Below, piece by piece: positions 1 to 64,000 of a DNA stretch of 64,000 nucleotides. The position numbers were made by a program, and so were the translations under genes. The stretch comes from Prevotella sp. (GTDB lineage Bacteria > Bacteroidota > Bacteroidia > Bacteroidales > Bacteroidaceae): assembly GCA_017413085.1 (NCBI GenBank), contig JAFPVC010000061.1, forward strand, positions 62,001-126,000. The letters are read 5' to 3'. Each line of letters opens with the position of its first letter. Position 1 is the first letter of the stretch. The notes under the pieces were generated by a model, which was given only the letters and a program-made list of their open reading frames with translations, had not been told where the DNA came from and did not search any database.

Positions 1-208
1 GCAAAGCCCAAAAAACAAACGAAAGATTTGTCAGTTTGTAATAAAATAAGTAATTTGCATGAAAATAACAATACTGGCATGACCCGCAGTCGGAGACATT
101 CAGAGGACATTCAACACCGACAGCAGCAAAGCCACTTGTCAGGTTGAACATCACCTTTTCCACTCCGCCTATGATGGGATAAAATTTTCCGATTTGAAGA
201 ATTTTCAT
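1..208 (-). pseudogene. 5' part of a GT4-like glycosyltransferase, apparently disrupted
   Basis: The reverse strand opens at 208 with about 34 residues typical of a GT4 glycosyltransferase N-terminus (MKILQIGKFYPIIGGVEKV, then a segment ending GVEC). Family members normally continue after this point with an acidic residue and a short hydrophobic strand. Here the reading changes abruptly into a Cys/Tyr/Phe-rich, AT-rich stretch that looks non-coding, although no stop codon occurs before the window edge. A second frame is also open over the same stretch. I infer that the gene is truncated or frameshifted near position 107, but the window edge prevents certainty. It may instead be an intact gene with an unusual N-terminal region. 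Confidence 0.45.
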
Positions 209-334
209 CTTATTGCTAATACAGCATCTGCAAAGTTAGTGATTTTCTTTTAGATTTCAAAGGAAATGCAACAAAAAAAGTCGCATTTTCTGTATGATGT
301 TACAAGAAAATGATAAAATAATTGCAAAAAATTT

Positions 335-363
335 TTGCCGTTACAAATTTTATCGTAACTTTG
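335..363 (+). promoter_or_regulatory. Bacteroidota-type promoter for the 410 gene
   Basis: A TTG at 335-337 lies 18 bp before TAACTTTG at 356-363, which matches the -7 consensus TAnnTTTG. The start codon follows about 47 bp downstream, a normal leader length. Confidence 0.7.
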
Positions 364-409
364 CATTGATAAACAAAATAACCAATAACTTAAAAGAAAG
401 GAAAATATC

Positions 410-1075
410 ATGAAGAAATTTTTTATGATTGCAGCAATGGCAGTAGCTACACTCACAGCTAACGCACAATACAGGGCTGGAACATGGAGCATCCAGCCGA
501 AAGTCGGTGTGACAATCACTTCTGTGACAAACCTGAACAACAACATCGGACCTATTATCGGAGCAGGAAGGGCTGAGTCCCAGACTTACGTAGGCGCAAC
601 AATCGGCGGTGAGGTTGAATACCAGATTGACAAACAGTTCAGCGTGGCAGCAGGCATAGGCTATATCATGCAGGGCAAGCAGTGGGATGACTATGTAAAT
701 GCCACAGGAAAGGTGAAAGACCTGAAGCTGGAACTTGGTTACGTTAATGTGCCTATTGTTTTGAACTACCAAATATTCAAGGGCTTTGCCGTTAAGGCTG
801 GTATGCAGTTCGCATTCCTTACCAATGCAAAGATGAAGGCCACTGAGGAAACCACAGGAAGGACGGAGTCTTACAGCGAGGATGTCAAGAGCCAAATGAG
901 TTCCTTTGACTTCTCAATCCCCGTGGGTGCATCTTACGAGTTCTCTAACCACATTATCATTGATGCACGCTACAACATCGGTGTTACGAAGGTCAACAAG
1001 GAGAGCGTTGCAGGTTACAGCGACTGCCACAACAGCGTATTACTCGCTACCGTGGGTTACAAGTTCAAAATGTAA
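410..1075 (+). CDS. Outer-membrane beta-barrel (porin-like) protein
   Basis: The 221-residue product begins with a clear signal peptide (cleavage after about residue 19, ANA-QY). It continues as alternating amphipathic strands rich in Gly, Tyr and Val, such as VGATIGGEVEYQ and FSVAAGIGYIM, and ends in an aromatic-rich strand (VGYKFKM). This is the pattern of small eight- to ten-stranded OMP_b-brl barrels of Bacteroidota. The exact ligand or role cannot be read from the sequence. It has its own promoter and is followed after 2-11 bp by a secreted propeller-like protein, so the two are probably co-transcribed. Confidence 0.8.
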   Translation: MKKFFMIAAMAVATLTANAQYRAGTWSIQPKVGVTITSVTNLNNNIGPIIGAGRAESQTYVGATIGGEVEYQIDKQFSVAAGIGYIMQGKQWDDYVNATGKVKDLKLELGYVNVPIVLNYQIFKGFAVKAGMQFAFLTNAKMKATEETTGRTESYSEDVKSQMSSFDFSIPVGASYEFSNHIIIDARYNIGVTKVNKESVAGYSDCHNSVLLATVGYKFKM

Positions 1076-1086
1076 TTATGCTTAAC

Positions 1087-2004
1087 ATGAACAGAATAAT
1101 AAAGATACTGACAGCATCAGCGATATGCCTGATGCTGTCAGTTGTGCTTTATGCGCAGAAGCACATGATGATAAAAAAATCGGGAGGCGGACAGACGGTT
1201 TACCCCAACCGTGACAATGTATTCAAGCCTGGATTCAAACTGTCGCCTGTAGGCACATTCGACAAGGCGAATGTGGAGGGACTGTTTTTCTTTCCTGTGC
1301 AGGCACCCGACTTCACCGGCCATGTGCTAAAACGCAACATGACACGAAAGCAGGTGTCGCTGCAGCAGGTGTCGTGCAGGGAAAACAATATCACCGACGA
1401 GAAAGAATGGGTGATAAACAATAACCTGACGCTCAGGGAACTGCCGGTGGAGACACCTATCGGCCAGTTCGGTCCGCGCTACAGTTATTACACCGGCGGC
1501 TATCTCGTCACGATATACGGTCCACACTACGGCGAGACTCTGAAGCTCGTCATCACCGACCTTGCCGAAACGCGACTCTATGCAGCATACGATTTCGAGA
1601 GTTTCCGCTATTCGCCAAAGACCACGCTGATGGGCAACACGCAGTGCATGCAGGATGTGATAATCGAGGGCAACGTCATGTACGTGTCCCACGGCTCAAG
1701 GAGTTACTCCGACGGTGCCGGCTACCAGACAGGTTACATCACTGCCTATGACTTGGAGAAGAATGAGATAATATGGACCACACAGCCCATGACATGCAAC
1801 TCCAGTTTCACAATCTATGGCAATTCAATCATCTGCGGCTACGGTTTCACCGCTGAGCCGGACAACCTTTACGTGCTCGACAAGTACAGCGGCCAGCGCG
1901 TGCATAAGTATCCTGTCAAGAAGATGGTGGAGCGCGTAGTGGTGAAAGATGGCAAGGCTTATGTGCGCACCTACAGCTATGACTACGTATTCAGCGTGAA
2001 GTAA
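1087..2004 (+). CDS. Secreted beta-propeller-like protein of unknown function
   Basis: This is a roughly 305-residue exported protein. An ATG at 1078 is also in frame, but the ATG at 1087 gives a cleaner signal peptide (MNRIIKILTASAICLMLSVV, cleaved near YAQ-K). The mature part carries repeated strand-turn-strand units with phrases like GYITAYDLEKNEIIW and NLYVLDKYSGQRVHKYP. These resemble PQQ- or BF3164-type propeller blades that describe a value and then a label. No catalytic motif is seen. It lies directly behind the 410 barrel gene, suggesting a barrel plus exported partner. A long hairpin after the stop codon probably ends the transcript. The family name is uncertain. Confidence 0.6.
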   Translation: MNRIIKILTASAICLMLSVVLYAQKHMMIKKSGGGQTVYPNRDNVFKPGFKLSPVGTFDKANVEGLFFFPVQAPDFTGHVLKRNMTRKQVSLQQVSCRENNITDEKEWVINNNLTLRELPVETPIGQFGPRYSYYTGGYLVTIYGPHYGETLKLVITDLAETRLYAAYDFESFRYSPKTTLMGNTQCMQDVIIEGNVMYVSHGSRSYSDGAGYQTGYITAYDLEKNEIIWTTQPMTCNSSFTIYGNSIICGYGFTAEPDNLYVLDKYSGQRVHKYPVKKMVERVVVKDGKAYVRTYSYDYVFSVK

Positions 2005-2034
2005 TATTTACAAAAAAAATGTATTTAACTGCCG

Positions 2035-2100
2035 ATTCCTTGCGATAGAAATCACCAAACTCTATTTTGGTCTCAAATATCGCAAGGAATTTTCATTTTT
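2035..2100 (+). terminator. Rho-independent terminator-like hairpin after the 1087 gene
   Basis: A perfect 13-bp inverted repeat (2035-2047 with 2078-2090) encloses a 30-nt loop that itself contains ACCAAA/TTTGGT. It is followed by TTTTCATTTTTTAT, so it is a plausible terminator for the + strand unit. Confidence 0.65.
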
Positions 2101-2162
2101 TATAACAAACTGATTTTCAGTACATCACAAAACTACACGCAGGCGTTTTAAGTCGTTTATGC

Positions 2163-2272
2163 TGTAATCGCTATGCTTTTACAGTGTAATCAAGTACCAA
2201 TTACACTGCAATCAGGCCTTTTTTACATTGCAATCAGGCCACTTTAGGAGTGTAATTAGGCCACTTTTACCC
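2163..2272. repeat. 22-bp-period intergenic array, copy A (five units)
   Basis: Five consecutive 22-nt units begin at 2163, 2185, 2207, 2229 and 2251. Four start TGYAATYA or close to it, and three share TGYAATYAGGCC. A sixth degenerate unit may follow. The array lies between two convergent genes, after a terminator hairpin. Arrays with the same period and motif occur at 9375-9440 and 26506-26593. The rest of the 2005-2567 gap holds two terminators and AT-rich sequence with no gene seen. Confidence 0.8.
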
Positions 2273-2472
2273 GAAAATCACTCAACCTGTGAGAAAACTA
2301 TTGGAAGATATTAGAATAAAATTGGTCAAAATTCCGAACGATTTACTTTTTTAGAAGTTTTTTTCCTTGCGTCATTTGTTCACAAAATTTTCCCACCATT
2401 TTCTATAAATTAATCTTATCGACATGCTGCTTCGTGGCAGGAACAGGTATACCCAAAAGTGTAAGAAATATA

Positions 2473-2531
2473 TGAGGAGCAACCCTTCTGGTTCTCGCTT
2501 GCTGCGGGTACCATCGGAGGGTTGCTCCTCA
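2473..2531 (-). terminator. Terminator after fabG
   Basis: A perfect 14-bp inverted repeat (2473-2486 with 2518-2531, TGAGGAGCAACCCT) is separated by 31 nt. It lies just downstream of the fabG stop codon. The U-tract is imperfect in this direction (ATATATTTCTT), so processing or bidirectional use is possible. Confidence 0.6.
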
Positions 2532-2567
2532 GTATTTTTATTGTCCTGGCGGCGTTGCCGGCACTCG

Positions 2568-3299
2568 TCAGGTGTAAAGTCCGCCGTTGATAGACACCAC
2601 CTCACCGGTGATGTATTGTGCCTTATCAGAAAGCAGGAAGCATACGAGGTCGGCAACTTCTTCTGGCTTACCGAAACGCTTGCATGGAACCTGTTGTTTC
2701 AGTGTGTCAACATCAAGGTCTTTTGTCATGTCGCTTTCGATGAAACCCGGTGCTACGGCATTGACAGTGACACTGCGTGCGGCAACCTCCTGTGCGAGGG
2801 CTTTTGTGGCACCGATGATACCAGCCTTTGTGGCACTGTAGTTGGTCTGGCCTGGCAGTCCTTTCAGGCCGGAAAGCGATGCCATGTTGACAATGCTTCC
2901 ACCGTGGCGGCGCATCATCATCTTTGGCAGAACCTTGCGAGTGACGTAGTAGAGAGCATTGAGCGAGGTATTGAGCACTGCATGCCAGTCTTCTGCCGGC
3001 ATCATAAACATCATGTTGTCGCGGCGTATGCCGGCATTGTTCACAAGATATGCAATATAGTCATCAGGGTGCTCTGCATCCCATTTGTCGACGGCGGCAT
3101 CCACTGCCTCCATGCAGCCGACATCACACTTCATAAGTTCGGCACTGACACCCTGCTGCTCGCAGAGGCTTTTCACCTCCTCAGCGGCAGCGTCGCTTGA
3201 CTGATAGTTGATGATTACCGGAATGCCTTGTTCTGCCAACTTGAGGCAAATGGCGCGGCCCAGTCCGCGTGAGCCTCCTGTAACTAATGCGTATTTCAT
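2568..3299 (-). CDS. fabG: 3-oxoacyl-ACP reductase family SDR
   Basis: This 243-residue short-chain dehydrogenase/reductase has the Rossmann motif TGGSRGLG at residues 7-14 and NNAG at 87-90. The catalytic residues are Ser141, Tyr154 and Lys158 (YSATK), and the protein ends with the GEVVSINGG strand typical of FabG. FabG reduces 3-oxoacyl-ACP with NADPH in the cytoplasm during fatty-acid elongation. The gene starts only 2 bp after the stop of the pectate lyase gene, so the two are almost certainly co-transcribed, which is an odd pairing. A paralogue with another 3-oxo substrate, for example a sugar-acid intermediate, cannot be excluded. Confidence 0.85.
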   Translation of the reverse strand: MKYALVTGGSRGLGRAICLKLAEQGIPVIINYQSSDAAAEEVKSLCEQQGVSAELMKCDVGCMEAVDAAVDKWDAEHPDDYIAYLVNNAGIRRDNMMFMMPAEDWHAVLNTSLNALYYVTRKVLPKMMMRRHGGSIVNMASLSGLKGLPGQTNYSATKAGIIGATKALAQEVAARSVTVNAVAPGFIESDMTKDLDVDTLKQQVPCKRFGKPEEVADLVCFLLSDKAQYITGEVVSINGGLYT

Positions 3300-3301
3300 A
3301 T

Positions 3302-5149
3302 TTATAATTCTTTTCCTACGGCATCGAATGTCTTGCCGTTCTTGTTTATTGTGAGTTTGTTGTTTTTAATGTACTTGATTGGTTTGCCGTTGGTCGCATC
3401 AATGGCATAAACTTTCTCCACGCCGGTGGTTTCTACAGTATATACGGTGATGATGAGACATGTTTGCTTTCCGCCGAGGACGAAAGGCAGCGAGCCTGTG
3501 GCAGGAGTGTTTAATGTTATGGTCTGTGTGGTGTATATACCATCACTTTCTGCTGTTTCTTTCTGAGGAAAGACATAGTCTGTCGTGCTATAGTTTACAC
3601 CGTTAAGGCTACTTATGTAGGAGTTGGTGCCGGTATAGTTGTCATAGCCGTAGAAGGTAACTTTTGTTACAGCCGTATTTGCAGGAATATTAATGGTATA
3701 TGTTACACCTTGCGTATATTTCACGGTATTGTTCTTGCCTGTACTGTAATTTTTAGAACCATTGTTGTTACCTATGCTAAATCCATCTTTGAAATTATAT
3801 AAAGCGCCAGTATTTGTACCTGTGTTCGTTCCATTAGACAGTTCGTATGCAGTCGCATCGCTGGCATTGTTGATGATGTCCATCTTCTGTTTCCATGCAG
3901 GATACTCGGTGTGGATGGTCTTGTAGCACCATGAACCGAGGAACTGGTATTTCGTGCGGCGCAGTGCGTTGAGCGATGTAGGAACCTCGCAGCCTTTCCA
4001 GTCAGTGATGGAATCGGCATCCTCATAGTTGTAAAGGAAACGATAGTAGAGGTGCTGTATTGTGTCGGCATAGATGGAATAGATGGGCTGGTAGGCCTTG
4101 GTGGCATCGTATGAGTTCTTGGCTATCTCATACTCGGTATAGGTGTATGTGGTGCCGTTCTGTGTGTAACTGCGCTTCTTGTTGCGGTTCTGGAGCTTGG
4201 TGAACAGCTTGTTATAAATCTTTCGCCCGCTCTCGCCACCAATTTGTATAAAGCGTGCCCATAGCGCACTGCCCGTTGCGCTGACTACTCGACGGTCTGC
4301 TTCGTTGTTGGTGTTGGTGAAGTCCTCAACTTTTGCGTTGTCCATGTATTTATGGTTGTCGAGCCACTCAATGGCGGTGGTGATGGTGTTCTGCAACTCC
4401 TCTGACGGGTTCTCTACACTCATGAGAAACGAAAGCAGCGCAGCCGATTCGTAGCCGCTGATGGAAGGCAACTCATGCGGACGCCCTTCAGTAGGAAGGT
4501 AGTCTATGGTGTCGTGCTGTGCGCACCATGCGGCAGGCGTGCCGTTGTCGTCAACCTGACACTTGATGATACACTGCAGGCCACGGTCGAAGGCAGACTT
4601 ACACTTCTCGCGTGTGGCCTCATCGGCAATGTCGGCGAAGTCGCCTTTGTTCTCATATATATCACGCAGTATCTTCATCACATTGGTGAAGAGGTCATCA
4701 TTAAACGTGATGTAGTCCTGATACGAACCGCCGCCAGAGCGTGGCCAGTACTGCCCCCAGCCGCCCACTTTCATCTGTGCATTGAGCACCATGCGGAGGG
4801 CTGTGTTGAAAGAAGTCTTGTATTTCTCCACCTTGGTGCCCTGATACACTTTGGCAAGGAAACGCATCTCACGTGTGGTAGCCACATTGTCAAGACACGA
4901 GTGCTCGCTTTTCTTTCCTTTCTCCGTATTGATTTCCGCATCAGTCATAGTGTTGATTTCAAGGTTCTTCATCCATCCGCCGGAATTCTTCTGTATGGAC
5001 AACACCTTGTCGGCTATGGTCTGTGCCTCAGCCGTGGCATACCACGACGCATCCACGCCTTTTCCTATGCACATGTCATTCCAACTCACAGCTCCTGCCG
5101 TAAGACACAATGCCATAAAGGCAAAAATAGAAAACAATGTCTTTTTCAT
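3302..5149 (-). CDS. Secreted pectate lyase, PL10-like
   Basis: The 615-residue exported enzyme has a signal peptide (residues 1-20). Its catalytic region carries the PL10 pectate lyase pattern: GGW at 57-59, DNVAT at 87-91, GGWGQYWP at 129-136, ITFND at 147-151, KCQ at 196-198, AWCAQHD at 207-213 and SGYES at 231-235. PL10 enzymes cleave polygalacturonate by beta-elimination using calcium. The catalytic part ends near residue 440. It is followed by a beta-rich, Asn/Thr-rich region that may bind carbohydrate and a short C-terminal segment (VEKVYAIDATNGKPIKYI) resembling the tails of secreted Prevotella enzymes. It lies upstream of fabG and downstream of the YfhO gene on the same strand, with no strong promoter in the 63-bp gap. 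Confidence 0.85.
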   Translation of the reverse strand: MKKTLFSIFAFMALCLTAGAVSWNDMCIGKGVDASWYATAEAQTIADKVLSIQKNSGGWMKNLEINTMTDAEINTEKGKKSEHSCLDNVATTREMRFLAKVYQGTKVEKYKTSFNTALRMVLNAQMKVGGWGQYWPRSGGGSYQDYITFNDDLFTNVMKILRDIYENKGDFADIADEATREKCKSAFDRGLQCIIKCQVDDNGTPAAWCAQHDTIDYLPTEGRPHELPSISGYESAALLSFLMSVENPSEELQNTITTAIEWLDNHKYMDNAKVEDFTNTNNEADRRVVSATGSALWARFIQIGGESGRKIYNKLFTKLQNRNKKRSYTQNGTTYTYTEYEIAKNSYDATKAYQPIYSIYADTIQHLYYRFLYNYEDADSITDWKGCEVPTSLNALRRTKYQFLGSWCYKTIHTEYPAWKQKMDIINNASDATAYELSNGTNTGTNTGALYNFKDGFSIGNNNGSKNYSTGKNNTVKYTQGVTYTINIPANTAVTKVTFYGYDNYTGTNSYISSLNGVNYSTTDYVFPQKETAESDGIYTTQTITLNTPATGSLPFVLGGKQTCLIITVYTVETTGVEKVYAIDATNGKPIKYIKNNKLTINKNGKTFDAVGKEL

Positions 5150-5212
5150 GATTGATTTACGATCTTATTAGTACTATGTTCTAACGATTCTGATAGTACA
5201 GTAGCATACAAC

Positions 5213-7738
5213 CTACTTCTTCTCCGTTTTCCCAGCATCATTTTTTTTCCTTAGCGACATGACTATCGAGAACAACACAGCCAAGGCAAGCAATGCCAGT
5301 GAAACATAAGCCAGCGTCTCGGTAGCAGCCAGCGACTTCGGACGGAACTCAAGCACCACTTTGTGCTTACCCTGAGGCATGTTAACGGCACGCAGCACAT
5401 AGTTCACCCTGCCTACTTCAACGGGTTTTCCGTCTACGGTACAAGTCCAACCGGGATAATATATCTCAGAGAACACTACCACGCCGCCATTCTTTGAATC
5501 CACATCGTAATGCAGTTCGTTCGGCTCATACTTCGTTATCTTCACTACCGATGAAGAGTCCTGCGCCTGGCTCTTGCCAAGAACAGTCTCAAACTGTTTG
5601 TCGGCTACCGCAACCTTATGCAGGTCTACAGTAGAAAGCGCATCCAGTTCCTTATTGGCATTATCCACATACTGCACCTCGCCTACGAACCATGCATTGC
5701 CCATGGCATACGGGTTCTGCAGCGGCATCGTCTTGCCCTCCTGCAACGGCAGGATGAGATACTTGGTGTTAAGCATGTTAAGCACCGGCATCAGGCTGTC
5801 GCCCTTTACCTGCGCCATGTCACCCTGTGCATCAGCTATAGCCTTGAAGCCCTGCTGCATCTCCTTTGATATGTGAGCCTCAACCAACTCTTGATAACGA
5901 CGCAGCTTAGCAGCATGGTAACCGCCTATCGACTTGTGGAAGAAGCTGGTCTCGTTTTCATTAAATGTGTTGGAAGCGAGATTGAGCACACGATAGTCAA
6001 GCGACTTGTCTTGCAGAATCAACTGGTCTGTCTCTGTCGGCTCAACGGGAGCTGTACGCAGAGTGTTGCTGACAAACATGTCGTCGTTGAGGTAGCGTTT
6101 GTTGACCTGCCACATTTCAACGAGACACACGCCTGCTATCAGGCACACCGTAACCACTGCACTCATCTTCTTGAAGCGATACAGCAACAGGGCTGCCGTG
6201 CACAGCACTATGATGAAGAACGAGCGCCAGCAGTCGCTTACGAATGTTGAAACGCGTATCTCCACAAGGTTGGCAAGCAGCGGCTGAAGCTGTTCCTGCG
6301 GTATCCCACTGAGCGCACGCTGCTCTGCCGACGACACGAACGAGTCGAAGAAGAGCGTCGGCGCAATGGCAAAGAGCAGTGCAATGCCAGCGGTCAGGCC
6401 AAAACTTACATACAGCCAGTTTACCTTCTTGCCGCGAACCGTAGCCTTCACGCAGTCGGGATTATCAATGACCTTTTTCAGCGCAAGCATACCGAGCAAC
6501 GGCATAGTAAACTCAGCAATAACGAGGATAGATGCCACCGTGCGGAACTTCGCATACATCGGTACGTAGTCTATAAACAGGTTAGTGAACCACATCATGT
6601 TATGTCCCCAAGACAGCATGATGCTCAGCACCGTGGCAGCAAGCAAAGCCCACTTTACAGATCCCTTGACGATAAACAGCCCCAGGATAAACAGCATTAC
6701 GACAAACGCTCCTACATAGACAGGACCTGACGTTCCTGGCTGTTCGCCCCAGTACTGTCCCATCTGCTGGTAGATTTGCATATACATAGGGTCGGCCTTA
6801 GTCTCTGCCGCAGCACACTGGCTGACGGTCGACATCGACGAGCCGCCCTTGGTATTCGGCACGAGCAGCGTCCATGTTTCGTCAATGCCATAGCTCCACT
6901 GAGTGATATAGTCACGGTCAAGTCCGCTCGAGGTCTGGTTGGCGGTATTCTGCTTCACCAGTTCACTCTTGCCGCGCATCGACTCTTTCTGATACTCCCA
7001 CGTATGGTAGAGGTTCGACACGTTGGCAAGCACGCCGAGCAATCCACCCACGATGCACACCGCACTGGCTTTCATGAAGTGGGCCATGCGCTTATGCCTA
7101 AGTGCACTGACAAGGAAGCCGAGCACGAGGAAGAAGACAATGAAGAGATAATAATATGTCATCTGCACGTGGTTGGCATTTATCTCAAATGCGGTGAACA
7201 CACCCGTAACAGCAAGACCTGCGAGATACCTGCCGCGATAGGCGAGCAATATGCCGGCAATCATCGGCGGCAGATAGGCCAGCGCAACGACCTTCCATAT
7301 ATGACCGGCAGCAATGATGATGAAGAAATAACTGCTGAACGCCCACACTACCGCACCAAGCGTAGCAAGATACCAGCGGAAGTCGAACGCACGGAGCAGT
7401 ATATAGAAACCAAGCAGATAAACAAAGACATACCACACATTCTCAGGCAGCCACAGATGATAGGCATCCATGACGTATTTCAAACTGTGACCCGACTCAT
7501 ACGACGGAGCCGACTGATATGTAGGCATACCGCCAAAGACGGCATTTGTCCAGCGAGTGGTCTCGCCGGTGCGCTCCTTGTATTCACGCGCCTCTTCGCC
7601 CATGCCGCGTCCGGCAGACGAATCATGGCGATAGAGAATGCGGCCCTCAATGTCGGCCGGATAGAAATAAGCAAACGAAATGACTGCAAATAGCAATACC
7701 ACGAGCAAATCGGGCAGCAGTTTCTTAATTGTATTCAC
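5213..7738 (-). CDS. YfhO-family polytopic membrane protein
   Basis: The 841-residue protein has about a dozen hydrophobic segments, beginning with LLVVLLFAVISFAYFYP, and a long extracytoplasmic part between residues ~540 and 790. Conserved YfhO features are present: the early RHDS motif, the FGGMPTY stretch and a late region (IYYPGWTCTVDGKPV) followed by a final transmembrane helix. YfhO proteins are GT-C-like membrane proteins linked to glycosylation of envelope polymers; the substrate here is unknown. It has a well-formed promoter upstream and could read through into the lyase and fabG genes. Confidence 0.85.
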   Translation of the reverse strand: MNTIKKLLPDLLVVLLFAVISFAYFYPADIEGRILYRHDSSAGRGMGEEAREYKERTGETTRWTNAVFGGMPTYQSAPSYESGHSLKYVMDAYHLWLPENVWYVFVYLLGFYILLRAFDFRWYLATLGAVVWAFSSYFFIIIAAGHIWKVVALAYLPPMIAGILLAYRGRYLAGLAVTGVFTAFEINANHVQMTYYYLFIVFFLVLGFLVSALRHKRMAHFMKASAVCIVGGLLGVLANVSNLYHTWEYQKESMRGKSELVKQNTANQTSSGLDRDYITQWSYGIDETWTLLVPNTKGGSSMSTVSQCAAAETKADPMYMQIYQQMGQYWGEQPGTSGPVYVGAFVVMLFILGLFIVKGSVKWALLAATVLSIMLSWGHNMMWFTNLFIDYVPMYAKFRTVASILVIAEFTMPLLGMLALKKVIDNPDCVKATVRGKKVNWLYVSFGLTAGIALLFAIAPTLFFDSFVSSAEQRALSGIPQEQLQPLLANLVEIRVSTFVSDCWRSFFIIVLCTAALLLYRFKKMSAVVTVCLIAGVCLVEMWQVNKRYLNDDMFVSNTLRTAPVEPTETDQLILQDKSLDYRVLNLASNTFNENETSFFHKSIGGYHAAKLRRYQELVEAHISKEMQQGFKAIADAQGDMAQVKGDSLMPVLNMLNTKYLILPLQEGKTMPLQNPYAMGNAWFVGEVQYVDNANKELDALSTVDLHKVAVADKQFETVLGKSQAQDSSSVVKITKYEPNELHYDVDSKNGGVVVFSEIYYPGWTCTVDGKPVEVGRVNYVLRAVNMPQGKHKVVLEFRPKSLAATETLAYVSLALLALAVLFSIVMSLRKKNDAGKTEKK

Positions 7739-7821
7739 GATTAATGATATTGATGATTGATTTGTTTTACTATATATATATAATGTGTATATTCGCTACT
7801 ATTAATGCTGCAAAAGCAATG

Positions 7822-7851
7822 CAAAGTTACGAAAAAAACATCAATACTCAA
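7822..7851 (-). promoter_or_regulatory. Promoter for the YfhO gene
   Basis: On the minus strand TTG (7849-7851) is followed after exactly 19 bp by TAACTTTG (7822-7829). The predicted leader is about 75 nt. The rest of the 7739-8038 gap is AT-rich and also holds the ompA promoter. Confidence 0.75.
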
Positions 7852-7921
7852 TAGTTTAATCAACGATACTTGATAATTATCAAGAAAAACAAAACAAAAC
7901 ACTTTGAAGAATGTAAAAGTT

Positions 7922-7952
7922 TTGTAGATTTCAAAGGTTTATAGTAATTTTG
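7922..7952 (+). promoter_or_regulatory. Promoter for the ompA-like gene
   Basis: A TTG at 7922-7924 and TAATTTTG at 7945-7952 with a 20-bp spacer match the Bacteroidota consensus. The leader to the ATG at 8039 is about 75-80 nt and AT-rich, as often seen for abundant outer-membrane proteins. Confidence 0.7.
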
Positions 7953-8038
7953 CACCCGAAACAGTATGGTCAGAAATCTAACTGATTTAGTATTGCAAAG
8001 ATAATTATTAACAACATTTTTTATTTATTAATTAATCA

Positions 8039-9205
8039 ATGAAAAAGATTGCAATGTTTATCGCAGCTGCTGCCATGGTAGCAACTGCAAGCGCTGAGCC
8101 AAGAACTGTAATCACAGCTTCTAAGGCACAGGACAATGTTTACGTTGGTGTAAACGGCGGTGCCATCACTGCTCTTAAGGGCGAGAGTTCAATGAAGGCC
8201 TTCACACCTAACTTCGGTGTTCGTGTAGGTAAGAACTTCACTACTGTTCTCGGTCTTGCTATTGAAGGTACAGCTTACTTCAACCCATTCGGAAACAACA
8301 GCCAGTACAAAGTATCTAAGACTATCGTTCAGGGTGTTGACGTTAACCTCCTCGGTACTGCTAACCTGATGAACCTCTTCGCAGGTTACAATGGTCAGCC
8401 ACGTGACTTCGAAATCATCGCTCTCGGTGGCTTCGGTTGGACTCACAAATTCGGAACTGGTGTTTCTGGCAAGTATGCTAACGGCCTGAACACTCGCCTT
8501 GCTCTTGACTTCGCTTACAACTTCGGCGCTGACAAGCAGTGGCAGCTTTACCTCGAGCCTTCTATCGAGTGGGCTAACATGGCAAACTACATGGAGTTCA
8601 AGTACAACGTACGTGAGGCTGGTGTTGGCCTGAAGGCTGGTGTGAACTACAAGTTCAAGACCTCTAACGGCACAAGCAACTTCGCTGTTGAGCAGCTCCG
8701 CGACCAGTCAGAGATCGACGCTCTGAACGCTAAGATCAACGCTGCACGTTCTGAGGCTGACGCTGCTAAGGCTGCTGCTGCCGCTAAGGACGCTCAGATT
8801 GCTCAGCTGAAGAAGGCTCTTGCTGACTGCGAGGCTAAGCCAGCTGTAGTTAAGAAGGAGACCAAGACTGAGGCTTACATGCCACCAGTTGTGTTCCAGG
8901 TTGGTAAGTCTGTTATCGACAAGAACCAGCAGCAGACTGTTGACCTCATCGCTAAGTACATGAAGAAGAACGCTAACGCTAAGCTCGAGATTTCTGGCTA
9001 CGCTTCACCAGAAGGTGACGCTGCTAAGAACCAGGCTCTCTCTGAGGCTCGTGCTAACTCTGTTAAGGACATGCTCGTTAAGAAGTACAAGATCGCTGCA
9101 AACCGCATCACTACCGTTGGTAAGGGTGTTATGGTTGGCGAGGGTGCTGACGACATCGAGGCTGAGTTCAAGCGTATCGCTCTGTTCAAGGATCTGAGCA
9201 AGTAA
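8039..9205 (+). CDS. OmpA-family porin with peptidoglycan-binding domain
   Basis: The 388-residue product has a signal peptide (cleaved near ASA-EP), an N-terminal beta-barrel to about residue 215 and an Ala/Lys-rich coiled coil at ~225-265 (AKINAARSEADAAKAAAAAK). The C-terminal OmpA domain runs from ~280 to 385 with VFQVGKSVIDKNQQQTVD and the motif GYASPEGDAAKNQALSEARA, whose Asp and Arg contact diaminopimelate in this family. It anchors the outer membrane to peptidoglycan. Codon use is strongly biased (GCT, AAG, CTC, AAC) compared with its neighbours, implying very high expression. A strong terminator follows. Confidence 0.93.
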   Translation: MKKIAMFIAAAAMVATASAEPRTVITASKAQDNVYVGVNGGAITALKGESSMKAFTPNFGVRVGKNFTTVLGLAIEGTAYFNPFGNNSQYKVSKTIVQGVDVNLLGTANLMNLFAGYNGQPRDFEIIALGGFGWTHKFGTGVSGKYANGLNTRLALDFAYNFGADKQWQLYLEPSIEWANMANYMEFKYNVREAGVGLKAGVNYKFKTSNGTSNFAVEQLRDQSEIDALNAKINAARSEADAAKAAAAAKDAQIAQLKKALADCEAKPAVVKKETKTEAYMPPVVFQVGKSVIDKNQQQTVDLIAKYMKKNANAKLEISGYASPEGDAAKNQALSEARANSVKDMLVKKYKIAANRITTVGKGVMVGEGADDIEAEFKRIALFKDLSK

Positions 9206-9265
9206 TCCAAGGTTATCTGATTTTATACTACCTTTTATAGATAATCCAATTGGATAAAAATACAG

Positions 9266-9300
9266 TCCCCTGGGGTTCACACCCCGGGGGATTTTATTTA
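9266..9300 (+). terminator. Strong terminator after ompA
   Basis: A GC-rich 11-bp stem (TCCCCTGGGGT with ACCCCGGGGGA, 9266-9291) with a 4-nt loop is followed by TTTTATTTA. It is a canonical intrinsic terminator. Confidence 0.9.
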
Positions 9301-9374
9301 ACCCAGACAAGAGCATTTGCCTACGCTCAGCATAATCTTTATATCACTGACAGACAATGCTTTACAGATAGCTC

Positions 9375-9440
9375 TGTAATTAAGGCCTGATTACACCGTA
9401 ATTGAGGCCTGATTACACCGTAATTGAGGCCTGATTACAC
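9375..9440. repeat. 22-bp-period intergenic array, copy B (three units)
   Basis: Three 22-nt units begin at 9375, 9397 and 9419. Units two and three are identical and unit one differs at two positions. Each contains the near-palindrome GTAATTGAGGCCTGATTAC centred on GGCC. The array lies between the ompA terminator and a Fur-family gene. Nothing else is recognisable in the 9206-9505 gap apart from the terminator. Confidence 0.9.
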
Positions 9441-9505
9441 TGCGACCAAGAAACGACTGAAAAAAAGCGAAAAACAATATCAAAAACGAGCTAAAAAAAC
9501 AACAA

Positions 9506-9910
9506 ATGAAAGAGGAAGAAAACAAGTTAGAGAGTCATGGAATAAAACCCACAGCGGTAAGAATGCTCGTATGGCAGGAAGTCTGCAACAAGAGCGAAAC
9601 GTTCTCACTTGCCGACGTGGAGCGATGGATGCCCTACACAGAACGTTCCAGCATATTCCGCGCACTGAAACTGTTTGCCGAGCATCATCTGCTTCACATA
9701 ATAGACGACGGCACGGGAATACAGAAATACTGTGTGTGCCGCTGCGAGCACAACCACCACATAAACCACATACACTTCAACTGCCTGAAATGCGGAAAGA
9801 CATATTGTCTGGAAGACTATGCCATACCAATCGTAGAGATGCCCGAGGGTTTCAAGATGCAGGAAGCAGAGTATGTAGTGAAAGGAATATGTAAGTCGTG
9901 CATGCAATAA
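9506..9910 (+). CDS. Fur-family metal-dependent transcriptional regulator
   Basis: The 134-residue protein has the Fur layout. A winged-helix domain occupies residues ~8-75 (SHGIKPTAVRMLVWQEV, with recognition helix TERSSIFRALKLF). A His-rich metal region follows (HNHHINHIHF, 82-91), then structural zinc cysteines CLKCGKTYC (C93, C96, C101) and a second pair C129/C132. The four cysteines indicate a structural Zn site. The sensed metal (Fe, Zn or a peroxide signal) cannot be told from this sequence. It precedes the surface-glycan operon by 61 bp and could be its first gene. Confidence 0.88.
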   Translation: MKEEENKLESHGIKPTAVRMLVWQEVCNKSETFSLADVERWMPYTERSSIFRALKLFAEHHLLHIIDDGTGIQKYCVCRCEHNHHINHIHFNCLKCGKTYCLEDYAIPIVEMPEGFKMQEAEYVVKGICKSCMQ

Positions 9911-9971
9911 ATGCCGGCAAATGACGTTATATATAATGTAGGGAGCAGAAACGCCCCTGCAGAGGAATCTA

Positions 9972-10841
9972 ATGATAACAGCATCAATAGTAACATACAA
10001 CCACCACCTGTTAGACTTTGAGCCTGTATTGAGGAGCTTATTCGCATCGCCCGTAGACATTATCTACATAGTAGACCACTCTGATTACATGCTCGACCTG
10101 AAACAGGAACTGCAGGAATTTGTACAGCGCGTACTCAAGGGCGAGCAGGAACTGAAGAAAAAAGCAGAAGAAGGCTTCCAACTGATATACATGCCCCATG
10201 AGAACAACGGATATGGCGGCGGTCACAACGTGGCAATGCGCGAGGCAATGAAGAAAAACAGCCAATACCATCTTGTGGTAAATCCCGATGTATGGTTCGG
10301 GCCTGAGGTTATACCTACTCTCAAAGACTACATGGACGCGCACAAGGAGGTGGGACAGATGATGCCGAAGGTGATGTATCCCAACGGACAAATCCAGAGG
10401 CTGGCAAAGATGCTGCCCACGCCGTTGGATATGTTCTGCAGATTTTGCATGCCCGAATGGATAATAAAGCGCCGCAATACAAAATACGAACTATGGCAGT
10501 CGGGTTTCAGCAAAACGATGAACGTACCCTACCTGTCTGGCTGCTTCATGTTTCTGAGAATGTCGGCGTTAGAAGAGATTGGACTGTTCGACGAGCACTT
10601 CTTCATGTATGCGGAAGACATAGACATGACACGCCGTATGCACCAGAAGTATGAGACGCTCTACTATCCCTCGACAACCATATACCATACATTCACGCGC
10701 GGCTCGCGCAAGAGCCTCAGACTGCTGCGCATCCACATAGTGAACATCATAATGTATTTCAACAAGTGGGGATGGTGGCGAGACGAAGAACGCAAGATAA
10801 TAAACAACAAGGTGCAAGAACAAATAGGCGGCGCATTATAA
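9972..10841 (+). CDS. Family 2 glycosyltransferase, rhamnosyltransferase-like
   Basis: The 289-residue GT-A enzyme begins ITASIVTYNHHLLDFEPV and has the nucleotide-binding segment NNGYGGGHNVAM. Its metal-binding acidic motif is NPDVW, and the later motif EIGLFDEHFFMYAEDIDMTRR is typical of rhamnosyl- and related transferases. A C-terminal region with a hydrophobic helix (LLRIHIVNIIMYF) suggests membrane association. It acts at the cytoplasmic face in glycan assembly. The start of the PorZ-like gene follows after 2-22 bp. Confidence 0.9.
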   Translation: MITASIVTYNHHLLDFEPVLRSLFASPVDIIYIVDHSDYMLDLKQELQEFVQRVLKGEQELKKKAEEGFQLIYMPHENNGYGGGHNVAMREAMKKNSQYHLVVNPDVWFGPEVIPTLKDYMDAHKEVGQMMPKVMYPNGQIQRLAKMLPTPLDMFCRFCMPEWIIKRRNTKYELWQSGFSKTMNVPYLSGCFMFLRMSALEEIGLFDEHFFMYAEDIDMTRRMHQKYETLYYPSTTIYHTFTRGSRKSLRLLRIHIVNIIMYFNKWGWWRDEERKIINNKVQEQIGGAL

Positions 10842-10863
10842 GATGCGCCAGAGAAAGAACACA

Positions 10864-13008
10864 ATGTATAGAAAACTATTTATATTCATAATAGTCCTGT
10901 TCATACACTGTGCAGCGGTGTCAGCCGCTGCAGTCGGAACATGGAAGGTTTACCGCAGCTACTCACCGATAGAAGAGATAGCCCCGGCAGGCAACCTCGT
11001 GTTTGTAAAGGCCAACGGCAACCTGTACTCATACAATACATCCGACAAGGCACTCACAACATACGCCAAAGAAGACGGTCTGTGGGGCAGTGCCATCAAT
11101 CACATCAAATGGGTGCCGACGACAAAAAAACTCATCATTGTCTACGATGACTACACGATAGAACTGCTGTCGGCAAACGGCGACGTGGAGACCATAGTGG
11201 CCCTGCGCGAGAAACGCATGACTACAGACAAAACCGTCTATTCGATATATATAGACAAGCAGTATGCCTATCTGTGCACCGCCTTCGGACTGATGAAGAT
11301 TGACACCAGAGAATGTCTGGTAGAAGACACCTACTCCATCGGCATAGCAGCCATCCAGATGACCATCAGCAACGGAAAGATATACATAGCATCGGATGCC
11401 GGGCCGCTATACGAAGCACCGACAGACGCTAACCTCATTGACAAGAACACCTGGACTGAATCAGAGGCTAACTGGGATGAAATAAAGACTGTCCTGGAAA
11501 ACGACCGCAACGACTATGGGCAGATAGTCTACGACAGCCACTGCAAATGCTACTGGGGCAGTAATGCCGAGGGACGGCTGACACAGTATGACAAAACCGA
11601 CGACGGCTATACCGCAATTGGCGACGGCGTAATACCCGATGGTCCCAAATATCCGGAACACATGGTGGTGAGGATGTATAACGGAAAGATACACACGCTC
11701 CGTGGATTCTACAACATGGACGGTCTGGGGAAAGGCTGGGAAGGCGTAGTCCAGACGTTCGACGGACAAGACTGGAGCATCTTCGACAACAGCATGGCAG
11801 AGGAGAACGAATACAACCATAACGACTATAACTGCATGGCACAAGACCCTCTGAACAAAAACCACATTATGGTGGGCGGTGCGACAGCACTGTTCGGCTA
11901 CACAGACGGGAAGATGACAGAGCGGTATACCGGCAAACACACGAAGACAGCCGAAGGTACTAACGCCATGGTATGGAGCGAGACAGCAGCCATCACGGGA
12001 CTGGCATACGACAAGAAAGGCAATCTATGGGTGATGAATATGCAGAACCCTGCACCACTCGTATGCTACACCAAGGACAAGGAATGGAAGACATTCAGCC
12101 CGCCCACGCTAAAAGCCAAAGGCAAAGCCATACTCTACGTATCGCCATTCTTTGACTCCAGAGGCCTTATGTGGTTCTGCTACAACCACTACCTGGGCAA
12201 TTTCTTCGGCTTCTACAACCCTGAGACCGACGAGACAAGCCTTATAGACAACTTTACCAACCAAGACGGAAAGAACATCAATCCTGCCAACACGTGGGAC
12301 TCACGCGTGGTAACCGAAGACATGGAAGGTAACGTGTGGCTCGGCACGAACCACTATACCATATACGTTACACCTGACGACATAAAATACATGTTGTCGC
12401 ACAGCAACGACCTTACATCATTAAGAGTGACGCAGCATAAGGTGCCGCGCAACGACGGAACGGGACTGGCAGACTATCTGCTCGACGGTATATCCGTGCG
12501 TGACATCAAGGTGGATGCCGCAAACAGGAAATGGATAGCTACCGATGCCAACGGCGTATACCTGATAAGCAGCGACAACAATACAGAGTTGGAACACTTT
12601 ACCACTGACAACAGTCTGCTGCCGTCAAACAAAGTATGCAGCATCTGCATCGACGACAAGAACGGGCGCGTGTATTTCGGCACGCTGAACGGTCTCTGCT
12701 CATACGAGACCGGCATGACAGAAGACTACGGCACGCTCGACAAGGCAAACATATATGCTTATCCAAACCCCGTCAGACCGGAATATACCGGCGACATAAC
12801 AATCAAGGGACTGATAGAGAACGCACAGATTAAAATCACTACCTCGTCAGGCTATGTAGTGCATGAGGGCGTAAGCAACGGCAACATATACAAGTGGAAC
12901 GGATGCGACCAACAAGGCGAGCGCGTTGCATCGGGAGTATACATGGTGCTTGTGACGACACCTACCGGTGAGGAAGGGTGTGTGACGAAGATAGCGATGG
13001 TAAAGTAA
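10864..13008 (+). CDS. porZ: PorZ-like T9SS surface protein (two propellers plus C-terminal domain)
   Basis: The protein has about 714 residues. An in-frame ATG at 10843 exists, but the one at 10864 gives a proper signal peptide (MYRKLFIFIIVLFIHCAAVS). Most of the sequence is propeller blades of the two-component-regulator type (LWGSAINHIKWVPTTKKLII, NVWLGTNHYTIYV, KWIATDANGVYLIS). It ends with a type A T9SS C-terminal domain starting at YPNPVRPEY and finishing ASGVYMVLVTTP...KIAMVK. In P. gingivalis PorZ delivers anionic LPS to the sortase PorU. Its position inside a glycan-assembly operon fits that job. The assignment rests on domain order and length; a generic propeller protein is the alternative. 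Confidence 0.72.
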   Translation: MYRKLFIFIIVLFIHCAAVSAAAVGTWKVYRSYSPIEEIAPAGNLVFVKANGNLYSYNTSDKALTTYAKEDGLWGSAINHIKWVPTTKKLIIVYDDYTIELLSANGDVETIVALREKRMTTDKTVYSIYIDKQYAYLCTAFGLMKIDTRECLVEDTYSIGIAAIQMTISNGKIYIASDAGPLYEAPTDANLIDKNTWTESEANWDEIKTVLENDRNDYGQIVYDSHCKCYWGSNAEGRLTQYDKTDDGYTAIGDGVIPDGPKYPEHMVVRMYNGKIHTLRGFYNMDGLGKGWEGVVQTFDGQDWSIFDNSMAEENEYNHNDYNCMAQDPLNKNHIMVGGATALFGYTDGKMTERYTGKHTKTAEGTNAMVWSETAAITGLAYDKKGNLWVMNMQNPAPLVCYTKDKEWKTFSPPTLKAKGKAILYVSPFFDSRGLMWFCYNHYLGNFFGFYNPETDETSLIDNFTNQDGKNINPANTWDSRVVTEDMEGNVWLGTNHYTIYVTPDDIKYMLSHSNDLTSLRVTQHKVPRNDGTGLADYLLDGISVRDIKVDAANRKWIATDANGVYLISSDNNTELEHFTTDNSLLPSNKVCSICIDDKNGRVYFGTLNGLCSYETGMTEDYGTLDKANIYAYPNPVRPEYTGDITIKGLIENAQIKITTSSGYVVHEGVSNGNIYKWNGCDQQGERVASGVYMVLVTTPTGEEGCVTKIAMVK

Positions 13009-13009
13009 G

Positions 13010-13057
13010 AATTGAAGAATTGAAAGATTGAAGAATTGAAGGATTGAAAAGTTGAAG
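13010..13057 (+). repeat. Octamer microsatellite overlapping a start codon
   Basis: Six 8-nt units with consensus RRTTGAAR run from the porZ stop codon into the next gene. The last unit (13050-13057) supplies the TTG start codon at 13052 and the first Lys codon. Confidence 0.8.
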
Positions 13058-13900
13058 TTCTCACTCATCATACCTCACCACGGAGATGACAGACTGCTTG
13101 ACAGGCTGCTGAAGAGCATACCCGACCGCGATGATCTGGAGACGATCGTGATACGCGATGACAAGGCAAAAGGAGCTGGATGGGCACGCAACAAAGGCCT
13201 GGAGCATGCTGTCGGTGAGTATGTATTGTTTGCTGACAGCGACGACTATTTTACAAGCGGATTCTATCAACTGCTTGATGAACTACAGACAGAGACGGCC
13301 GACATCATTTTCTTCAATGCCCATTCTATAACCGAAGGCACAGGCAAGCCCTCTTGGCGCGCTGACAGGCTTAACTGGATAATGAAACAGCCCGCCGACA
13401 GGCGCGAGTTCTTTCTGCGCCACACATTCACCGAACCATGGTGCCATATCGTAAGACACAGCCTCATCGAGCAGTACGGCATCCGCTTTGACGAAGGCCC
13501 CATGCTTGAAGACGTAGCCTTCACCACTATGGCGGGCTATCACGCACAAACAATAAAAGCAGACAGCCGAGTCTTCTACTGTATATGCGACCGGGCGGAA
13601 AGCAACGGCAAACGACTAAGCGACGAGCGCCTCGTCACTCACTCTAAGGTGCTGGCCAAGGCGAACCTGTTCAACAAGATACACGCCATAAATTATTATC
13701 ACATAAGAATGGTATATCCTGTGTTTTACTGCATGACACACTGGAATTGGAGCCTGGCACTGAAATGCTGCCGCACGATTATAAAAGAAGGATACACCTG
13801 GCCGCAGTTAACCTACAGGCTGCTAACTTTCCCTTTCTCAGTTATAGGGTGGACTTATCGAAAATGGTGCTATGCAAGAGCAAGAGAAGAAAATACGTAA
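13052..13900 (+). CDS. Family 2 glycosyltransferase with TTG start
   Basis: The 282-residue GT-A protein begins KFSLIIPHHGDDRLLDRLLKS and has the DXD-like ADSDDYF motif near residue 55 and EDVAFTTMAGYH near residue 155. No in-frame ATG exists at the right place. A TGA lies 15 bp upstream, so translation must start at TTG 13052 inside the octamer array. The end overlaps the acyltransferase gene by 29 bp, indicating translational coupling. The donor and acceptor sugars are unknown. Confidence 0.87.
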   Translation: MKFSLIIPHHGDDRLLDRLLKSIPDRDDLETIVIRDDKAKGAGWARNKGLEHAVGEYVLFADSDDYFTSGFYQLLDELQTETADIIFFNAHSITEGTGKPSWRADRLNWIMKQPADRREFFLRHTFTEPWCHIVRHSLIEQYGIRFDEGPMLEDVAFTTMAGYHAQTIKADSRVFYCICDRAESNGKRLSDERLVTHSKVLAKANLFNKIHAINYYHIRMVYPVFYCMTHWNWSLALKCCRTIIKEGYTWPQLTYRLLTFPFSVIGWTYRKWCYARAREENT

Positions 13901-14795
13901 ATATGCCAACATGGACTTAGTGCGATACGCACTGACCATACCTGTTATTCTCGAGCATTGCAACGTGCTACTCGGAACAAAGATATGGTGGATGATTAGT
14001 GCCGACCATGCAGTCAAAGGATTCTTCGCACTCAGCGGTTTCCTGATGTATGGCAGCTATATCAAGAGAGATAGTTGGCTGGGTTTCGTCAAATCACGTG
14101 CAAAGCGCATTGTGCCGCCCTACGTAAAGATTGTACTGTTGTGTGCCATCGGACTGAGTTTAGTGTCTACACTGCCCCTGACAAAGTATTTCACAGATGC
14201 AGGACTATGGAAATATCTTGCAGCCAACTTAGCATTTCTGAATTTCCTGCAACCGACGCTGCCGGGAGTGTTTGAGCACAACAATGTTGACGCAGTAAAC
14301 GGCTCGCTGTGGACACTGAAAGTGGAATGGATGCTGTATCTTACCATTCCCGTATTTTTCTTCCTAATCAGAAAGACCAACTGGAAGCCCGCCTATATTA
14401 TATATGCCATAGCGATTGCATCAATAGCATATAAGTTCGGCATGGAACTCATGTATGAGTCAACAGGCAATGGCTTATACCAGATATTAGGACGCCAGTT
14501 CGCCGGCCAGCTTATATTCTTCTACCTCGGAGTATTATTGAGCATATATCACAATGCTGTAGAGAAATATGCAGTATGGCTACTTGCAGTATGCCTGGCT
14601 GTCTATGCGACAGGCGCGTTCATTGACAGCAACGCCTTTCTCGACATAGTGTTACCAATGTCATTCTGCACAATCGTAATACTGTGCAGTACATACTGGC
14701 CCTTAGGAGAGTGGACTTCACGGATAGGCAACAAATCATACGAGGTATACCTGTATCACTTTCCCATAATACAACTGATTGCAAACTTCATGTAA
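13872..14795 (+). CDS. Membrane acyltransferase 3 family protein
   Basis: The 307-residue protein has about ten hydrophobic segments and the acyltransferase-3 hallmarks: an N-terminal NMDLVRYALTIPVILEHC with the conserved His, GFFALSGFLMYGSY, and an Arg-rich turn KSRAKRIVPPY. These enzymes O-acylate sugars at the membrane, usually using acetyl-CoA. Within this operon it probably O-acetylates a repeat-unit sugar. It overlaps the preceding glycosyltransferase gene and is followed after 7 bp by a GT4 gene. Confidence 0.88.
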   Translation: MQEQEKKIRKYANMDLVRYALTIPVILEHCNVLLGTKIWWMISADHAVKGFFALSGFLMYGSYIKRDSWLGFVKSRAKRIVPPYVKIVLLCAIGLSLVSTLPLTKYFTDAGLWKYLAANLAFLNFLQPTLPGVFEHNNVDAVNGSLWTLKVEWMLYLTIPVFFFLIRKTNWKPAYIIYAIAIASIAYKFGMELMYESTGNGLYQILGRQFAGQLIFFYLGVLLSIYHNAVEKYAVWLLAVCLAVYATGAFIDSNAFLDIVLPMSFCTIVILCSTYWPLGEWTSRIGNKSYEVYLYHFPIIQLIANFM

Positions 14796-14802
14796 GAACG
14801 CC

Positions 14803-15855
14803 ATGCGAATAGTCTACGTCATAGAAGGTCTGTCTGTAAAAGGAGGCTTGGAACGCATCCTTACAGACAAGATGAACTACCTCGCTGAGCACACTGCTCA
14901 TGAGATAGTGCTGATGACCGTGTGGCATGAAGACGGGGAAGTACCATACCCACTAAGTCCTAAAATCAGGCGTATCAAGCTCAACGTACCGCCAACGCTT
15001 GTCGCCTTACCCCTCGCTATATGGAGGTTTAACAAATACATTAAACGCGCCAACCCAGACATCACCGTATTCTTCCGGGCAATAGGAGCCATGCTCATAG
15101 CATCCACCACATGGAAAGGGCGCAAGATATTTGAGTCACATCTGGACTATCACCACTCAAACCACAACTGGCTTTATCCATACATGCAGCGTAAGGCTGA
15201 CACCGTGGTGTGCCTGACACAAGGCGATGCAAGGAACTTCAAGGAATCAAGGCATACTATCGTAATACCAGATTTCACCACCATCAAGCCCATATCCGCT
15301 CCTGACTATTCTTCAAAACGCTGCATCTGGGTGGGAAGGCTCGAACCAGAGAAAGCACCCGACAAACTGGTACGCTTATGGAAAACCATACATGCCAGCC
15401 ACCCCGAATGGAGAGTTGACATGTATGGCGAAGGCAGGATGAGAGAGCAGATACAGAACATGATAGCATCGTCGGGGCTTGCAAACGTAATATCACTGCA
15501 TGGCGTCACCGACAACATTGCAAAAGAATATCAGAAATGCAGTTTCCTAATTATGACCTCCGAATGTGAGGGCATGGGCATGGTACTGATAGAAGCCAAC
15601 GCATGTGGACTGCCTGCGATAGCATTCGACTGTCCGCACGGCCCAAGCGACATCATAAAGGACAAGGAAACTGGCTTCCTCATTGACATTAATGACACAG
15701 AAGCCATGACACAAGCCGTCATGACATTAATCGAGCATGACGACCTGCGCCAACACATGGGGCAAAATGCTGTCAAAGCAGCAAAGGAATATTCACCAGA
15801 AAGAATAATGTCTATGTGGCTGAAACTATTCACAAATAACAATGCCAGAGAATAA
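14803..15855 (+). CDS. Family 4 glycosyltransferase
   Basis: The 350-residue GT-B enzyme starts MRIVYVIEGLSVKGGLERI. An upstream in-frame ATG at 14779 would overlap the acyltransferase gene and add eight non-conserved residues, so 14803 is preferred. The C-terminal half has the GT4 motifs WVGRLEPEKAPDKLV, ISLHGVTDNI and the donor-binding ESEGMGMVLIEA-like stretch (SECEGMGMVLIEANACGLP). It retains the sugar-nucleotide configuration in its product. It overlaps the next gene by 14 bp. Confidence 0.92.
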   Translation: MRIVYVIEGLSVKGGLERILTDKMNYLAEHTAHEIVLMTVWHEDGEVPYPLSPKIRRIKLNVPPTLVALPLAIWRFNKYIKRANPDITVFFRAIGAMLIASTTWKGRKIFESHLDYHHSNHNWLYPYMQRKADTVVCLTQGDARNFKESRHTIVIPDFTTIKPISAPDYSSKRCIWVGRLEPEKAPDKLVRLWKTIHASHPEWRVDMYGEGRMREQIQNMIASSGLANVISLHGVTDNIAKEYQKCSFLIMTSECEGMGMVLIEANACGLPAIAFDCPHGPSDIIKDKETGFLIDINDTEAMTQAVMTLIEHDDLRQHMGQNAVKAAKEYSPERIMSMWLKLFTNNNARE

Positions 15856-16633
15856 CATGCTGCTTTCCGTCATCATACCAGTATATAAAGTTGAGCACAC
15901 ACTTGACCGTTGCATTAAGAGTGTGGTCACACAGGGCATTGACAACATACAGATAATACTCGTTGATGACGGCTCACCCGACAAATGTCCTGCACTGTGC
16001 GACGAGTGGGCAGCTACAGACCATCGCATACAAGTGATACACAAGCGGAACGGTGGACTGAGCAGTGCGCGCAATGCCGGCATAGACATAGCAACTGGTG
16101 AATATATAACATTCGTTGACAGCGATGACTATCTCTCGTCCGATACATACCTGCCACTGATGCGGCAACTTGCTGAACATCCAGAAATCGACATGATAGA
16201 ATACAGTTTCAACATAACAGGCGGCAAGAGATTAAACACGAATTATGCCGATGCTACTTTCAACACCGCAGACGAGTACTGGATGCACACACATGCATGG
16301 AGTCACTCCTACGCATGCAACAAAATCTACCGACGCAGCCTCTTCAACGGATTGAGATATGAAGAGGGAAAACTGTATGAGGACTTATTCCTCATGCCTC
16401 ACCTGCTGAAAAAGAATCCACGCATAGCGACAAGTTCACTCAAAGGCTACAACTATTGCCTTAGCGAAAACAGCATCAGCTGCAAGACCAACCGCAAGAA
16501 CATCAAGCAACTGTTAATAGCAGAAATTAAGGCCGCAAGGATTATGCACACGCATCCTTTCTCGCTCAACGGATTGGAATTATACAAAGCCATGATATAT
16601 AGGATTACAGATATAATAAAAAGTTATTTCTAA
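15842..16633 (+). CDS. Family 2 glycosyltransferase
   Basis: The 263-residue GT-A enzyme has the textbook N-terminus LLSVIIPVYKVEHTLDRCI, then LVDDGSPDKCP, NGGLSSARNAGIDIATGEY and FVDSDDYLS. An EGKLYEDLFLMPHL segment marks the catalytic base region. It could also start at 15857. It overlaps the previous gene and the next one begins on the base after its stop codon, so it belongs to the coupled glycan operon. Confidence 0.92.
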   Translation: MPENNMLLSVIIPVYKVEHTLDRCIKSVVTQGIDNIQIILVDDGSPDKCPALCDEWAATDHRIQVIHKRNGGLSSARNAGIDIATGEYITFVDSDDYLSSDTYLPLMRQLAEHPEIDMIEYSFNITGGKRLNTNYADATFNTADEYWMHTHAWSHSYACNKIYRRSLFNGLRYEEGKLYEDLFLMPHLLKKNPRIATSSLKGYNYCLSENSISCKTNRKNIKQLLIAEIKAARIMHTHPFSLNGLELYKAMIYRITDIIKSYF

Positions 16634-17848
16634 ATGCGCATACTGTTACTCGGAGAATATAGCAACGTACATAACAATCTGGCATACGGTCTGCGTGCTC
16701 TTGGCCATGAAGTAGTGACAGCCAACAACGGTGACTATTGGAAACATTTCGACAGCGACATCAATCTGTCAAGATGGGTAACACACGAAACTGGCTGGCG
16801 CGCCCGACTGCAGAATGCCATACACTTCATTCCTTTTGTCTGCAGGCTGATTCCCGGTCTGCTCCGTATGCAGAATTTCGACGTGGTGCAACTCATCAAT
16901 CCTATATTCCTTGAATTGAAGGCAGAACGACATTTCAGCATATACCGTTACCTGCGAAAGCACAATAAAAAGATTGTGCTCGGCGCAATGGGCGACGACT
17001 ATTATTTCTGCCACATAAACCATACGCTGAAGCCCATGCGCTACTCCGACTACAACATCGGTTCAACGGAACGCATGACAGACTTTGCACATTGGACTTA
17101 CTATGATGAGGTAGGAACAGAAAAAGAACGACTGTGCCGCATGATTGCCCACGACTGTGATGCCATTGTTTCAGGTATGTATGAATACTGGCTGCCTTAC
17201 AGCATGACCGAAGACAAGGACAAAAACGGCAAACTACTGCGCGAAAAACTGCTCAACATTCCATTCCCAATCAAAAGCGAAGACGTCGGCAGAGGAGAAG
17301 ACAACTGCAAAGAAGAAAGCTACTGCGAAGAATACTATGGTAGAGAAGACAGCAATACTACAAAGCCAATTAAAGTATTCGTAGGAGTAAGTAAGGAACG
17401 AGCCGTATTTAAGGGTACGGACATATTGCTGCAAGCCGCCAAAGAACTGCAGCACAAGTATCCCGGAAGGATTGAACTGCGCATAGCCGAGGGGATTCCC
17501 TTTGCTGAATATCAGAAATTGATGGACTCGTCAGACGTACTTCTCGACCAGATATACAGTTACGGCCCGGGCATGAACGCACTGCTTGCCATGTCGAAGG
17601 GTATCATAGCCGTGAGCGGTGGCGAACCGGAATACTATGACCTCATGGGTGAGCATGACTGCCGTCCCATCATCAATGTAGAACCTACGTATGACAGCGT
17701 ATACCACCAATTGGAAAATCTCATCCTGCATCCGGAAAGACTGCAGAAACTCAAGAGCGAAAGCCGTCGATATATAATGCGCAACCACGACGCAATAAAG
17801 GTTGCACAACAATATGAAAAGTTATATCAAAGACTATGCGAAGAATAA
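16634..17848 (+). CDS. GT-B (GT4-like) glycosyltransferase
   Basis: The 404-residue protein begins MRILLLGEYSNVHNNLAYGL with the glycine-rich GT-B start. Its C-terminal half carries KGTDILLQAAKEL and the donor-site region SSDVLLDQIYSYGPGMNALLAMSKG...SGGEPEYYD. An unusual highly acidic Cys/Tyr-containing insert lies at roughly residues 215-243, between the two Rossmann domains, and looks like a flexible extra linker. The stop codon overlaps the start of the phosphatase-CotH gene by 13 bp. Confidence 0.82.
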   Translation: MRILLLGEYSNVHNNLAYGLRALGHEVVTANNGDYWKHFDSDINLSRWVTHETGWRARLQNAIHFIPFVCRLIPGLLRMQNFDVVQLINPIFLELKAERHFSIYRYLRKHNKKIVLGAMGDDYYFCHINHTLKPMRYSDYNIGSTERMTDFAHWTYYDEVGTEKERLCRMIAHDCDAIVSGMYEYWLPYSMTEDKDKNGKLLREKLLNIPFPIKSEDVGRGEDNCKEESYCEEYYGREDSNTTKPIKVFVGVSKERAVFKGTDILLQAAKELQHKYPGRIELRIAEGIPFAEYQKLMDSSDVLLDQIYSYGPGMNALLAMSKGIIAVSGGEPEYYDLMGEHDCRPIINVEPTYDSVYHQLENLILHPERLQKLKSESRRYIMRNHDAIKVAQQYEKLYQRLCEE

Positions 17849-20682
17849 TACCACTCGTCATATCAATAATAATATGCACGCTAGCTGACGCCATTGTCAT
17901 CCAGAAACTGGAAGCTGGCAAACTTACACCTATGTGTCGGCCCTACTCTGTTGACACAACAATGTATGGTAAGCTGTATGCCGTTGCACAAGTAAATGGA
18001 GCGACTGCAACCCTGCTGCCTGTAACAAAAGTTGACAGTGGAGTTCCATTCGTATTACTGCCGGACAGCAACTGCATTATTACCGACAGTATAAGCAGCG
18101 ACAGTATTGCAGCCGACATCCTCGCACTTTGGGATGCCACTATACTGCGTGGAGACTACAACACCAATAGTTGGGTGGCTGTTTCTGTTGACAGCACTAC
18201 CATAACGCATGCAGAAGACCTGCAATACATCATTGCCGACCCAGCTAACCTCAACATCACGGTCAACATTGAAAACCGTTGCGTGCAACGCTATCTTTCT
18301 GCCGCTCACTACGGTTATGAAGACTCTGCCATAGTCGAGAAATTCCGCTATGCCCCACCCCAGCGTTTCGACTGGCCTCAGCAGGTCATAATTCCCATGA
18401 GCGACGGAAAAAAGTTGCGATTTATGAACCTGACACCTGGTGAAGTCAAGACATTTGAAGCTAGCGATTCAAACGGAATCACATACAAAGGCACGATAAA
18501 AGCCACCGGCACCGCACGCATGATAGGTCTTGAAACGCCCAACCATAATATGCGCGACCTCGGCGGATGGAGCGTCGGACACTGCAAGCGTGTACGACAC
18601 GGCTTGCTATACCGCAGTGCCGAACTGAATGGTTCATATCCATGCACAGAGGAGGAAATTAAATACCTGAAGGATGACATTGGCATCAAGGCAGAACTTG
18701 ACCTGCGATATGACAATGAACATGAGAAACACGATCAAGCAGGTATCTCAGCCTTCGGTTTTTCTCAGGCAGACACCACCTATTACTGGGCTTGTGCCAA
18801 CGACTATTCTGCAGAATCAATGATGCAACCAGATACAAGGGCGAGACTGAAGGAAGAATTCGGCTTCATACTGTATAACTTGAGCAAAGGACGCCCAGTG
18901 AACTTCCACTGCCACTACGGTGTTGACCGTACAGGAATCATGGCAATGCTACTGCTCGGTGTACTGGGTGTAGACATTGACCAGATATACAAAGACCATG
19001 AACTATCCACCTTCGGACCTTACAGTTGGACAAGTCTGAAAGAAGAACTGAAAGACCGTGTAGATGTAATAACATCCATCAATGCTCCTACGCTGCGCGA
19101 CAAGTTTGAAGAATTCTTCACAGACTCACTCGGTGTGGCAGCAAAAGACATTGAGACATTCCGTTCGATCATGCTGTATATACCAGATAGTCTTGTACAC
19201 GTTCCACACATAAACATCACCTTCGGCAACGACAATGTCTGGAATTCAGAGAACTGGATAGGCAAAGACGGCAAATCTACATGGATTGATGCGACTATAT
19301 CCATCGACGGCGGCGGACGCTATCCCGACATGCAGCCGACAGAAATAAAGATAAAGGGGCGCGGCAATACCAACTGGTATCAATCACCGTATGCAAAGAA
19401 CCCCTACAACTTCAAGTTCACGAAGAAGCAGCAACCGCTCGGATTGAAGAAAGGAAAGAAATGGACTCTTCTCTCAAACAAAATGACAGGTAGTATGCTC
19501 ACCAATGCTATAGGCATGAAGATAGCCGAACTGTTTGACTGCGCATGGGTAAACCACATGCTGCCCGTGGAACTTTACTGCAACTCATCATACCGTGGGA
19601 GTTACAACCTGACAGAGAAACCAGGGTTTGGCAGCAACAGCGTTGACCTTAAAGACGAATCTCTGGCAGCACTCATCGAGTTAGACACATACGACACCGA
19701 CCCCACAGAACCCATTGACAGCAGCAATGCAGCCAGACTGCCGGTAAAAATAGATGACCCGGATTTCCTTGAAGAAGACAACACACGACTAATTACGAAA
19801 GAACAAGTCATAAACGACATAAACCATCTGATACAACTTGTACACGAAAAGGATTCTACGTATGCCAACTACATAGACATTGAACGTATGGCAAGTTTCA
19901 TAGCCGCATGTGAATTGATGGGCAACTGCGAACTCAAACATCCGAAGAGCGTTAAGCTATACACAGAAAACGTGACCGACAACGTCAATGACGACGGTGT
20001 AGACCCAACGCCATGGGTATTTGCACCTATATGGGATCTTGACTACGCCTTTGGCCGCGAGGAATCAGACACTACAAAAACGAACAAACGTTCATATTTC
20101 ATTCACGGCATAGAGACAGACTACCTGCCGCAGGTGCTCGACTCTGCCTCATCAGCAAACCGAAACCACTGCTTCTTCCATACTCTGCTGATGAGCAACG
20201 ACAAGGTGCGCCGCGCATATTACCGCAAGTGGTATGAGTTTATGACGCAGAACAAACTGCAAGTGCTCTTCAAATATATTGATGAATACTACGATTTCGC
20301 CGCACCATCATTGCTTCACAACAACAAAAACGCCACCATTAACCGTGATGCTACCAACTATGCCGCACAAAAGGAAAGGGCAAAACAGTGGCTAAGGCAA
20401 AGGGCTGAACTCATCTTCAGCCGCCACCGTAAACGCTTTACACATCAAGGCGACGTGAACACCGACGGCTCAATCACCATGGCAGATGCCAACATGGTGG
20501 TGAATTATTTCCTTAGCAATAATAACGAGGAAGAAACGCCATCAGACATCGACATGTCAGTAGCTGACATTAATGTTGACGGACAAGTTACCATGGCAGA
20601 TGCCAACATAATTGTAAACACCTATCTCGGTGCAGACAAAAACATTGACAAAAACGAAAGCGAAAGCGAAGAAAACGAGTAA
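17836..20682 (+). CDS. Exported tyrosine phosphatase-CotH kinase-dockerin fusion
   Basis: The 948-residue exported protein contains three recognisable modules. After the signal peptide (MRRIIPLVISIIICTLADA) and a ~170-residue unassigned beta-rich region comes a Y_phosphatase3-like domain (~200-440) with HNMRDLGG (237-244) and the signature HCHYGVDRTG. Within this signature C359 and R365 form the CX5R loop. A CotH-type protein kinase domain follows (~450-850) with IKIKGRGNTNW (506-514), KKGKKWTLLSNKMTG, LTEKPGFG and WDLD (D734, D736). It ends with a type I dockerin of two calcium-loop repeats (DVNTDGSITMADAN from 873 and DINVDGQVTMADAN). Kinase and phosphatase signatures both look complete. 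The gene overlaps its neighbours on both sides (13 bp and 1 bp), so it is made together with the glycosyltransferases. Its substrate is unknown. Confidence 0.85.
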   Translation: MRRIIPLVISIIICTLADAIVIQKLEAGKLTPMCRPYSVDTTMYGKLYAVAQVNGATATLLPVTKVDSGVPFVLLPDSNCIITDSISSDSIAADILALWDATILRGDYNTNSWVAVSVDSTTITHAEDLQYIIADPANLNITVNIENRCVQRYLSAAHYGYEDSAIVEKFRYAPPQRFDWPQQVIIPMSDGKKLRFMNLTPGEVKTFEASDSNGITYKGTIKATGTARMIGLETPNHNMRDLGGWSVGHCKRVRHGLLYRSAELNGSYPCTEEEIKYLKDDIGIKAELDLRYDNEHEKHDQAGISAFGFSQADTTYYWACANDYSAESMMQPDTRARLKEEFGFILYNLSKGRPVNFHCHYGVDRTGIMAMLLLGVLGVDIDQIYKDHELSTFGPYSWTSLKEELKDRVDVITSINAPTLRDKFEEFFTDSLGVAAKDIETFRSIMLYIPDSLVHVPHINITFGNDNVWNSENWIGKDGKSTWIDATISIDGGGRYPDMQPTEIKIKGRGNTNWYQSPYAKNPYNFKFTKKQQPLGLKKGKKWTLLSNKMTGSMLTNAIGMKIAELFDCAWVNHMLPVELYCNSSYRGSYNLTEKPGFGSNSVDLKDESLAALIELDTYDTDPTEPIDSSNAARLPVKIDDPDFLEEDNTRLITKEQVINDINHLIQLVHEKDSTYANYIDIERMASFIAACELMGNCELKHPKSVKLYTENVTDNVNDDGVDPTPWVFAPIWDLDYAFGREESDTTKTNKRSYFIHGIETDYLPQVLDSASSANRNHCFFHTLLMSNDKVRRAYYRKWYEFMTQNKLQVLFKYIDEYYDFAAPSLLHNNKNATINRDATNYAAQKERAKQWLRQRAELIFSRHRKRFTHQGDVNTDGSITMADANMVVNYFLSNNNEEETPSDIDMSVADINVDGQVTMADANIIVNTYLGADKNIDKNESESEENE

Positions 20683-21683
20683 TGCCTAAGGTTAGTATAA
20701 TAACAGCAGTTTACAACTGCGAGAAATACTTGCGCCAATGTCTCGACTCTCTTGTAGGGCAGACATACAAAGACATAGAGATAATATGCGTTGACGACGT
20801 ATCAACGGACAGCAGCTACGAGGTCCTTTCGGAATATGCAGAGGCAGACGAACGCATCAAACTCTTAAAGCAGAAGGCAAACGGCGGGGCACAGTTGGCC
20901 CGCCAGGCTGGTGTGGACATTGCCTCCGGCGAATACATAATGTGCATAGACAGCGACGACTGGCTTGACACTGACTGCATAGAACTATGCATTAAGGACT
21001 TCAATGAGAATCCAGACGTGGACTGTCTTGTTTTACGCGATGTGCGACACAGGCCAGACGGTACGAGTTTTGAGCCGGAAGGACGACATCATTTCCATAA
21101 AATCAGTGGAGAGCAGTCCTTTCTGTGGAGTCTGCCATGGCATATAAACGGAAGAAAGATAGTGCGTGCCGAACTTCAGCGCCGTTTCCCCTGGGACAAC
21201 TCATGCAGAGTGTATGGCGACGACAACACGTCTGTCCTAATGGGGCTATTTGCACAACAAGTAATGCAGACACGCGGTACATACAATTACCGCCTTAGAC
21301 CAGCATCTGTAACCCATTCCGTCAACATGGGCTGGTTTACCTGCCTCAGGGCTCACGACTCCATGTCGCAGCAGCTATTGAATCTAAACGTAAAACAGGA
21401 ACTGCGTGCCTTCTATGAAACATTCCGCTGGGAGCGTTTCATTCACTCATACATGCACTTCTACATAATGCGCAGATACCTTACAGCCACACAGCGCAAG
21501 GAAGCCCTGAATATAATGAAACAGATGCGCAGAAGAATTGACTACGGAATGGTCGACAAGAAACTGAAACGCAAGTTCGGCTACTGGCCGATTCTATGGT
21601 CGTGGTCACTGTTCAGGTTGCAGGAAGAAGTGTATTTCACTCTTCGCAAACTAATTGGCCACCTCAACTTCGACTACTCCTGA
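20682..21683 (+). CDS. Family 2 glycosyltransferase, last gene of the + strand glycan operon
   Basis: The 333-residue GT-A enzyme has PKVSIITAVYNCEKYLRQCLDSL, ICVDDVSTDSSYEVL, NGGAQLARQAGVDIASGEY and CIDSDDWLD. Its start codon overlaps the previous stop codon (TAATG). The 3' end overlaps the convergent ATP-grasp gene by 33 bp, so both operons run into each other without room for a shared terminator hairpin. Confidence 0.92.
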   Translation: MPKVSIITAVYNCEKYLRQCLDSLVGQTYKDIEIICVDDVSTDSSYEVLSEYAEADERIKLLKQKANGGAQLARQAGVDIASGEYIMCIDSDDWLDTDCIELCIKDFNENPDVDCLVLRDVRHRPDGTSFEPEGRHHFHKISGEQSFLWSLPWHINGRKIVRAELQRRFPWDNSCRVYGDDNTSVLMGLFAQQVMQTRGTYNYRLRPASVTHSVNMGWFTCLRAHDSMSQQLLNLNVKQELRAFYETFRWERFIHSYMHFYIMRRYLTATQRKEALNIMKQMRRRIDYGMVDKKLKRKFGYWPILWSWSLFRLQEEVYFTLRKLIGHLNFDYS

Positions 21684-22844
21684 CTCTATTGCAGACTGCA
21701 TGTCAGCGGCACTGTCAAAGCAAAATACAAGCAAGCCGACAGTGTCACGGCCATTGCGGAAAACATGCACACGGTCGCCCTCTTTCATAAACATCAACTG
21801 CCGGCACACATTGCCGCGCACACTCTCTGCAAGCGTTATGCCACGCAGCGTGCCATTCTCCTTAGAATGAACCACCACGCTCATGGCATAGCGCTTTTTT
21901 ATTTCCCTTACGCTCACTGGTTCATCCCCCACTGCCTGGCATATCGTGGCAGCAAGGATATCAAAGCCCGTAGCCTCCTTGATGACATAAGGAATCATAT
22001 TGCCGCCATTGCGCGGACCTATCTCAAGAATATACACCTCGCCATGCCTGTCAACGACATATTCCACATTACACGCCCCCATACGGAAGCCAAGAGCCGT
22101 AATAACCTGTTGCATCAGTTGCTTTGCCCTGGTTTCCACAGCACTGTCAACCATTGACGGAAACGAGAGCATGGTTGGAGCAAAAGGCGACACAGCCACG
22201 TCTTTACGTTGGTCGCACACTCCCCAGAACTTTATCTCACCGTCAGACACAAAAATATCTCCGTCCTGCTGCAAGCCTACCGAATCTATATACTCTTCAA
22301 CGACGACCTCGCCAAACTGCGAGTAACTCTGTGTCTCACTCCAGTGTTCCCTCAGTTCATTCTCACTGCAAACGCGGAAAACGCCCTTACTGCCCGAAGC
22401 ATCGGCAGGCTTTATCATAACAGGCTTCCCTACCCTGCCCATGAATTGCAGAGCTTCGTCTATTGTGCGGCAGCCTTCTGCCTGCGGAACGGGGAATCCA
22501 TGCTCTTGCATAAACCGTCTGAACTTAGGTTTCTGCGTCATCGTCTCTATCACCGACAGTGGATTGCCAGGAAGATGCAACTGCTCACCGACGTATGCAG
22601 CCACCGTGGCAAGTGCATCTGATGCGTATGGTATGATACCATCGATGTGCCTCTTCCTCGCCTCACGCAACACCGCCTCACGGTCTGATATATCTATATA
22701 GCACTGCTCATCGGCCATGCAATGCCCAGGAGCATCACGATGCTCATCGGCACAGATTACGTGATAGCCCAGTTCATGAGCGCATCTTACGGCATCCGTC
22801 TGCACCAGGTTGCCACCAAGAATCATTATACGCTTCTTACTCAT
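21651..22844 (-). CDS. ATP-grasp family ligase in the glycan locus
   Basis: The roughly 397-residue cytoplasmic enzyme starts at MSKKRIMILGGNLVQTDAV; an earlier ATG at 22874 would reach further into the flippase gene. It has a PurK/biotin-carboxylase-like pre-ATP-grasp fold, then the ATP-grasp elements PKFRRFMQEHGFPVP, PVMIKPADASGSKGV, VVEEYIDSVG and EIGPRNGGN. Such enzymes use ATP to make an acyl-phosphate and then an amide or thioester bond. In a polysaccharide locus it may attach an amino acid or carboxylic acid to a sugar, but this is inference. The start overlaps the flippase stop by 8 bp. Confidence 0.82.
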   Translation of the reverse strand: MSKKRIMILGGNLVQTDAVRCAHELGYHVICADEHRDAPGHCMADEQCYIDISDREAVLREARKRHIDGIIPYASDALATVAAYVGEQLHLPGNPLSVIETMTQKPKFRRFMQEHGFPVPQAEGCRTIDEALQFMGRVGKPVMIKPADASGSKGVFRVCSENELREHWSETQSYSQFGEVVVEEYIDSVGLQQDGDIFVSDGEIKFWGVCDQRKDVAVSPFAPTMLSFPSMVDSAVETRAKQLMQQVITALGFRMGACNVEYVVDRHGEVYILEIGPRNGGNMIPYVIKEATGFDILAATICQAVGDEPVSVREIKKRYAMSVVVHSKENGTLRGITLAESVRGNVCRQLMFMKEGDRVHVFRNGRDTVGLLVFCFDSAADMQSAIESGVVEVEVAN

Positions 22845-24300
22845 GGCACAAGACATTACCACGTTTATAATCACAGTATGCCACGGCCGTCACTGCCAGC
22901 GTAAGCAACGTGCCTACTGCCCAGTATGCCCAGCCATTTAGCATGGCACAGGCAGCATAGACCGCCAGTAGCATTACAAAATAACACACCATCATGGCTA
23001 TCTCGCGAAGAGTAAACCTGACACCATACTTGACACGCGACACCACCAACACCAAGCACATGTCTATCCCATTCTGCACACTCAGGGCTATGCCCATGCC
23101 AAGGAGTCCACCCCACTGATATCCCATGATGACAAGCAGCATGTCAAGCGCACCAACTGCGTTTACAAACAAGAACATGCGATTGTGACCGGCAGCAAGC
23201 GGCAAATAGGAATGAGGCAGATATATGGCACGGAAAAGGAGTCCTACGGCTGTGGCCTGAGCCATAGGCACAATATCAACAAATTCGTCTGACAACAGCA
23301 GCGGCACCGCAACCGGCAGTCCCACGATGAAGGCAGCGAGCATTGGTGCAACGAGCATCTGCACCACCTTGTGCTGACGCATCAAGGTTTCCGTGCGCTC
23401 ACTGACGTTATGCACAACGCCTGTAAGTCTTGGGAAATAGTCCTGCTCCATAGCTGCAAAGAGCGTTCCGGCGTATGTCATGGTCATGGTATAGGCCGAA
23501 TTATACAGTCCGACGAGATGCGTGGATGACACACGATTCAGATATGAAATGATGAATACGGTGACCACATGCACAAGTATGCTGCACACCACGAAGTTAA
23601 TGCCTATTGTGAGCATGGTGCGCCCTCTGCCAAGCCGCTCCTTGCTATAAGCGAGCGACAAAGGCATAGTATGGTAGCCCACGGCAAGTGTGCTCAGCAT
23701 AATACAACCGAACAGCGTCACCAATGCTGGCAACACGCCGTCAATACCCCAGAAATAAAATATCGGTACACTGACCACCAATCCCAACGCTACATTCACC
23801 ACCGACACAACAGCCAGTTTCTTAAGTTTCCGAAGAGATTTCAGCACTGCCAGTTCGCCACACGTCATGGTGCTGAACGCTACCGCCGGCGACAGCATGA
23901 CATACCCCCAGACATGGTCGTAGTCATCAAATGTAAGCCACGACAGCGGAATGGCAAACAGCATGCACACCATCATGCCAAACAAGGCCAGAAGCAACAG
24001 CCACGAGCGCATCACACTGACACACGTCTTCACCTCCTCCCAGTCCGATGCGGCATGTGACTCGCTCCACCGTTCATAGGCTTGTGATATGTCGCGCACG
24101 CCACTGACATCAAGTCCAAGGTTGGTGGTGGTATGAATCAGTTCGCGCGTTTCATTATATATACCGTTAAGGCCGACTCCCGACGGCCCTATCAGTTCCG
24201 CTACAATCTTTGTACGCACAAGGTTGAGCACGATGTTCAAACCCTGCACGCCACCCAGCAGACTCGTGGCCTTGAGTATATTGTTATATTTATTCTTCAT
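22837..24300 (-). CDS. Polysaccharide flippase, Wzx/MATE-like
   Basis: The 487-residue protein has about 14 hydrophobic helices and begins with the Wzx-type NILKATSLLGGVQGLNIVLNLVRTKIVAELIGPSGVGL. It belongs to the polysaccharide-biosynthesis branch of the MOP exporter superfamily, which moves undecaprenyl-linked repeat units across the inner membrane. No Wzy polymerase-like gene is recognisable in this locus. It lies between the ATP-grasp ligase and a glycosyltransferase on the minus strand. Confidence 0.9.
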   Translation of the reverse strand: MKNKYNNILKATSLLGGVQGLNIVLNLVRTKIVAELIGPSGVGLNGIYNETRELIHTTTNLGLDVSGVRDISQAYERWSESHAASDWEEVKTCVSVMRSWLLLLALFGMMVCMLFAIPLSWLTFDDYDHVWGYVMLSPAVAFSTMTCGELAVLKSLRKLKKLAVVSVVNVALGLVVSVPIFYFWGIDGVLPALVTLFGCIMLSTLAVGYHTMPLSLAYSKERLGRGRTMLTIGINFVVCSILVHVVTVFIISYLNRVSSTHLVGLYNSAYTMTMTYAGTLFAAMEQDYFPRLTGVVHNVSERTETLMRQHKVVQMLVAPMLAAFIVGLPVAVPLLLSDEFVDIVPMAQATAVGLLFRAIYLPHSYLPLAAGHNRMFLFVNAVGALDMLLVIMGYQWGGLLGMGIALSVQNGIDMCLVLVVSRVKYGVRFTLREIAMMVCYFVMLLAVYAACAMLNGWAYWAVGTLLTLAVTAVAYCDYKRGNVLCHE

Positions 24301-24310
24301 CTTCTTATTC

Positions 24311-25447
24311 CTATATCAGCAGTGCAGCAAGCACGACACCTGTCAAGTCGCCGCGACGCAGTGGCCGTTCTATCTGCCTCATGCGCCAGTCCTTGGCACT
24401 GTAAGCGGCAAACCTCGCAGAGTTCATCTCATGCATCATGGCAGCTATGTATGCCTCACACTCTGGCAGTCTCCAAGTCTGGCTGACCACACGTCTTACG
24501 TCATCCAGGCATTCCTCATAGAACTCCTGCGTGTCGGGAATGCGCAATAGCAGACGGTCGTCATTCTCGCGCTTGCACATCCAGTAGATGTCGAGTACTC
24601 TCGCATCATTGCGCTCGCTGTTGGTTATGCTACCCGGGGTCATCGTATACAAGTAACCCAGATAATAAGATATGCACCTGCGCTCAGTAAGTCGCGGTGC
24701 AATGAGCGTAGTCCATATACCGTCTTCATGCCAGTAGCCCACAGGGAAGCGCACACGATGAAAGAGTTCTGCGTCAACAAGTTTGCCACACGCAAATCCA
24801 TGGGGAGGCCTCTGTATGTCAATAATCTTACCGTCTCTCGTAACACGACGGTAGCCACATTCCACGGATCCGCCCTCCACGCGCTGTTGCAACAGGATGT
24901 CAATCATTTGTGGGTCTAAGCGGTCATCGGCATCCACAAACATAAGGTAGCGCGGGCATGGCTTCTGTCCGTCCATCAGATAGTCGAGTGCCGCATTGCG
25001 CGCTGCCGACAGACCACCATTGGGCTGCGTTATCACATGTATGGCACCGGCATATCGCTGCAGACGCTCTGCGGTATGATCGTTACTGCCGTCATTCACC
25101 ACTATCACACTATACTTCCAGCAACACTTCTTGTTAACTAACGTTTGCCTGGACAATATCGAGTAAAGGCAGTCATCTATAGTATCCTCTGCATTATATG
25201 CCGGAACGATAACTGCAATGCCGTACTCCTCATATTCCAGTGGTTTTGCCTCTGCTTCTGGTATGACATTGGATGCGTCACTTCCACGGTGTATCGTCTG
25301 AAGCACCTGTTCAGCCTCCGCAAACGACATTTTCGTATTCCTCTGCGGCACAAACATCCTAAGCAATTCATATACCACCTTGCACAGATGCAGGCGGCGC
25401 AATGCGGGGGTTATCCGCTCGACTATATCAAGCAGTTTGTTTGTCAT
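24311..25447 (-). CDS. Family 2 glycosyltransferase
   Basis: The roughly 378-residue enzyme is best started at MTNKLLDIVERITPALRRLH (25447), where ATGA overlaps the stop of the upstream gene. The longer in-frame extension to 25633 only reads through the neighbour in another frame. After an ~85-residue N-terminal extension come the GT-A motifs YGIAVIVPAYNAEDTIDDCL, VVNDGSNDHTAERL, NGGLSAARNAALDYL and FVDADDRLDPQ, and then YWHEDGIW. The N-terminal extension is not typical and may dock the enzyme to a partner. Confidence 0.88.
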   Translation of the reverse strand: MTNKLLDIVERITPALRRLHLCKVVYELLRMFVPQRNTKMSFAEAEQVLQTIHRGSDASNVIPEAEAKPLEYEEYGIAVIVPAYNAEDTIDDCLYSILSRQTLVNKKCCWKYSVIVVNDGSNDHTAERLQRYAGAIHVITQPNGGLSAARNAALDYLMDGQKPCPRYLMFVDADDRLDPQMIDILLQQRVEGGSVECGYRRVTRDGKIIDIQRPPHGFACGKLVDAELFHRVRFPVGYWHEDGIWTTLIAPRLTERRCISYYLGYLYTMTPGSITNSERNDARVLDIYWMCKRENDDRLLLRIPDTQEFYEECLDDVRRVVSQTWRLPECEAYIAAMMHEMNSARFAAYSAKDWRMRQIERPLRRGDLTGVVLAALLI

Positions 25448-26409
25448 ACCTTCAACTTCATAATATCGCACACTACGGTGCGCCCGCCAAATTCTTCCTT
25501 CTGTGCCACCAGTCCTGCATCCGTGCTGTCTCCATCGGGCAGCATACTTGTGCCGAAGTCGAAATAACGATAGCAGCCATCTGCAGCAAAATGGGCCACA
25601 AGTTTGTGGAGCAGGAAATCGAGAGCATGACAACGCTTGCCCTCTGCCGAGGCAGATATGTATTGGGTTTTCACTACATCGGCTTGCAGATACAGCACCA
25701 CGCCTGCCTGTGTAACGCCGTCGGCATCAACGGCAGTGCAGCACAGTATATTCTCGACGAACGCACGCTTCAGGCGTTCTATCTCCTGAAGCGTATGCAC
25801 TGGTTTTGCTCCGTGTGCGGTCATAAGATTGTCTTCCAGTACAGGCCAGAAGTCTGCCAGTGGAGCGTCCACCAACACCTGCCACCCCATGCGCTCAAGC
25901 CTGTTACTGTAGTTTCGTTTTCTCTGCGAGGTGTTTATCTTTTCCCTGCCATGCAGTGACACTACCGTCATGACGTTGCGTTTTACGGTCTGCGCTCCCA
26001 TGCGCCACAGCCAGTAGGCATCGTCCTGCGACGGGACTACACTATATATAGCCGGTACTTGTTTATACACCAACTCACGCAGTCCTGCCTCACGCATGTA
26101 TTCCGTCAGTACTGCGAATGCCTCACCCACCATGTCATGGTGCGCCTTCAGTCCCAGAATAAGCCCTCCATAGGTCAAGCCCTGATGGGAATACAACACG
26201 CCATCACATTCATTTGCCGGCAAGAGTGCCACGAGTGTTCGCTTTCCTTCTTCCCGGGTATTGAAGAACATCAGCGAGTGGTCAAGGAAACGGTCGCTAT
26301 GGTAGTCCATATAGGCACGAAGAAAAAGAAAGGTGCCGTTTCTGGCGCCTTTCACGAATGCGTCCCATTCTTCCGTTCGGACGGCAGTATATCGTTCTAC
26401 CTGTATCAT
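25444..26409 (-). CDS. GNAT/FemAB-like acyltransferase, first gene of the - strand glycan operon
   Basis: The 321-residue cytoplasmic protein shows a double GNAT arrangement. The N-terminal half includes NGTFLFLRAYMDYHSDRFLDHSL and SHQGLTYGGLI. The C-terminal half includes GVVLYLQADVVKTQYISASAEGKRCHALDFLLHKL and a final YRYFDFGTSM strand. This resembles FemAB-type N-acyltransferases placed in polysaccharide clusters, which acylate amino sugars or add amino acids. It has its own promoter and is coupled to the following glycosyltransferase gene by a 4-bp overlap. Confidence 0.75.
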   Translation of the reverse strand: MIQVERYTAVRTEEWDAFVKGARNGTFLFLRAYMDYHSDRFLDHSLMFFNTREEGKRTLVALLPANECDGVLYSHQGLTYGGLILGLKAHHDMVGEAFAVLTEYMREAGLRELVYKQVPAIYSVVPSQDDAYWLWRMGAQTVKRNVMTVVSLHGREKINTSQRKRNYSNRLERMGWQVLVDAPLADFWPVLEDNLMTAHGAKPVHTLQEIERLKRAFVENILCCTAVDADGVTQAGVVLYLQADVVKTQYISASAEGKRCHALDFLLHKLVAHFAADGCYRYFDFGTSMLPDGDSTDAGLVAQKEEFGGRTVVCDIMKLKV

Positions 26410-26436
26410 CTTCTATGTTCTGCCGGAAAGTATGTG

Positions 26437-26466
26437 CAAAGGTACAAAAAATTATTGAAACGGCAA
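26437..26466 (-). promoter_or_regulatory. Promoter of the - strand glycan operon
   Basis: On the minus strand TTG (26464-26466), a 19-bp spacer and TACCTTTG (26437-26444) match the Bacteroidota consensus exactly. The start codon is about 27 bp further. Confidence 0.85.
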
Positions 26467-26505
26467 AATTTCCGTGCTTGTTTCAAAGGGCATAACAAAG
26501 GGCAT

Positions 26506-26593
26506 TGTAATCAGCACCTGATTACCTCCTAATCAGCACCAAATTACAACGCAATCGGGGTCTGATTACAGTGTAATCAGACCCCGATTGCAA
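26506..26593. repeat. 22-bp-period intergenic array, copy C (four units)
   Basis: Four 22-nt units begin at 26506, 26528, 26550 and 26572, with the motif TGTAATCAG...CTGATTAC. Units three and four are reverse complements of each other over about 20 bp, so they could form a cruciform or RNA hairpin. The array starts 40 bp upstream of the glycan operon's -33 element and 3' of the barrel gene that ends at 26659. Confidence 0.9.
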
Positions 26594-26633
26594 TAGTACT
26601 TATAAATATCTCTTTTCTAATGGGTTTACTTTT

Positions 26634-26673
26634 CAAAAAAACTACTATCCTTCTTAAATCAGAAGTAGTAAGC
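26634..26673 (-). terminator. Possible terminator after the 26659 gene
   Basis: On the minus strand the last codons form an imperfect hairpin (CTACTTCT with AGAAGGATAGTAG) directly followed by seven T residues. It would end the T9SS/barrel transcript. Confidence 0.5.
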
Positions 26674-27300
26674 CATGCCCAGCTGCCAAGAGTTGTATTT
26701 ACTCTTCACAGTACCCAAAGCAGCAGTCTTGGCGGCATTCCATACTGTAGCCTCACCTGTCTTGCCACAGGCTATGTTGTAGTTTGCCTTGAGTTCTACG
26801 TGGCTGAGAATGGTGCAACCCAAACCTACGTTGACAGAGAAGTTGCTTTGCTTCCAACTCCAGTCTGCGGCACTGTTGAATATGCTCTTCTTATCCTTGG
26901 CGAAGTTGAAAGCTACCTGCGGACCAGCGAAGAGGAACACATTAGCCACAGAGCCAAGTCCCCATCCGTAACGCACATTCAATGGTATGGCAAGCTGACG
27001 GGTAATCATGCTTTCCTCTTTGACAGTGCCCTCTATCTCTTCTGTTACCATTGTGCTGCGCTGGTCATAGAGCAGTGACGCATCCATAGAGAGACCGACA
27101 ATAGGCACGGAAAACTTAACCGTAGGACCGAGATAGAAACCTGCGCGATTGTCCTTATTGAGATTATTCACGAAATTTCCGCTCAACTTCATGTTGACGA
27201 GGTTAGCACCTGCACGCACACCAAATTTCACCTGTGCCTGGGCAGAAATGGTCATCAGCAGCGCCGCTGCCACAACCAATGTTGTGTAAAGTCTTTTCAT
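26659..27300 (-). CDS. Outer-membrane beta-barrel protein behind the T9SS genes
   Basis: The 213-residue product starts at MKRLYTTLVVAAALLMTISA; an in-frame upstream ATG at 27363 would overlap porN and spoil the signal peptide. After cleavage near AQA-QV it shows alternating strands of a small OMP_b-brl barrel (VKFGVRAGANLVNMKLSG, AGFYLGPTVKFSVPIVG) and ends in the aromatic motif GMAYYF. It follows porN by 59 bp and may be co-transcribed with it. It is not one of the known core T9SS parts. A 22-bp repeat array lies just beyond its 3' end. Confidence 0.8.
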   Translation of the reverse strand: MKRLYTTLVVAAALLMTISAQAQVKFGVRAGANLVNMKLSGNFVNNLNKDNRAGFYLGPTVKFSVPIVGLSMDASLLYDQRSTMVTEEIEGTVKEESMITRQLAIPLNVRYGWGLGSVANVFLFAGPQVAFNFAKDKKSIFNSAADWSWKQSNFSVNVGLGCTILSHVELKANYNIACGKTGEATVWNAAKTAALGTVKSKYNSWQLGMAYYF

Positions 27301-27359
27301 AATGTTCTTTCGTTTTAAATTAGTTTTGCAGTATTGTAACTTACTTGCTAACACATTTG

Positions 27360-28490
27360 TCAATGTCTCTGTCTGCGCACGCTGACGCGTGAACCACTGG
27401 CAGCTCCGCCAGAGGTAGCTGACGGACGCTGACGCTTGCGGCTTGCCGTGGCAGACTTGTTTTCACTGCCGGATGTTGCCGCCGACACCTCTGCACCGCC
27501 GGCACCCTGTGCACGACGGTTGGCACGCGACTTTCTGGCTTTCGGATGTGATGCCTCGACCTTGGCTATCGAGTCAAGTGAATCTTTGCGAGCCTTGTCG
27601 CCCCAGATGTTTTCCTCAAAAGCCTTCAACTCCCCTTCTATACGTTGCTGTTCCTTTGCCATGGCGGAATCCGTAGGACAGTATTGTGCCAGCGTCTGAC
27701 CGAGCATGTTGTTGGTTTTGTATATCTTGCCACGATACATATTCTTGACAAAGTAGTCGTCCATGCTCATCGTTGCGGCATTGTTGATGTCGCTAGTCAT
27801 GATAGTCTGCTTGGTGAGGAACGGTGCAACGTCGTCGTATTTCACCCAGAAGAGCGGATAGCGCGCAGTGCCGTCGCCGAAGTCATCCTCGCGGAACATT
27901 ATCGGGCAGAGGGCTATTACCTTGGTGTGGAACGTGGCTGAGTTCTGATCGAAATAAGATGATTCCTTGATATAGTATCCCTTAACTTCTCGCGACGGGA
28001 TGTCGGAATTGTCGAGCTTCAGGCGTCCGTCTTTTCGCTCATAGTAGATGTTGTAGTCATCAAGCAGCGACAGAGGCTTGAGCTGGTTGTCAGGCTCAAA
28101 TGACTCATTGCCGTCAATATTATACTTGTATGCCTTCACCTGACCAGACAACACGAGTTTGAAGAGATAGGTGAAGAGGTTCATCTGCGAGCCAACGGGC
28201 TCTACAGGATAGTACATGCCTGAGTTTGCTCCCTGCGTAAGGTCGAGTTCACGGTATATGTCACGACGCCACACCACGTCTTCCTTCATCTGCATTGTAG
28301 CAGGATAGGATATCTGGGCACGCGTTGTAAGCGTGGTGGCACTCTTGCGCGCAGCACCGGCATCCTGTTTTTGCTGGACACGACGCTGAGCGGGCTGTGC
28401 CTGAACCAAATGAAAAGTAAATAGTGAAAAGAGAACAATGCAGATTACCTTCGATGCTGTTCCACTTATTTCTTTTATCTTATTCATCAT
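27360..28490 (-). CDS. porN: T9SS protein GldN/PorN
   Basis: The 376-residue periplasmic protein has a signal peptide (cleaved after VQA). The GldN core follows: VVWRRDIYRELDLTQGANSGMYYPVEP, LFTYLFKLVLSGQVKAYKY and a final conserved region including EENIWGDKARKD. With PorK it forms the large periplasmic ring under the outer membrane. The protein carries a strongly basic, Ser/Ala/Arg-rich tail of about 55 residues after the core (KARKSRANRRAQG to the C-terminus). Gene order and spacing place it last in porP-K-L-M-N. Confidence 0.93.
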   Translation of the reverse strand: MMNKIKEISGTASKVICIVLFSLFTFHLVQAQPAQRRVQQKQDAGAARKSATTLTTRAQISYPATMQMKEDVVWRRDIYRELDLTQGANSGMYYPVEPVGSQMNLFTYLFKLVLSGQVKAYKYNIDGNESFEPDNQLKPLSLLDDYNIYYERKDGRLKLDNSDIPSREVKGYYIKESSYFDQNSATFHTKVIALCPIMFREDDFGDGTARYPLFWVKYDDVAPFLTKQTIMTSDINNAATMSMDDYFVKNMYRGKIYKTNNMLGQTLAQYCPTDSAMAKEQQRIEGELKAFEENIWGDKARKDSLDSIAKVEASHPKARKSRANRRAQGAGGAEVSAATSGSENKSATASRKRQRPSATSGGAASGSRVSVRRQRH

Positions 28491-28518
28491 ACTATATTCT
28501 TTGTTAATTCATCATTTA

Positions 28519-30069
28519 TTACTTAACCACAACCTCCATTCCGCCTGGCAGCGTGCGAGCTATACCGTCAGGGCCTACAGCGTGAACCTGCGTAATGAAG
28601 AAACTCTTTGAGCGAGATAGTTTGCGGAAGAGTTCCATCTGGCGCGGTGAGAAAGAAGCTCCGTTGCTGACTATTGGCACACGGTTACCCATATTGTCGA
28701 AGAACACTGCCACGAAGCTCGTCACCTTAAATTCTATGTCGAGTAGTCCGTCGTCGATGGCGGCACGCAGTGTGGTAACGCCCATAAGGTCTCCCTTAGC
28801 CATATTGCCACCCTTGAAGCGGTTGTCGCCCACCTTGATGTATGGTGTAGGATCAGGCAATTTACGAACATGGAATGTAAACGCACCCATTCTTACTGGT
28901 TTGCCAGTGGCAAGACTTGAGACTGTAATGGTAACGTCTTGTCCTACGGCAGACGGACGAGCGATATAATGACCTGCACCGGTTGGTGTGAACGAGCCGC
29001 CGGTCATTGTTGCAGAAACCTTGTTGAGCGGCACGCCTGGTATGCTGACGGATATCGGGTTGTTGAAACCTGCATACAGTACATTCATAAGGTCTGCCGA
29101 TACTGTTGCCGACGGATCAACGACTGTGTATTTCTGTTCAAAGTCACGACGTAGCACCTGACCACCGCCGTCCTTCATTGTCATATAGCCCGAGAGGGTA
29201 AAGTCGCCGGTCTTGCCGGGCATGAACTCGTAGGTATTGTTACGCAGTTCCACTTTGCGTCCGCCAATATATACCTCCGGCTGCTGCGTAGTATCGATGG
29301 CGGCCATCACTATCTGTGCAGAGAACTTGTCGCCACGTATCACTGTCTTAGCATCAGGAATGACGAATGCGTCAAGTTTGTTCACGCGTATGTCCTTGAT
29401 GTCAATATTGCTGACGAGAGTATGGAGCACCTCACCCTCGGCATAACGCACATCATTTTGCAACTTTGAGAGCAAAGTGACGGCTGCCGCCACTGGCATT
29501 TGCTCAAACATATATTCCTGCCAGTTCTTGCCAAGAGCCTTTGCCTTTGGCGACACTTCGGTTGAAAGATTTCCCTCGATGATTTTACGCAGGCGCTCGT
29601 CCTTAAGCATACCAAGACACTTCGAGCGGTAGTCCTCTATCATCTTCTGAAGCTGCGGTCCCTTGCCACGGCCAGGCGACAGCATCACCTGTGATGCAGC
29701 CTCAAGGTCCTCACGGTTTTCTATGTTGTGTATATCGCCGTCCTTGCCATCAGCTTCTTTTACTATAGCGACCTTCAGTTCCTCAGCAAAGTTGTAGAGT
29801 TCATCGCTCATTTTCTTCACCTGCTGTGCTTTCTCATACCACTCTCGCGTCTTCTGCGGATTGGCCTTCATCTGAGCATCGAAGTCGGCGTATATTCCAA
29901 GGTTCTCCTTCGTGGCATTAAGCGTAGAACGGTCAAGTCCCTCCGACACAATGGAGAAACCATTGAGCACCTCCGTAGAGACGTTCATCGCAAGCATCGC
30001 CATCAACACGACATACATGAGGTTGATCATTTTCTGGCGAGGAGAAACTGGTCTTTTCTTTATTGCCAT
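28519..30069 (-). CDS. porM: T9SS motor protein GldM/PorM
   Basis: The 516-residue protein begins with a cytoplasmic stub and one transmembrane helix (KMINLMYVVLMAMLAMNVS), followed by a long periplasmic region of a helical domain and stacked Ig-like domains. Motifs include NGFSIVSEGLDRSTLNATKEN and VSIPGVPLNKVSATMTGGSF. PorM dimers with a PorL pentamer form the proton-driven rotary motor of T9SS, and the periplasmic part contacts the PorKN ring. The length is normal for the family. Confidence 0.95.
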   Translation of the reverse strand: MAIKKRPVSPRQKMINLMYVVLMAMLAMNVSTEVLNGFSIVSEGLDRSTLNATKENLGIYADFDAQMKANPQKTREWYEKAQQVKKMSDELYNFAEELKVAIVKEADGKDGDIHNIENREDLEAASQVMLSPGRGKGPQLQKMIEDYRSKCLGMLKDERLRKIIEGNLSTEVSPKAKALGKNWQEYMFEQMPVAAAVTLLSKLQNDVRYAEGEVLHTLVSNIDIKDIRVNKLDAFVIPDAKTVIRGDKFSAQIVMAAIDTTQQPEVYIGGRKVELRNNTYEFMPGKTGDFTLSGYMTMKDGGGQVLRRDFEQKYTVVDPSATVSADLMNVLYAGFNNPISVSIPGVPLNKVSATMTGGSFTPTGAGHYIARPSAVGQDVTITVSSLATGKPVRMGAFTFHVRKLPDPTPYIKVGDNRFKGGNMAKGDLMGVTTLRAAIDDGLLDIEFKVTSFVAVFFDNMGNRVPIVSNGASFSPRQMELFRKLSRSKSFFITQVHAVGPDGIARTLPGGMEVVVK

Positions 30070-30076
30070 CTTATTC

Positions 30077-30148
30077 TGGTTGTTTGGTTGTCTGGTTGTT
30101 TGGTTGACAACCTATCTACTAAACGACTAAATTACTAAACGACTAATT
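30077..30148. repeat. Two adjacent octamer microsatellites between porL and porM
   Basis: Four octamers of TGGTTGTY type (30077-30108) and four of TACTAAAC/GACTAAWT type (30117-30148) fill nearly the whole porL-porM gap. The second block includes the porL stop codon. Confidence 0.75.
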
Positions 30149-31282
30149 ACCTAATCCTCTGTTTGTACCAGGCATATTCACTGTCATGGCCTCAATCATA
30201 CGTGTATAGATATTGTTGAGTTCCTGTATCTTCTGTGCCATGATGCGCGTCTGCTCGTTAATGGAGTCTTGGGTGGTAATCTGCTGCGATGCTGACTTGA
30301 GCTGCATCTCGTAAACACGGGCGATACCTGTAAGCGTACGGTTGAGGTTCTCCATTTCCTCACTGTCTGTAGAGAGGCGTGATGTGAGCTGACCAACTTT
30401 CTCAAGCATTTCGTTAAGTTCAGCCAAACGCTCGATGTATGCCTTGGTAACCACCTCCATCTCAGCAGCAGTCTCACGTGACACAGCTGGTGCAGGAGTG
30501 ATAATCTGAGGTGCTGCCGTCTCTGTATTTACTGTCATCTCAACCTTCTCTGTATCAGCGTCTGAAGTATTGGATGTTTCAGAAGACTGCTTGCCACTTA
30601 CGACAGGAGAACCACTGGCAACGACTCCACCTGTATTACCGCCACCGATGATTATAGTACCATTGCTTGGCACACCGCTCACTGCGGCTTGCACATTACC
30701 AGTTACAGGCGTTCCGTCTGCACCGTTGCCACCACCACCAATTACTATAGTGCCACCAGTGGTTCCACCGCTAACGGTTCCGCCACCAATGTTACCGCCA
30801 CCTACATTGCTGCCACCTATAACTACAGGTGCACCATTGCCGTCTGCCGGTTCTGGTGAAGCCGTAGGAATTGCCACGGGTGCAGTATGTTGTTTTCCTT
30901 GTGGTTGAGAATAAGGATGCTGCTGTACAGCCGGGTTCTGCTGCACAGGCTGTGCCGCTGGCTGTACGGCCGGTATACCAAGAGGATTGCCTGCTACGTC
31001 ATCTATGACATTGTCTGCCATGTGGTTGTCAAGTGCCATATCGATGGTTGACTTGTCAAACGGACGGTCAAAGGCTGAGATGAAGAACACAACCACCTCC
31101 GTACCCATACCGAGGAAAAGCATGAGGTTTGCACCCGGCAAGTGGGTCAGTTTAAACAATGTACCGAGAATCACGACTGCGGCACCCCATGAATATGCGT
31201 AGTTAAGGAACGTCTGTCCAGGCACGCTGTCCATCCATTTCTGCAGGAAATAGATAAAGTTTATCTTGCTGTATTTGCTCAT
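30143..31282 (-). CDS. porL: T9SS motor protein GldL/PorL with expanded Gly-rich linker
   Basis: The 379-residue inner-membrane protein has two transmembrane helices (about residues 26-45 and 51-71, GTEVVVFFISAF) with the conserved acidic Glu62 of the proton path. The C-terminal cytoplasmic part from ~260 is predicted coiled coil (AYIERLAELNEMLEKVGQLTSRL). Between them lies a long low-complexity region: Pro/Gln-rich at ~100-140 and Gly-rich at ~149-225 with repeated TIVIGGGGNG-like units. P. gingivalis PorL is about 309 residues, so this linker is an expansion. The motor role follows from the family. Confidence 0.93.
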   Translation of the reverse strand: MSKYSKINFIYFLQKWMDSVPGQTFLNYAYSWGAAVVILGTLFKLTHLPGANLMLFLGMGTEVVVFFISAFDRPFDKSTIDMALDNHMADNVIDDVAGNPLGIPAVQPAAQPVQQNPAVQQHPYSQPQGKQHTAPVAIPTASPEPADGNGAPVVIGGSNVGGGNIGGGTVSGGTTGGTIVIGGGGNGADGTPVTGNVQAAVSGVPSNGTIIIGGGNTGGVVASGSPVVSGKQSSETSNTSDADTEKVEMTVNTETAAPQIITPAPAVSRETAAEMEVVTKAYIERLAELNEMLEKVGQLTSRLSTDSEEMENLNRTLTGIARVYEMQLKSASQQITTQDSINEQTRIMAQKIQELNNIYTRMIEAMTVNMPGTNRGLGN

Positions 31283-31334
31283 TGTCTTTTGTATGTTTAG
31301 TTGTATGGCAGTTTAGATAATTGGTAACGCCAAC

Positions 31335-32822
31335 TTATCTTTTCTTTTTTCCCCTTGCATTCATGCTCGGTGAACTTGCAAGCGAACGCACGCAACGGAA
31401 ACCGATGTATGAACGCGGTTGATTCTGATATTCCCATGAGCGCCATGCTGAGCGTATGTGGCTTTCTGGATCTTTCCACGAGCCACCGCGCACGGACTTC
31501 TTCTTCATCTTATATGGGTCCTCCTTTGCGGCATTGTAAACGAGCTGCGGGTTAAGGTCGTTCATGGCCTCCACACCTGCCTCGGTATATATGGTCGACG
31601 TCCACTCTGCCACGTTGCCTGCCATATCGAACAATCCATTTGAATTAGCAGCATATATGCCTACTTTACTCGTTATAAGATTGCCGTCTTTTGTGTAGTT
31701 GCCACGATCGGGCTTGAAGTTTGCGAAAAAGCATCCGTCACCATTCTTAACGCCTTGGTCCTCCCATGGAAATTCCGTGCCGTCTTTACCGCGTGCTGCA
31801 TACTCCCACTCTGCCTCGGTGGGCAGGCGGTAACGCTGAACGTAGCGTGCCGCGCCTGACAGACCTTTAAGCAGGTAGTCTGTTCGCCATGCGCAGAAAG
31901 CGTTGGCCTGCTCCCATGTAACACCCACCACAGGATAATCATTGTATGTAGGGTTACTGAAGTAGTTGCGCAGGTACATCTCGTTATCACTGTTGGTAAA
32001 ATCGTTTACCCAGCAGGTAGTGTCAGGATAGATATTAACGATATATGTGTTGACGAAATCCCACGCTCCTGACAAAGGACGGTTTATGGTCTCACGGATA
32101 ATGTTGCCCTCATCGTCAATATATGCAGTATCCTTTGATATCATCACTACCTCATCAGGATTGACAGTGATATCGGTGTTGAGGTTACGTTCCTCGGGAT
32201 TAATACGGTTACGACGCAACGCAGCCGTTGTATAGTCATATATCTCATAACGATAGTTGAGCTGACGGTAGTCGAGGAGTTTCTCGCCCGTTACTGGATT
32301 TCTCACATACATGCTCTCTATGGCACGCTGCTCATCCTCGTTAGGCTTACGCGGCAAGGGCTTCTTCCAGTTAATCTGTGGTGTTATCGGGTCGCCGTTC
32401 TTGTCTTCGGTTATCATATATGTCTCGTCGCCGCCGTATGCGGGATCGGCAAGACGCGTACGCAGTATGCTGTCACGAACCCATAAGACGAACTGACGGT
32501 ATTTTGCATTCGTCACCTCTGTCTCATCCATCCAGAATCCATCTACCGACACGTCTTTTTCCGGAGTCATCTTGCCCCACAGCGAGTCATTCTTGCTCTG
32601 CACACCCATGTGGAGGAAACCACGATTCACAAGTGTCATGCCGTAAGGCGTGGGTTCCTGGAATCCACGTCCCATGCCTACGCCAGTGACTTCACCACCG
32701 CGCTGTGATTGCGACAGTTTGCCACCAAAACAACTGGTCAGAATAAGGCAGAGCGACAAAAGCACTCCTGCTCCTACGCCCCTACAGAGAGAGGGAAACA
32801 ATATGCGATTATTCATACTCAT
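31335..32822 (-). CDS. porK: T9SS ring lipoprotein GldK/PorK
   Basis: The 495-residue lipoprotein has a lipobox LTSC with Cys31 after a Leu-rich hydrophobic stretch. A second start three residues downstream is possible. The body is the formylglycine-generating-enzyme/SUMF1-like fold used structurally by GldK: MTLVNRGFLHMG, DETEVTNAKYRQFV, YPVVGVTWEQANAFCAWR, RLPTEAEWEYAARGKDG, FDMAGNVAEWTS, VRGGSWKDPES and GFRCVRS. PorK with PorN makes the outer-membrane-attached ring. It sits 62 bp after porP and 52 bp before porL. Confidence 0.95.
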   Translation of the reverse strand: MSMNNRILFPSLCRGVGAGVLLSLCLILTSCFGGKLSQSQRGGEVTGVGMGRGFQEPTPYGMTLVNRGFLHMGVQSKNDSLWGKMTPEKDVSVDGFWMDETEVTNAKYRQFVLWVRDSILRTRLADPAYGGDETYMITEDKNGDPITPQINWKKPLPRKPNEDEQRAIESMYVRNPVTGEKLLDYRQLNYRYEIYDYTTAALRRNRINPEERNLNTDITVNPDEVVMISKDTAYIDDEGNIIRETINRPLSGAWDFVNTYIVNIYPDTTCWVNDFTNSDNEMYLRNYFSNPTYNDYPVVGVTWEQANAFCAWRTDYLLKGLSGAARYVQRYRLPTEAEWEYAARGKDGTEFPWEDQGVKNGDGCFFANFKPDRGNYTKDGNLITSKVGIYAANSNGLFDMAGNVAEWTSTIYTEAGVEAMNDLNPQLVYNAAKEDPYKMKKKSVRGGSWKDPESHIRSAWRSWEYQNQPRSYIGFRCVRSLASSPSMNARGKKKR

Positions 32823-32884
32823 ATATATCGTTTTATCTATTTCTATCTAATATCAATCATTTAACAACCTTCAGGCAGAGCGTC

Positions 32885-33826
32885 TCACAGGGTTCTCGTC
32901 GTCTGATGACGGTTCTTTCCTTTCTTTCCAAGCTCAATGTCTGTCTGATAACCAACAAAAAGCTCATGTGAACCGTTCTTTATGCTTATGCCATTTGTGT
33001 ACATTTCAAACGAATATCCAACAACTACGCCATGAAGTTTGCCACCTATCAGAAGCGTAGCCGAATTTGTCGGGCTATATCCTATACCGGCATACATCAT
33101 CTGGTCATCATATTCATATATCAGTCGGCCTGTCAAATCACCACGATATGCAGTCAAATCACTTTGGACAAGTGCCGACAATGCAACCTTAAGCAGCGGA
33201 TTAGGCAACTGAAAAGAAACACCACCAGTAGCATAGAGCATAGGACTGACTTTTATAACATTCGATGTGCCAAGTTCTATGCTGGGATTCGTCAAGTGAA
33301 GCGCACTGAGGCCTGCATACCAGTTCTTACGCTGATAAAAAACTCCCAGTCCAATGTCCAATCCGCTACCGTCAATGTCACTCTGCGCAAGCACCTTGTC
33401 ACCTGTATCTATGACTTCAAGCTTCGAGCCACCCCACTTCTCATCGAGCAAGCCAAGAAGAACGCCCCCGGACATCCACCCACCGCCCAACTGCTTACGC
33501 AGTGAATACTGCAGGCTGATACGCTGATGCGTGAACAAACCTATCTGGTCATTCATCAACTGTGCTCCAACACCATGCACCTGCTTAAGGGCTACGAACG
33601 GAATGTCGCCAGCAACGACAAAAGTACGCGGCGCATTTTCAAAGCCGGCAAGATTCATGACATAAGCACCTATGACATTCAACTGATCCTGTTTACCTAC
33701 CGTAGCGGGATTAAACACAGTCTGCATGTCGAAATAGTGAGAGAAATACGGGTCATACTGCGCCAGAGCCTTAGTCGACACCAGTGCAAGCACCGTATTT
33801 AATATGACATATTTATACCTCTTCAC
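32885..33826 (-). CDS. porP: T9SS outer-membrane protein PorP/SprF family
   Basis: The 313-residue barrel has a signal peptide (cleaved after ALA) and the PorP/SprF opening QYDPYFSHYFDMQTVFNPATVGKQDQLNVIGAY. Repeated strands with GVGAQLMNDQIGLFTHQRISLQYSLRKQL and GYSFEMYTNGISIKNGSHELFVGYQTD follow. It is the first gene of the porPKLMN order known from P. gingivalis. I could not see a good TAnnTTTG promoter in front of it, which would fit control by an alternative sigma factor, but that is inference. Confidence 0.92.
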   Translation of the reverse strand: MKRYKYVILNTVLALVSTKALAQYDPYFSHYFDMQTVFNPATVGKQDQLNVIGAYVMNLAGFENAPRTFVVAGDIPFVALKQVHGVGAQLMNDQIGLFTHQRISLQYSLRKQLGGGWMSGGVLLGLLDEKWGGSKLEVIDTGDKVLAQSDIDGSGLDIGLGVFYQRKNWYAGLSALHLTNPSIELGTSNVIKVSPMLYATGGVSFQLPNPLLKVALSALVQSDLTAYRGDLTGRLIYEYDDQMMYAGIGYSPTNSATLLIGGKLHGVVVGYSFEMYTNGISIKNGSHELFVGYQTDIELGKKGKNRHQTTRTL

Positions 33827-33951
33827 CTCTTAATAAACGCAACACCCCTTGGATTTATTTCGATAATAAGAGAAAAATTACACTTTCTATCCTTTATGGC
33901 ACACTATTATGCTCAACACAATACTACCTACACAATTAAAACCGCCCTCAG

Positions 33952-35412
33952 CTACTGTACAATTTGCTTACGGTTCGCATCTATTCTCAGGAATATAAAA
34001 AGCAACAAAGTAAAACCCCACAACGAAGAACCACCATAACTAAAAAATGGTAACGGTATGCCTATGACAGGAGTCAAACCAAGCACCATTCCAATATTTA
34101 TAAACAGATGGAATAAGAAAATACTAATCACGCAATATCCATACACACGACCGAACGTGAATGGTTGGCGCTCTGCCACGACAATCAAACGCAGTATCAA
34201 AAAAAGGAATAATAGCAACACTGTTACAGAGCCTACAAAACCTTCTTCCTCGCCAACAGTACAGAAGATAAAATCTGTTTCCTGTTCCGGAACAAATTTC
34301 AACTTCGTCTGTGTACCATTCAAGAAGCCCTTGCCCAGCAATCCTCCTGAACCAATGGCTATTTCACTCTGATGCACATTGTAACCTGCGCCGGCAAGGT
34401 CATCCTCTAAACCTAACAGCACATTAATACGCACACGTTGGTGTGCCCCAAGTACATTGTCCATCACGTATGATGCAGAAAAGAAGAACAACGCCGAGCC
34501 AATAGCAAACAGCACTATAAACAGATACTCCCTTAGACGGTTATATGTCCACAGCCAAAGTAGATATCCAATAGTAATAACTAACAAAGAAACCTGCACC
34601 CAGATTATATCAAAAGGAATTACGAACTGTGAGAAGAGCAATGCAAGAAGAGTTATTCCCACAGAATACAGAAATATATACTTTGCTTCTTTTTCAGCCT
34701 TACAATATACCAACACGAGTATTGAAGTCAATATCTGAATCAGGAGCAAAACGACAAAAGGTCCTACGTGCGTCGGGGTTTCCCAAACAAGCGGTTCTGC
34801 GAAACGTATACCAACCACGAAATAAACCACCATTGCTATACCTGTAAAAAGGAAACTACCCGTCATGCCCTCACGGTACAGCATAAGGAAAAAAGCAGAG
34901 TAGACCAATGCAGAACCCGTTTCCTTCTGCATCACAATTAGGAGCATTGGCGTAACAATCATTACAATTACTTTCGCCAAATCCCGCCAATGCTCAATAC
35001 TGAATTTATGTCCTGACATTAGTTTTGCAACAGCTAACGCAGTTGCAAACTTAGCAAACTCCGCAGGCTGCAAGCGTAAAGGTCCCATTACAATCCAAGA
35101 TCGGGAGCCCTTTATCTCATGCGGATTAAATATTGTAAGAAACAAGAGCACCAGAAGAACTGCATAAATGGCAAAAGCAAACGTTTCATACATCCGCTCG
35201 TCAATGAGCAGCAGACACGTAGCAAGAACTATACTGGTTCCTATCCAGACAATCTGCATACCAGAACGCGTGGACAAATCAAACAAATCGGTATCGCCAC
35301 CATACGAATAAGTAGCTCCACAAACGCTAATCCATCCAAACGCAAGCAAGCAAAGATATATACATATCGTAACCCAATCTATAGACCTGAGTACTGAATT
35401 CTGCTGTTTCAT
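33952..35412 (-). CDS. rodA: Peptidoglycan glycosyltransferase RodA
   Basis: The 486-residue SEDS-family polytopic protein has about ten transmembrane helices. Conserved stretches include GSRSWIVMGPLRLQPAEFAKFATALAVAK, QKETGSALVYSAFFLMLYREGM, SEIAIGSGGLLGKGFLNGTQTKL, FVPEQETDFIFCTVGEEEGFVGS and GIPLPFFSYGGSSLWGF. RodA polymerises glycan strands with a class B PBP in the elongasome. No PBP2 or mre gene is adjacent in this window, unlike the common mre-mrdA-rodA order. A terminator separates it from the TPR gene upstream. Confidence 0.93.
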   Translation of the reverse strand: MKQQNSVLRSIDWVTICIYLCLLAFGWISVCGATYSYGGDTDLFDLSTRSGMQIVWIGTSIVLATCLLLIDERMYETFAFAIYAVLLVLLFLTIFNPHEIKGSRSWIVMGPLRLQPAEFAKFATALAVAKLMSGHKFSIEHWRDLAKVIVMIVTPMLLIVMQKETGSALVYSAFFLMLYREGMTGSFLFTGIAMVVYFVVGIRFAEPLVWETPTHVGPFVVLLLIQILTSILVLVYCKAEKEAKYIFLYSVGITLLALLFSQFVIPFDIIWVQVSLLVITIGYLLWLWTYNRLREYLFIVLFAIGSALFFFSASYVMDNVLGAHQRVRINVLLGLEDDLAGAGYNVHQSEIAIGSGGLLGKGFLNGTQTKLKFVPEQETDFIFCTVGEEEGFVGSVTVLLLFLFLILRLIVVAERQPFTFGRVYGYCVISIFLFHLFINIGMVLGLTPVIGIPLPFFSYGGSSLWGFTLLLFIFLRIDANRKQIVQ

Positions 35413-35416
35413 CTAT

Positions 35417-35467
35417 CAAAAAAAGAAACTCAGCGAAGCATTTTGTCTGAAAACACTTTACTGAGTT
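35417..35467 (-). terminator. Terminator of the six-gene envelope operon
   Basis: On the minus strand AACTCAG pairs with CTGAGTT. An inner GTGTTTT/AAAATGC pairing allows two G-U pairs, and TCTTTTTTTG follows. It lies about 50 bp downstream of the TPR gene stop. Confidence 0.8.
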
Positions 35468-35518
35468 CCTTGCTATTCATTATAATTACGTAAGTATATA
35501 TAAAACGTAACAGTCACA

Positions 35519-36967
35519 TTATTTCTTAATGGTCTTCAGAGCCTTTTGTGCATTCTCATCCTCTGGATCAATGTTGAGGATTCTATTCCACCAAACTCTT
35601 GCAGTCTTCAGGTCATGACGAGTGAAGTATGCAACCGAAGCCAGATAACGACATGCCTCTATCTCCATGCTCTTCAACTGATCTGTCTGCTCTTCCTTGG
35701 TTACACAGTAATCATACAGTTTCTGATACAGAGGCTCTGCAAGACAGTCTTTGTTTTCAGGGTCAAAATAAGCATAAGTCCATCGTGCATGTGTATAGAG
35801 TACATAGTGGAGATTATCCCACGTAGGATACTCATTCTCTAACTGCTCATACACTTTAAACATTTGGTTGATGACACTGAGTTTCTCATCACCCTGCAGG
35901 TTCTCCTGCCAATCACGATATATGCTTGCATACTGGTAAAGCATATAGGCTTTGTCAGAAGACGGATATTTCTCCATGAAGAGTTTATACAAGTTCAAGG
36001 CATCCTTAAAACGTTGTTCGCTCTTCAACACATCAACATTCTTGTTAAGCATCTGACGTATCTGACCATCCATCTGCGACACAAAATAGTCTGTACAGCT
36101 GGAAATCTTAGCAAAGTTGTCAAACGCCTCGTCGAAATTAGACAAGCCAAGATAACAAGAACCGAGCGAGAAATAGTCAATTGAATTTACAGAGTCTTTA
36201 GCCTCTGCAAACCATATCTTACCGTGGTCAAGGGCTTCTGCATACATTCCTGCACGAGTAGCACTCCAGAAGTATAGTCGGTTGAAGCCTTTATTCTTCG
36301 GGAACTTATCAGCACCAATAAGACACAGTTCCATACACTTGATATCATCCTGACTCCAATAACAATTCTGTACAAACTGTACCAACTGGTTCATCGTCAG
36401 ACTGTGCGGATCAACGGCAGACATAGCCTCGGCAGCCTCGGCATCCATACCCTTCTTGTTATAGAGCATCGCAATCTCAATGTCTACATTATAAGTAGGC
36501 ACAGCATTACGCAACTCCTCAAGCTTTGCTTTTGCTGCATCCATATCCTTGCGTGCCATTACCGTAGCATACTTCAGGTAACCATCAGGATTCAAAGAGT
36601 CGGCATCAATAGCTTTCTGAAACCAATAGCAAGCAGAGTCAACATCCCACTCGCCATACATATCACCCTTAAGTATATAAGACGGTACATACTTATCACT
36701 GATGGCAAAAGCCTTGTCAAGATACAAACGAGTCTTTTCACGCTCATTGTTACGGAAGTAAGCACGAGCCAAAGCCGTCTGTATAGCCACGTCCTTATTA
36801 AAACGAGCAGACAATTCCTTAGCCACTGTATCGGCCTGAGTTGAATATTTGTTTATGACAACAGCCATTGCGGCCTGTACGGCATCAGCCTCTTTCTGCG
36901 CATTTGCAGGCAGTGACCATGCAGCACAGAACAAGCAGATGTATATGAATATTCTCTTTGTAAACAT
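35519..36967 (-). CDS. Exported TPR-repeat protein, last gene of envelope operon
   Basis: The 482-residue product has a signal peptide (cleaved after ANA) and a body made of about ten TPR-like helical pairs. Examples are AIQTALARAYFRNNEREKTRLYLDKAFAI, ACYWFQKAIDADSLNPDGYLKYATVMARK, SIDYFSLGSCYLGLSNFDEAFDNFAKI and ARVWWNRILNIDPEDENAQKALKTI. TPR proteins scaffold protein complexes. A periplasmic place is inferred from the signal peptide. It follows the large barrel gene by 49 bp on the same strand, so it probably belongs to the same apparatus. No specific family is recognised. Confidence 0.75.
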   Translation of the reverse strand: MFTKRIFIYICLFCAAWSLPANAQKEADAVQAAMAVVINKYSTQADTVAKELSARFNKDVAIQTALARAYFRNNEREKTRLYLDKAFAISDKYVPSYILKGDMYGEWDVDSACYWFQKAIDADSLNPDGYLKYATVMARKDMDAAKAKLEELRNAVPTYNVDIEIAMLYNKKGMDAEAAEAMSAVDPHSLTMNQLVQFVQNCYWSQDDIKCMELCLIGADKFPKNKGFNRLYFWSATRAGMYAEALDHGKIWFAEAKDSVNSIDYFSLGSCYLGLSNFDEAFDNFAKISSCTDYFVSQMDGQIRQMLNKNVDVLKSEQRFKDALNLYKLFMEKYPSSDKAYMLYQYASIYRDWQENLQGDEKLSVINQMFKVYEQLENEYPTWDNLHYVLYTHARWTYAYFDPENKDCLAEPLYQKLYDYCVTKEEQTDQLKSMEIEACRYLASVAYFTRHDLKTARVWWNRILNIDPEDENAQKALKTIKK

Positions 36968-37016
36968 TATTCCTTCTATTTAAGGTTTTGTATTACCAGT
37001 GTAATCTCCTTGCTAT

Positions 37017-39329
37017 TTATCTTTTCTTGTGCTGTTTTGCAATCTTCTTTGCATACTTGGCATTATACTTTTCTACAGCACGCAACTGACGACTCTTATA
37101 ACGACTGTCATGGCTTTCATGTATGCGCTTAACAGTCTCTGGAGCACGGCGCAACTTACCAATCTTATACTGCAGACCAAAGTTTATCGACTCATAGAGG
37201 TGCAGTTTATCGGTGATAGATACCGTATTGAAGCCCTTTATATCATATTCACTTTGCTGTGCGATGAAGAAGACCTCTGGATTGAAGAACACAGAAAAGC
37301 CCTTCTTGCCGAGTGGGTAGGATAGTTTAACACCACCATTAACACCGAAATACCAATACTTAACATCCTCAAACGAACCGCAAGAATTATAACCACCTTC
37401 ATATTCCGGTTCAGTTGATGCAACCGTATTTTCCTGATCACCAAGCCACATCACCGTAGGACCTACATAAGCCTGCAATTCAAACTTACGCTGATTCATA
37501 CGACCACCACATATATTTGTAAGATTGCCGACAACATCAAGTGAGCCAAAGAAAGTACGACGGTTAATCTGAACCATACCAAAGCGTTTGTCAGACCACA
37601 TCATACCATCAGCACGTCTGTAGTGAGCATCGTACGGCATCATATCATTGCGACTTGAGTTCATCATGTTAACACTAATACGACCTCCCAAATAAGAGTT
37701 GAACGTATAGTCAGCCCATGCCAAGCCATTCCATTCGAAATTGCCACCGCCCCAGTCACTGTAACGACGTGAGAGCATTGCAAAACCACCACCAACACCA
37801 ACACGTACGCCCTTAATTGCCTTGTACGTATAATGCTGTACCTTATCCATCTCTTCAATCGGACGATAATGCGGACTGCGAACCATGACAGTAAGACCAA
37901 GGTTAACTGACATATGGTTCATGTCTCGAATTCTATCCTCCTGCCTATAAACACCATGCGTATATCGAGGCTCTATGAAGAGCTGGAGGTCACGATCTAT
38001 GTAACCATAGAAATGCAGTGCAAACGAATATGACTCTGTACCAATACGATACTTTTCTACGAAAGTAGCCTTATACTTAGACAATGTACCATAGTTGATA
38101 CCGAAAGCGAAATAACCACCGAACGGCTGGTTCCAACTAAATGTCTTATACAAGAAACCTAACGGGTTGAACAAGGCTTCAGCACGGACACCCATGTAGT
38201 GAGTGTTGAACGTTTCCGTCATATCACCGTATGGGAAAGCATCATTACCCAATCCCTGATATTCAATCTTGTCACGATTTGCTATCTGAGTAAAACCAGA
38301 GAAGCGGAAACCTATAACCGGCGACCACCACTTACCTATACTAATAGTAGTAGTATGACCTGTAGAATTACCAAACGTAATGTTCTTAAGAGCTTGAGTC
38401 TCCGACCAGTTAAGACCTGCAGAGAACTCAACAAACCATGGACGACGCCACAACTCATTTGTCTGATATGTCTCTTCTGGGTAGCGCTCAAGTCTTGAAA
38501 GCATAAACTTAACGCGAGCCGCCTTAGACAAGTTGTCATTAAGAGCAAATTCGTAAGTCAAGTTAGCACCATAGAACAAATCGAAACCACGCCAGTTGCG
38601 ACGATAGTCATAATCCATCTGTGGTCCACCAATACCTATGTAAGGCTCGACATTCAAATACGCATGAGGACCCGTGAAAATCTTCAACTGAGCACCAGTA
38701 TGCGCCTCAGGAGCAAACTTCTTCCTACCTATACCACGGAAGAATGTATAGTTACCACCAATACCAACAAGAGCATGCACATCAAGCCAACGTGATGAAT
38801 TATATCCTTCGAAATGGGTGGTGATATCATGCATATAATCCAACCTACCGGAGAATCGAGCCAGACGCAAACCGCGATCATAATTATAACCCCAGCCTGC
38901 ACCAAATCCAAGACGCAAACTGTTTAGTTTGTTAAGTCTTGTACCCACTTGGCCATTAACTTGGATAATATTCAAAGCAGGAGCATTCTCTGCTTGTGGT
39001 AAAACCTGCTCATAACCCATAGACACACCATAGTACAAGTTCTGGAGCAGACCCTTGTAATACTGGTATCCCTTTGGTTTATAGAAATCCCTGACACTAT
39101 AGTCCAAGGCATTAACCGCGCCTGTGCCACGAGCAAGATTCTTACGCGACATCTTCATGGTGTCACGCATAGCCTGCAAATCCTCCTCGTCCAAGGTATC
39201 CAACGGATCGAGCATCTTCAATGATGCAATGTCCGAGGGATTTACCCCGGGTGCAGCTTTCAAGTCGACGTTGCCGTGTAAACTTAGCAGCAGTGCTGTC
39301 AGTACAACTGGAATTAGTCTCTTATTCAT
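37017..39329 (-). CDS. Very large outer-membrane barrel protein of unknown function
   Basis: The 770-residue exported protein (signal peptide ending near LKA) starts with a ~80-residue acidic/helical segment (DPLDTLDEEDLQAMRDTMKMSRKN). It continues almost entirely as alternating beta-strands with Tyr, Phe and Gly. Three strand-rich stretches look similarly organised: ~105-290, ~320-510 and ~520-740. Each has openings such as VGTRLNKLNSLRLGFGAGWGY, SPVIGFRFSGFTQI and GVRVGVGGGFAMLSRRY. The last ~30 residues are Arg/Lys/His-rich. It is not a TonB receptor: no TonB box or plug was seen. It may be one large barrel or consecutive smaller barrels. Confidence 0.65.
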   Translation of the reverse strand: MNKRLIPVVLTALLLSLHGNVDLKAAPGVNPSDIASLKMLDPLDTLDEEDLQAMRDTMKMSRKNLARGTGAVNALDYSVRDFYKPKGYQYYKGLLQNLYYGVSMGYEQVLPQAENAPALNIIQVNGQVGTRLNKLNSLRLGFGAGWGYNYDRGLRLARFSGRLDYMHDITTHFEGYNSSRWLDVHALVGIGGNYTFFRGIGRKKFAPEAHTGAQLKIFTGPHAYLNVEPYIGIGGPQMDYDYRRNWRGFDLFYGANLTYEFALNDNLSKAARVKFMLSRLERYPEETYQTNELWRRPWFVEFSAGLNWSETQALKNITFGNSTGHTTTISIGKWWSPVIGFRFSGFTQIANRDKIEYQGLGNDAFPYGDMTETFNTHYMGVRAEALFNPLGFLYKTFSWNQPFGGYFAFGINYGTLSKYKATFVEKYRIGTESYSFALHFYGYIDRDLQLFIEPRYTHGVYRQEDRIRDMNHMSVNLGLTVMVRSPHYRPIEEMDKVQHYTYKAIKGVRVGVGGGFAMLSRRYSDWGGGNFEWNGLAWADYTFNSYLGGRISVNMMNSSRNDMMPYDAHYRRADGMMWSDKRFGMVQINRRTFFGSLDVVGNLTNICGGRMNQRKFELQAYVGPTVMWLGDQENTVASTEPEYEGGYNSCGSFEDVKYWYFGVNGGVKLSYPLGKKGFSVFFNPEVFFIAQQSEYDIKGFNTVSITDKLHLYESINFGLQYKIGKLRRAPETVKRIHESHDSRYKSRQLRAVEKYNAKYAKKIAKQHKKR

Positions 39330-39385
39330 TTCTTATCTGTAGATTCTCCTTAGTCTGTAGATTTCTCCTTCTTACGTATACTCAC

Positions 39386-41968
39386 TTAATTCACTTGCGC
39401 TGCAGTGCCGTCAGCTGCAGCATTATCTCCTGCCTGACCTTCCTGAGTCGCGCCATCTTCTGCAGCCCCATCTGCAGCTGCCTCTTCATCCTCATCATCA
39501 CCGCCACTGAATTCCATCATATCGGCATCACCACCAGCGGCAGCTTCACCAGTAAGAGTTACGAGATTATTGAACATCTCACGGTAACGGTCTTTCTTTT
39601 TCTTACTATACTTGAACTTCTCACGCAGTTTATCACTAATCTGTCCATCAGAGAGATAATGCCATTTGAAAGACGGTTCAAGTTCAAAACTATGATTAAA
39701 GAAGCACAAGTAATTAGGTATATAATCAGGTTTCTTGGGCTCGCCTAACTTCTGCTCCTCCAAATCACCTTCCAAAATACCACGCAGATACCACTTCTTT
39801 GGATTAGCATCATCCATTGCAGCAACAAGTTCCTGACAAACGGAATTAGGCACATTCAATATTTCACGAGCCTCTGTATAAATAACAGCCTTATTATCAG
39901 GCGAGCAACTGATTACATAATTCATAGCGTCAAGCACTTCCTTTTCTTCAGCAGGTGAGAGCTGGTGTGTGGCATACTTAACGAATCCTTCCTTGAACTT
40001 AATATACTTCTTAAGTCGTTCAACCTTCGGGTCATTATCGTTCTTGAACCAGTAATCACAGTAGCTCAAGGCACTATCACGCTCCTCCATCTGGAAGTAT
40101 GTGATAATCTGATTAATCAACACCTCACGACGGTTCTTCTGCGCCTTCTCACTACGTTCACGAGTTGACATGGCACGCAAACGCGAATTGATAAATGGTG
40201 CCAAAACCTTTGCATCAGGCTTACCCTGACGAGAATTCAACATTGCCATACGGTTGGCAACATACATAGAGAACTTGATATTCTCATAACCTGGTGTTCG
40301 TAACACGTGGTTATATGCAATCATGGTAAGCGTATCCTGCTCAGCAGAATCCTTGATGACCGTATAAAGGTTATAATAATCACCATCAGAGAAGTCACGT
40401 CCCTTACCCTGCAACAAGTCATGCTTACGCTCTATATAGGCAGCAAGAGCCTCGTCAGCATCCATGATGTGCTCACGTTCATAACGATAAGTCACACGCA
40501 TTCGACGCTGCTGCTGCATCACAGGCTCTATAACTGTCTCATAACCCTCGATAGCCTGTATGGCAGCATCACCTCCATATCCATTAGGTCCCATGTTGGC
40601 ACGGATTTGCTCGGCATGTCCTGGGAATCCATCTTCCTCAACCTGTTTTGCAACATCCTCCCAAGTATAAACCTTCGGCGCACCAGTATGGAAAGCAGCA
40701 TCGACTCTGCCAAGATAACTGCGTACTTTAGAAACAGCCACTTTAGTACGCTCGGCAGCAAGTTTGCGGTTAAATTCAAGACCACCCTCAGGTGAAGCAG
40801 AGGCTTCTACCTTTACCTCCATCAACTGATCACCATAAGAACGAAGCTCATTAACAAGGTCATCAAGCATCTTCTGGTTCAAGGAATCTTCGATAAGTTC
40901 AGATTTACCAACGATGAAGCGCAGACGCAAGTCCTGATTTTTCGTATCGTAGTTACTTTCTGCTATAACCTGGAATTCATCAACATCCATGTCAGCAGCA
41001 GCAACACCGAGATCTATAAACTTGAATATATTCTTTCCATTACAAGAACCAGTAGAAGCCGACTGATGGAAATAGTCATTATTAAACTCAGCCAATACTA
41101 CATCATACGGAATCTTATATGTCTTACGGCGATTAGGCTTCACATATACCAAAGTAGTGTCAATGAAAACCTTCTCGTCATCATACAAGAGATTAGGGCT
41201 ATAGCAATAAGCAACATTGTCATACTTCATATAGTTGAAACGCATGCGCTTATCCTGCAACTTATGATATTCATATCCCTCCATAACCACACCAGGGATA
41301 TAGTCAACGGTATCCTCAGTCTGGCAGTCAACAGAAACTGGCTGGATAACAAGGCGAGCCTTACTGTTACCATACTGTTTTGGCAAATCCACATGAATGC
41401 GGAAATACATATTCTTACCATCATCGATAGGAGGAGCAGCAATAATGCTAATGGTATCACGGTTGATACCCATCACATCCACGTTTTCAATACGCTGCGA
41501 ACCCTTATCCATGGTACTCTTAAACGTAAACTCATACTCTGTCTGTCCCTCCACAAGTGGAATTACCTGAAAACGAGCATCCTCAATGGTCAATTCATCT
41601 TCAGGGTCGTATGTAGAAACAAGAATAGCCATATCAGGATAAGCGTGAACACGAAAGTCACCATTACCCTTAGAGTTACGGAATTTCATTTTATTCTTGT
41701 CCAAAGCATCATCCCAAGCTGTTAACACAATGTTGCCACCGTCACCACGCTGCAAGGCAATAGCCTCCTCAAGAGACTTCTGCACCGTACTTGCTTTATT
41801 AACGGTCTTGAAAAGCGCATACTGCACTGTACGGTAACTCTTCTGACCCGAAGTCTCAAAGCTGATGTGTACGTTAGCATCAAGAGCATCACCCTGTGCC
41901 TTGGCACCAAGAATGCCGAGGAACATCATTAACGAACAAACAAATATGTATGAAAAGCTACGTTTCAT
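39386..41968 (-). CDS. OmpA-like/helical-repeat envelope protein
   Basis: The 860-residue exported protein has a signal peptide ending AKA-Q and an N-terminal beta-rich region (~30-350). An OmpA-like segment (~365-495) begins LRLRFIVGKSELIEDSL, contains EASASPEGGLEFNRKLAAERTKV (S392-G396) and resumes after a ~55-residue insertion at RRMRVTYRYE (488 on). A helical, TPR-like region (~500-790) and a very acidic Ala/Gly/Glu/Asp tail (~808-860) follow. The Arg of the peptidoglycan-binding motif is kept, but the usual Asp position is replaced. It would link the outer membrane to peptidoglycan. It sits between a DUF3575-like and a large barrel gene. Confidence 0.68.
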   Translation of the reverse strand: MKRSFSYIFVCSLMMFLGILGAKAQGDALDANVHISFETSGQKSYRTVQYALFKTVNKASTVQKSLEEAIALQRGDGGNIVLTAWDDALDKNKMKFRNSKGNGDFRVHAYPDMAILVSTYDPEDELTIEDARFQVIPLVEGQTEYEFTFKSTMDKGSQRIENVDVMGINRDTISIIAAPPIDDGKNMYFRIHVDLPKQYGNSKARLVIQPVSVDCQTEDTVDYIPGVVMEGYEYHKLQDKRMRFNYMKYDNVAYCYSPNLLYDDEKVFIDTTLVYVKPNRRKTYKIPYDVVLAEFNNDYFHQSASTGSCNGKNIFKFIDLGVAAADMDVDEFQVIAESNYDTKNQDLRLRFIVGKSELIEDSLNQKMLDDLVNELRSYGDQLMEVKVEASASPEGGLEFNRKLAAERTKVAVSKVRSYLGRVDAAFHTGAPKVYTWEDVAKQVEEDGFPGHAEQIRANMGPNGYGGDAAIQAIEGYETVIEPVMQQQRRMRVTYRYEREHIMDADEALAAYIERKHDLLQGKGRDFSDGDYYNLYTVIKDSAEQDTLTMIAYNHVLRTPGYENIKFSMYVANRMAMLNSRQGKPDAKVLAPFINSRLRAMSTRERSEKAQKNRREVLINQIITYFQMEERDSALSYCDYWFKNDNDPKVERLKKYIKFKEGFVKYATHQLSPAEEKEVLDAMNYVISCSPDNKAVIYTEAREILNVPNSVCQELVAAMDDANPKKWYLRGILEGDLEEQKLGEPKKPDYIPNYLCFFNHSFELEPSFKWHYLSDGQISDKLREKFKYSKKKKDRYREMFNNLVTLTGEAAAGGDADMMEFSGGDDEDEEAAADGAAEDGATQEGQAGDNAAADGTAAQVN

Positions 41969-42010
41969 TATTCTCTATTAATCAATTAAAAATTGAATAT
42001 ACTTCTATTA

Positions 42011-42583
42011 CTACTTTATAATATAGGCTACCGACACACCGAGCTTAATAGGACAGAGCATCGTAGCACGTGAGTTCGTAGGAATCTCTATCTGATAATC
42101 CTCATGCTCAATCTGCGTATGCTGTTCATAAGGAGTATGAACCATGTAGTTACGCTCATCACGAGCCAAATAACCAAGACTTGTATGGAAATCAATAAGC
42201 AGACGTTTAGTCACAGGCCATACATAACCGTATGACATACCGAAGCCCATAGCATGACCATCATAGCGCTTGTCAAAAACCTCAATATCATACTTAGCCA
42301 ATATACCAACGGCACCAACATAATGATGAAACAAGGGACGACCGCCGAAATACAAGCGCCATTCCGGTTGGAAAGCAAGTATCTTCCAATTCTTTCCCAT
42401 AATCTTATTGCCCCAGAAGCCGTCTACGGCAAGTGTAGATCTCTTATTAAACACCAACTCGAAACCGAAAGCAGGAGCCTGCATGGCATCAAGCATAGCA
42501 TTCGTGTTAACAGAGATTATCTGAGCCGATCCCTTGGTGAAGGACAAGGATGCTAATATGAGTATAAGCAGTAATTTCTTCAT
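42011..42583 (-). CDS. DUF3575-like outer-membrane barrel protein
   Basis: The 190-residue exported protein has a signal peptide (KKLLLILILASLSFTKGSA). The DUF3575 pattern follows: VNTNAMLDAMQAPAFGFELVFNKRSTLAVDGFWG, WRLYFGGRPLFHHYVGAVGI, GMSYGYVWPVTKRLLIDFHTSLGY and a closing VSVAYIIK strand. DUF3575 proteins are usually encoded beside fimbria-like lipoproteins and OmpA-like proteins in Bacteroidales. It is the third gene of the six-gene operon, 42 bp before the OmpA-like gene. Confidence 0.78.
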   Translation of the reverse strand: MKKLLLILILASLSFTKGSAQIISVNTNAMLDAMQAPAFGFELVFNKRSTLAVDGFWGNKIMGKNWKILAFQPEWRLYFGGRPLFHHYVGAVGILAKYDIEVFDKRYDGHAMGFGMSYGYVWPVTKRLLIDFHTSLGYLARDERNYMVHTPYEQHTQIEHEDYQIEIPTNSRATMLCPIKLGVSVAYIIK

Positions 42584-42631
42584 TTCTACTTTTCGTCTTT
42601 TCTATATTACTATATTCTGACAACACTAAGG

Positions 42632-43900
42632 TTAGTCCTTCAGTTCCACAATTTCTCCGTTCTTAGCTCTCTTTATCATTTCTGCAGTTATCTTAGTTGT
42701 CAGTTTGATATTAATCTCATCTGAACCACCCCAAAGCCATCCATAGTCACCTTTCTGAATAACCCCAGAGTTTTTGATAGACTTGGAAACATTACAGAGA
42801 ACATTAAAGTGAGAGTTAACGCCGTTCCACTTATATGGTATAATCAACTGTAGCACGCCAGGACCATTAACACCCGTTGTAGTCAAAGTGTCAGCACCAT
42901 AAGAAACCCCCATTATACCTATGGTATTAGTATACTTCACAACTTTATTTGAAGCATTATCAGCTGCCAACATGTGCAATCTAAACGGAGTCTTACAAGT
43001 ATTCTCAACATCATAAGTCTGATAATGGAAATTCATACGCTCCGGGATTCCTGAAATGCATGCATAGCCATCCGTAATAACGAAATCGCCGAGATCATCG
43101 CCTTTTTCAACCTCTATGTTAAAGGTATAGTTACGTGCAGCCACAACAGGATTCAACACGATTGTCTTATGATTGCCAATCTTCAGTGTATCACGAGAAA
43201 CACCTCCTAATGCCAAGCCGTTAGCCCGTCGAATATAAGGAGCCTCCTCTCCATTTTTATTCTGATAGACATTCAAGTCTGTCCAGCCCCACCATGGTGT
43301 CTGGCTCTCACTATAATACTCACCCTCGTACGCACCTGTAATATAGTTGAACCAAGTATCCTTCATGTTATCATAAGAAGGATCTTTCAGCTTCTTATAC
43401 ACAGCAGTCTCGTCAATTGTATAGTTACGTGGATTTGTACGTTCAATCATCGCAACGGTCTGGAACACACCAGCTCCAAAAGAGAAATGAGATTCTGTAT
43501 AAGGGTTGCCACCATGTGTCCATGTAACCTTGTCACCATTCAGATTATATAGAGTCCAATCGGGAATAGAATCTCCAAAAGTAGACCTCAGCTGATTTGG
43601 TGTTGCGGAAATCCCCCCCGGGTTCTCTACATATATCCTATTGTCCTGCTTCTGAATGGCCAGATGCTTCAGATTTTTCTTACCACCATTCGTAACCTCA
43701 TACGTATAGATGTGAAGGATATCCGTACCACCCATTTGACTCAAGATATTCTCAAGGTCATACTGAAAATAGGTAGAATCCGTTATTACCGAGGCATAGT
43801 TATCCAATATATTCTCTTCGGTACAAGATCCCAGTGACACTGCCAAAGGCAGGGCGCAGGCTGCGAGAGCAGCGACCTGTACAATTTTCTTACACTTCAT
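42632..43900 (-). CDS. Surface lipoprotein, possibly fimbria-associated
   Basis: The 422-residue lipoprotein has lipobox LGSC with Cys26 after a hydrophobic stretch rich in Ala and Leu. The mature part is beta-rich with segments such as ILSQMGGTDILHIYTYEV, NYTFNIEVEKGDDLGDFVITDGYACISGIPERM and GVLQLIIPYKWNGVNSHFNVLCNVS. These resemble the two-sandwich plan of Mfa2/FimB-type anchor or tip proteins and DUF5119 relatives, but I cannot place it firmly. Its start overlaps the end of the upstream DUF3575-like gene by 11 bp, pointing to translational coupling. Confidence 0.65.
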   Translation of the reverse strand: MKCKKIVQVAALAACALPLAVSLGSCTEENILDNYASVITDSTYFQYDLENILSQMGGTDILHIYTYEVTNGGKKNLKHLAIQKQDNRIYVENPGGISATPNQLRSTFGDSIPDWTLYNLNGDKVTWTHGGNPYTESHFSFGAGVFQTVAMIERTNPRNYTIDETAVYKKLKDPSYDNMKDTWFNYITGAYEGEYYSESQTPWWGWTDLNVYQNKNGEEAPYIRRANGLALGGVSRDTLKIGNHKTIVLNPVVAARNYTFNIEVEKGDDLGDFVITDGYACISGIPERMNFHYQTYDVENTCKTPFRLHMLAADNASNKVVKYTNTIGIMGVSYGADTLTTTGVNGPGVLQLIIPYKWNGVNSHFNVLCNVSKSIKNSGVIQKGDYGWLWGGSDEINIKLTTKITAEMIKRAKNGEIVELKD

Positions 43901-45128
43901 CGTTGTCCTCCTTTCTTAAACTGTTAAGCAAAGCCTGTTCCTGTTCTTGTTCGGTTGCGCTGCCATCATCAACTTGCTGTTCTGCAGGTTGCTGTTCCTC
44001 TGACTGCTCATCATTAGCCACCTCTGCTTTTTCCTTTTTCTTACTCTTTTTCTCTTTCTTATTCTTCTTAGACTTACCTGGCTCAACCTCGAAGAGTTCC
44101 TCGCCCTGCTGCTCAGCCTCAGCCTTCAAAGTCTCAATATCCTTTCTTGTCTGCTCAATCTGAGCCATCTTCTCCTCTGCCATACGCACGGCAAGCACAG
44201 AGTCATATACATGACGGAAATCCGTATACACTATCTTATATATAGAGTCGGCGATATACTGTTGCAGTGCACGTGCCTCAGCATCAGAATATAACGAGTC
44301 CATAACATTACGGTAAGCGATATCTGCATCATAACGCCAACGATACCTCTTCTGTATAGGATAGTGTCCGAAACGATATACAAATGACACATGGATATCC
44401 TTCAAAACAGGATAATGGCACAACTTCCACTTATCATCCTTTTCTGTGAAACCATAAGCATTATTGTATTCATCCACCTCATACTTATCCTCTTTCCTTA
44501 AGCACAAACCGCCACTGACGCCACAATCGAGGTCAAGCGAGTTACCATCAGAGAACTGATACAAAGGCATCTCAAAACCCCAAGTAAAACCTGCCTGAAT
44601 AGCAGTACCCTGACGTCCCTTCAAGAAATCCTTTATAAGGAAAGAATACTTTGTGTACGCAGCATATCCACCCCTATAGAACACCCATGTAGGATGACTA
44701 GGCAGCATGGAACGTGCAGAAAGAATCTTCTCATACCACATACGATGATGATGGAAGATACCCGTGGCCGTAGCACGACGCTCACGCCAATAGGCACGAC
44801 CTTCAAGAGAAGCCTCGAAGATATTAAACACCACCGGCATGACGAATGTATTACTCATTGACGGGCGCCAACGCATACTCGCCATCACAGTCCAGCGGTT
44901 ATAGTTGCGTCCTTTCAAATCAAACTCAACGCCAAGGTTAGGCACACCAATGACCCAGTCAACGGCATTAGTGTGCAACGATATACGCTCTGCCAGCGAG
45001 AGCGTATCGATGTAATGCCCGTCATCCATCACAGAGTGAGCGTTAGCACTCAACGAGGACAACAGCAAACAAGCCATAAACACATGGCGCACAATCTTTG
45101 TAGTCAGTTTGCAGTATATCTCTTTCAT
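43890..45128 (-). CDS. DUF3575-like protein with charged coiled-coil tail, first gene of envelope operon
   Basis: The roughly 412-residue protein is best started at MKEIYCKLTTKIVRHVFMAC (45128), just after a TAATTTTG promoter. Longer in-frame starts would begin upstream of the promoter. After the signal peptide (ending SANA-H) comes a DUF3575 region: SLHTNAVDWVIGVPNLGVEFDL, RWTVMASMRWRPS, IFEASLEGRAYWRE. The C-terminal ~110 residues form a long charged helix (RMAEEKMAQIEQTRKDIETL), then Lys-rich KKNKKEKKSKKKEK and Gln/Glu-rich stretches. This tail is not part of DUF3575 and may bind peptidoglycan, nucleic acid or a partner. It overlaps the lipoprotein gene by 11 bp. Confidence 0.75.
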   Translation of the reverse strand: MKEIYCKLTTKIVRHVFMACLLLSSLSANAHSVMDDGHYIDTLSLAERISLHTNAVDWVIGVPNLGVEFDLKGRNYNRWTVMASMRWRPSMSNTFVMPVVFNIFEASLEGRAYWRERRATATGIFHHHRMWYEKILSARSMLPSHPTWVFYRGGYAAYTKYSFLIKDFLKGRQGTAIQAGFTWGFEMPLYQFSDGNSLDLDCGVSGGLCLRKEDKYEVDEYNNAYGFTEKDDKWKLCHYPVLKDIHVSFVYRFGHYPIQKRYRWRYDADIAYRNVMDSLYSDAEARALQQYIADSIYKIVYTDFRHVYDSVLAVRMAEEKMAQIEQTRKDIETLKAEAEQQGEELFEVEPGKSKKNKKEKKSKKKEKAEVANDEQSEEQQPAEQQVDDGSATEQEQEQALLNSLRKEDNDEV

Positions 45129-45169
45129 TAGTTTCCGATGAAACATTGATATTTTTACGTAATAATATG

Positions 45170-45177
45170 CAAAATTA
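45170..45177 (-). promoter_or_regulatory. -7 element of the six-gene envelope operon
   Basis: On the minus strand TAATTTTG lies 42 bp before the chosen start codon. A TTG occurs 12 bp further upstream rather than 19, so the -33 region is weak and the promoter may need an activator. Confidence 0.55.
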
Positions 45178-45271
45178 CAATTTTTTTCGCAATTAGTTAC
45201 ACAGTGATATATGTTTTTTGTAATCGTTTTAGATTTCTTAACATAAATCATCTGTTTTCACACATTCCACA

Positions 45272-46792
45272 TCATCTATTATATAAGGAATAGCTGAATG
45301 CCTTAGGCAGGTATTTGATAATATCACCAGCTATTAGACTCTCCATACCAAGGTCACGTGCAGCATAGTCGCCAGCAAGTCCATGCAGGTACATACCCAC
45401 CAATGCAGCATCAGCAGGAACATAGCCACGAGCGAGCAGTCCAGTAATGATACCAGTCAGCACATCACCACTGCCGGCCGTTGCCATACCAGCATTCCCT
45501 GTACTGTTGAAATAGATTTTCCCATCAGGCATACATAATGCGCTGTAATGTCCTTTAAGAATAATGTATCCGCGCAAACGCTGGGCCAAGTCACTTGCCT
45601 TCATCAGCCTGTCATAATCATCAGCAGGAGCGGTATCACACAGTTTGTCCATCTCTTTCGGATGCGGAGTAAGGATCATACCGTCGGGCAGTTGCTGCAG
45701 CCAAGCCCTGTGCACGGCAAGGATATTCAATGCATCAGCATCAATCACCACAGGAACTTTAGAACTTCTAATCTGCGTCATCATTGCCACAGCAGCCGTT
45801 TCGAGCGTTCCCAGTCCAGGACCTATGCCCAAGGCATCATACCTTGACGAATCCACCGCCTGGCTGAAAGACTCCTCATCTCTGTCAACATCAACGACAG
45901 CCTCCGGCACGCCAAGTTGCATTATCGTACTATTGCACAACGGAGTATGAACAGTCAGTTTACCAACGCCACTTCTCAAACAAGCCTTCGACGCAAGCAG
46001 TGCTGCACCTGCCATGCCATAACTACCGGCCACAAGCAAGGCGTGCCCCATCGTTCCCTTATGCGCAAACTTGTCACGCGACAACATACGACATCTAACC
46101 ATCATTTCGTCAACGACCTCATATTGCGCATCGGTATCACGAATGAAATCACGGCTCAATCCAATATCGAGCACCCTGAGTTCACCAACATACTGCTGAT
46201 TATCAGCCAGCATCATACACAGTTTCTTCATGCCAAGCGTCAGAGTGACATCTGCCTCAATGATATTCTGCCTGACATTATACATATTATCCTCCGGCAT
46301 CAATCCTGACGGAAGGTCTATGCTCACCACCTTTGCATCAGACTGATTGATATACCTGACCACTGCAGCAAAACCTCCAGTCAAAGGTTTCGACAATCCA
46401 GAACCGAACAACCCATCAACCACCACGACATCGCTGGTCAGCTTCGGCGGTTCAAACTCCTGAGTTATTTCCTTCAGTGCATCGGCATATTTAGCCTTCA
46501 ATCTGTCACGATTAGCAGCACAATCATCAGAGAGTTTGCCACTGACATTAAACAGATAGGCCACCGCCTTCACGCCCTCGTCGCGCAGCAGCCGAGTAAC
46601 AGCAAGTGCGTCACCGCCATTGTTGCCAGGACCGGCAAAGACTATAAACTCTGTTTCCTCATTACAGAATCCGAGCAGTTCTTTCTTCAAAGCCACCGCA
46701 GCTCTTTCCATCAACGCCACTGATGAAATAGGTTCATGCTCGATGGTATACCTATCAAGGTCATGTATCTGTGAAGCCGTGAAAATTTTCAT
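45272..46792 (-). CDS. nnr: Bifunctional NAD(P)H-hydrate epimerase/dehydratase
   Basis: The 506-residue cytoplasmic protein joins an N-terminal YjeF epimerase domain (GPGNNGGDALAVTRL from residue 55, DGLFGSGLSKPLTGG, SIDLPSG) to a C-terminal ribokinase-like dehydratase domain. The latter has ALLVAGSYGMAGAALLASKACLRSG, GIGPGLGT, ILTPHPKEMDKL and TAGSGDVLTGIITGLLARG. It repairs hydrated NADH and NADPH, with the dehydratase normally using ADP. The length is normal for the fused form. It is transcribed divergently from hpt, with a TAAATTTG -7 element at 46835-46842 on the minus strand. Confidence 0.94.
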   Translation of the reverse strand: MKIFTASQIHDLDRYTIEHEPISSVALMERAAVALKKELLGFCNEETEFIVFAGPGNNGGDALAVTRLLRDEGVKAVAYLFNVSGKLSDDCAANRDRLKAKYADALKEITQEFEPPKLTSDVVVVDGLFGSGLSKPLTGGFAAVVRYINQSDAKVVSIDLPSGLMPEDNMYNVRQNIIEADVTLTLGMKKLCMMLADNQQYVGELRVLDIGLSRDFIRDTDAQYEVVDEMMVRCRMLSRDKFAHKGTMGHALLVAGSYGMAGAALLASKACLRSGVGKLTVHTPLCNSTIMQLGVPEAVVDVDRDEESFSQAVDSSRYDALGIGPGLGTLETAAVAMMTQIRSSKVPVVIDADALNILAVHRAWLQQLPDGMILTPHPKEMDKLCDTAPADDYDRLMKASDLAQRLRGYIILKGHYSALCMPDGKIYFNSTGNAGMATAGSGDVLTGIITGLLARGYVPADAALVGMYLHGLAGDYAARDLGMESLIAGDIIKYLPKAFSYSLYNR

Positions 46793-46885
46793 GTGTGAAT
46801 GCTATTTTGTCGGTTACTATATATAAATAATGTGCAAATTTACAAAAAAGATATGAGATAAAGCAAATATTTCAAAGTTTTTTCG

Positions 46886-46893
46886 TAATTTTG
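46886..46893 (+). promoter_or_regulatory. -7 element for hpt-adk
   Basis: TAATTTTG lies 19 bp before the hpt start codon. No clear TTG at -33. The minus-strand TAAATTTG for nnr is at 46835-46842, so the 120-bp gap is a divergent promoter region. Confidence 0.55.
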
Positions 46894-46912
46894 CATCAAA
46901 ATTGCTATTCTC

Positions 46913-47461
46913 ATGTCATCAGAGCTCATCAAAATAAAGGATAAGACATTCCGCAAGACCATATCCGAGCAAGAGATACTACTTGCCGTAAGCAACGTGG
47001 CCAAGCGCATTGAGAAAGACTACAGCGAGGCCAACCCCGTATTTGTCGTGGTGCTCAACGGTGCTTTTGTCTTCGCCTCAGACTTGTTGCGCTTGCTCAA
47101 TTTCCCCTGCACCTACTCATTCACGAAGTTAAGCAGCTACGAGGGAATAAACTCAAACGGCAGAATAGCAGAGCAACTGTCAGTGACCGAAGATATAACA
47201 GGCAGACATGTAGTCATCATCGAAGACATCGTTGACACAGGCTTCAGCATGCAGTACCTTGTAAAGAGGTTGCAAGAGCGTCGCCCCGCATCAATTGAAA
47301 TATGCGCATTGTCACACAAGCCTGAGAAAATACAAGTAGACGGTCTCAATATAAAATACACAGGCATGACGCTGCCCGAGGCTTTCATAGTGGGCTACGG
47401 TCTTGACTACGACGGCGAGGGCCGGCAGTTGCGCGACATATACTCACTGTTAGAAGACTAA
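46913..47461 (+). CDS. hpt: Hypoxanthine phosphoribosyltransferase
   Basis: The 182-residue purine-salvage enzyme has the PRPP-binding motif VVIIEDIVDTG (residues 100-110) and the VLNGAFVFASDLLR loop. A C-terminal FIVGYGLDYDGEGRQLRD segment is also typical of hypoxanthine-guanine transferases. It converts hypoxanthine or guanine with PRPP to IMP or GMP. It is followed after 37 bp by adk on the same strand, the order usually seen in Bacteroidales. Confidence 0.94.
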   Translation: MSSELIKIKDKTFRKTISEQEILLAVSNVAKRIEKDYSEANPVFVVVLNGAFVFASDLLRLLNFPCTYSFTKLSSYEGINSNGRIAEQLSVTEDITGRHVVIIEDIVDTGFSMQYLVKRLQERRPASIEICALSHKPEKIQVDGLNIKYTGMTLPEAFIVGYGLDYDGEGRQLRDIYSLLED

Positions 47462-47498
47462 ATGTATAAAAAAACATAAACAACAGATTAAGGTAAAA

Positions 47499-48071
47499 AT
47501 GAAGAACATCGTAATTTTTGGTGCCCCAGGTTCAGGCAAGGGTACACAGAGCGACAAAATCATTGAGGAATTCGGAGTCGCTCACATCTCAACAGGCGAC
47601 GTGCTGCGTGCAGAAATCAAAGCTGGCACCGAACTCGGCAAGACCGCCTCTGGTTACATCAACGAAGGCAAGCTCGTGCCAGACTCTCTCATCATCGACA
47701 TGCTGGCAGCCACGCTCGACAGCAAGGGCAAGGATATCCCCGGCGTAATATTCGACGGTTTCCCACGCACCATTGCACAGGCCGAGGCTCTTGACAAGAT
47801 GCTTGAGGAGCGCGGCGAAAAGGTTAACGTTGTTATTGGCCTTGAGGTCGACGATGCCGAACTCATCAAACGCATCATTGCACGCGGACAAACCTCTGGC
47901 CGTGCTGACGACAACGAGGAGACAGCGAAGAAGCGTCTGGCAACATACTACTCGCAGACTCTGCCGCTGAAAGACTTCTACATCAAGCAGAACAAGTATG
48001 CACGCATTGACGGTGTAGGCTCTATCGATGTAATATACGGAGAAATCAGCAAAGCTATCAAAGAAGCATAA
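47499..48071 (+). CDS. adk: Adenylate kinase
   Basis: The 190-residue kinase has the P-loop GAPGSGKGTQ (8-17), the AMP-binding region HISTGDVLRAEI and FDGFPRTIAQAEAL, and the lid DDNEETAKKRL. The short lid lacks zinc cysteines, as in many Bacteroidota. It balances AMP, ADP and ATP. A 24-bp perfect hairpin follows and is shared with the convergent argG gene. Confidence 0.96.
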   Translation: MKNIVIFGAPGSGKGTQSDKIIEEFGVAHISTGDVLRAEIKAGTELGKTASGYINEGKLVPDSLIIDMLAATLDSKGKDIPGVIFDGFPRTIAQAEALDKMLEERGEKVNVVIGLEVDDAELIKRIIARGQTSGRADDNEETAKKRLATYYSQTLPLKDFYIKQNKYARIDGVGSIDVIYGEISKAIKEA

Positions 48072-48077
48072 ACATCA

Positions 48078-48130
48078 TGATAAACCATAAAGAGGCGGTA
48101 CAATTAGTACCGCCTCTTTATGGTTTATCA
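48078..48130. terminator. Bidirectional terminator between adk and argG
   Basis: A perfect 24-bp inverted repeat (48078-48101 with 48107-48130) has only a 5-nt loop (AATTA). The A/T-rich outer part gives a U-rich 3' end in both directions (TTTATGGTTTATCA), so it can stop adk and argG transcripts. Confidence 0.9.
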
Positions 48131-48146
48131 GAAGATCAACTCCACT

Positions 48147-49340
48147 TTATCTTCTCTCATCTGGATGTGCCAGATAGTATGCGCGGAGTGCAGTTGATGA
48201 AACCTTGATGAAGCCCTTGGCATCCTCTGACGACCATGCCTTGGCAGTCTCACCGTATTCGCCGAGCTTGTTCTTCACAAGGTCGTTAGGTGAGTCAACG
48301 CCTACAGTCTGGAAGCAAAGAGGATGGAGCTCAAGTTCTACCACACCGGTGACGTTGCGCTGTGATGATGTGAGCATAGCCTCGATGTCAGCCATCACTG
48401 GCTCCAGATACTGTGACTCATGGAGGAACATGCCGTACCAGTTGGCAACCTGATCTTTCCAATACTGCTGCCACTTAGACAGAGTGAATTTCTCAAGGAA
48501 ACGGTGTGCACCAATGATAAGCATAGGAGCTGCAGCCTCGAAGCCTACACGACCCTTGATGCCGATGATGGTGTCGCCTACGTGACAGTCACGACCGATG
48601 CCGTAAGCAGCGCCAATCTCCTCTACAGCCTGTATAGCCTTAATCTTGTCGTCATATTTCGTTCCGTTGACAGATACCAACTCGCCCTTCTCAAAACCGA
48701 GCTTCAAGGTCTCAGGACCTTCCTTGGTAGGGTGCTTCAGGTATGCGCTCTCAGGCAAGCCCTGCTTAGAGTCGAGTATCTCGCCACCGCAGATAGATGT
48801 GCCCCATATACCTACGTTGTAAGAATACTTCAGCTTTGTGAAGTCAGCACTGAAACCATGTGCATTCAGGTAGTCTATCTCTTCCTGACGAGAGAGGTTG
48901 CCGTCGCGTGTCAGGGTGATAATCTCCACACCCGGAGCCATTACGAGGAATGTCATGTCGAAACGAATCTGGTCGTTGCCTGCGCCAGTAGAACCATGTG
49001 CGATAGCGTCAGCACCGATTTCGTTGGCATAGCGTGCGATAGCGATAGCCTGGAAGATACGCTCTGACGATACAGAGATAGGATAGCAGTTGTTACGCAG
49101 CACGTTGCCATAGACCATGTACTTCAGCGATTTCTCATAGTACTCCTGAGTAACGTCTAGCGTCACATACTGCTTTGCGCCCAGCTTGTAGGCGTTCTCT
49201 TCATTGGTTTTCAACTGCTCGGCAGAGAAACCGCCGGTGTTTGCACAAGCGGCATATACCTCATAACCGTCCTGTGCAAGTTTCATCACTGTGTAAGAGG
49301 TATCAAGACCTCCACTGAAAGCTACTACTACTTTTTTCAT
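48147..49340 (-). CDS. argG: Argininosuccinate synthase
   Basis: The 397-residue enzyme carries the PP-loop AFSGGLDTSY (8-17), GSTGAGNDQIRF, GNLSRQEEIDYL and GRVGFEAAAPML. It joins citrulline and aspartate using ATP to form argininosuccinate, the penultimate step to arginine. It is the last of three genes argR, GNAT and argG on the minus strand, 84 bp after the GNAT gene. Confidence 0.96.
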   Translation of the reverse strand: MKKVVVAFSGGLDTSYTVMKLAQDGYEVYAACANTGGFSAEQLKTNEENAYKLGAKQYVTLDVTQEYYEKSLKYMVYGNVLRNNCYPISVSSERIFQAIAIARYANEIGADAIAHGSTGAGNDQIRFDMTFLVMAPGVEIITLTRDGNLSRQEEIDYLNAHGFSADFTKLKYSYNVGIWGTSICGGEILDSKQGLPESAYLKHPTKEGPETLKLGFEKGELVSVNGTKYDDKIKAIQAVEEIGAAYGIGRDCHVGDTIIGIKGRVGFEAAAPMLIIGAHRFLEKFTLSKWQQYWKDQVANWYGMFLHESQYLEPVMADIEAMLTSSQRNVTGVVELELHPLCFQTVGVDSPNDLVKNKLGEYGETAKAWSSEDAKGFIKVSSTALRAYYLAHPDERR

Positions 49341-49424
49341 TTTATTTAGTCGTTTTTATTGTCCGGGGTTTTCGTTGTTTCATTATGACGAAATATCGTT
49401 ATATCGAGAAATTGAAACAAAATA

Positions 49425-50036
49425 TCAAAACTCTATTCCTCTCTCCGTCAGGCTCTTCATCACATCATGGAAGACGTTGGCCGGCGTGGGCTCACCCTTG
49501 TGATCCTTCGGGTCATAGAGCATACCTGTGCAGATGCAGAACTTACGTTGCTTCATCTCCAGTATGGGATGGTTCACACATCCCTGACAACCACGCCAGA
49601 AAGCCTCGTCGTCAGTCAACTGATTGAACGATACCGGCACATATCCAAGTGCGGTATTCATCTTCATCACCGCATCGCCAGATGTCAGCGAGAAGATCTT
49701 TGCCTCCGGCCATCTCACGCGTGCCAGAGTGAATGTATAGTCCTTGATACGCTTGGCTATGCCGAGACCCTGAAAATCAGGATGCACGATGAGTCCAGAG
49801 GTGGTCACATAACTTTTGTTGCCCCATGTCTCAATGTAGCTAAACCCTGCGAAACGGTCATTCTCGTCAAGCGCTATGACGGCCTTACCCTCCTTCATTT
49901 TCGTAGCCACATACTCATGTGTGCGCTCCGCAATGCCTGTGCCGCGTTTCTTGGCAGCGATACGGATGGTGTCGAGTATCTCATCGACGTACTTCTCATG
50001 TGTGGCATCAGCCACAAGTATTCTGATGTTTGCCAA
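49425..50036 (-). CDS. GNAT acetyltransferase in the arginine cluster
   Basis: The 203-residue protein has one GNAT domain with AVIALDENDRFAGFSYIETW, SYVTTSGLIVHPDFQGLGIAKRIKDYTF (the acetyl-CoA Q/R-x-x-G-x-G/A loop) and the Cys-rich C-terminus WRGCQGCVNHPILEMKQRKFCICTGM. It lies between argR and argG. In Bacteroidota, where the arginine pathway uses N-succinyl intermediates, such a protein could make N-acylglutamate, but this is inferred from position only. A metal or cofactor may bind the clustered cysteines. Confidence 0.8.
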   Translation of the reverse strand: MANIRILVADATHEKYVDEILDTIRIAAKKRGTGIAERTHEYVATKMKEGKAVIALDENDRFAGFSYIETWGNKSYVTTSGLIVHPDFQGLGIAKRIKDYTFTLARVRWPEAKIFSLTSGDAVMKMNTALGYVPVSFNQLTDDEAFWRGCQGCVNHPILEMKQRKFCICTGMLYDPKDHKGEPTPANVFHDVMKSLTERGIEF

Positions 50037-50082
50037 TTCTGAAATTATAAATTATGAATTAGTAATTATGCTTTATAAATTA

Positions 50083-50568
50083 TTATATCACCATATCCGG
50101 CAATACAGCCGACAGTTCATCTATTATATTAAGGTGTAACGCACCTTCGCGTATTACAATAAATATGGTGTCATCACCGGCTAATGTTCCCAGCACGTCG
50201 GGCAGTGCCGCCGCATCTATGTTAGACGCTATGCTGCTTGCAAACCCCGGCCGCGTTCGCATCACCGCCATATTGCCCGAGAACTGTATCGATTCAAAAC
50301 CTGTAACCAACGGCAGGTCTTTCTTTGGCTCCGGCCTATGCTGGCGGCGGTAGTCATTCTCGTTTGGCAGCACATAATACTGCTTACCGTCACTGTTTGT
50401 AGCCTTTGCCACCTGCAGATAACGCAAGTCGCGCGATACAGTGGGCTGTGTTACCTCTATGTTCTGTCTTGCCAAAGCCTGCATTACTTCCTCGTGCGAT
50501 GCCAACTGATTGTTGAGTATCACAAGGCGCAGAGCCGCAAGACGGTCGTTTCTGGATAATGCCTGCAT
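50083..50568 (-). CDS. argR: Arginine repressor ArgR
   Basis: The 161-residue regulator has an N-terminal winged helix ([15 protein letters not shown], ~41-55) and a C-terminal arginine-binding hexamerisation domain with [16 protein letters not shown]. With arginine bound it represses biosynthetic genes. Two ARG-box-like sites lie over its own promoter and start codon, indicating autoregulation. It heads the operon argR-GNAT-argG. Confidence 0.94.
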
Positions 50569-50614
50569 GAATATTTATTCGTCAACAGGGTGCAAAATTA
50601 CGAATAATTATTCA
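50568..50614 (-). promoter_or_regulatory. Two ARG-box-like operators at the argR promoter
   Basis: TGAATATTTATTCG (50568-50581) and CGAATAATTATTCA (50601-50614) each match the enterobacterial ARG box TGAATnnnnATTCA at all but one conserved position. They are spaced 33 bp centre to centre. The second fills the spacer between -33 and -7. Confidence 0.75.
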
Positions 50615-50622
50615 AATGGCAA
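50593..50622 (-). promoter_or_regulatory. argR promoter
   Basis: On the minus strand TTG (50620-50622), a 19-bp spacer and TAATTTTG (50593-50600) match the consensus exactly. Confidence 0.85.
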
Positions 50623-50662
50623 AATTTTTTTATAATTATTTTCAACTGTAACTGAAACAAAA

Positions 50663-50698
50663 CAAAAAAAAGAACACTCACTTGCGGAATGTTCTTTT
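50663..50698 (-). terminator. Terminator after the 5'-nucleotidase gene
   Basis: AAAAGAACA pairs with TGTTCTTTT across a 13-nt loop, and a T-run follows on the minus strand, 9 bp downstream of the stop codon. Confidence 0.8.
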
Positions 50699-50706
50699 CT
50701 GTTGTA

Positions 50707-52272
50707 TTATTTCACAGTAATTCGGCCTTGTGGATAACGATAAAGTTCCGGCACCGTCGAGTTATACTTCTCTTTTATGTATTTTATCAGTATCTCCCTG
50801 TAGTTCAATGTCTGTCCCTTTGATGTGATGGTACATTGCTTGAAGACAGACTGCAGTCCGCCGCCGGTAACACAGTAGTCTGTAGTCGCCACGGTATATG
50901 TGCGTTGCGGGTCAACGGGCAGGTATTCACCCGTCTGCCTGTCGAGTACCATAACGTCAGACACTCCATCGCCTATATTCGCTGTAAATTTCAAACCAGA
51001 CACCTGCGGGAAGTCTGCATACGGTTTTGGCAGGAACCGCGTGGATTTTGTCAGCACTTCCAATATCTGCTCGCCAGTGGCGTTTATCGTCACTACGTTA
51101 TTGTCGTATGGCAGCATGGCGATGATGTTGCCAAGAGTCAGTGTGCCAGTGGTGTATGGCAGTTCGCTGCGTATGGAACCGGCATTCATAATACCGATGT
51201 CAGTGCCACTCATTTTGCGAAAAGCATCCATCAGCAGGTCGCCAGCATTTGTCTCACCCATGCGCACGGCCTCGTTGCCGTCGTCATCAAGAATCCTCAG
51301 AGCGAAGGGACACTGGCACACTGGCTGACGTGTTACCTCGTCGCATAGAGCCTTGATGCTGTCTGTGGTATGCTTCACATTGATGTTCTCGAAGGGAACA
51401 TCGTCGGAATGTAGCAGTGTAGTACTCATCTTTCCTCCCTGTTGTATTAGTAGTTTGCCGATGTCCTTGAATTTTGTTCCCGCCTGTGTTATCAGCACGG
51501 GTTTGCCGTCGCTGCTCATGACAGTCTCCGACGGAATAGTGGTGTGCGTATGACCGTCGAGCACCACGTCAATGCCGGTGGTGTTGCTTACAAGCAGATG
51601 GGAATCGACGTTCATCGTAATAGGCCGCTCACCAAGATGCGAGAGTATAACGACATAGTCTGCCCCCTTGCTTTTTACGGCATCCACCTGTTCCTGAACC
51701 TGTCTGAACACTTCCGTGGGACATAGGTCATACAGCATCCTGCCCTCCTTGTCGTAGAAGGCAAATTCCTCCGACACCATGGTTATGGGAGTGACCACAC
51801 CGATAAATGCCACAGTTTTTCCACTGAGTTTCTTCATGACGTATGGCAGGTATATCCTGTTGTGGTCAGCATCGGTGAAGTTGACGCAGGTGACAGGCGC
51901 ACCAAGGTCGTCAAGCAGTTCGCGCAACCGTGGCACATAGTAGTCAAACTCATGGTTGCCCAATGTCACGGCATCATAGCCCACCGTTTTCATTATATCG
52001 ATGATGTACTGTCCATGGGATATAGCACCTACAATGTCGCCCTGCAGGAAATCACCGCACGACACCACCGCTACGTCAGCCGTGTCGCGTATGGCATCAC
52101 GCAGGCCTGCCAGTTTTGCATAGCCATCAATGCCGCAGTGCACGTCGTTTTCATAGAGAATGACGATACTCTTGTCCTTCTTGCCGTCATTGGAAACGAC
52201 CACAGTGCTGCTACGTCCTGCAAGAACTGCCACGGTCGAAACCATAAAGATTATCTTCTTAAAAAAACGCAT
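50707..52272 (-). CDS. 5'-nucleotidase/UshA-family phosphoesterase with altered lipobox
   Basis: The 521-residue exported enzyme has the metallophosphoesterase motifs ILYENDVHCGIDG, VVSCGDFLQGD, TLGNHEFDYYV, VILSHLGE and LDGHTHTT. The 5_nucleotid_C domain follows with GDLLMDAFRKMSGTDIGIMNAGSIRSEL. Enzymes of this family release phosphate from nucleotides outside the inner membrane. The signal ends VAVLAGRSS, exactly where a lipobox LAGC would be expected. Codon 20 is CGT, one transition from the Cys codon TGT, so the protein may have lost its lipid anchor. A hairpin follows the gene. Confidence 0.9.
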   Translation of the reverse strand: MRFFKKIIFMVSTVAVLAGRSSTVVVSNDGKKDKSIVILYENDVHCGIDGYAKLAGLRDAIRDTADVAVVSCGDFLQGDIVGAISHGQYIIDIMKTVGYDAVTLGNHEFDYYVPRLRELLDDLGAPVTCVNFTDADHNRIYLPYVMKKLSGKTVAFIGVVTPITMVSEEFAFYDKEGRMLYDLCPTEVFRQVQEQVDAVKSKGADYVVILSHLGERPITMNVDSHLLVSNTTGIDVVLDGHTHTTIPSETVMSSDGKPVLITQAGTKFKDIGKLLIQQGGKMSTTLLHSDDVPFENINVKHTTDSIKALCDEVTRQPVCQCPFALRILDDDGNEAVRMGETNAGDLLMDAFRKMSGTDIGIMNAGSIRSELPYTTGTLTLGNIIAMLPYDNNVVTINATGEQILEVLTKSTRFLPKPYADFPQVSGLKFTANIGDGVSDVMVLDRQTGEYLPVDPQRTYTVATTDYCVTGGGLQSVFKQCTITSKGQTLNYREILIKYIKEKYNSTVPELYRYPQGRITVK

Positions 52273-52432
52273 ATCTATATCAAAAAATCACACATAGTGA
52301 GTTGCCTCTAATTATTTAAACGCTGTTGTTAAGAAAATAGTATTTACCATTGTTAAAAGGAAGAAAAATGGATAGTTTAAAACTCTAACCTGATGTTTAG
52401 TAGAGTGTTTTATAAATATTTAACGTAGGATT

Positions 52433-52464
52433 TTGGCGGAAATAAAATATGATTATTATCTTTG
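52433..52464 (+). promoter_or_regulatory. Promoter for the propeller-AraC regulator
   Basis: TTG (52433-52435) and TATCTTTG (52457-52464) are separated by 21 bp. The start codon at 52476 leaves a very short leader of about 5 nt, so the message may be almost leaderless. The rest of the 52273-52475 gap is AT-rich with nothing else recognised. Confidence 0.65.
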
Positions 52465-52475
52465 CAACAAATTAA

Positions 52476-54755
52476 ATGATACGCATTACAATATTTATAT
52501 TATTGTTATTTCTGTCAGTCCAAGCAACAACGGCGTCAGATGTATCGAAACTGCTGTTCTCACGCATTACGGCAGAGGATGGCTTGTGTGACAACCAAGT
52601 GCTGCACGTCATGCAGTTGCCCGACGAGCGAATGCTTTTTACAACGTTGGGAAACATCAACATTTATGATGGTGTGAGCTTCAGCCACATACACCGCACC
52701 CACATCAAGCCATTCCATCTAAAGGATTATCACGGATTCTACCATGTGTATGTGGATATGAAGCAAATGGTGTGGATTAAGAACACGCAGTCGCTCATGT
52801 GCTTCGACCTACAGCATAACAAATACTTGACTGATATTCCTAGATATATACAGAAAATATGGCCAGAAAAAAAGACAATAACTGATGTTTATGTAGACAC
52901 AGACTACCATCTATGGCTATTGTCGGGCAGGGAATTATGGAACGACTATTCTCATAAATCAGTAAAATTGGATTCTGCTTGGGGAGAAGTGCAGGACGTG
53001 GATGTGTATGGGCAATACGGTTATGTATTCTTCAGCACTGGCAATATTGTCTGTCTTGATCTTAAGACCTCATCAGTAGTTTATAAAAAAACAGCCTACT
53101 CATCGCAAGAGGCCGAAAGGTACTGCAGGACATCCATGGTAGTGAGGACCGCTGATGGTCTATTCTATCAAATACGCAACGGCGAAGGAGGTGTATTCCT
53201 CTGTTTCGACACAAAGAGCAGAACATGGAGTCAGCTATTCTCGGCTGACTTCACGCTCCATACGCTGGCAGCAAAGAATGATGCAAATATCTATTTCACT
53301 AGTTCTAAAGGTCTGTGGCGATATGATGTAAGGAATAAAACAAAAGAAAAAATAGAAAACTATACACTCTACGGTGGTAACAAGATGAATGCCTCTGCCA
53401 ACACAATCTGCTTCGACCGTCAGGGAGGTGTATGGGTAGGCACATATCACGATGGTCTTTTGTATGCACACCCCGATAGATTTCCATTCCGCAACATTGA
53501 TTCCCCGACTGTCAATTTCAATTTTAACACACAGGCCATCAGAATGGTTGACAGTCACGGATATGTGTGGGAGTGTACTACTGATGGTCTCAAACTGACG
53601 AGAAATGGAAAGGAGAAAATCGTATATTCCGAGGACGGCCTATCGAACGACTGCATCTGCGCTATTGTCGAGGATAAAGAACACCGCATGTGGGTTTCAA
53701 CGGCAAACGGAATTTCGTGCATCGAAGTAAAGAAGGATGGAGGTTTGAAAATAAACGCATACCGCCATGCAGACGGCGTGCAACGAGGAGACTACACCAC
53801 AGGCAGAGCAAAGTTGCTCGACGACGGAAGCATAGCTATGGAGGGCAAGGAGGGTTGTACTGTTTTCAATCCCAACGAGGTCATGAGAATGCGAAGCATC
53901 CAATTGAATCCTATACTCAAAAGAATGACAATGAAGGATAATGAGATTTCTCTTGACTACTCGGCTTTGAATTATGCCTTCCCTCAGCATACATATTATA
54001 AATACACGTTAACGCAAGGCAATGACACTACCGTCACGACACTTAGGCCGGGCATTGACAGAAGCTATATTGATGACAAAGGAGCTCTGCATCTGGCCCT
54101 ACTGAAACTCAAGCCTGGTAAATACCAACTGAAGGTGGAGGCTTCCCTCGAGGCCGACCGATGGACGGGAAAGGCGAACATACTGACCTTCGAGATTCTT
54201 CCTCCATGGTGGCAAACCACATGGGCATATATAATATATACATTCACGGCAATTGCCATTGCGATGGGGGGCATGATTTTTTACTCGCACAACCAGCGCA
54301 AGCGGATGATGCGACAGTTGAAGGAAGAAAGGCTGATGGCCCGCATAGAGGGTTTGATGGAACAATGTGCTCGCTATGAAGATGAGCGTCAATGCGTGAA
54401 ACCAATTTTGGAGAAGGACGAGAACAAAATGGAAGTCCAGGACTCTGAATTCTTGAAAAAGGCCATTGCTCTCGTTGAGAAGAACCTTGGCAAACAATAT
54501 ACGGTAGAACAACTGAGCAGCGACCTGTGCATGGAGAGGACCGGACTTTACAAGAAACTCTCCGCCATCGTGGATAAGTCGCCAAGTATCTTCATAAGAA
54601 GCATACGCCTGAGCCATGCAGCCCGCCTGATACGCGAAAGCAACCATACTTTGGCCGAGATTGCCACAATGACGGGATTCTCGTCGGCCAGCTACCTGAG
54701 CCGTTGTTTCCAAGAAGAATATGGGTGCAAGGCATCAGAATACGCACGCCAATAG
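52476..54755 (+). CDS. Propeller-Y_Y_Y sensor with direct AraC output (one-component HTCS-like)
   Basis: The 759-residue membrane regulator starts with a signal/anchor and periplasmic propeller blades (FSRITAEDGLCDNQVLHVMQ, GVWVGTYHDGLLYAHP, EDKEHRMWVSTANGISCI). A Y_Y_Y domain (~480-570), a transmembrane helix (~575-597, TWAYIIYTFTAIAIAMGGMI) and a short coiled coil follow. The AraC-type double helix-turn-helix covers ~660-759 (YTVEQLSSDLCMERTGLYKKL, TLAEIATMTGFSSASYLSRCFQEEYG). The histidine kinase and receiver domains found in normal hybrid two-component systems are absent, and the ORF has no disruption. It sits 114 bp before a GH31 gene on the same strand and probably controls it. Confidence 0.87.
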   Translation: MIRITIFILLLFLSVQATTASDVSKLLFSRITAEDGLCDNQVLHVMQLPDERMLFTTLGNINIYDGVSFSHIHRTHIKPFHLKDYHGFYHVYVDMKQMVWIKNTQSLMCFDLQHNKYLTDIPRYIQKIWPEKKTITDVYVDTDYHLWLLSGRELWNDYSHKSVKLDSAWGEVQDVDVYGQYGYVFFSTGNIVCLDLKTSSVVYKKTAYSSQEAERYCRTSMVVRTADGLFYQIRNGEGGVFLCFDTKSRTWSQLFSADFTLHTLAAKNDANIYFTSSKGLWRYDVRNKTKEKIENYTLYGGNKMNASANTICFDRQGGVWVGTYHDGLLYAHPDRFPFRNIDSPTVNFNFNTQAIRMVDSHGYVWECTTDGLKLTRNGKEKIVYSEDGLSNDCICAIVEDKEHRMWVSTANGISCIEVKKDGGLKINAYRHADGVQRGDYTTGRAKLLDDGSIAMEGKEGCTVFNPNEVMRMRSIQLNPILKRMTMKDNEISLDYSALNYAFPQHTYYKYTLTQGNDTTVTTLRPGIDRSYIDDKGALHLALLKLKPGKYQLKVEASLEADRWTGKANILTFEILPPWWQTTWAYIIYTFTAIAIAMGGMIFYSHNQRKRMMRQLKEERLMARIEGLMEQCARYEDERQCVKPILEKDENKMEVQDSEFLKKAIALVEKNLGKQYTVEQLSSDLCMERTGLYKKLSAIVDKSPSIFIRSIRLSHAARLIRESNHTLAEIATMTGFSSASYLSRCFQEEYGCKASEYARQ

Positions 54756-54761
54756 ATTGAT

Positions 54762-54797
54762 TTTCAACATGGCTATCATTTGTTTCAACATGGTTAT
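54762..54797 (+). promoter_or_regulatory. Direct-repeat operator upstream of the GH31 gene
   Basis: TTTCAACATGGCTAT (54762-54776) and TTTCAACATGGTTAT (54783-54797) are 14/15 identical, start 21 bp apart (two helical turns) and end 24 bp before the -7 element TAACTTTG. This is the arrangement expected for an AraC-type activator dimer. Confidence 0.75.
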
Positions 54798-54821
54798 TAC
54801 GCTTTTTCGATGAAATAGTAG

Positions 54822-54829
54822 TAACTTTG
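54822..54829 (+). promoter_or_regulatory. -7 element for the GH31 gene
   Basis: TAACTTTG without a TTG at the proper -33 distance, consistent with an activator-dependent promoter. The leader to ATG 54870 is about 35 nt. Confidence 0.7.
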
Positions 54830-54869
54830 CAACCGAAAAATCAATCTTAAACAATAAAAAAAATAGCCT

Positions 54870-57302
54870 ATGAAAATTATTCTATCCGCAGTTATGGTTA
54901 TCGTAGCAGCATTAGCTGCCGGAGCCAAAACCACAAATGCCGTTCAGTTGAATGCTGGAGGCAACCAGATGCAGGTGTCATTCTATTCACCAACTATCGT
55001 ACGCATACAAAAATGCCCTCTACAAAGAACCATGCCAACCACTCAGAGCGAAGTGATTATCATGCAGCCGAAAGATGACTTCGACGTAAGCATCAAGGAG
55101 AGCAACACTGCCATTCGCATGAGTTCCAATGTTCTCACCGTCATCATCAACAAGCACACAGGACTGGTGCAATACATGGCTGATGGAAAGAAACTCCTAA
55201 GTGAGAAAGAAATCGCTTTCGATGAGAGAGAGGAAGGACCCGACAAAGGACGATTTGTGGTAACCAACACCTATCAGCTCGACAAAGACGAGGCTATCTA
55301 TGGTCTTGGCACAGTGCAGGACGGAAAACTTAACCGTCGTGGACTGAAAAAAATAATAGAACAGACTAACCTTGAAGACTTCCAGAACGTGATTCAGTCT
55401 ATCAAGGGATGGGGCATATACTGGGACAACTATTCTCGTGCCTACTTCGAGGACAACGCCCAAGGCATGACCTTCCGGGCTGAGGTTGGTGACTGTTCCG
55501 ACTACTATTTTATGTATGGCAAGACAGCCGACGGCGTGAATGCCTGTATGCGTCAGCTTTCGGGTGACGTACCCATGTTTCCACTCTGGACCTTCGGTTA
55601 CTGGCAGTGTCGTGAGCGATATAAGTCGTCACAGGAATTGCTTGAGGTTGTAGACAACTACCGTAAACTCCAAGTACCACTTGACGGTATCATCCAGGAC
55701 TGGCAGTACTGGGGCAGCAACTATCTGTGGAATGCCATGGACTTTACCGGCGAGACATTCAGCGATGGCAAACAAATGATTGACCGCGTACACAAGCAGA
55801 ATGCTCATATCATGATTTCCATCTGGGCAAGCTTTGGACCGTATACTAAACAATACAGAAAGCTAAACGAAAAAGGTTTGTTATTTGACTTCGAAACATG
55901 GCCTCAAAGTGGACTCTCACACATCTGGCCTCCTCGCAAGGACTATCCATCGGACGTAAAAGTATATGATGCTTTCAGTCCCGTTGCTCGACAAATATAC
56001 TGGGACCACCTCAAGACTCTTTTCAACTATGGCATAGACGCATGGTGGATGGACTCTACAGATCCAGACTTCTTCAATCCATGCAATGAGACCTACGACC
56101 AGAAAGGCAGCATGGGGTCATGGCGTAGCGTGCGCAATCTCTTTCCTTTGGCAACAGTGAAGGGCGTTTATGATAATCAAAGGAAAGAGTCCGATGAGAA
56201 GCGTGTGTTTATTATGACACGCTCTGCTTTTGCCGGACAACAACACTATGGTGCAGGACTGTGGAGCGGCGATGTTGCTTCTACTTGGGACATGCTCCGC
56301 AAGCAAGTACCTGCCGGTCTGAACTACACTCTAACAGGCTGTCCTAATTTCAACACCGACATTGGTGGTTTCTTCTGCAATTCGTACAACACAAAAGGAA
56401 AAGGTTCTGCTCCCCGCAACCCACAATATCAGGAACTCTATGTTCGATGGATGCAGTACGGTCTATTCTGTCCAGTATTCCGCAGCCACGGCGCCGATGC
56501 TCCTCGCGAGATTTATCAATTCGGCAAGAAAGGAGAACCTATCTATGATGCCATCGAGAAGACAATACAATTGCGCTACCGCCTCTTGCCTTATATTTAC
56601 AGCACTGCATGGCAGGTGACTTCAAACAACGAGAGTTATCTTCGTGCCCTTCACTATGACTTTGCAGATGACAAGAACACATGGAACCGTGCAGACGAGT
56701 TCATGTTTGGTCGTCAGATTCTTGCTACCCCTGTCCTTGAGTCTCAATATACTGAGGAGAAAATTCTCAAGGAAGATGCCATGAGCGGATGGGACAAAAA
56801 GGACGCAAAAGACGAGGCCGTCAAGAAACCGGTTGATTTCACCGCAGAAAAGTCCATAACAAAATATCTGCCTAAAGGTGCAGCATGGTATGACTTCCAC
56901 AGCGAGAAGATGTATAGCGGTGGACGGGATGTGACCATTCCTGTCACCATTGACCGTGCCGCAATGTTCGTAAAGGCAGGCAGCATCCTACCTCTCGCTC
57001 CTGTCATGCAGTATGCACAGGAAAAGAAATGGGATAACCTTGACATTGTGGTATACCCAGGAGCCAATGGTACATTCACTCTCTATGAAGATGAGGGGGA
57101 TAATTACAACTACGAAAAAGGAGCATACACCACTATCAAGATAACTTGGGATGATCGCTCACGTACAATCACTTTCGGTGAACAGAAGGGACATTTCCCA
57201 GGAATGCTCACGAACAGGAAGTTCAACATTCGCATGGCAGGTCACAAGACTGTTAAGACTGTGAATTACGATGGTCAGGAAACTACCGTAACCATACAAT
57301 AA
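54870..57302 (+). CDS. Secreted GH31 alpha-glycosidase
   Basis: The 810-residue exported enzyme has a signal peptide (cleaved near AGA-KT), an N-terminal galactose-mutarotase-like domain and a GH31 barrel. The barrel shows IYGLGTVQDGKLNRRG, FGYWQCRERYKSSQELLEVVDNYR and DGIIQDWQYWG. The nucleophile region is DAWWMDSTDPD (Asp395), and the acid/base region is GLWSGDVASTWDML (Asp468). C-terminal beta domains follow. GH31 covers alpha-glucosidases and alpha-xylosidases. The bulky Trp at 393 before the nucleophile motif does not settle which. It is encoded right after the AraC-type sensor. A 25-bp hairpin ends the unit. Confidence 0.9.
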   Translation: MKIILSAVMVIVAALAAGAKTTNAVQLNAGGNQMQVSFYSPTIVRIQKCPLQRTMPTTQSEVIIMQPKDDFDVSIKESNTAIRMSSNVLTVIINKHTGLVQYMADGKKLLSEKEIAFDEREEGPDKGRFVVTNTYQLDKDEAIYGLGTVQDGKLNRRGLKKIIEQTNLEDFQNVIQSIKGWGIYWDNYSRAYFEDNAQGMTFRAEVGDCSDYYFMYGKTADGVNACMRQLSGDVPMFPLWTFGYWQCRERYKSSQELLEVVDNYRKLQVPLDGIIQDWQYWGSNYLWNAMDFTGETFSDGKQMIDRVHKQNAHIMISIWASFGPYTKQYRKLNEKGLLFDFETWPQSGLSHIWPPRKDYPSDVKVYDAFSPVARQIYWDHLKTLFNYGIDAWWMDSTDPDFFNPCNETYDQKGSMGSWRSVRNLFPLATVKGVYDNQRKESDEKRVFIMTRSAFAGQQHYGAGLWSGDVASTWDMLRKQVPAGLNYTLTGCPNFNTDIGGFFCNSYNTKGKGSAPRNPQYQELYVRWMQYGLFCPVFRSHGADAPREIYQFGKKGEPIYDAIEKTIQLRYRLLPYIYSTAWQVTSNNESYLRALHYDFADDKNTWNRADEFMFGRQILATPVLESQYTEEKILKEDAMSGWDKKDAKDEAVKKPVDFTAEKSITKYLPKGAAWYDFHSEKMYSGGRDVTIPVTIDRAAMFVKAGSILPLAPVMQYAQEKKWDNLDIVVYPGANGTFTLYEDEGDNYNYEKGAYTTIKITWDDRSRTITFGEQKGHFPGMLTNRKFNIRMAGHKTVKTVNYDGQETTVTIQ

Positions 57303-57319
57303 GCCTAACTACTACATTA

Positions 57320-57380
57320 AAAAGAGCAAAGTATAATCAATATTGACCATGTGGGAATATTGATTATACTTTGCTCTTTT
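57320..57380. terminator. Bidirectional terminator between GH31 gene and glnN
   Basis: A perfect 25-bp inverted repeat (57320-57344 with 57356-57380) has an 11-nt loop. It starts with AAAAGAGCAAAG and ends with CTTTGCTCTTTT, giving a U-rich end in both directions between convergent genes. Confidence 0.9.
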
Positions 57381-57419
57381 GTCTGTCACCATGAACACCA
57401 TGGCGCAAAACTTTCTACT

Positions 57420-59606
57420 TTATCTAATGAACAGCATTTCACGATACTTGGGCAGTGTCCACACCTCATCGTCCACCTTGGCCTCAAGGTTATCGATGTG
57501 ATGGCGTATCTGCTCCATCACCGGTTCTACTGTGTCGTGGTATGCAATAGCTTTCTCACGCTGCGACTCAATGACATTGGCCACCTTGCGTGCCTCGGTA
57601 AGAGCCACACATCCCTCTTCTATTTCCTTTATTCGCATGGAAATTTCAGAGATGAGCGCAAGGTTGCTTGCGGCCGATACTCTGAACTCGTCTTCAGGAA
57701 GGATGGATTTCAAAGCACGCACGTTCTCCGCCAACTTTGTCTGGTATGCCACCACCTGCGGTATGATGTGGTTGATGCTGAGATCACCGAAGATGCGTGC
57801 CTCTATCTGCACTTTCTTAGTGTATGTCTCCCACTTTATCTCGTTGCGTGCCTCAAGTTCCTTGGCTGTCATTACCCCCATAGACTCAAACATCTTGATA
57901 GAGTCAGCATCAAGGTATCTGTCGAATATCAACGGACATGAACGCTCTACGTCAAGACCGCGCTTTGCTGCCTCTTCCACCCATTCGTCGCTGTAACCGT
58001 TGCCGTCGAAGCGTATGGGCTTGCATGTCTTGATGTCGTCACGCAGCACACTGATGATGGCAGCGTGCTTGTCCTTACCTTTCTCTATAAGTGCGTCAAC
58101 ACGCTTCTTGAAATTCACCAGTGCCTCTGCCATGGCAGTACTCAACGCTATCATCGCACTTGCACAGTTGGCCTCCGAACCCGGTGCGCGGAACTCAAAG
58201 CGGTTGCCGGTGAAAGCGAAGGGTGAGGTACGGTTGCGGTCAGTGTTGTCGATGAGCAGTTCCGGTATTGACGGAACGTCGAGTTTCAGTCCGGCCTTGC
58301 CACTGATGGCTATGGTGTCGTCGTCGGTCTGCTCCAAGTGGTCGAGTATCTCTGTGAGCTGCTTGCCGAGGAACGAGCTGACGATTGCCGGCGGTGCCTC
58401 GTGCGCACCAAGGCGGTGTGCGTTGCTTGCACTCATTATGGATGCCTTCAGCAGTCCGTTGTGCTTATATACCGCCATGAGCGATTCCACGATGAACGTT
58501 ACGAAGCGCAGGCTGCCCACCTCGTCCTTTGCAGGTGCATGGAGCAGTATGCCAGTGTCTGTAGAGATAGACCAGTTGTTGTGCTTGCCCGAACCATTCA
58601 CGCCATCGAATGGCTTCTCGTGCAGCAGGCAGCGGAAGCCGTGCTTGCGAGCCACCTTCTTCATCAATGACATGATGAGCATGTTGTGGTCGATGGCAAG
58701 GTTCATCTCCTCGAAGATAGGAGCTAGCTCAAATTGGTTTGGCGCCACCTCGTTGTGGCGTGTCTTGCATGGTATGCCCAGTTCAAGAGCCTGTATCTCG
58801 AGGTCTTTCATGAATGCAGCCACGCGCTCTGGTATGGCACCGAAGTAGTGGTCGTCCATCTGCTGGTCTTTTGCTGATGAGTGGCCCATCAGTGTGCGGC
58901 CTGTCAGCAGCAGGTCAGGGCGTGCAGAGTACAGTCCTTCGTCAACGAGGAAATACTCTTGTTCCCAACCAAGGTTGGAGATACACTTCTTCACTTCCGG
59001 ATTGAAATAATGCACTACGGCTGTTGCCGCCTTGTCCACGGCATGTATGGCCTTGAGCAACGGCGTCTTGTAGTCGAGCGCCTCACCTGTGTAAGAGATG
59101 AAGACGGTAGGAATCATCAGCGTATCGCCGATTACGAACACCGGACTTGTTGGGTCCCATGCCGAGTAACCGCGCGCCTCGAAGGTAGAACGTATGCCGC
59201 CTGATGGGAACGAAGAAGCGTCAGGCTCCTGCTGTACGAGGCTCTTGCCCTCGAACTCCTCTATCATGCCGCCCTTCCAGTCGTGCTCCACGAATGCGTC
59301 ATGCTTCTCTGCCGTTGTCTCGGTGAGCGGCTGGAACCAGTGTGTGCAGTGTGTCACACCCAGTTCCATGGCCCATTTCTTCATGCCGCGTGCCACCTCG
59401 TCTGCTGTGGCGCGGTCGAGCGGTGCACCGTTGTCAATGACGTCAAGCATCTTGTCATATACCTTCTTTGGCAGGTATTTGAACATTTTTTGCTTGTTGA
59501 AAACGTACTTTGCGAAGAACTCTGACGGACGCTCCTTTGGACCCTTTACTTCTACGGGCTGTTTCTTGAACGCCTCTGCTACTACCTGAAATCTTAAGTT
59601 TGCCAT
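57420..59606 (-). CDS. glnN: Type III glutamine synthetase
   Basis: The 728-residue enzyme starts at MANLRFQVVAEAFKKQ; the in-frame ATG at 59693 lies upstream of the promoter and is rejected. GSIII hallmarks are present: FPSGGIRSTFEARGYSAWDPTSP, EQEYFLVDEGLYSARPDL, the long NHNMLIMSLMKKVARKHGFRCLLHEKPFDGVNGSGKHNNWS, and the NRTSPFAFTGNRFEFRAPGS region. It condenses ammonia and glutamate with ATP and is the main ammonia-assimilation route in Bacteroidales. It has a consensus promoter and a candidate sRNA gene immediately upstream. Confidence 0.96.
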   Translation of the reverse strand: MANLRFQVVAEAFKKQPVEVKGPKERPSEFFAKYVFNKQKMFKYLPKKVYDKMLDVIDNGAPLDRATADEVARGMKKWAMELGVTHCTHWFQPLTETTAEKHDAFVEHDWKGGMIEEFEGKSLVQQEPDASSFPSGGIRSTFEARGYSAWDPTSPVFVIGDTLMIPTVFISYTGEALDYKTPLLKAIHAVDKAATAVVHYFNPEVKKCISNLGWEQEYFLVDEGLYSARPDLLLTGRTLMGHSSAKDQQMDDHYFGAIPERVAAFMKDLEIQALELGIPCKTRHNEVAPNQFELAPIFEEMNLAIDHNMLIMSLMKKVARKHGFRCLLHEKPFDGVNGSGKHNNWSISTDTGILLHAPAKDEVGSLRFVTFIVESLMAVYKHNGLLKASIMSASNAHRLGAHEAPPAIVSSFLGKQLTEILDHLEQTDDDTIAISGKAGLKLDVPSIPELLIDNTDRNRTSPFAFTGNRFEFRAPGSEANCASAMIALSTAMAEALVNFKKRVDALIEKGKDKHAAIISVLRDDIKTCKPIRFDGNGYSDEWVEEAAKRGLDVERSCPLIFDRYLDADSIKMFESMGVMTAKELEARNEIKWETYTKKVQIEARIFGDLSINHIIPQVVAYQTKLAENVRALKSILPEDEFRVSAASNLALISEISMRIKEIEEGCVALTEARKVANVIESQREKAIAYHDTVEPVMEQIRHHIDNLEAKVDDEVWTLPKYREMLFIR

Positions 59607-59626
59607 AAAATTACTATTTTCGAGTG

Positions 59627-59656
59627 CAAAGGTAATTATTTTTTGGCAAATACCAA
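59627..59656 (-). promoter_or_regulatory. glnN promoter
   Basis: On the minus strand TTG (59654-59656), 19 bp and TACCTTTG (59627-59634) match the consensus exactly. The leader is about 15 nt. Confidence 0.88.
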
Positions 59657-59670
59657 AATGTTTGATACAG

Positions 59671-59857
59671 AAAAAAACTTGACCCCGCCACACCTTTTTA
59701 TATAAGGAGCAGCGGGGCTTATTTTATTGATCCGATGAAATTATTGAGTAGTATTAGTAGTGTGTGTCTTTGTAGTGGTAATTGTTTACCGAATGTGTTT
59801 TCCTTACATAGTATTAATTATGATTTAAGGACAAGATTGGGTTTACCACCGGATTTC
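59671..59857 (-). ncRNA. Candidate small RNA upstream of glnN
   Basis: On the minus strand TAACTTTG (59864-59871) is followed after about 140 nt by a canonical intrinsic terminator. Its stem is CCCCGC/GCGGGG with inner CCTT/AAGG (59683-59717), followed by a seven-T run at 59671-59677. No ORF of note lies between them. The terminator ends 15 bp before the glnN -33 element, so this unit of roughly 185 nt appears to be separate from glnN. The -33 spacing is poor (23 bp). Alternatives are a decayed gene or an attenuator region. Confidence 0.5.
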
Positions 59858-60082
59858 TGTTTGCAAAGTTAATGTTTTTTTTGTTGACTGAAGTCAATTC
59901 TCTTATATTTTTTCATCTGTTTTTGTTTCTTTAACATTGTGTACCCACACAGTTAAAACTTGTGTGCGATTTCATCATAAATATAGGGATTTTGTTTCAT
60001 TATTTTGCGCAATTATCGTGAAACAATGCCTACAGGCATATAGAAAACACATAATACACAAAGTTTTTTTCACACAAAACAT

Positions 60083-60112
60083 CTGTAATATCAAGAGATT
60101 TTATTAACTTTG
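60083..60112 (+). promoter_or_regulatory. Probable original promoter of the DJ-1/ispD unit
   Basis: TAACTTTG (60105-60112) with CTG 19 bp upstream. Without the inserted element at 60131-60378 the leader to the DJ-1 start codon would be about 45 nt. The region 59872-60082 is AT-rich with nothing else recognised. Confidence 0.6.
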
Positions 60113-60130
60113 CACTTGATATCAACATTA

Positions 60131-60378
60131 GGTGGGATCTAAAAATTCCCACTGTCAGATTTTTGAATTTGTTTCGAGGGCAAAGTGTTAGCTGACAAGG
60201 GTTGCGCTCCCCCGCAAAACGGGGGAGAAGCGAAGCGGAGGGGGTGTAAAGACCATTGACCATAGCGGGCTATGTGACCGCAGAAGCAGACAGTTTGCAC
60301 TGAAAGAAAACAAAAATATGGCATAATGATATTTGAATAATTTGCTAATTTAATTTGTGGGAATTTTTAGAACCCACC
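60131..60378. mobile_element. MITE-like element with 22-bp terminal inverted repeats
   Basis: The left end (60131-60152, GGTGGGATCTAAAAATTCCC...) and right end (60357-60378) are inverted copies with a single mismatch over 22 bp. They are flanked directly by ATTA on both sides (60127-60130 and 60379-60382), a 4-bp target duplication. The 248-bp interior has no transposase ORF. It contains a GC-rich hairpin CTCCCCCG/CGGGGGAG (60207-60227) followed by a purine-rich AAGCGAAGCGGAGGGGG stretch. The size and ends fit a non-autonomous element moved in trans. Confidence 0.82.
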
Positions 60379-60411
60379 ATTACACATAACCCAAAACAAA
60401 CAACAAAAAAC

Positions 60412-60975
60412 ATGGCAAAGGTTTATGAATTCATAGCAAACGGCGGCGAAGAAATAGAGGCGCTGACGACTGTTGACGTATTACGCCGAGCCGGCGTGGA
60501 GTGTATAACAGTAAGCATCAACGAAACAGAGGAAGTTGTGATGTCGCACGGCGTACACATCATCTGCGACACTAAAATCGCAGATGCAGACCTAAGCGAT
60601 GCCGACATGCTTCTTCTGCCTGGCGGTCTGCCCGGGTCTAACTATCTCAACGAATGTGAAGCCGTGCGCACAGCAATAGCCAAGCAGTATGAAAGCGGAA
60701 AGAAGATAGGAGCCATCTGCGCCGCACCACTCGTACTCGGAAGTCTTGGCATACTAAAAGGCAAACGTGCCACATGTTATCCAGGTGTGGAGTCGCAGAT
60801 GACTGGTGCAGAATACACACATGAACTATACACCATCGACGGCAACATAATAACCGGCGAGGGACCTGCCGCCACGCTGCCCTACTCATACGCTATCCTT
60901 GAGATGCTTGGCAAGAGCAAAGAAGCAGAAATGCTGAAAGAGGGGATGATGTTCAACCATTTAACCAAAGGATAA
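60412..60975 (+). CDS. DJ-1/PfpI family protein
   Basis: The 187-residue protein is started at ATG 60412 ([20 protein letters not shown]). A TTG-initiated extension to 60355 would read through the right end of the inserted element and is rejected. It has the DJ-1 nucleophile elbow [11 protein letters not shown] with Cys103, an early Glu pair (13-14) and the [10 protein letters not shown]-type loop ([13 protein letters not shown]). DJ-1/YajL proteins act in oxidative or carbonyl-stress protection; the exact activity is unsettled for the family. ispD follows after 16 bp. Confidence 0.9.
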
Positions 60976-60991
60976 GGTAAAAAAGACGACT

Positions 60992-61678
60992 ATGGACTAC
61001 GTAATAATCGTTGCGGGTGGCAAGGGACTGCGCATGGGGGGCGACATACCCAAGCAGTTCATCCCGATTGAGGGCAAACCCGTGTTGATGCGCACGCTGG
61101 AGCGATTCCGCGAGTACTCCGCCAACCTGCGCATAATACTCGTATTGCCACGCACACAACAGGAATACTGGCAGAAATTGTGCCGCAAATACAAATTTAC
61201 CGTAGAACACCAGATTGCCGACGGTGGCGAGACGAGGTTCCACTCCGTGCAAAACGGTCTCAGCCTGATAAGCGACAACGAGCAAGGAGTAGTCGGCATA
61301 CACGACGGCGTGCGGCCATTCGTAAGCATCGACGTTATAGAACGATGCTACGAGACCGCACGAACGTATAAAGCAGCGATTCCGACGACGCCCGTCGTCG
61401 AGACACTGCGCTATGTGGGAGACTCCGGCGAAAACCGCAACGTATTACGAAGCGACTATCGACTGGTACAGACTCCACAGGCTTTTGACATTCAATTACT
61501 GAAACAGGCAAACCGGCAACCATACAGTGAAGCCTTCACCGACGATGCCAGCGTTGTGGAAGCAACGGGGCAGCAAGTGACCATAGTAGAAGGCAACCGC
61601 GAAAACATAAAGATAACCACGCCGTTCGACCTTCTAATCAGCAGGGCACTGCTCACAGAAACTATCCCTGCGCCTTGA
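60992..61678 (+). CDS. ispD: 2-C-methyl-D-erythritol 4-phosphate cytidylyltransferase
   Basis: The 228-residue enzyme has the nucleotide-binding start [20 protein letters not shown] (Gly-rich loop and Lys21), [19 protein letters not shown] and the late [13 protein letters not shown] motif. It transfers CMP from CTP to MEP in the non-mevalonate isoprenoid pathway. It is probably co-transcribed with the DJ-1 gene. The 3' end overlaps the convergent HIT gene by 17 bp. Confidence 0.94.
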
Positions 61679-62063
61679 AGGCAGCAAGAATCTTCTCTGC
61701 TATGCCTTGCATCTCATCTTCCGGAAGAGAAAGTTTCTCGCGGCGGAAGTCCATATCGCCCTCTGTCTGCATGGGCATCAAATGTATGTGGGCATGAGGC
61801 ACCTCAAGACCAAAGACTGACATGCCGACCTTCTTGCAGGGGAATGCCTCTTTGATTGCCTTTGCCACACGCTTTGCAAAACAGAAGTAACGAGCAGTTT
61901 CATCATCATCCATGTCGAAAACATAATCCACCTCACGGCGGGGGATTACAAGCACATGGCCGCGCACTACGGGATTGATATCGAGAAAAGCATAGAACTC
62001 TTCATTCTCTGCACACTTGTAGCTGGGTATCTCGCCAGCAGCAATTCTTGAAAAAATATCCAT
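61662..62063 (-). CDS. HIT-family hydrolase
   Basis: The 133-residue protein has the histidine triad [11 protein letters not shown] (His90, 92, 94), the N-terminal [29 protein letters not shown] and [19 protein letters not shown] proteins hydrolyse or transfer nucleoside monophosphates, for example from adenosine 5'-phosphoramidate. It lies 24 bp after greA on the same strand, a frequent pairing in Bacteroidales, and is likely in one operon with it. Confidence 0.93.
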
Positions 62064-62087
62064 GTCAGTAGTCTGGTTTAGTTAATA

Positions 62088-62552
62088 TTAATATGTAATA
62101 TTCTCTATTTTCAGTTTCAAGACACCGCGCGGAATCTTTGCCTCCACCACGTCGCCCACCTTATGATTGAGCAGGGCCTGGGCAATCGGTGTCTCTATTG
62201 AGATTTTACCCTCACGCAGGTTAGCCTCGTTGGCAGAAACGATAGTATAGGTCATTTTTGCCTTGTTGGCCATATTGGTCATCTCCACTTTCGACAGCAG
62301 CTGTACGGCATCCGTCGACAGACGGCTCTTGTCGATGATTTTCGCATCGGCAATAGTGGTTTTGAGCATGTTTATCTTTTCTGCCAAGTGAGCCTGAGCC
62401 TCCTTTGCAGCGTCATATTCTGAATTTTCCGAGAGGTCGCCCTTATCGCGTGCCTCTGCTATAGCAGCACTGGCCTTAGGCATCTCTATTGCCTCCAGGC
62501 GATGCAGTTCGGCAACGAGATCCTCGTAGCCCTCTTTTGACATGTAAGCCAT
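62088..62552 (-). CDS. greA: Transcription elongation factor GreA
   Basis: The 154-residue factor has the N-terminal coiled coil with MSKEGYEDLVAELHRLEAIEMPKASAAIAEARDKGDLSENSEYDAAKE. The acidic tip residues D and E are present. The C-terminal domain has TYTIVSANEANLREGKISIETPIAQALLNHKVGD. It rescues backtracked RNA polymerase by stimulating transcript cleavage. The MAYMSKEG start is the form common in this phylum. An unusually long leader of about 195 nt with strong structure precedes it. Confidence 0.95.
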   Translation of the reverse strand: MAYMSKEGYEDLVAELHRLEAIEMPKASAAIAEARDKGDLSENSEYDAAKEAQAHLAEKINMLKTTIADAKIIDKSRLSTDAVQLLSKVEMTNMANKAKMTYTIVSANEANLREGKISIETPIAQALLNHKVGDVVEAKIPRGVLKLKIENITY

Positions 62553-62583
62553 GATAATTTATTATTTTATTTTTAGAAGTTAA

Positions 62584-62747
62584 TTATTTCTGTTTAAGCA
62601 GCATGCAAGCAAATATTCCCCATCCATGCGAGGTGTAAAAAGAAGAACCCCAACCTGATGTCGCGCATGCCCTGCGGCACACACAGCACGGGTCGGAATC
62701 CCAAGCTTTTAGTAGTTGCTTTTTAAAGCTTTCAGTAAGTAAGATTT
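62584..62747 (-). ncRNA. Structured leader or 6S-like small RNA upstream of greA
   Basis: Downstream of a minus-strand promoter the transcript can fold into one long irregular hairpin. TTTAA..AAGCA pairs with TGCTTAAA, AAGC with GCTT, GATTCC with GGGAAT, CATGCG with CGCATG and AGGT with ACCT around the loop, with a GC-rich internal bulge in the middle (CCCGTGCTG...CGCAGGG). This architecture of closing stem, central bubble and terminal stem resembles 6S RNA, but I cannot confirm the family. There is no U-run at its end, so it may be part of the greA leader. Confidence 0.5.
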
Positions 62748-62754
62748 CTGTGTG

Positions 62755-62785
62755 CAAAGTTACGCAGAATTTTCTAATCCTGCAA
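62755..62785 (-). promoter_or_regulatory. Promoter for the leader RNA/greA unit
   Basis: On the minus strand TTG (62783-62785), 20 bp and TAACTTTG (62755-62762). The start codon of greA is about 195 nt downstream of the predicted transcription start. Confidence 0.75.
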
Positions 62786-62855
62786 AACTTTTCATCATTT
62801 TTATAACGGAACATTAGTTTTTTTAACCTTACACAAAAAAAATATTGCACAAATT

Positions 62856-62885
62856 TTGTCATTTCGTGCAATTTTTGTAACTTTG
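62856..62885 (+). promoter_or_regulatory. Promoter of the CoA-transferase gene
   Basis: TTG (62856-62858), a 19-bp spacer and TAACTTTG (62878-62885) fit the consensus exactly. The leader to ATG 62932 is about 40 nt and contains short CATAACT repeats. Confidence 0.88.
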
Positions 62886-62931
62886 TGGCGGAATAATGTG
62901 AAGTCATAACTCATAACTTACATAATAAAAG

Positions 62932-64000
62932 ATGTACACTACCATTACTGCCTTGGAGGCAGCAGCGATGATTAAGAATGGCGACCAGATTGGCTTGAGC
63001 GGATTTACGCCGGCCGGTGCGCCAAAAGCTGTAACGAAGGAGCTGGCGAAGCTCGCAGCAGCAGAACACGAGAAGGGTAACGAATTTAAAGTCAACCTCT
63101 TCACCGGAGCATCAACAGGACAAAGCACCGATGGAGACTTAGCGGCAACAGGAGCTATTGGCTTCCGAGCGCCATACACGACAAACAGTGAGTTCCGTTC
63201 ACATGTAAACAAGAACGAGATACGCTACAATGACCTGCATCTCTCACACATGGCACAGGAGTTGCGCTATGGCTTCTTCGGAAGACTGCAGTGGGGCATC
63301 ATTGAAGTATGTAAGATAGAGGAACGCGGCGACAAATACCGTGTATATCTCACTTCTGCCGGTGGCATCGCTCCTACCGTGGCACGCTTGGCGGAAAAGG
63401 TGATTATCGAGTTCAACCACTTCCACAGCGAGGGCGCTTCACTCCTGCATGATGTTTACGAACCGCTTGACGCTCCGTTCCGTCAGCCTATCATGATCAC
63501 CAAGGTCAGCGACCGCATCGGTACGCCATATCTTGAGATTGAAAAGAAAAAAGTGGTGGGCGTGGTTGAATGTGACATTCCTGACGAGGCTCGCGCTTTC
63601 AAAGGCACAGACGAAGTGACAGACCAGATAGGTGCCAACGTGGCTCAGTTTCTGCTAGGTGACATGAAGCGCGGCATCATACCTTCATCATTCCTGCCTA
63701 TGCAGAGCGGTGTGGGTACGACGGCAAATGCGATACTCAGCGCCGTGGGTAAGGACAAGAGCATACCAGACTTCAATATCTACACCGAGGTGTTGCAGAA
63801 TGCCATTGTGGACATGATGCTTGAAGGTCGTGTGAAGGACGCCTCTACGTGTTCGCTGACCGTAGATAACGAGTGTCTGAAACGTGTATATGACAACATC
63901 GACACTCTGTCAAAACGTCTCACCATACGCCAGTCTGAGATTTCTAACTCTCCGGAAGTGATACGCCGTCTTGGCATCATCGCCATCAACACCGCCATTG
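62932..64000 (+). CDS. Acetyl-CoA hydrolase/transferase family protein (3' end outside window)
   Basis: The first 356 codons show the acetyl-CoA hydrolase/CoA-transferase layout. The N-terminal domain has AAAMIKNGDQIGLSGFTPAGAPKAV, VNLFTGASTG and DLHLSHMAQELRYGFFG. A second domain has the conserved GVGTTANAILSAVG. The catalytic Glu region is expected around NFNIYTEVLQNAIVDMM (here DFNIYTEVLQNA). Family members move CoA between acetate and succinate or propionate; in Prevotella this fits acetate or succinate/propionate fermentation. The C-terminus lies beyond the window. Confidence 0.88.
   Translation, partial: MYTTITALEAAAMIKNGDQIGLSGFTPAGAPKAVTKELAKLAAAEHEKGNEFKVNLFTGASTGQSTDGDLAATGAIGFRAPYTTNSEFRSHVNKNEIRYNDLHLSHMAQELRYGFFGRLQWGIIEVCKIEERGDKYRVYLTSAGGIAPTVARLAEKVIIEFNHFHSEGASLLHDVYEPLDAPFRQPIMITKVSDRIGTPYLEIEKKKVVGVVECDIPDEARAFKGTDEVTDQIGANVAQFLLGDMKRGIIPSSFLPMQSGVGTTANAILSAVGKDKSIPDFNIYTEVLQNAIVDMMLEGRVKDASTCSLTVDNECLKRVYDNIDTLSKRLTIRQSEISNSPEVIRRLGIIAINTAI

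Follow-up and report, generated by a model that had tools for sequence, protein, structure and literature searches.

A predicted exported phosphatase-CotH-dockerin fusion in a porZ-containing glycosyltransferase cluster of Prevotella

A single exported-type ORF of a rumen-type Prevotella sp., P0001, joins Y_phosphatase3, CotH and Dockerin_1 domains in one protein of 948 aa (17836..20682, + strand, ATG start; ORF list and Pfam). Coordinates refer to the window, the 64,000-nucleotide stretch of DNA analysed here. Glycosyltransferase genes and porZ accompany the gene in a cluster encoded on a single strand. In related genomes phosphatase and CotH were found fused or adjacent, often beside porZ, and this suggests, from sequence, a joint role in surface-glycan chemistry. 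As a possible but tentative reading, we propose that the two domains form an enzyme pair for surface phospho-glycans, linked to type IX secretion (T9SS) and LPS anchoring, in which the phosphatase is probably active and the CotH domain altered.

Domain content of P0001

Pfam profile searches placed all three domains above their cut-offs and well beyond chance. Y_phosphatase3 covers aa 237-445 (18544..19170, +; E 2.7e-27, 96.7 bits against a cut-off of 22.2), CotH covers aa 507-858 (19354..20409, +; E 2.2e-23, 83.7 bits against 23.8) and Dockerin_1 covers aa 872-928 (20449..20619, +; E 1.8e-11, 44.5 bits against 22.9). The dockerin has two repeats, and both calcium loops, when read, were complete and of full pattern (DVNTDGSITMAD and DINVDGQVTMAD). 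The ORF limits and domains therefore agree with the three-domain fusion of the original prediction. For the predicted export, a signal-type N-terminus was found at aa 1-19 (17836..17892, +), recognized by hydrophobicity only. The region that follows, aa 20-236 (17893..18543, +), gave no Pfam match and by eye is like the N-terminal portion of two T9SS-type phosphatases, L149 and L135.

The CX5R loop of the phosphatase is intact. By motif position, the P-loop HCHYGVDR occupies aa 358-365 (18907..18930, +) and contains C359 and R365, with an Asp (D364) preceding the Arg. This pattern is retained in 102 of 105 distinct phosphatase frames, counted with loci L102-L131 excluded. The three exceptions are a copy of the P0001 gene itself with its start cut off; L209, in which Asn replaces Asp; and an L052 frame whose matched stretch lacks CX5R. 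The phosphatase half of P0001 is predicted to be probably active. Both the loop and the CotH motifs GRGNTNW and WDLD (D734, D736) were located at the positions named previously.

The CotH active site had also been taken as complete, and this did not hold. Alignment, mapped via the solved structure 5jd9, pairs Glu699 (codon 19930..19932, +) with Asp228, a residue essential to B. subtilis CotH, whose D228Q change is described as inactive in the available text of PMC7821199. Asp is found in this column in 57 of 65 CotH sequences compared and Glu in the other eight. Asp734 (codon 20035..20037, +), aligned with Asp251 of the B. subtilis protein, is kept and is Asp in all 65; D736 is kept as well. 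Nine of 38 conserved CotH columns are changed in P0001, eight of them non-conservatively. To call the CotH half wholly degenerate would be too strong, as P0001 ranks sixth of 36 in non-conservative departures over these 38 columns; four CotH proteins of porZ loci have more. The role of exported CotH domains is described as unsettled in the accessible part of PMC12484212.

The gene cluster and phosphatase-CotH neighborhoods

The P0001 cluster is encoded on the + strand with intergenic gaps of at most 43 bases. Profile matches identified, in order, a GT2 glycosyltransferase (9972..10841), porZ (10843..13008; NCBIfam T9SS_PorZ equivalog, 635 bits, cut-off 260), a second GT2 (13052..13900), an Acyl_transf_3 acyltransferase (13872..14795), a GT4-type glycosyltransferase (14779..15855) and a third GT2 (15842..16633). 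A GT4-like glycosyltransferase (16634..17848) follows, with a weak match below the cut-off, and the P0001 start overlaps it by 13 bases. The P0001 stop overlaps by one base the start of the next gene, again a GT2 by profile match (20682..21683). The coupling to glycosyltransferases claimed earlier is borne out by these overlaps. The porZ gene had been overlooked. On the - strand, profile matches place the T9SS core genes gldN, gldM, gldL and gldK and a PorP-family gene at 27360..33826. No RNA element reached gathering scores in 8000-23000, and PADLOC gave no match that would favor an anti-phage reading. A scan for promoters and terminators scored near its shuffled controls and carries no weight here.

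PorZ delivers anionic LPS in T9SS. To our knowledge, a phosphomannan ligand of PorZ is described from P. gingivalis only, and little is known of the glycan side of T9SS anchoring beyond Porphyromonas. In the available text of PMC8545088, PorZ of P. gingivalis binds the phosphorylated branched mannan of A-LPS, and PorZ of T. forsythia shows no binding of P. gingivalis A-LPS.

Separate phosphatase and CotH genes lie between porZ and nadA in seven genomes (7 of 10 loci). In 35 control porZ neighborhoods, CotH was present in one and the phosphatase in none (Fisher p 2e-5, or 4.5e-5 with an eleventh nadA-side locus, L222, both uncorrected for kinship). The other three of the ten loci had no porZ in the available stretch and no CotH within 10 kb, with a CotH about 16 kb off in G403; L222 had neither porZ nor CotH. 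Four further phosphatases of the porZ/nadA clade (L149, L177, L209 and L220) had no nadA, porZ or CotH in their stretches, and in G031, G528 and G067 CotH stands beside porZ without the phosphatase. Of 17 CotH frames near a phosphatase, 11 of them from one group of related genomes, 15 fell within the first 2 kb (279 kb of flank) as compared to two at 2-8 kb (533 kb). An AU test rejected membership of the window's phosphatase in the porZ/nadA phosphatase clade (p 0.0147), so the gene may have come to lie beside porZ independently.

These neighborhoods bear on another explanation, namely a cohesin-docked phosphatase acting at the surface on phospho-compounds of nutrient or host/plant origin, for which the porZ and glycosyltransferase setting would be a mere convenient cluster of surface genes. 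Many phosphatase relatives are indeed large T9SS-type proteins away from porZ, and the titles of 79 related loci name Bacteroidales genomes, many from rumen or gut samples. By eye, the dockerin type of P0001 is also common to proteins resembling peptidases and LRR proteins. However, this explanation does not account for why CotH recurs as a partner, for the synteny of porZ and nadA or for the overlap with glycosyltransferase genes, and it is considered rather unlikely.

Other phosphatase-CotH fusions

Two more fusions were found. The second, P0002 (L136, Prevotella sp. UBA3837), has an intact phosphatase and CotH with a T9SS tail and without a dockerin, and a separate CotH gene immediately precedes it. 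The third (G168, L352) has the reverse order, CotH-LRR-phosphatase-T9SS tail, and is broken across frames. The link of phosphatase and CotH therefore recurs beyond P0001, both in fusions and in neighborhoods, but the dockerin is not constant. Its absence from the second fusion suggests that the docking module is exchangeable, and dockerin and T9SS tail substitute for each other among relatives.

Besides the window's, 13 phosphatase frames of at least 600 aa were found in 398 genus genomes, a threshold that fusions broken into shorter frames would escape. One is the intact fusion of L136 and one the broken gene of L352, and CotH was not found in the remaining frames. When 301 family genomes were searched with P0002, scoring at most three candidates per genome, only the window's protein spanned both domains among the matches listed. 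There was no other full-length match to P0001 among 60 relatives, no relative by its patterns in genome-contig and viral-contig collections, and no plasmid match at megablast level. The open-access literature, judged by title or abstract start, yielded no paper describing a phosphatase-CotH fusion. AU tests rejected a single clade of the first two fusions for the phosphatase (p 0.0087) and for CotH (p 5.3e-5), which argues that these fusions do not have one shared origin.

The fusions also bear on the kinase-phosphatase switch put forward originally, in which CotH adds and the phosphatase removes phosphate on one surface protein or glycan. The link between the two domains was upheld by the fusions and neighborhoods, D734 and D736 are retained in P0001, and Asp is present at the 699 column in CotH genes of the porZ-nadA locus (L146, L147, L218) and, by eye, in the broken third fusion, which has WDFD. 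Both intact fusions, however, have Glu in this column, and in the second the D736 column is changed as well, to Gly. Since Glu stands where Gln inactivates the B. subtilis protein, a switch working in both directions is not the most economical reading; the changes at conserved columns of P0001 also weigh against it. ATP, from general knowledge, is not expected outside the cytoplasm. The switch is thus weakened and now appears unlikely, although the Asp of the third fusion led to it being rated slightly higher, and a loose accretion of domains slightly lower. Such an accretion of exported domains in a module-shuffling lineage, without joint function, would fit the frequency of CotH (312 of 398 genus genomes) and dockerins (126 of 200) and the interchange of dockerin and T9SS tail, but is improbable given the separation of the first two fusions in the trees, the reverse order of the third and the crowding of CotH frames close to the phosphatase.

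Surface attachment, proposed function and known systems

Cohesin-type proteins, the partners envisaged for the dockerin, are present in the same genome. The search gave four matches in three frames, three of them above the cut-off; in a Pfam scan of the three proteins, one passed and two were narrowly below the cut-off. C61 (2724 aa) and C55 (647 aa) are cohesin-type proteins with T9SS-type tails. No T9SS C-terminal sorting domain was matched at the window gene, though 36 places match across the genome, and this counts against the surface role proposed for P0001. No multi-cohesin scaffoldin was found in the search of this genome (79% complete), in which frames had at most two cohesin-like stretches. 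Among 18 of the 37 dockerin proteins, read by eye over their first 420 aa, one resembles a polysaccharide-degrading enzyme; a cellulosome reading is unsupported by these proteins.

For the preferred phospho-glycan reading, we infer phosphatase activity, a glycan substrate, a role for CotH, cohesin binding and outer-membrane crossing of P0001. The protein would be an exported PTP-fold phosphatase acting on a phosphorylated surface glycan from the porZ-linked cluster, the simplest candidate being the LPS glycan that serves T9SS as anchor. Its CotH domain, with Glu for the presumed catalytic Asp, could be an altered kinase, or it could bind phospho-sugars or nucleotides and so deliver the substrate or make it ready. 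In P0001 the dockerin may replace the T9SS sorting domain of relatives, with surface hold via a T9SS-exported cohesin protein. A more specific version is speculative and has a low probability: the porZ-linked pair would edit the phosphate of the T9SS anchor LPS glycan, non-canonical extracytoplasmic chemistry on phosphate (or nucleotidyl) groups would fall to a Glu-type CotH, and the pair would here be fused and surface-fixed by dockerin-cohesin contact instead of T9SS sorting. The recurrent pair beside porZ offers a concrete test site for exported CotH function and for the T9SS anchor glycan. If the pair alters LPS phosphate or cargo retention, Bacteroidota would edit the anchor glycan at the surface, and exported CotH would gain a substrate.

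Four known systems can be compared. CotH-dockerin proteins of cellulosomes (Clostridia, anaerobic fungi), in which a structural or kinase role of CotH has been proposed (PMC12484212, PMC3413522), likewise combine both domains within one exported system; the available text of these sources does not mention a phosphatase domain for them, and the genome search here gave no multi-cohesin scaffoldin. The PorZ-LPS attachment module of the P. gingivalis T9SS is matched by the porZ equivalog of the P0001 cluster, and the ligand of P. gingivalis PorZ is a phospho-glycan; the accessible part of its source mentions no phosphatase or CotH partner. The solved Y_phosphatase3/MptpB-type relatives (8dhi and MptpB, 1ywf) share the P-loop HCxxGxDRTG with P0001, and 8dhi also shares the N-terminal NxRDLGG motif. 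They differ in the loop Lys (GKDRTG), which is Val in P0001, and P0001 is of the exported, multi-domain type. Spore coat CotH (B. subtilis; B. cereus 5jd9) belongs to the same Pfam family, its profile aligning over most of 5jd9 (residues 35-355 of 359), and has the Asp251 position in common with P0001; P0001, by contrast, has Glu at the Asp228 position, is predicted to be exported and is joined to a phosphatase.

Domains and active sites of the fusion protein

The 948-aa protein P0001 is encoded on the forward strand at positions 17836–20682 of the window. Three Pfam domains were found in this one polypeptide, each above its curated cut-off: Y_phosphatase3 (aa 237–445, 2.7e-27), CotH (aa 507–858, 2.2e-23) and Dockerin_1 (aa 872–928, 1.8e-11). 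The original prediction of a phosphatase, a CotH domain and a dockerin in a single protein is thereby confirmed. A signal-type hydrophobic stretch of 19 residues is predicted at the N-terminus from hydrophobicity. The following segment, aa 20–236, had no match in a Pfam search and by eye resembles the N-terminal part of two phosphatases (L149 and L135) of the type IX secretion system (T9SS) type.

Solved relatives of the phosphatase domain are 8dhi and MptpB 1ywf. The CX5R signature was predicted to be complete, and C359 and R365, together with D364, are in place in the sequence of the loop HCHYGVDRTG. Of 105 distinct phosphatase frames from the loci examined, 102 retained the loop pattern; this count excludes L102–L131, which were judged cytosolic from the look of their frames. 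The Lys of both solved loops is missing in P0001 and in 98 of the 102 pattern-bearing frames.

A 15-sequence CotH profile matched B. cereus CotH (5jd9; 2.3e-14), in which two Asp, 23 residues apart, line up with the NxD and WD positions; the spacing equals that of Asp228 and Asp251 in B. subtilis. The B. subtilis CotH variants D228Q and D251A are called inactive (PMC7821199). By alignment, these two residues correspond to Glu699 and Asp734 of P0001. All of 65 aligned CotH sequences, 28 of which come from one narrow group (L233–L262), have Asp at column 734; at column 699, 57 have Asp and eight have Glu (that of the window, both CotH proteins of Prevotella sp. UBA3837, L035, L036, L037, L039 and L050). 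Glu was also seen in L285 and L286, and Asp in L287 and L288. The prediction of an intact CotH active site therefore stands at Asp734 but not at the position of B. subtilis Asp228. The window CotH additionally carries K522N, R602S and K710T; compared across a reduced set of 36 sequences, it deviates at 9 of the 38 conserved columns. Because Glu699 replaces Asp and other conserved columns also depart, the CotH (kinase) half of P0001 is, as judged from sequence, altered, and may be inactive, slow or different in activity. Within a CotH subfamily (L285, L286, L320 and L136 versus L287 and L288), the residue at the catalytic position appears to covary with the WDxD motif, Glu pairing with WDFG, WDLG or WDMG and Asp with WDLS.

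Other phosphatase–CotH fusions

Y_phosphatase3 was found in 101 of 398 genus genomes, and all 13 non-window phosphatase frames of at least 600 aa from the 398 were examined. One of these (L136, the same gene as L224; Prevotella sp. UBA3837) encodes P0002, an 804-aa phosphatase–CotH fusion. The architecture of P0001 was thus recovered in part: P0002 is an intact fusion of the two domains, but it ends in a T9SS-type C-terminus and has no dockerin. A second CotH gene lies about 20 bases ahead of it. When 301 family genomes were searched with P0002, 179 matched and, among the matches listed, only that of the window spans both domains.

P0001 and P0002 share 27% identity across 653 aligned positions. 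The phosphatase tree places P0002 inside the porZ/nadA clade (96/92); P0001 groups there with large T9SS-type phosphatases (100/98). In the CotH tree, the CotH of P0002 is sister to that of its neighbour gene, and the window CotH joins the Glu-type set of these two weakly (78/84). A single clade for the two fusions was rejected for the phosphatase (AU p 0.0087) and for CotH (p 5.3e-5); the window rows are long branches, and the AU tests therefore share the model's weakness at those rows.

Another of the 13 frames belongs to genome G168 (L352:2606–5964), where four successive frames lie on one strand. The first and second cover the start and the middle of a CotH domain; the third completes CotH and carries a BspA-type LRR stretch and the first part of a phosphatase; the fourth holds the remainder of that phosphatase and a T9SS-type tail. 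Pfam assigned CotH to the frame of 201 aa, both LRR_5 and Y_phosphatase3 to that of 669 aa, and Y_phosphatase3 to that of 238 aa. Together they look like a single CotH-LRR-phosphatase gene, reversed in order and broken through decay or assembly errors. By eye, the CotH pieces have Asp at column 699 and WDFD, and the phosphatase loop retains Cys, Asp and Arg. Both trees were built without this fusion.

Association with porZ and glycosyltransferase genes

The P0001 gene belongs to nine same-strand genes (9972–21683) with intergenic gaps of at most 43 bases, in the order GT2, porZ, GT2, acyltransferase, GT4, GT2, GT4-like (a weak match), fusion and GT2 (GT, glycosyltransferase). At its start it shares 13 bases with the upstream GT gene, and at its stop one base with the start of the next GT gene. 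The porZ gene matches the NCBIfam equivalog T9SS_PorZ at 635 bits. Beyond the cluster, on the opposite strand, are ATP-grasp, flippase-type, GT2 and GNAT genes, followed by gldN, gldM, gldL, gldK and a PorP-family gene.

Across 79 loci, counted with one phosphatase frame per locus, 17 CotH frames of 250 aa or more were found around phosphatases: 15 no further than 2 kb away (279 kb of flank) and two at 2–8 kb (533 kb). A single group of related genomes (L174, L175, L179, L181, L194 and L200) accounts for 11 of the 17, so these represent few independent events. In five of these loci (L174, L179, L181, L194 and L200), phosphatase frames of 1170 to 1180 aa have large CotH proteins on both sides, which in L174 bear lamin-tail domains too.

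A second setting has the order leuS-yitT-ham1-porZ, a variable part that is often CotH-CotH, a phosphatase in the opposite direction, and nadA. Ten phosphatase loci were assigned to it. nadA is visible in nine (L146, L147 with L269, L148, L151, L152, L153 with L326 and L331, L218, L265 and L268); in the tenth, L266, the contig ends inside the phosphatase gene. Both porZ and CotH are also present in seven (L146, L147/L269, L218, L265, L266, L268 and L153/L331). In the remaining three, GT genes lie near the phosphatase and the stretch examined contains no porZ; one of them (G403) has a CotH gene about 16 kb off. The control set consisted of 35 porZ neighbourhoods, each 6 to 20 kb long, chosen regardless of CotH from 150 listed porZ rows (15 spread across the list, 20 chiefly from draft genomes), leaving out G142 and G375, known positives in the same list. 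CotH was found in one (G067) and the phosphatase in none. The difference from seven of ten has a Fisher p of 2e-5, or 4.5e-5 at 7/11 if L222 is included (nadA at 4.4 kb, neither CotH nor porZ), both uncorrected for relatedness.

Four same-clade phosphatases (L149, L177, L209 and L220) had no nadA, porZ or CotH in the stretches examined. CotH also lies beside porZ without a phosphatase of this type in G031 (L267) and in G528 (L323), of another genus. The G320 cassette includes a GT gene too. Neighbours were labelled with our own profiles and single-protein queries, in part confirmed with Pfam. At their C-termini, nadA-side phosphatases bear a dockerin in L218, L265 and L266 and, by eye, a T9SS-type tail in L146.

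The phosphatase and a kinase-fold protein keep company with porZ and GT genes; a function in phosphate chemistry of a porZ-linked surface glycan fits this and is tentatively put forward. The phosphatase and CotH would act on phosphate of the PorZ-bound LPS glycan or its counterpart. A phosphatase for a nutrient or host ligand is a rather doubtful alternative. The two-way kinase–phosphatase switch originally proposed for the cell surface is unlikely, given that the kinase half, with Glu699, appears altered. A loose accretion of domains is the least probable.

Dockerins, cohesins and known systems

The genome that contains the window (2.83 Mb, 79% complete) gave 37 matches to Dockerin_1. The signature [ST]M[AS]DA occurs in both repeats of P0001 and of 31 of the 36 other dockerins, and in 23 of those 36 the last signature lies within 45 aa of the frame end. 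Cohesin domains, sought in the same genome, gave four matches, three above cut-off. Pfam upheld a 2724-aa protein on contig C61 (26.8 against 24.1 bits) but not the other two cohesin-type proteins (23.2 and 23.4). T9SS-type tails end the C61 protein and a 647-aa protein on contig C55 with dockerin and cohesin. A T9SS-tail profile matched 36 places in this genome, none at the fusion gene. By position comparison, the C55 frame (653 aa, dockerin-cohesin-tail) is the sole one with both dockerin and tail. On these sequence patterns, proteins of this lineage may be retained at the surface by a dockerin as an alternative tag.

Two adjacent cohesin-type genes lie at a contig end (L069:2-4645), the first with a dockerin, a cohesin-like domain and a T9SS-type tail, the second with Big_2 repeats as well as cohesin-like stretches, and cut off by the contig end. 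At L070:4460-12863, three genes lie in tandem (1117, 806 and 824 aa); the first two have a dockerin at the end, and the second is a CotH-dockerin gene. Across the genus, scoring up to 30 matches, 126 of 200 genomes had a dockerin match and 26 of 200 had at least 17; the counts look two-peaked, most others having few or none.

Among the publications listed, none on a phosphatase–CotH fusion was found by title or abstract start, a weak negative as some listings were incomplete and subscription literature lay partly outside the search. Two reports describe dockerin-bearing rumen Prevotella or Bacteroidetes with an undefined role (PMC7480376, PMC6071333), and a rumen Bacteroidetes genome study recorded no dockerins (PMC5831590). 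CotH together with dockerins is already known from cellulosomes (PMC12484212, PMC3413522). According to PMC8545088, the ligand of P. gingivalis PorZ is a phosphorylated, branched mannan from anionic LPS, presented by PorZ to the PorU sortase; T. forsythia PorZ is described there as not binding P. gingivalis anionic LPS.
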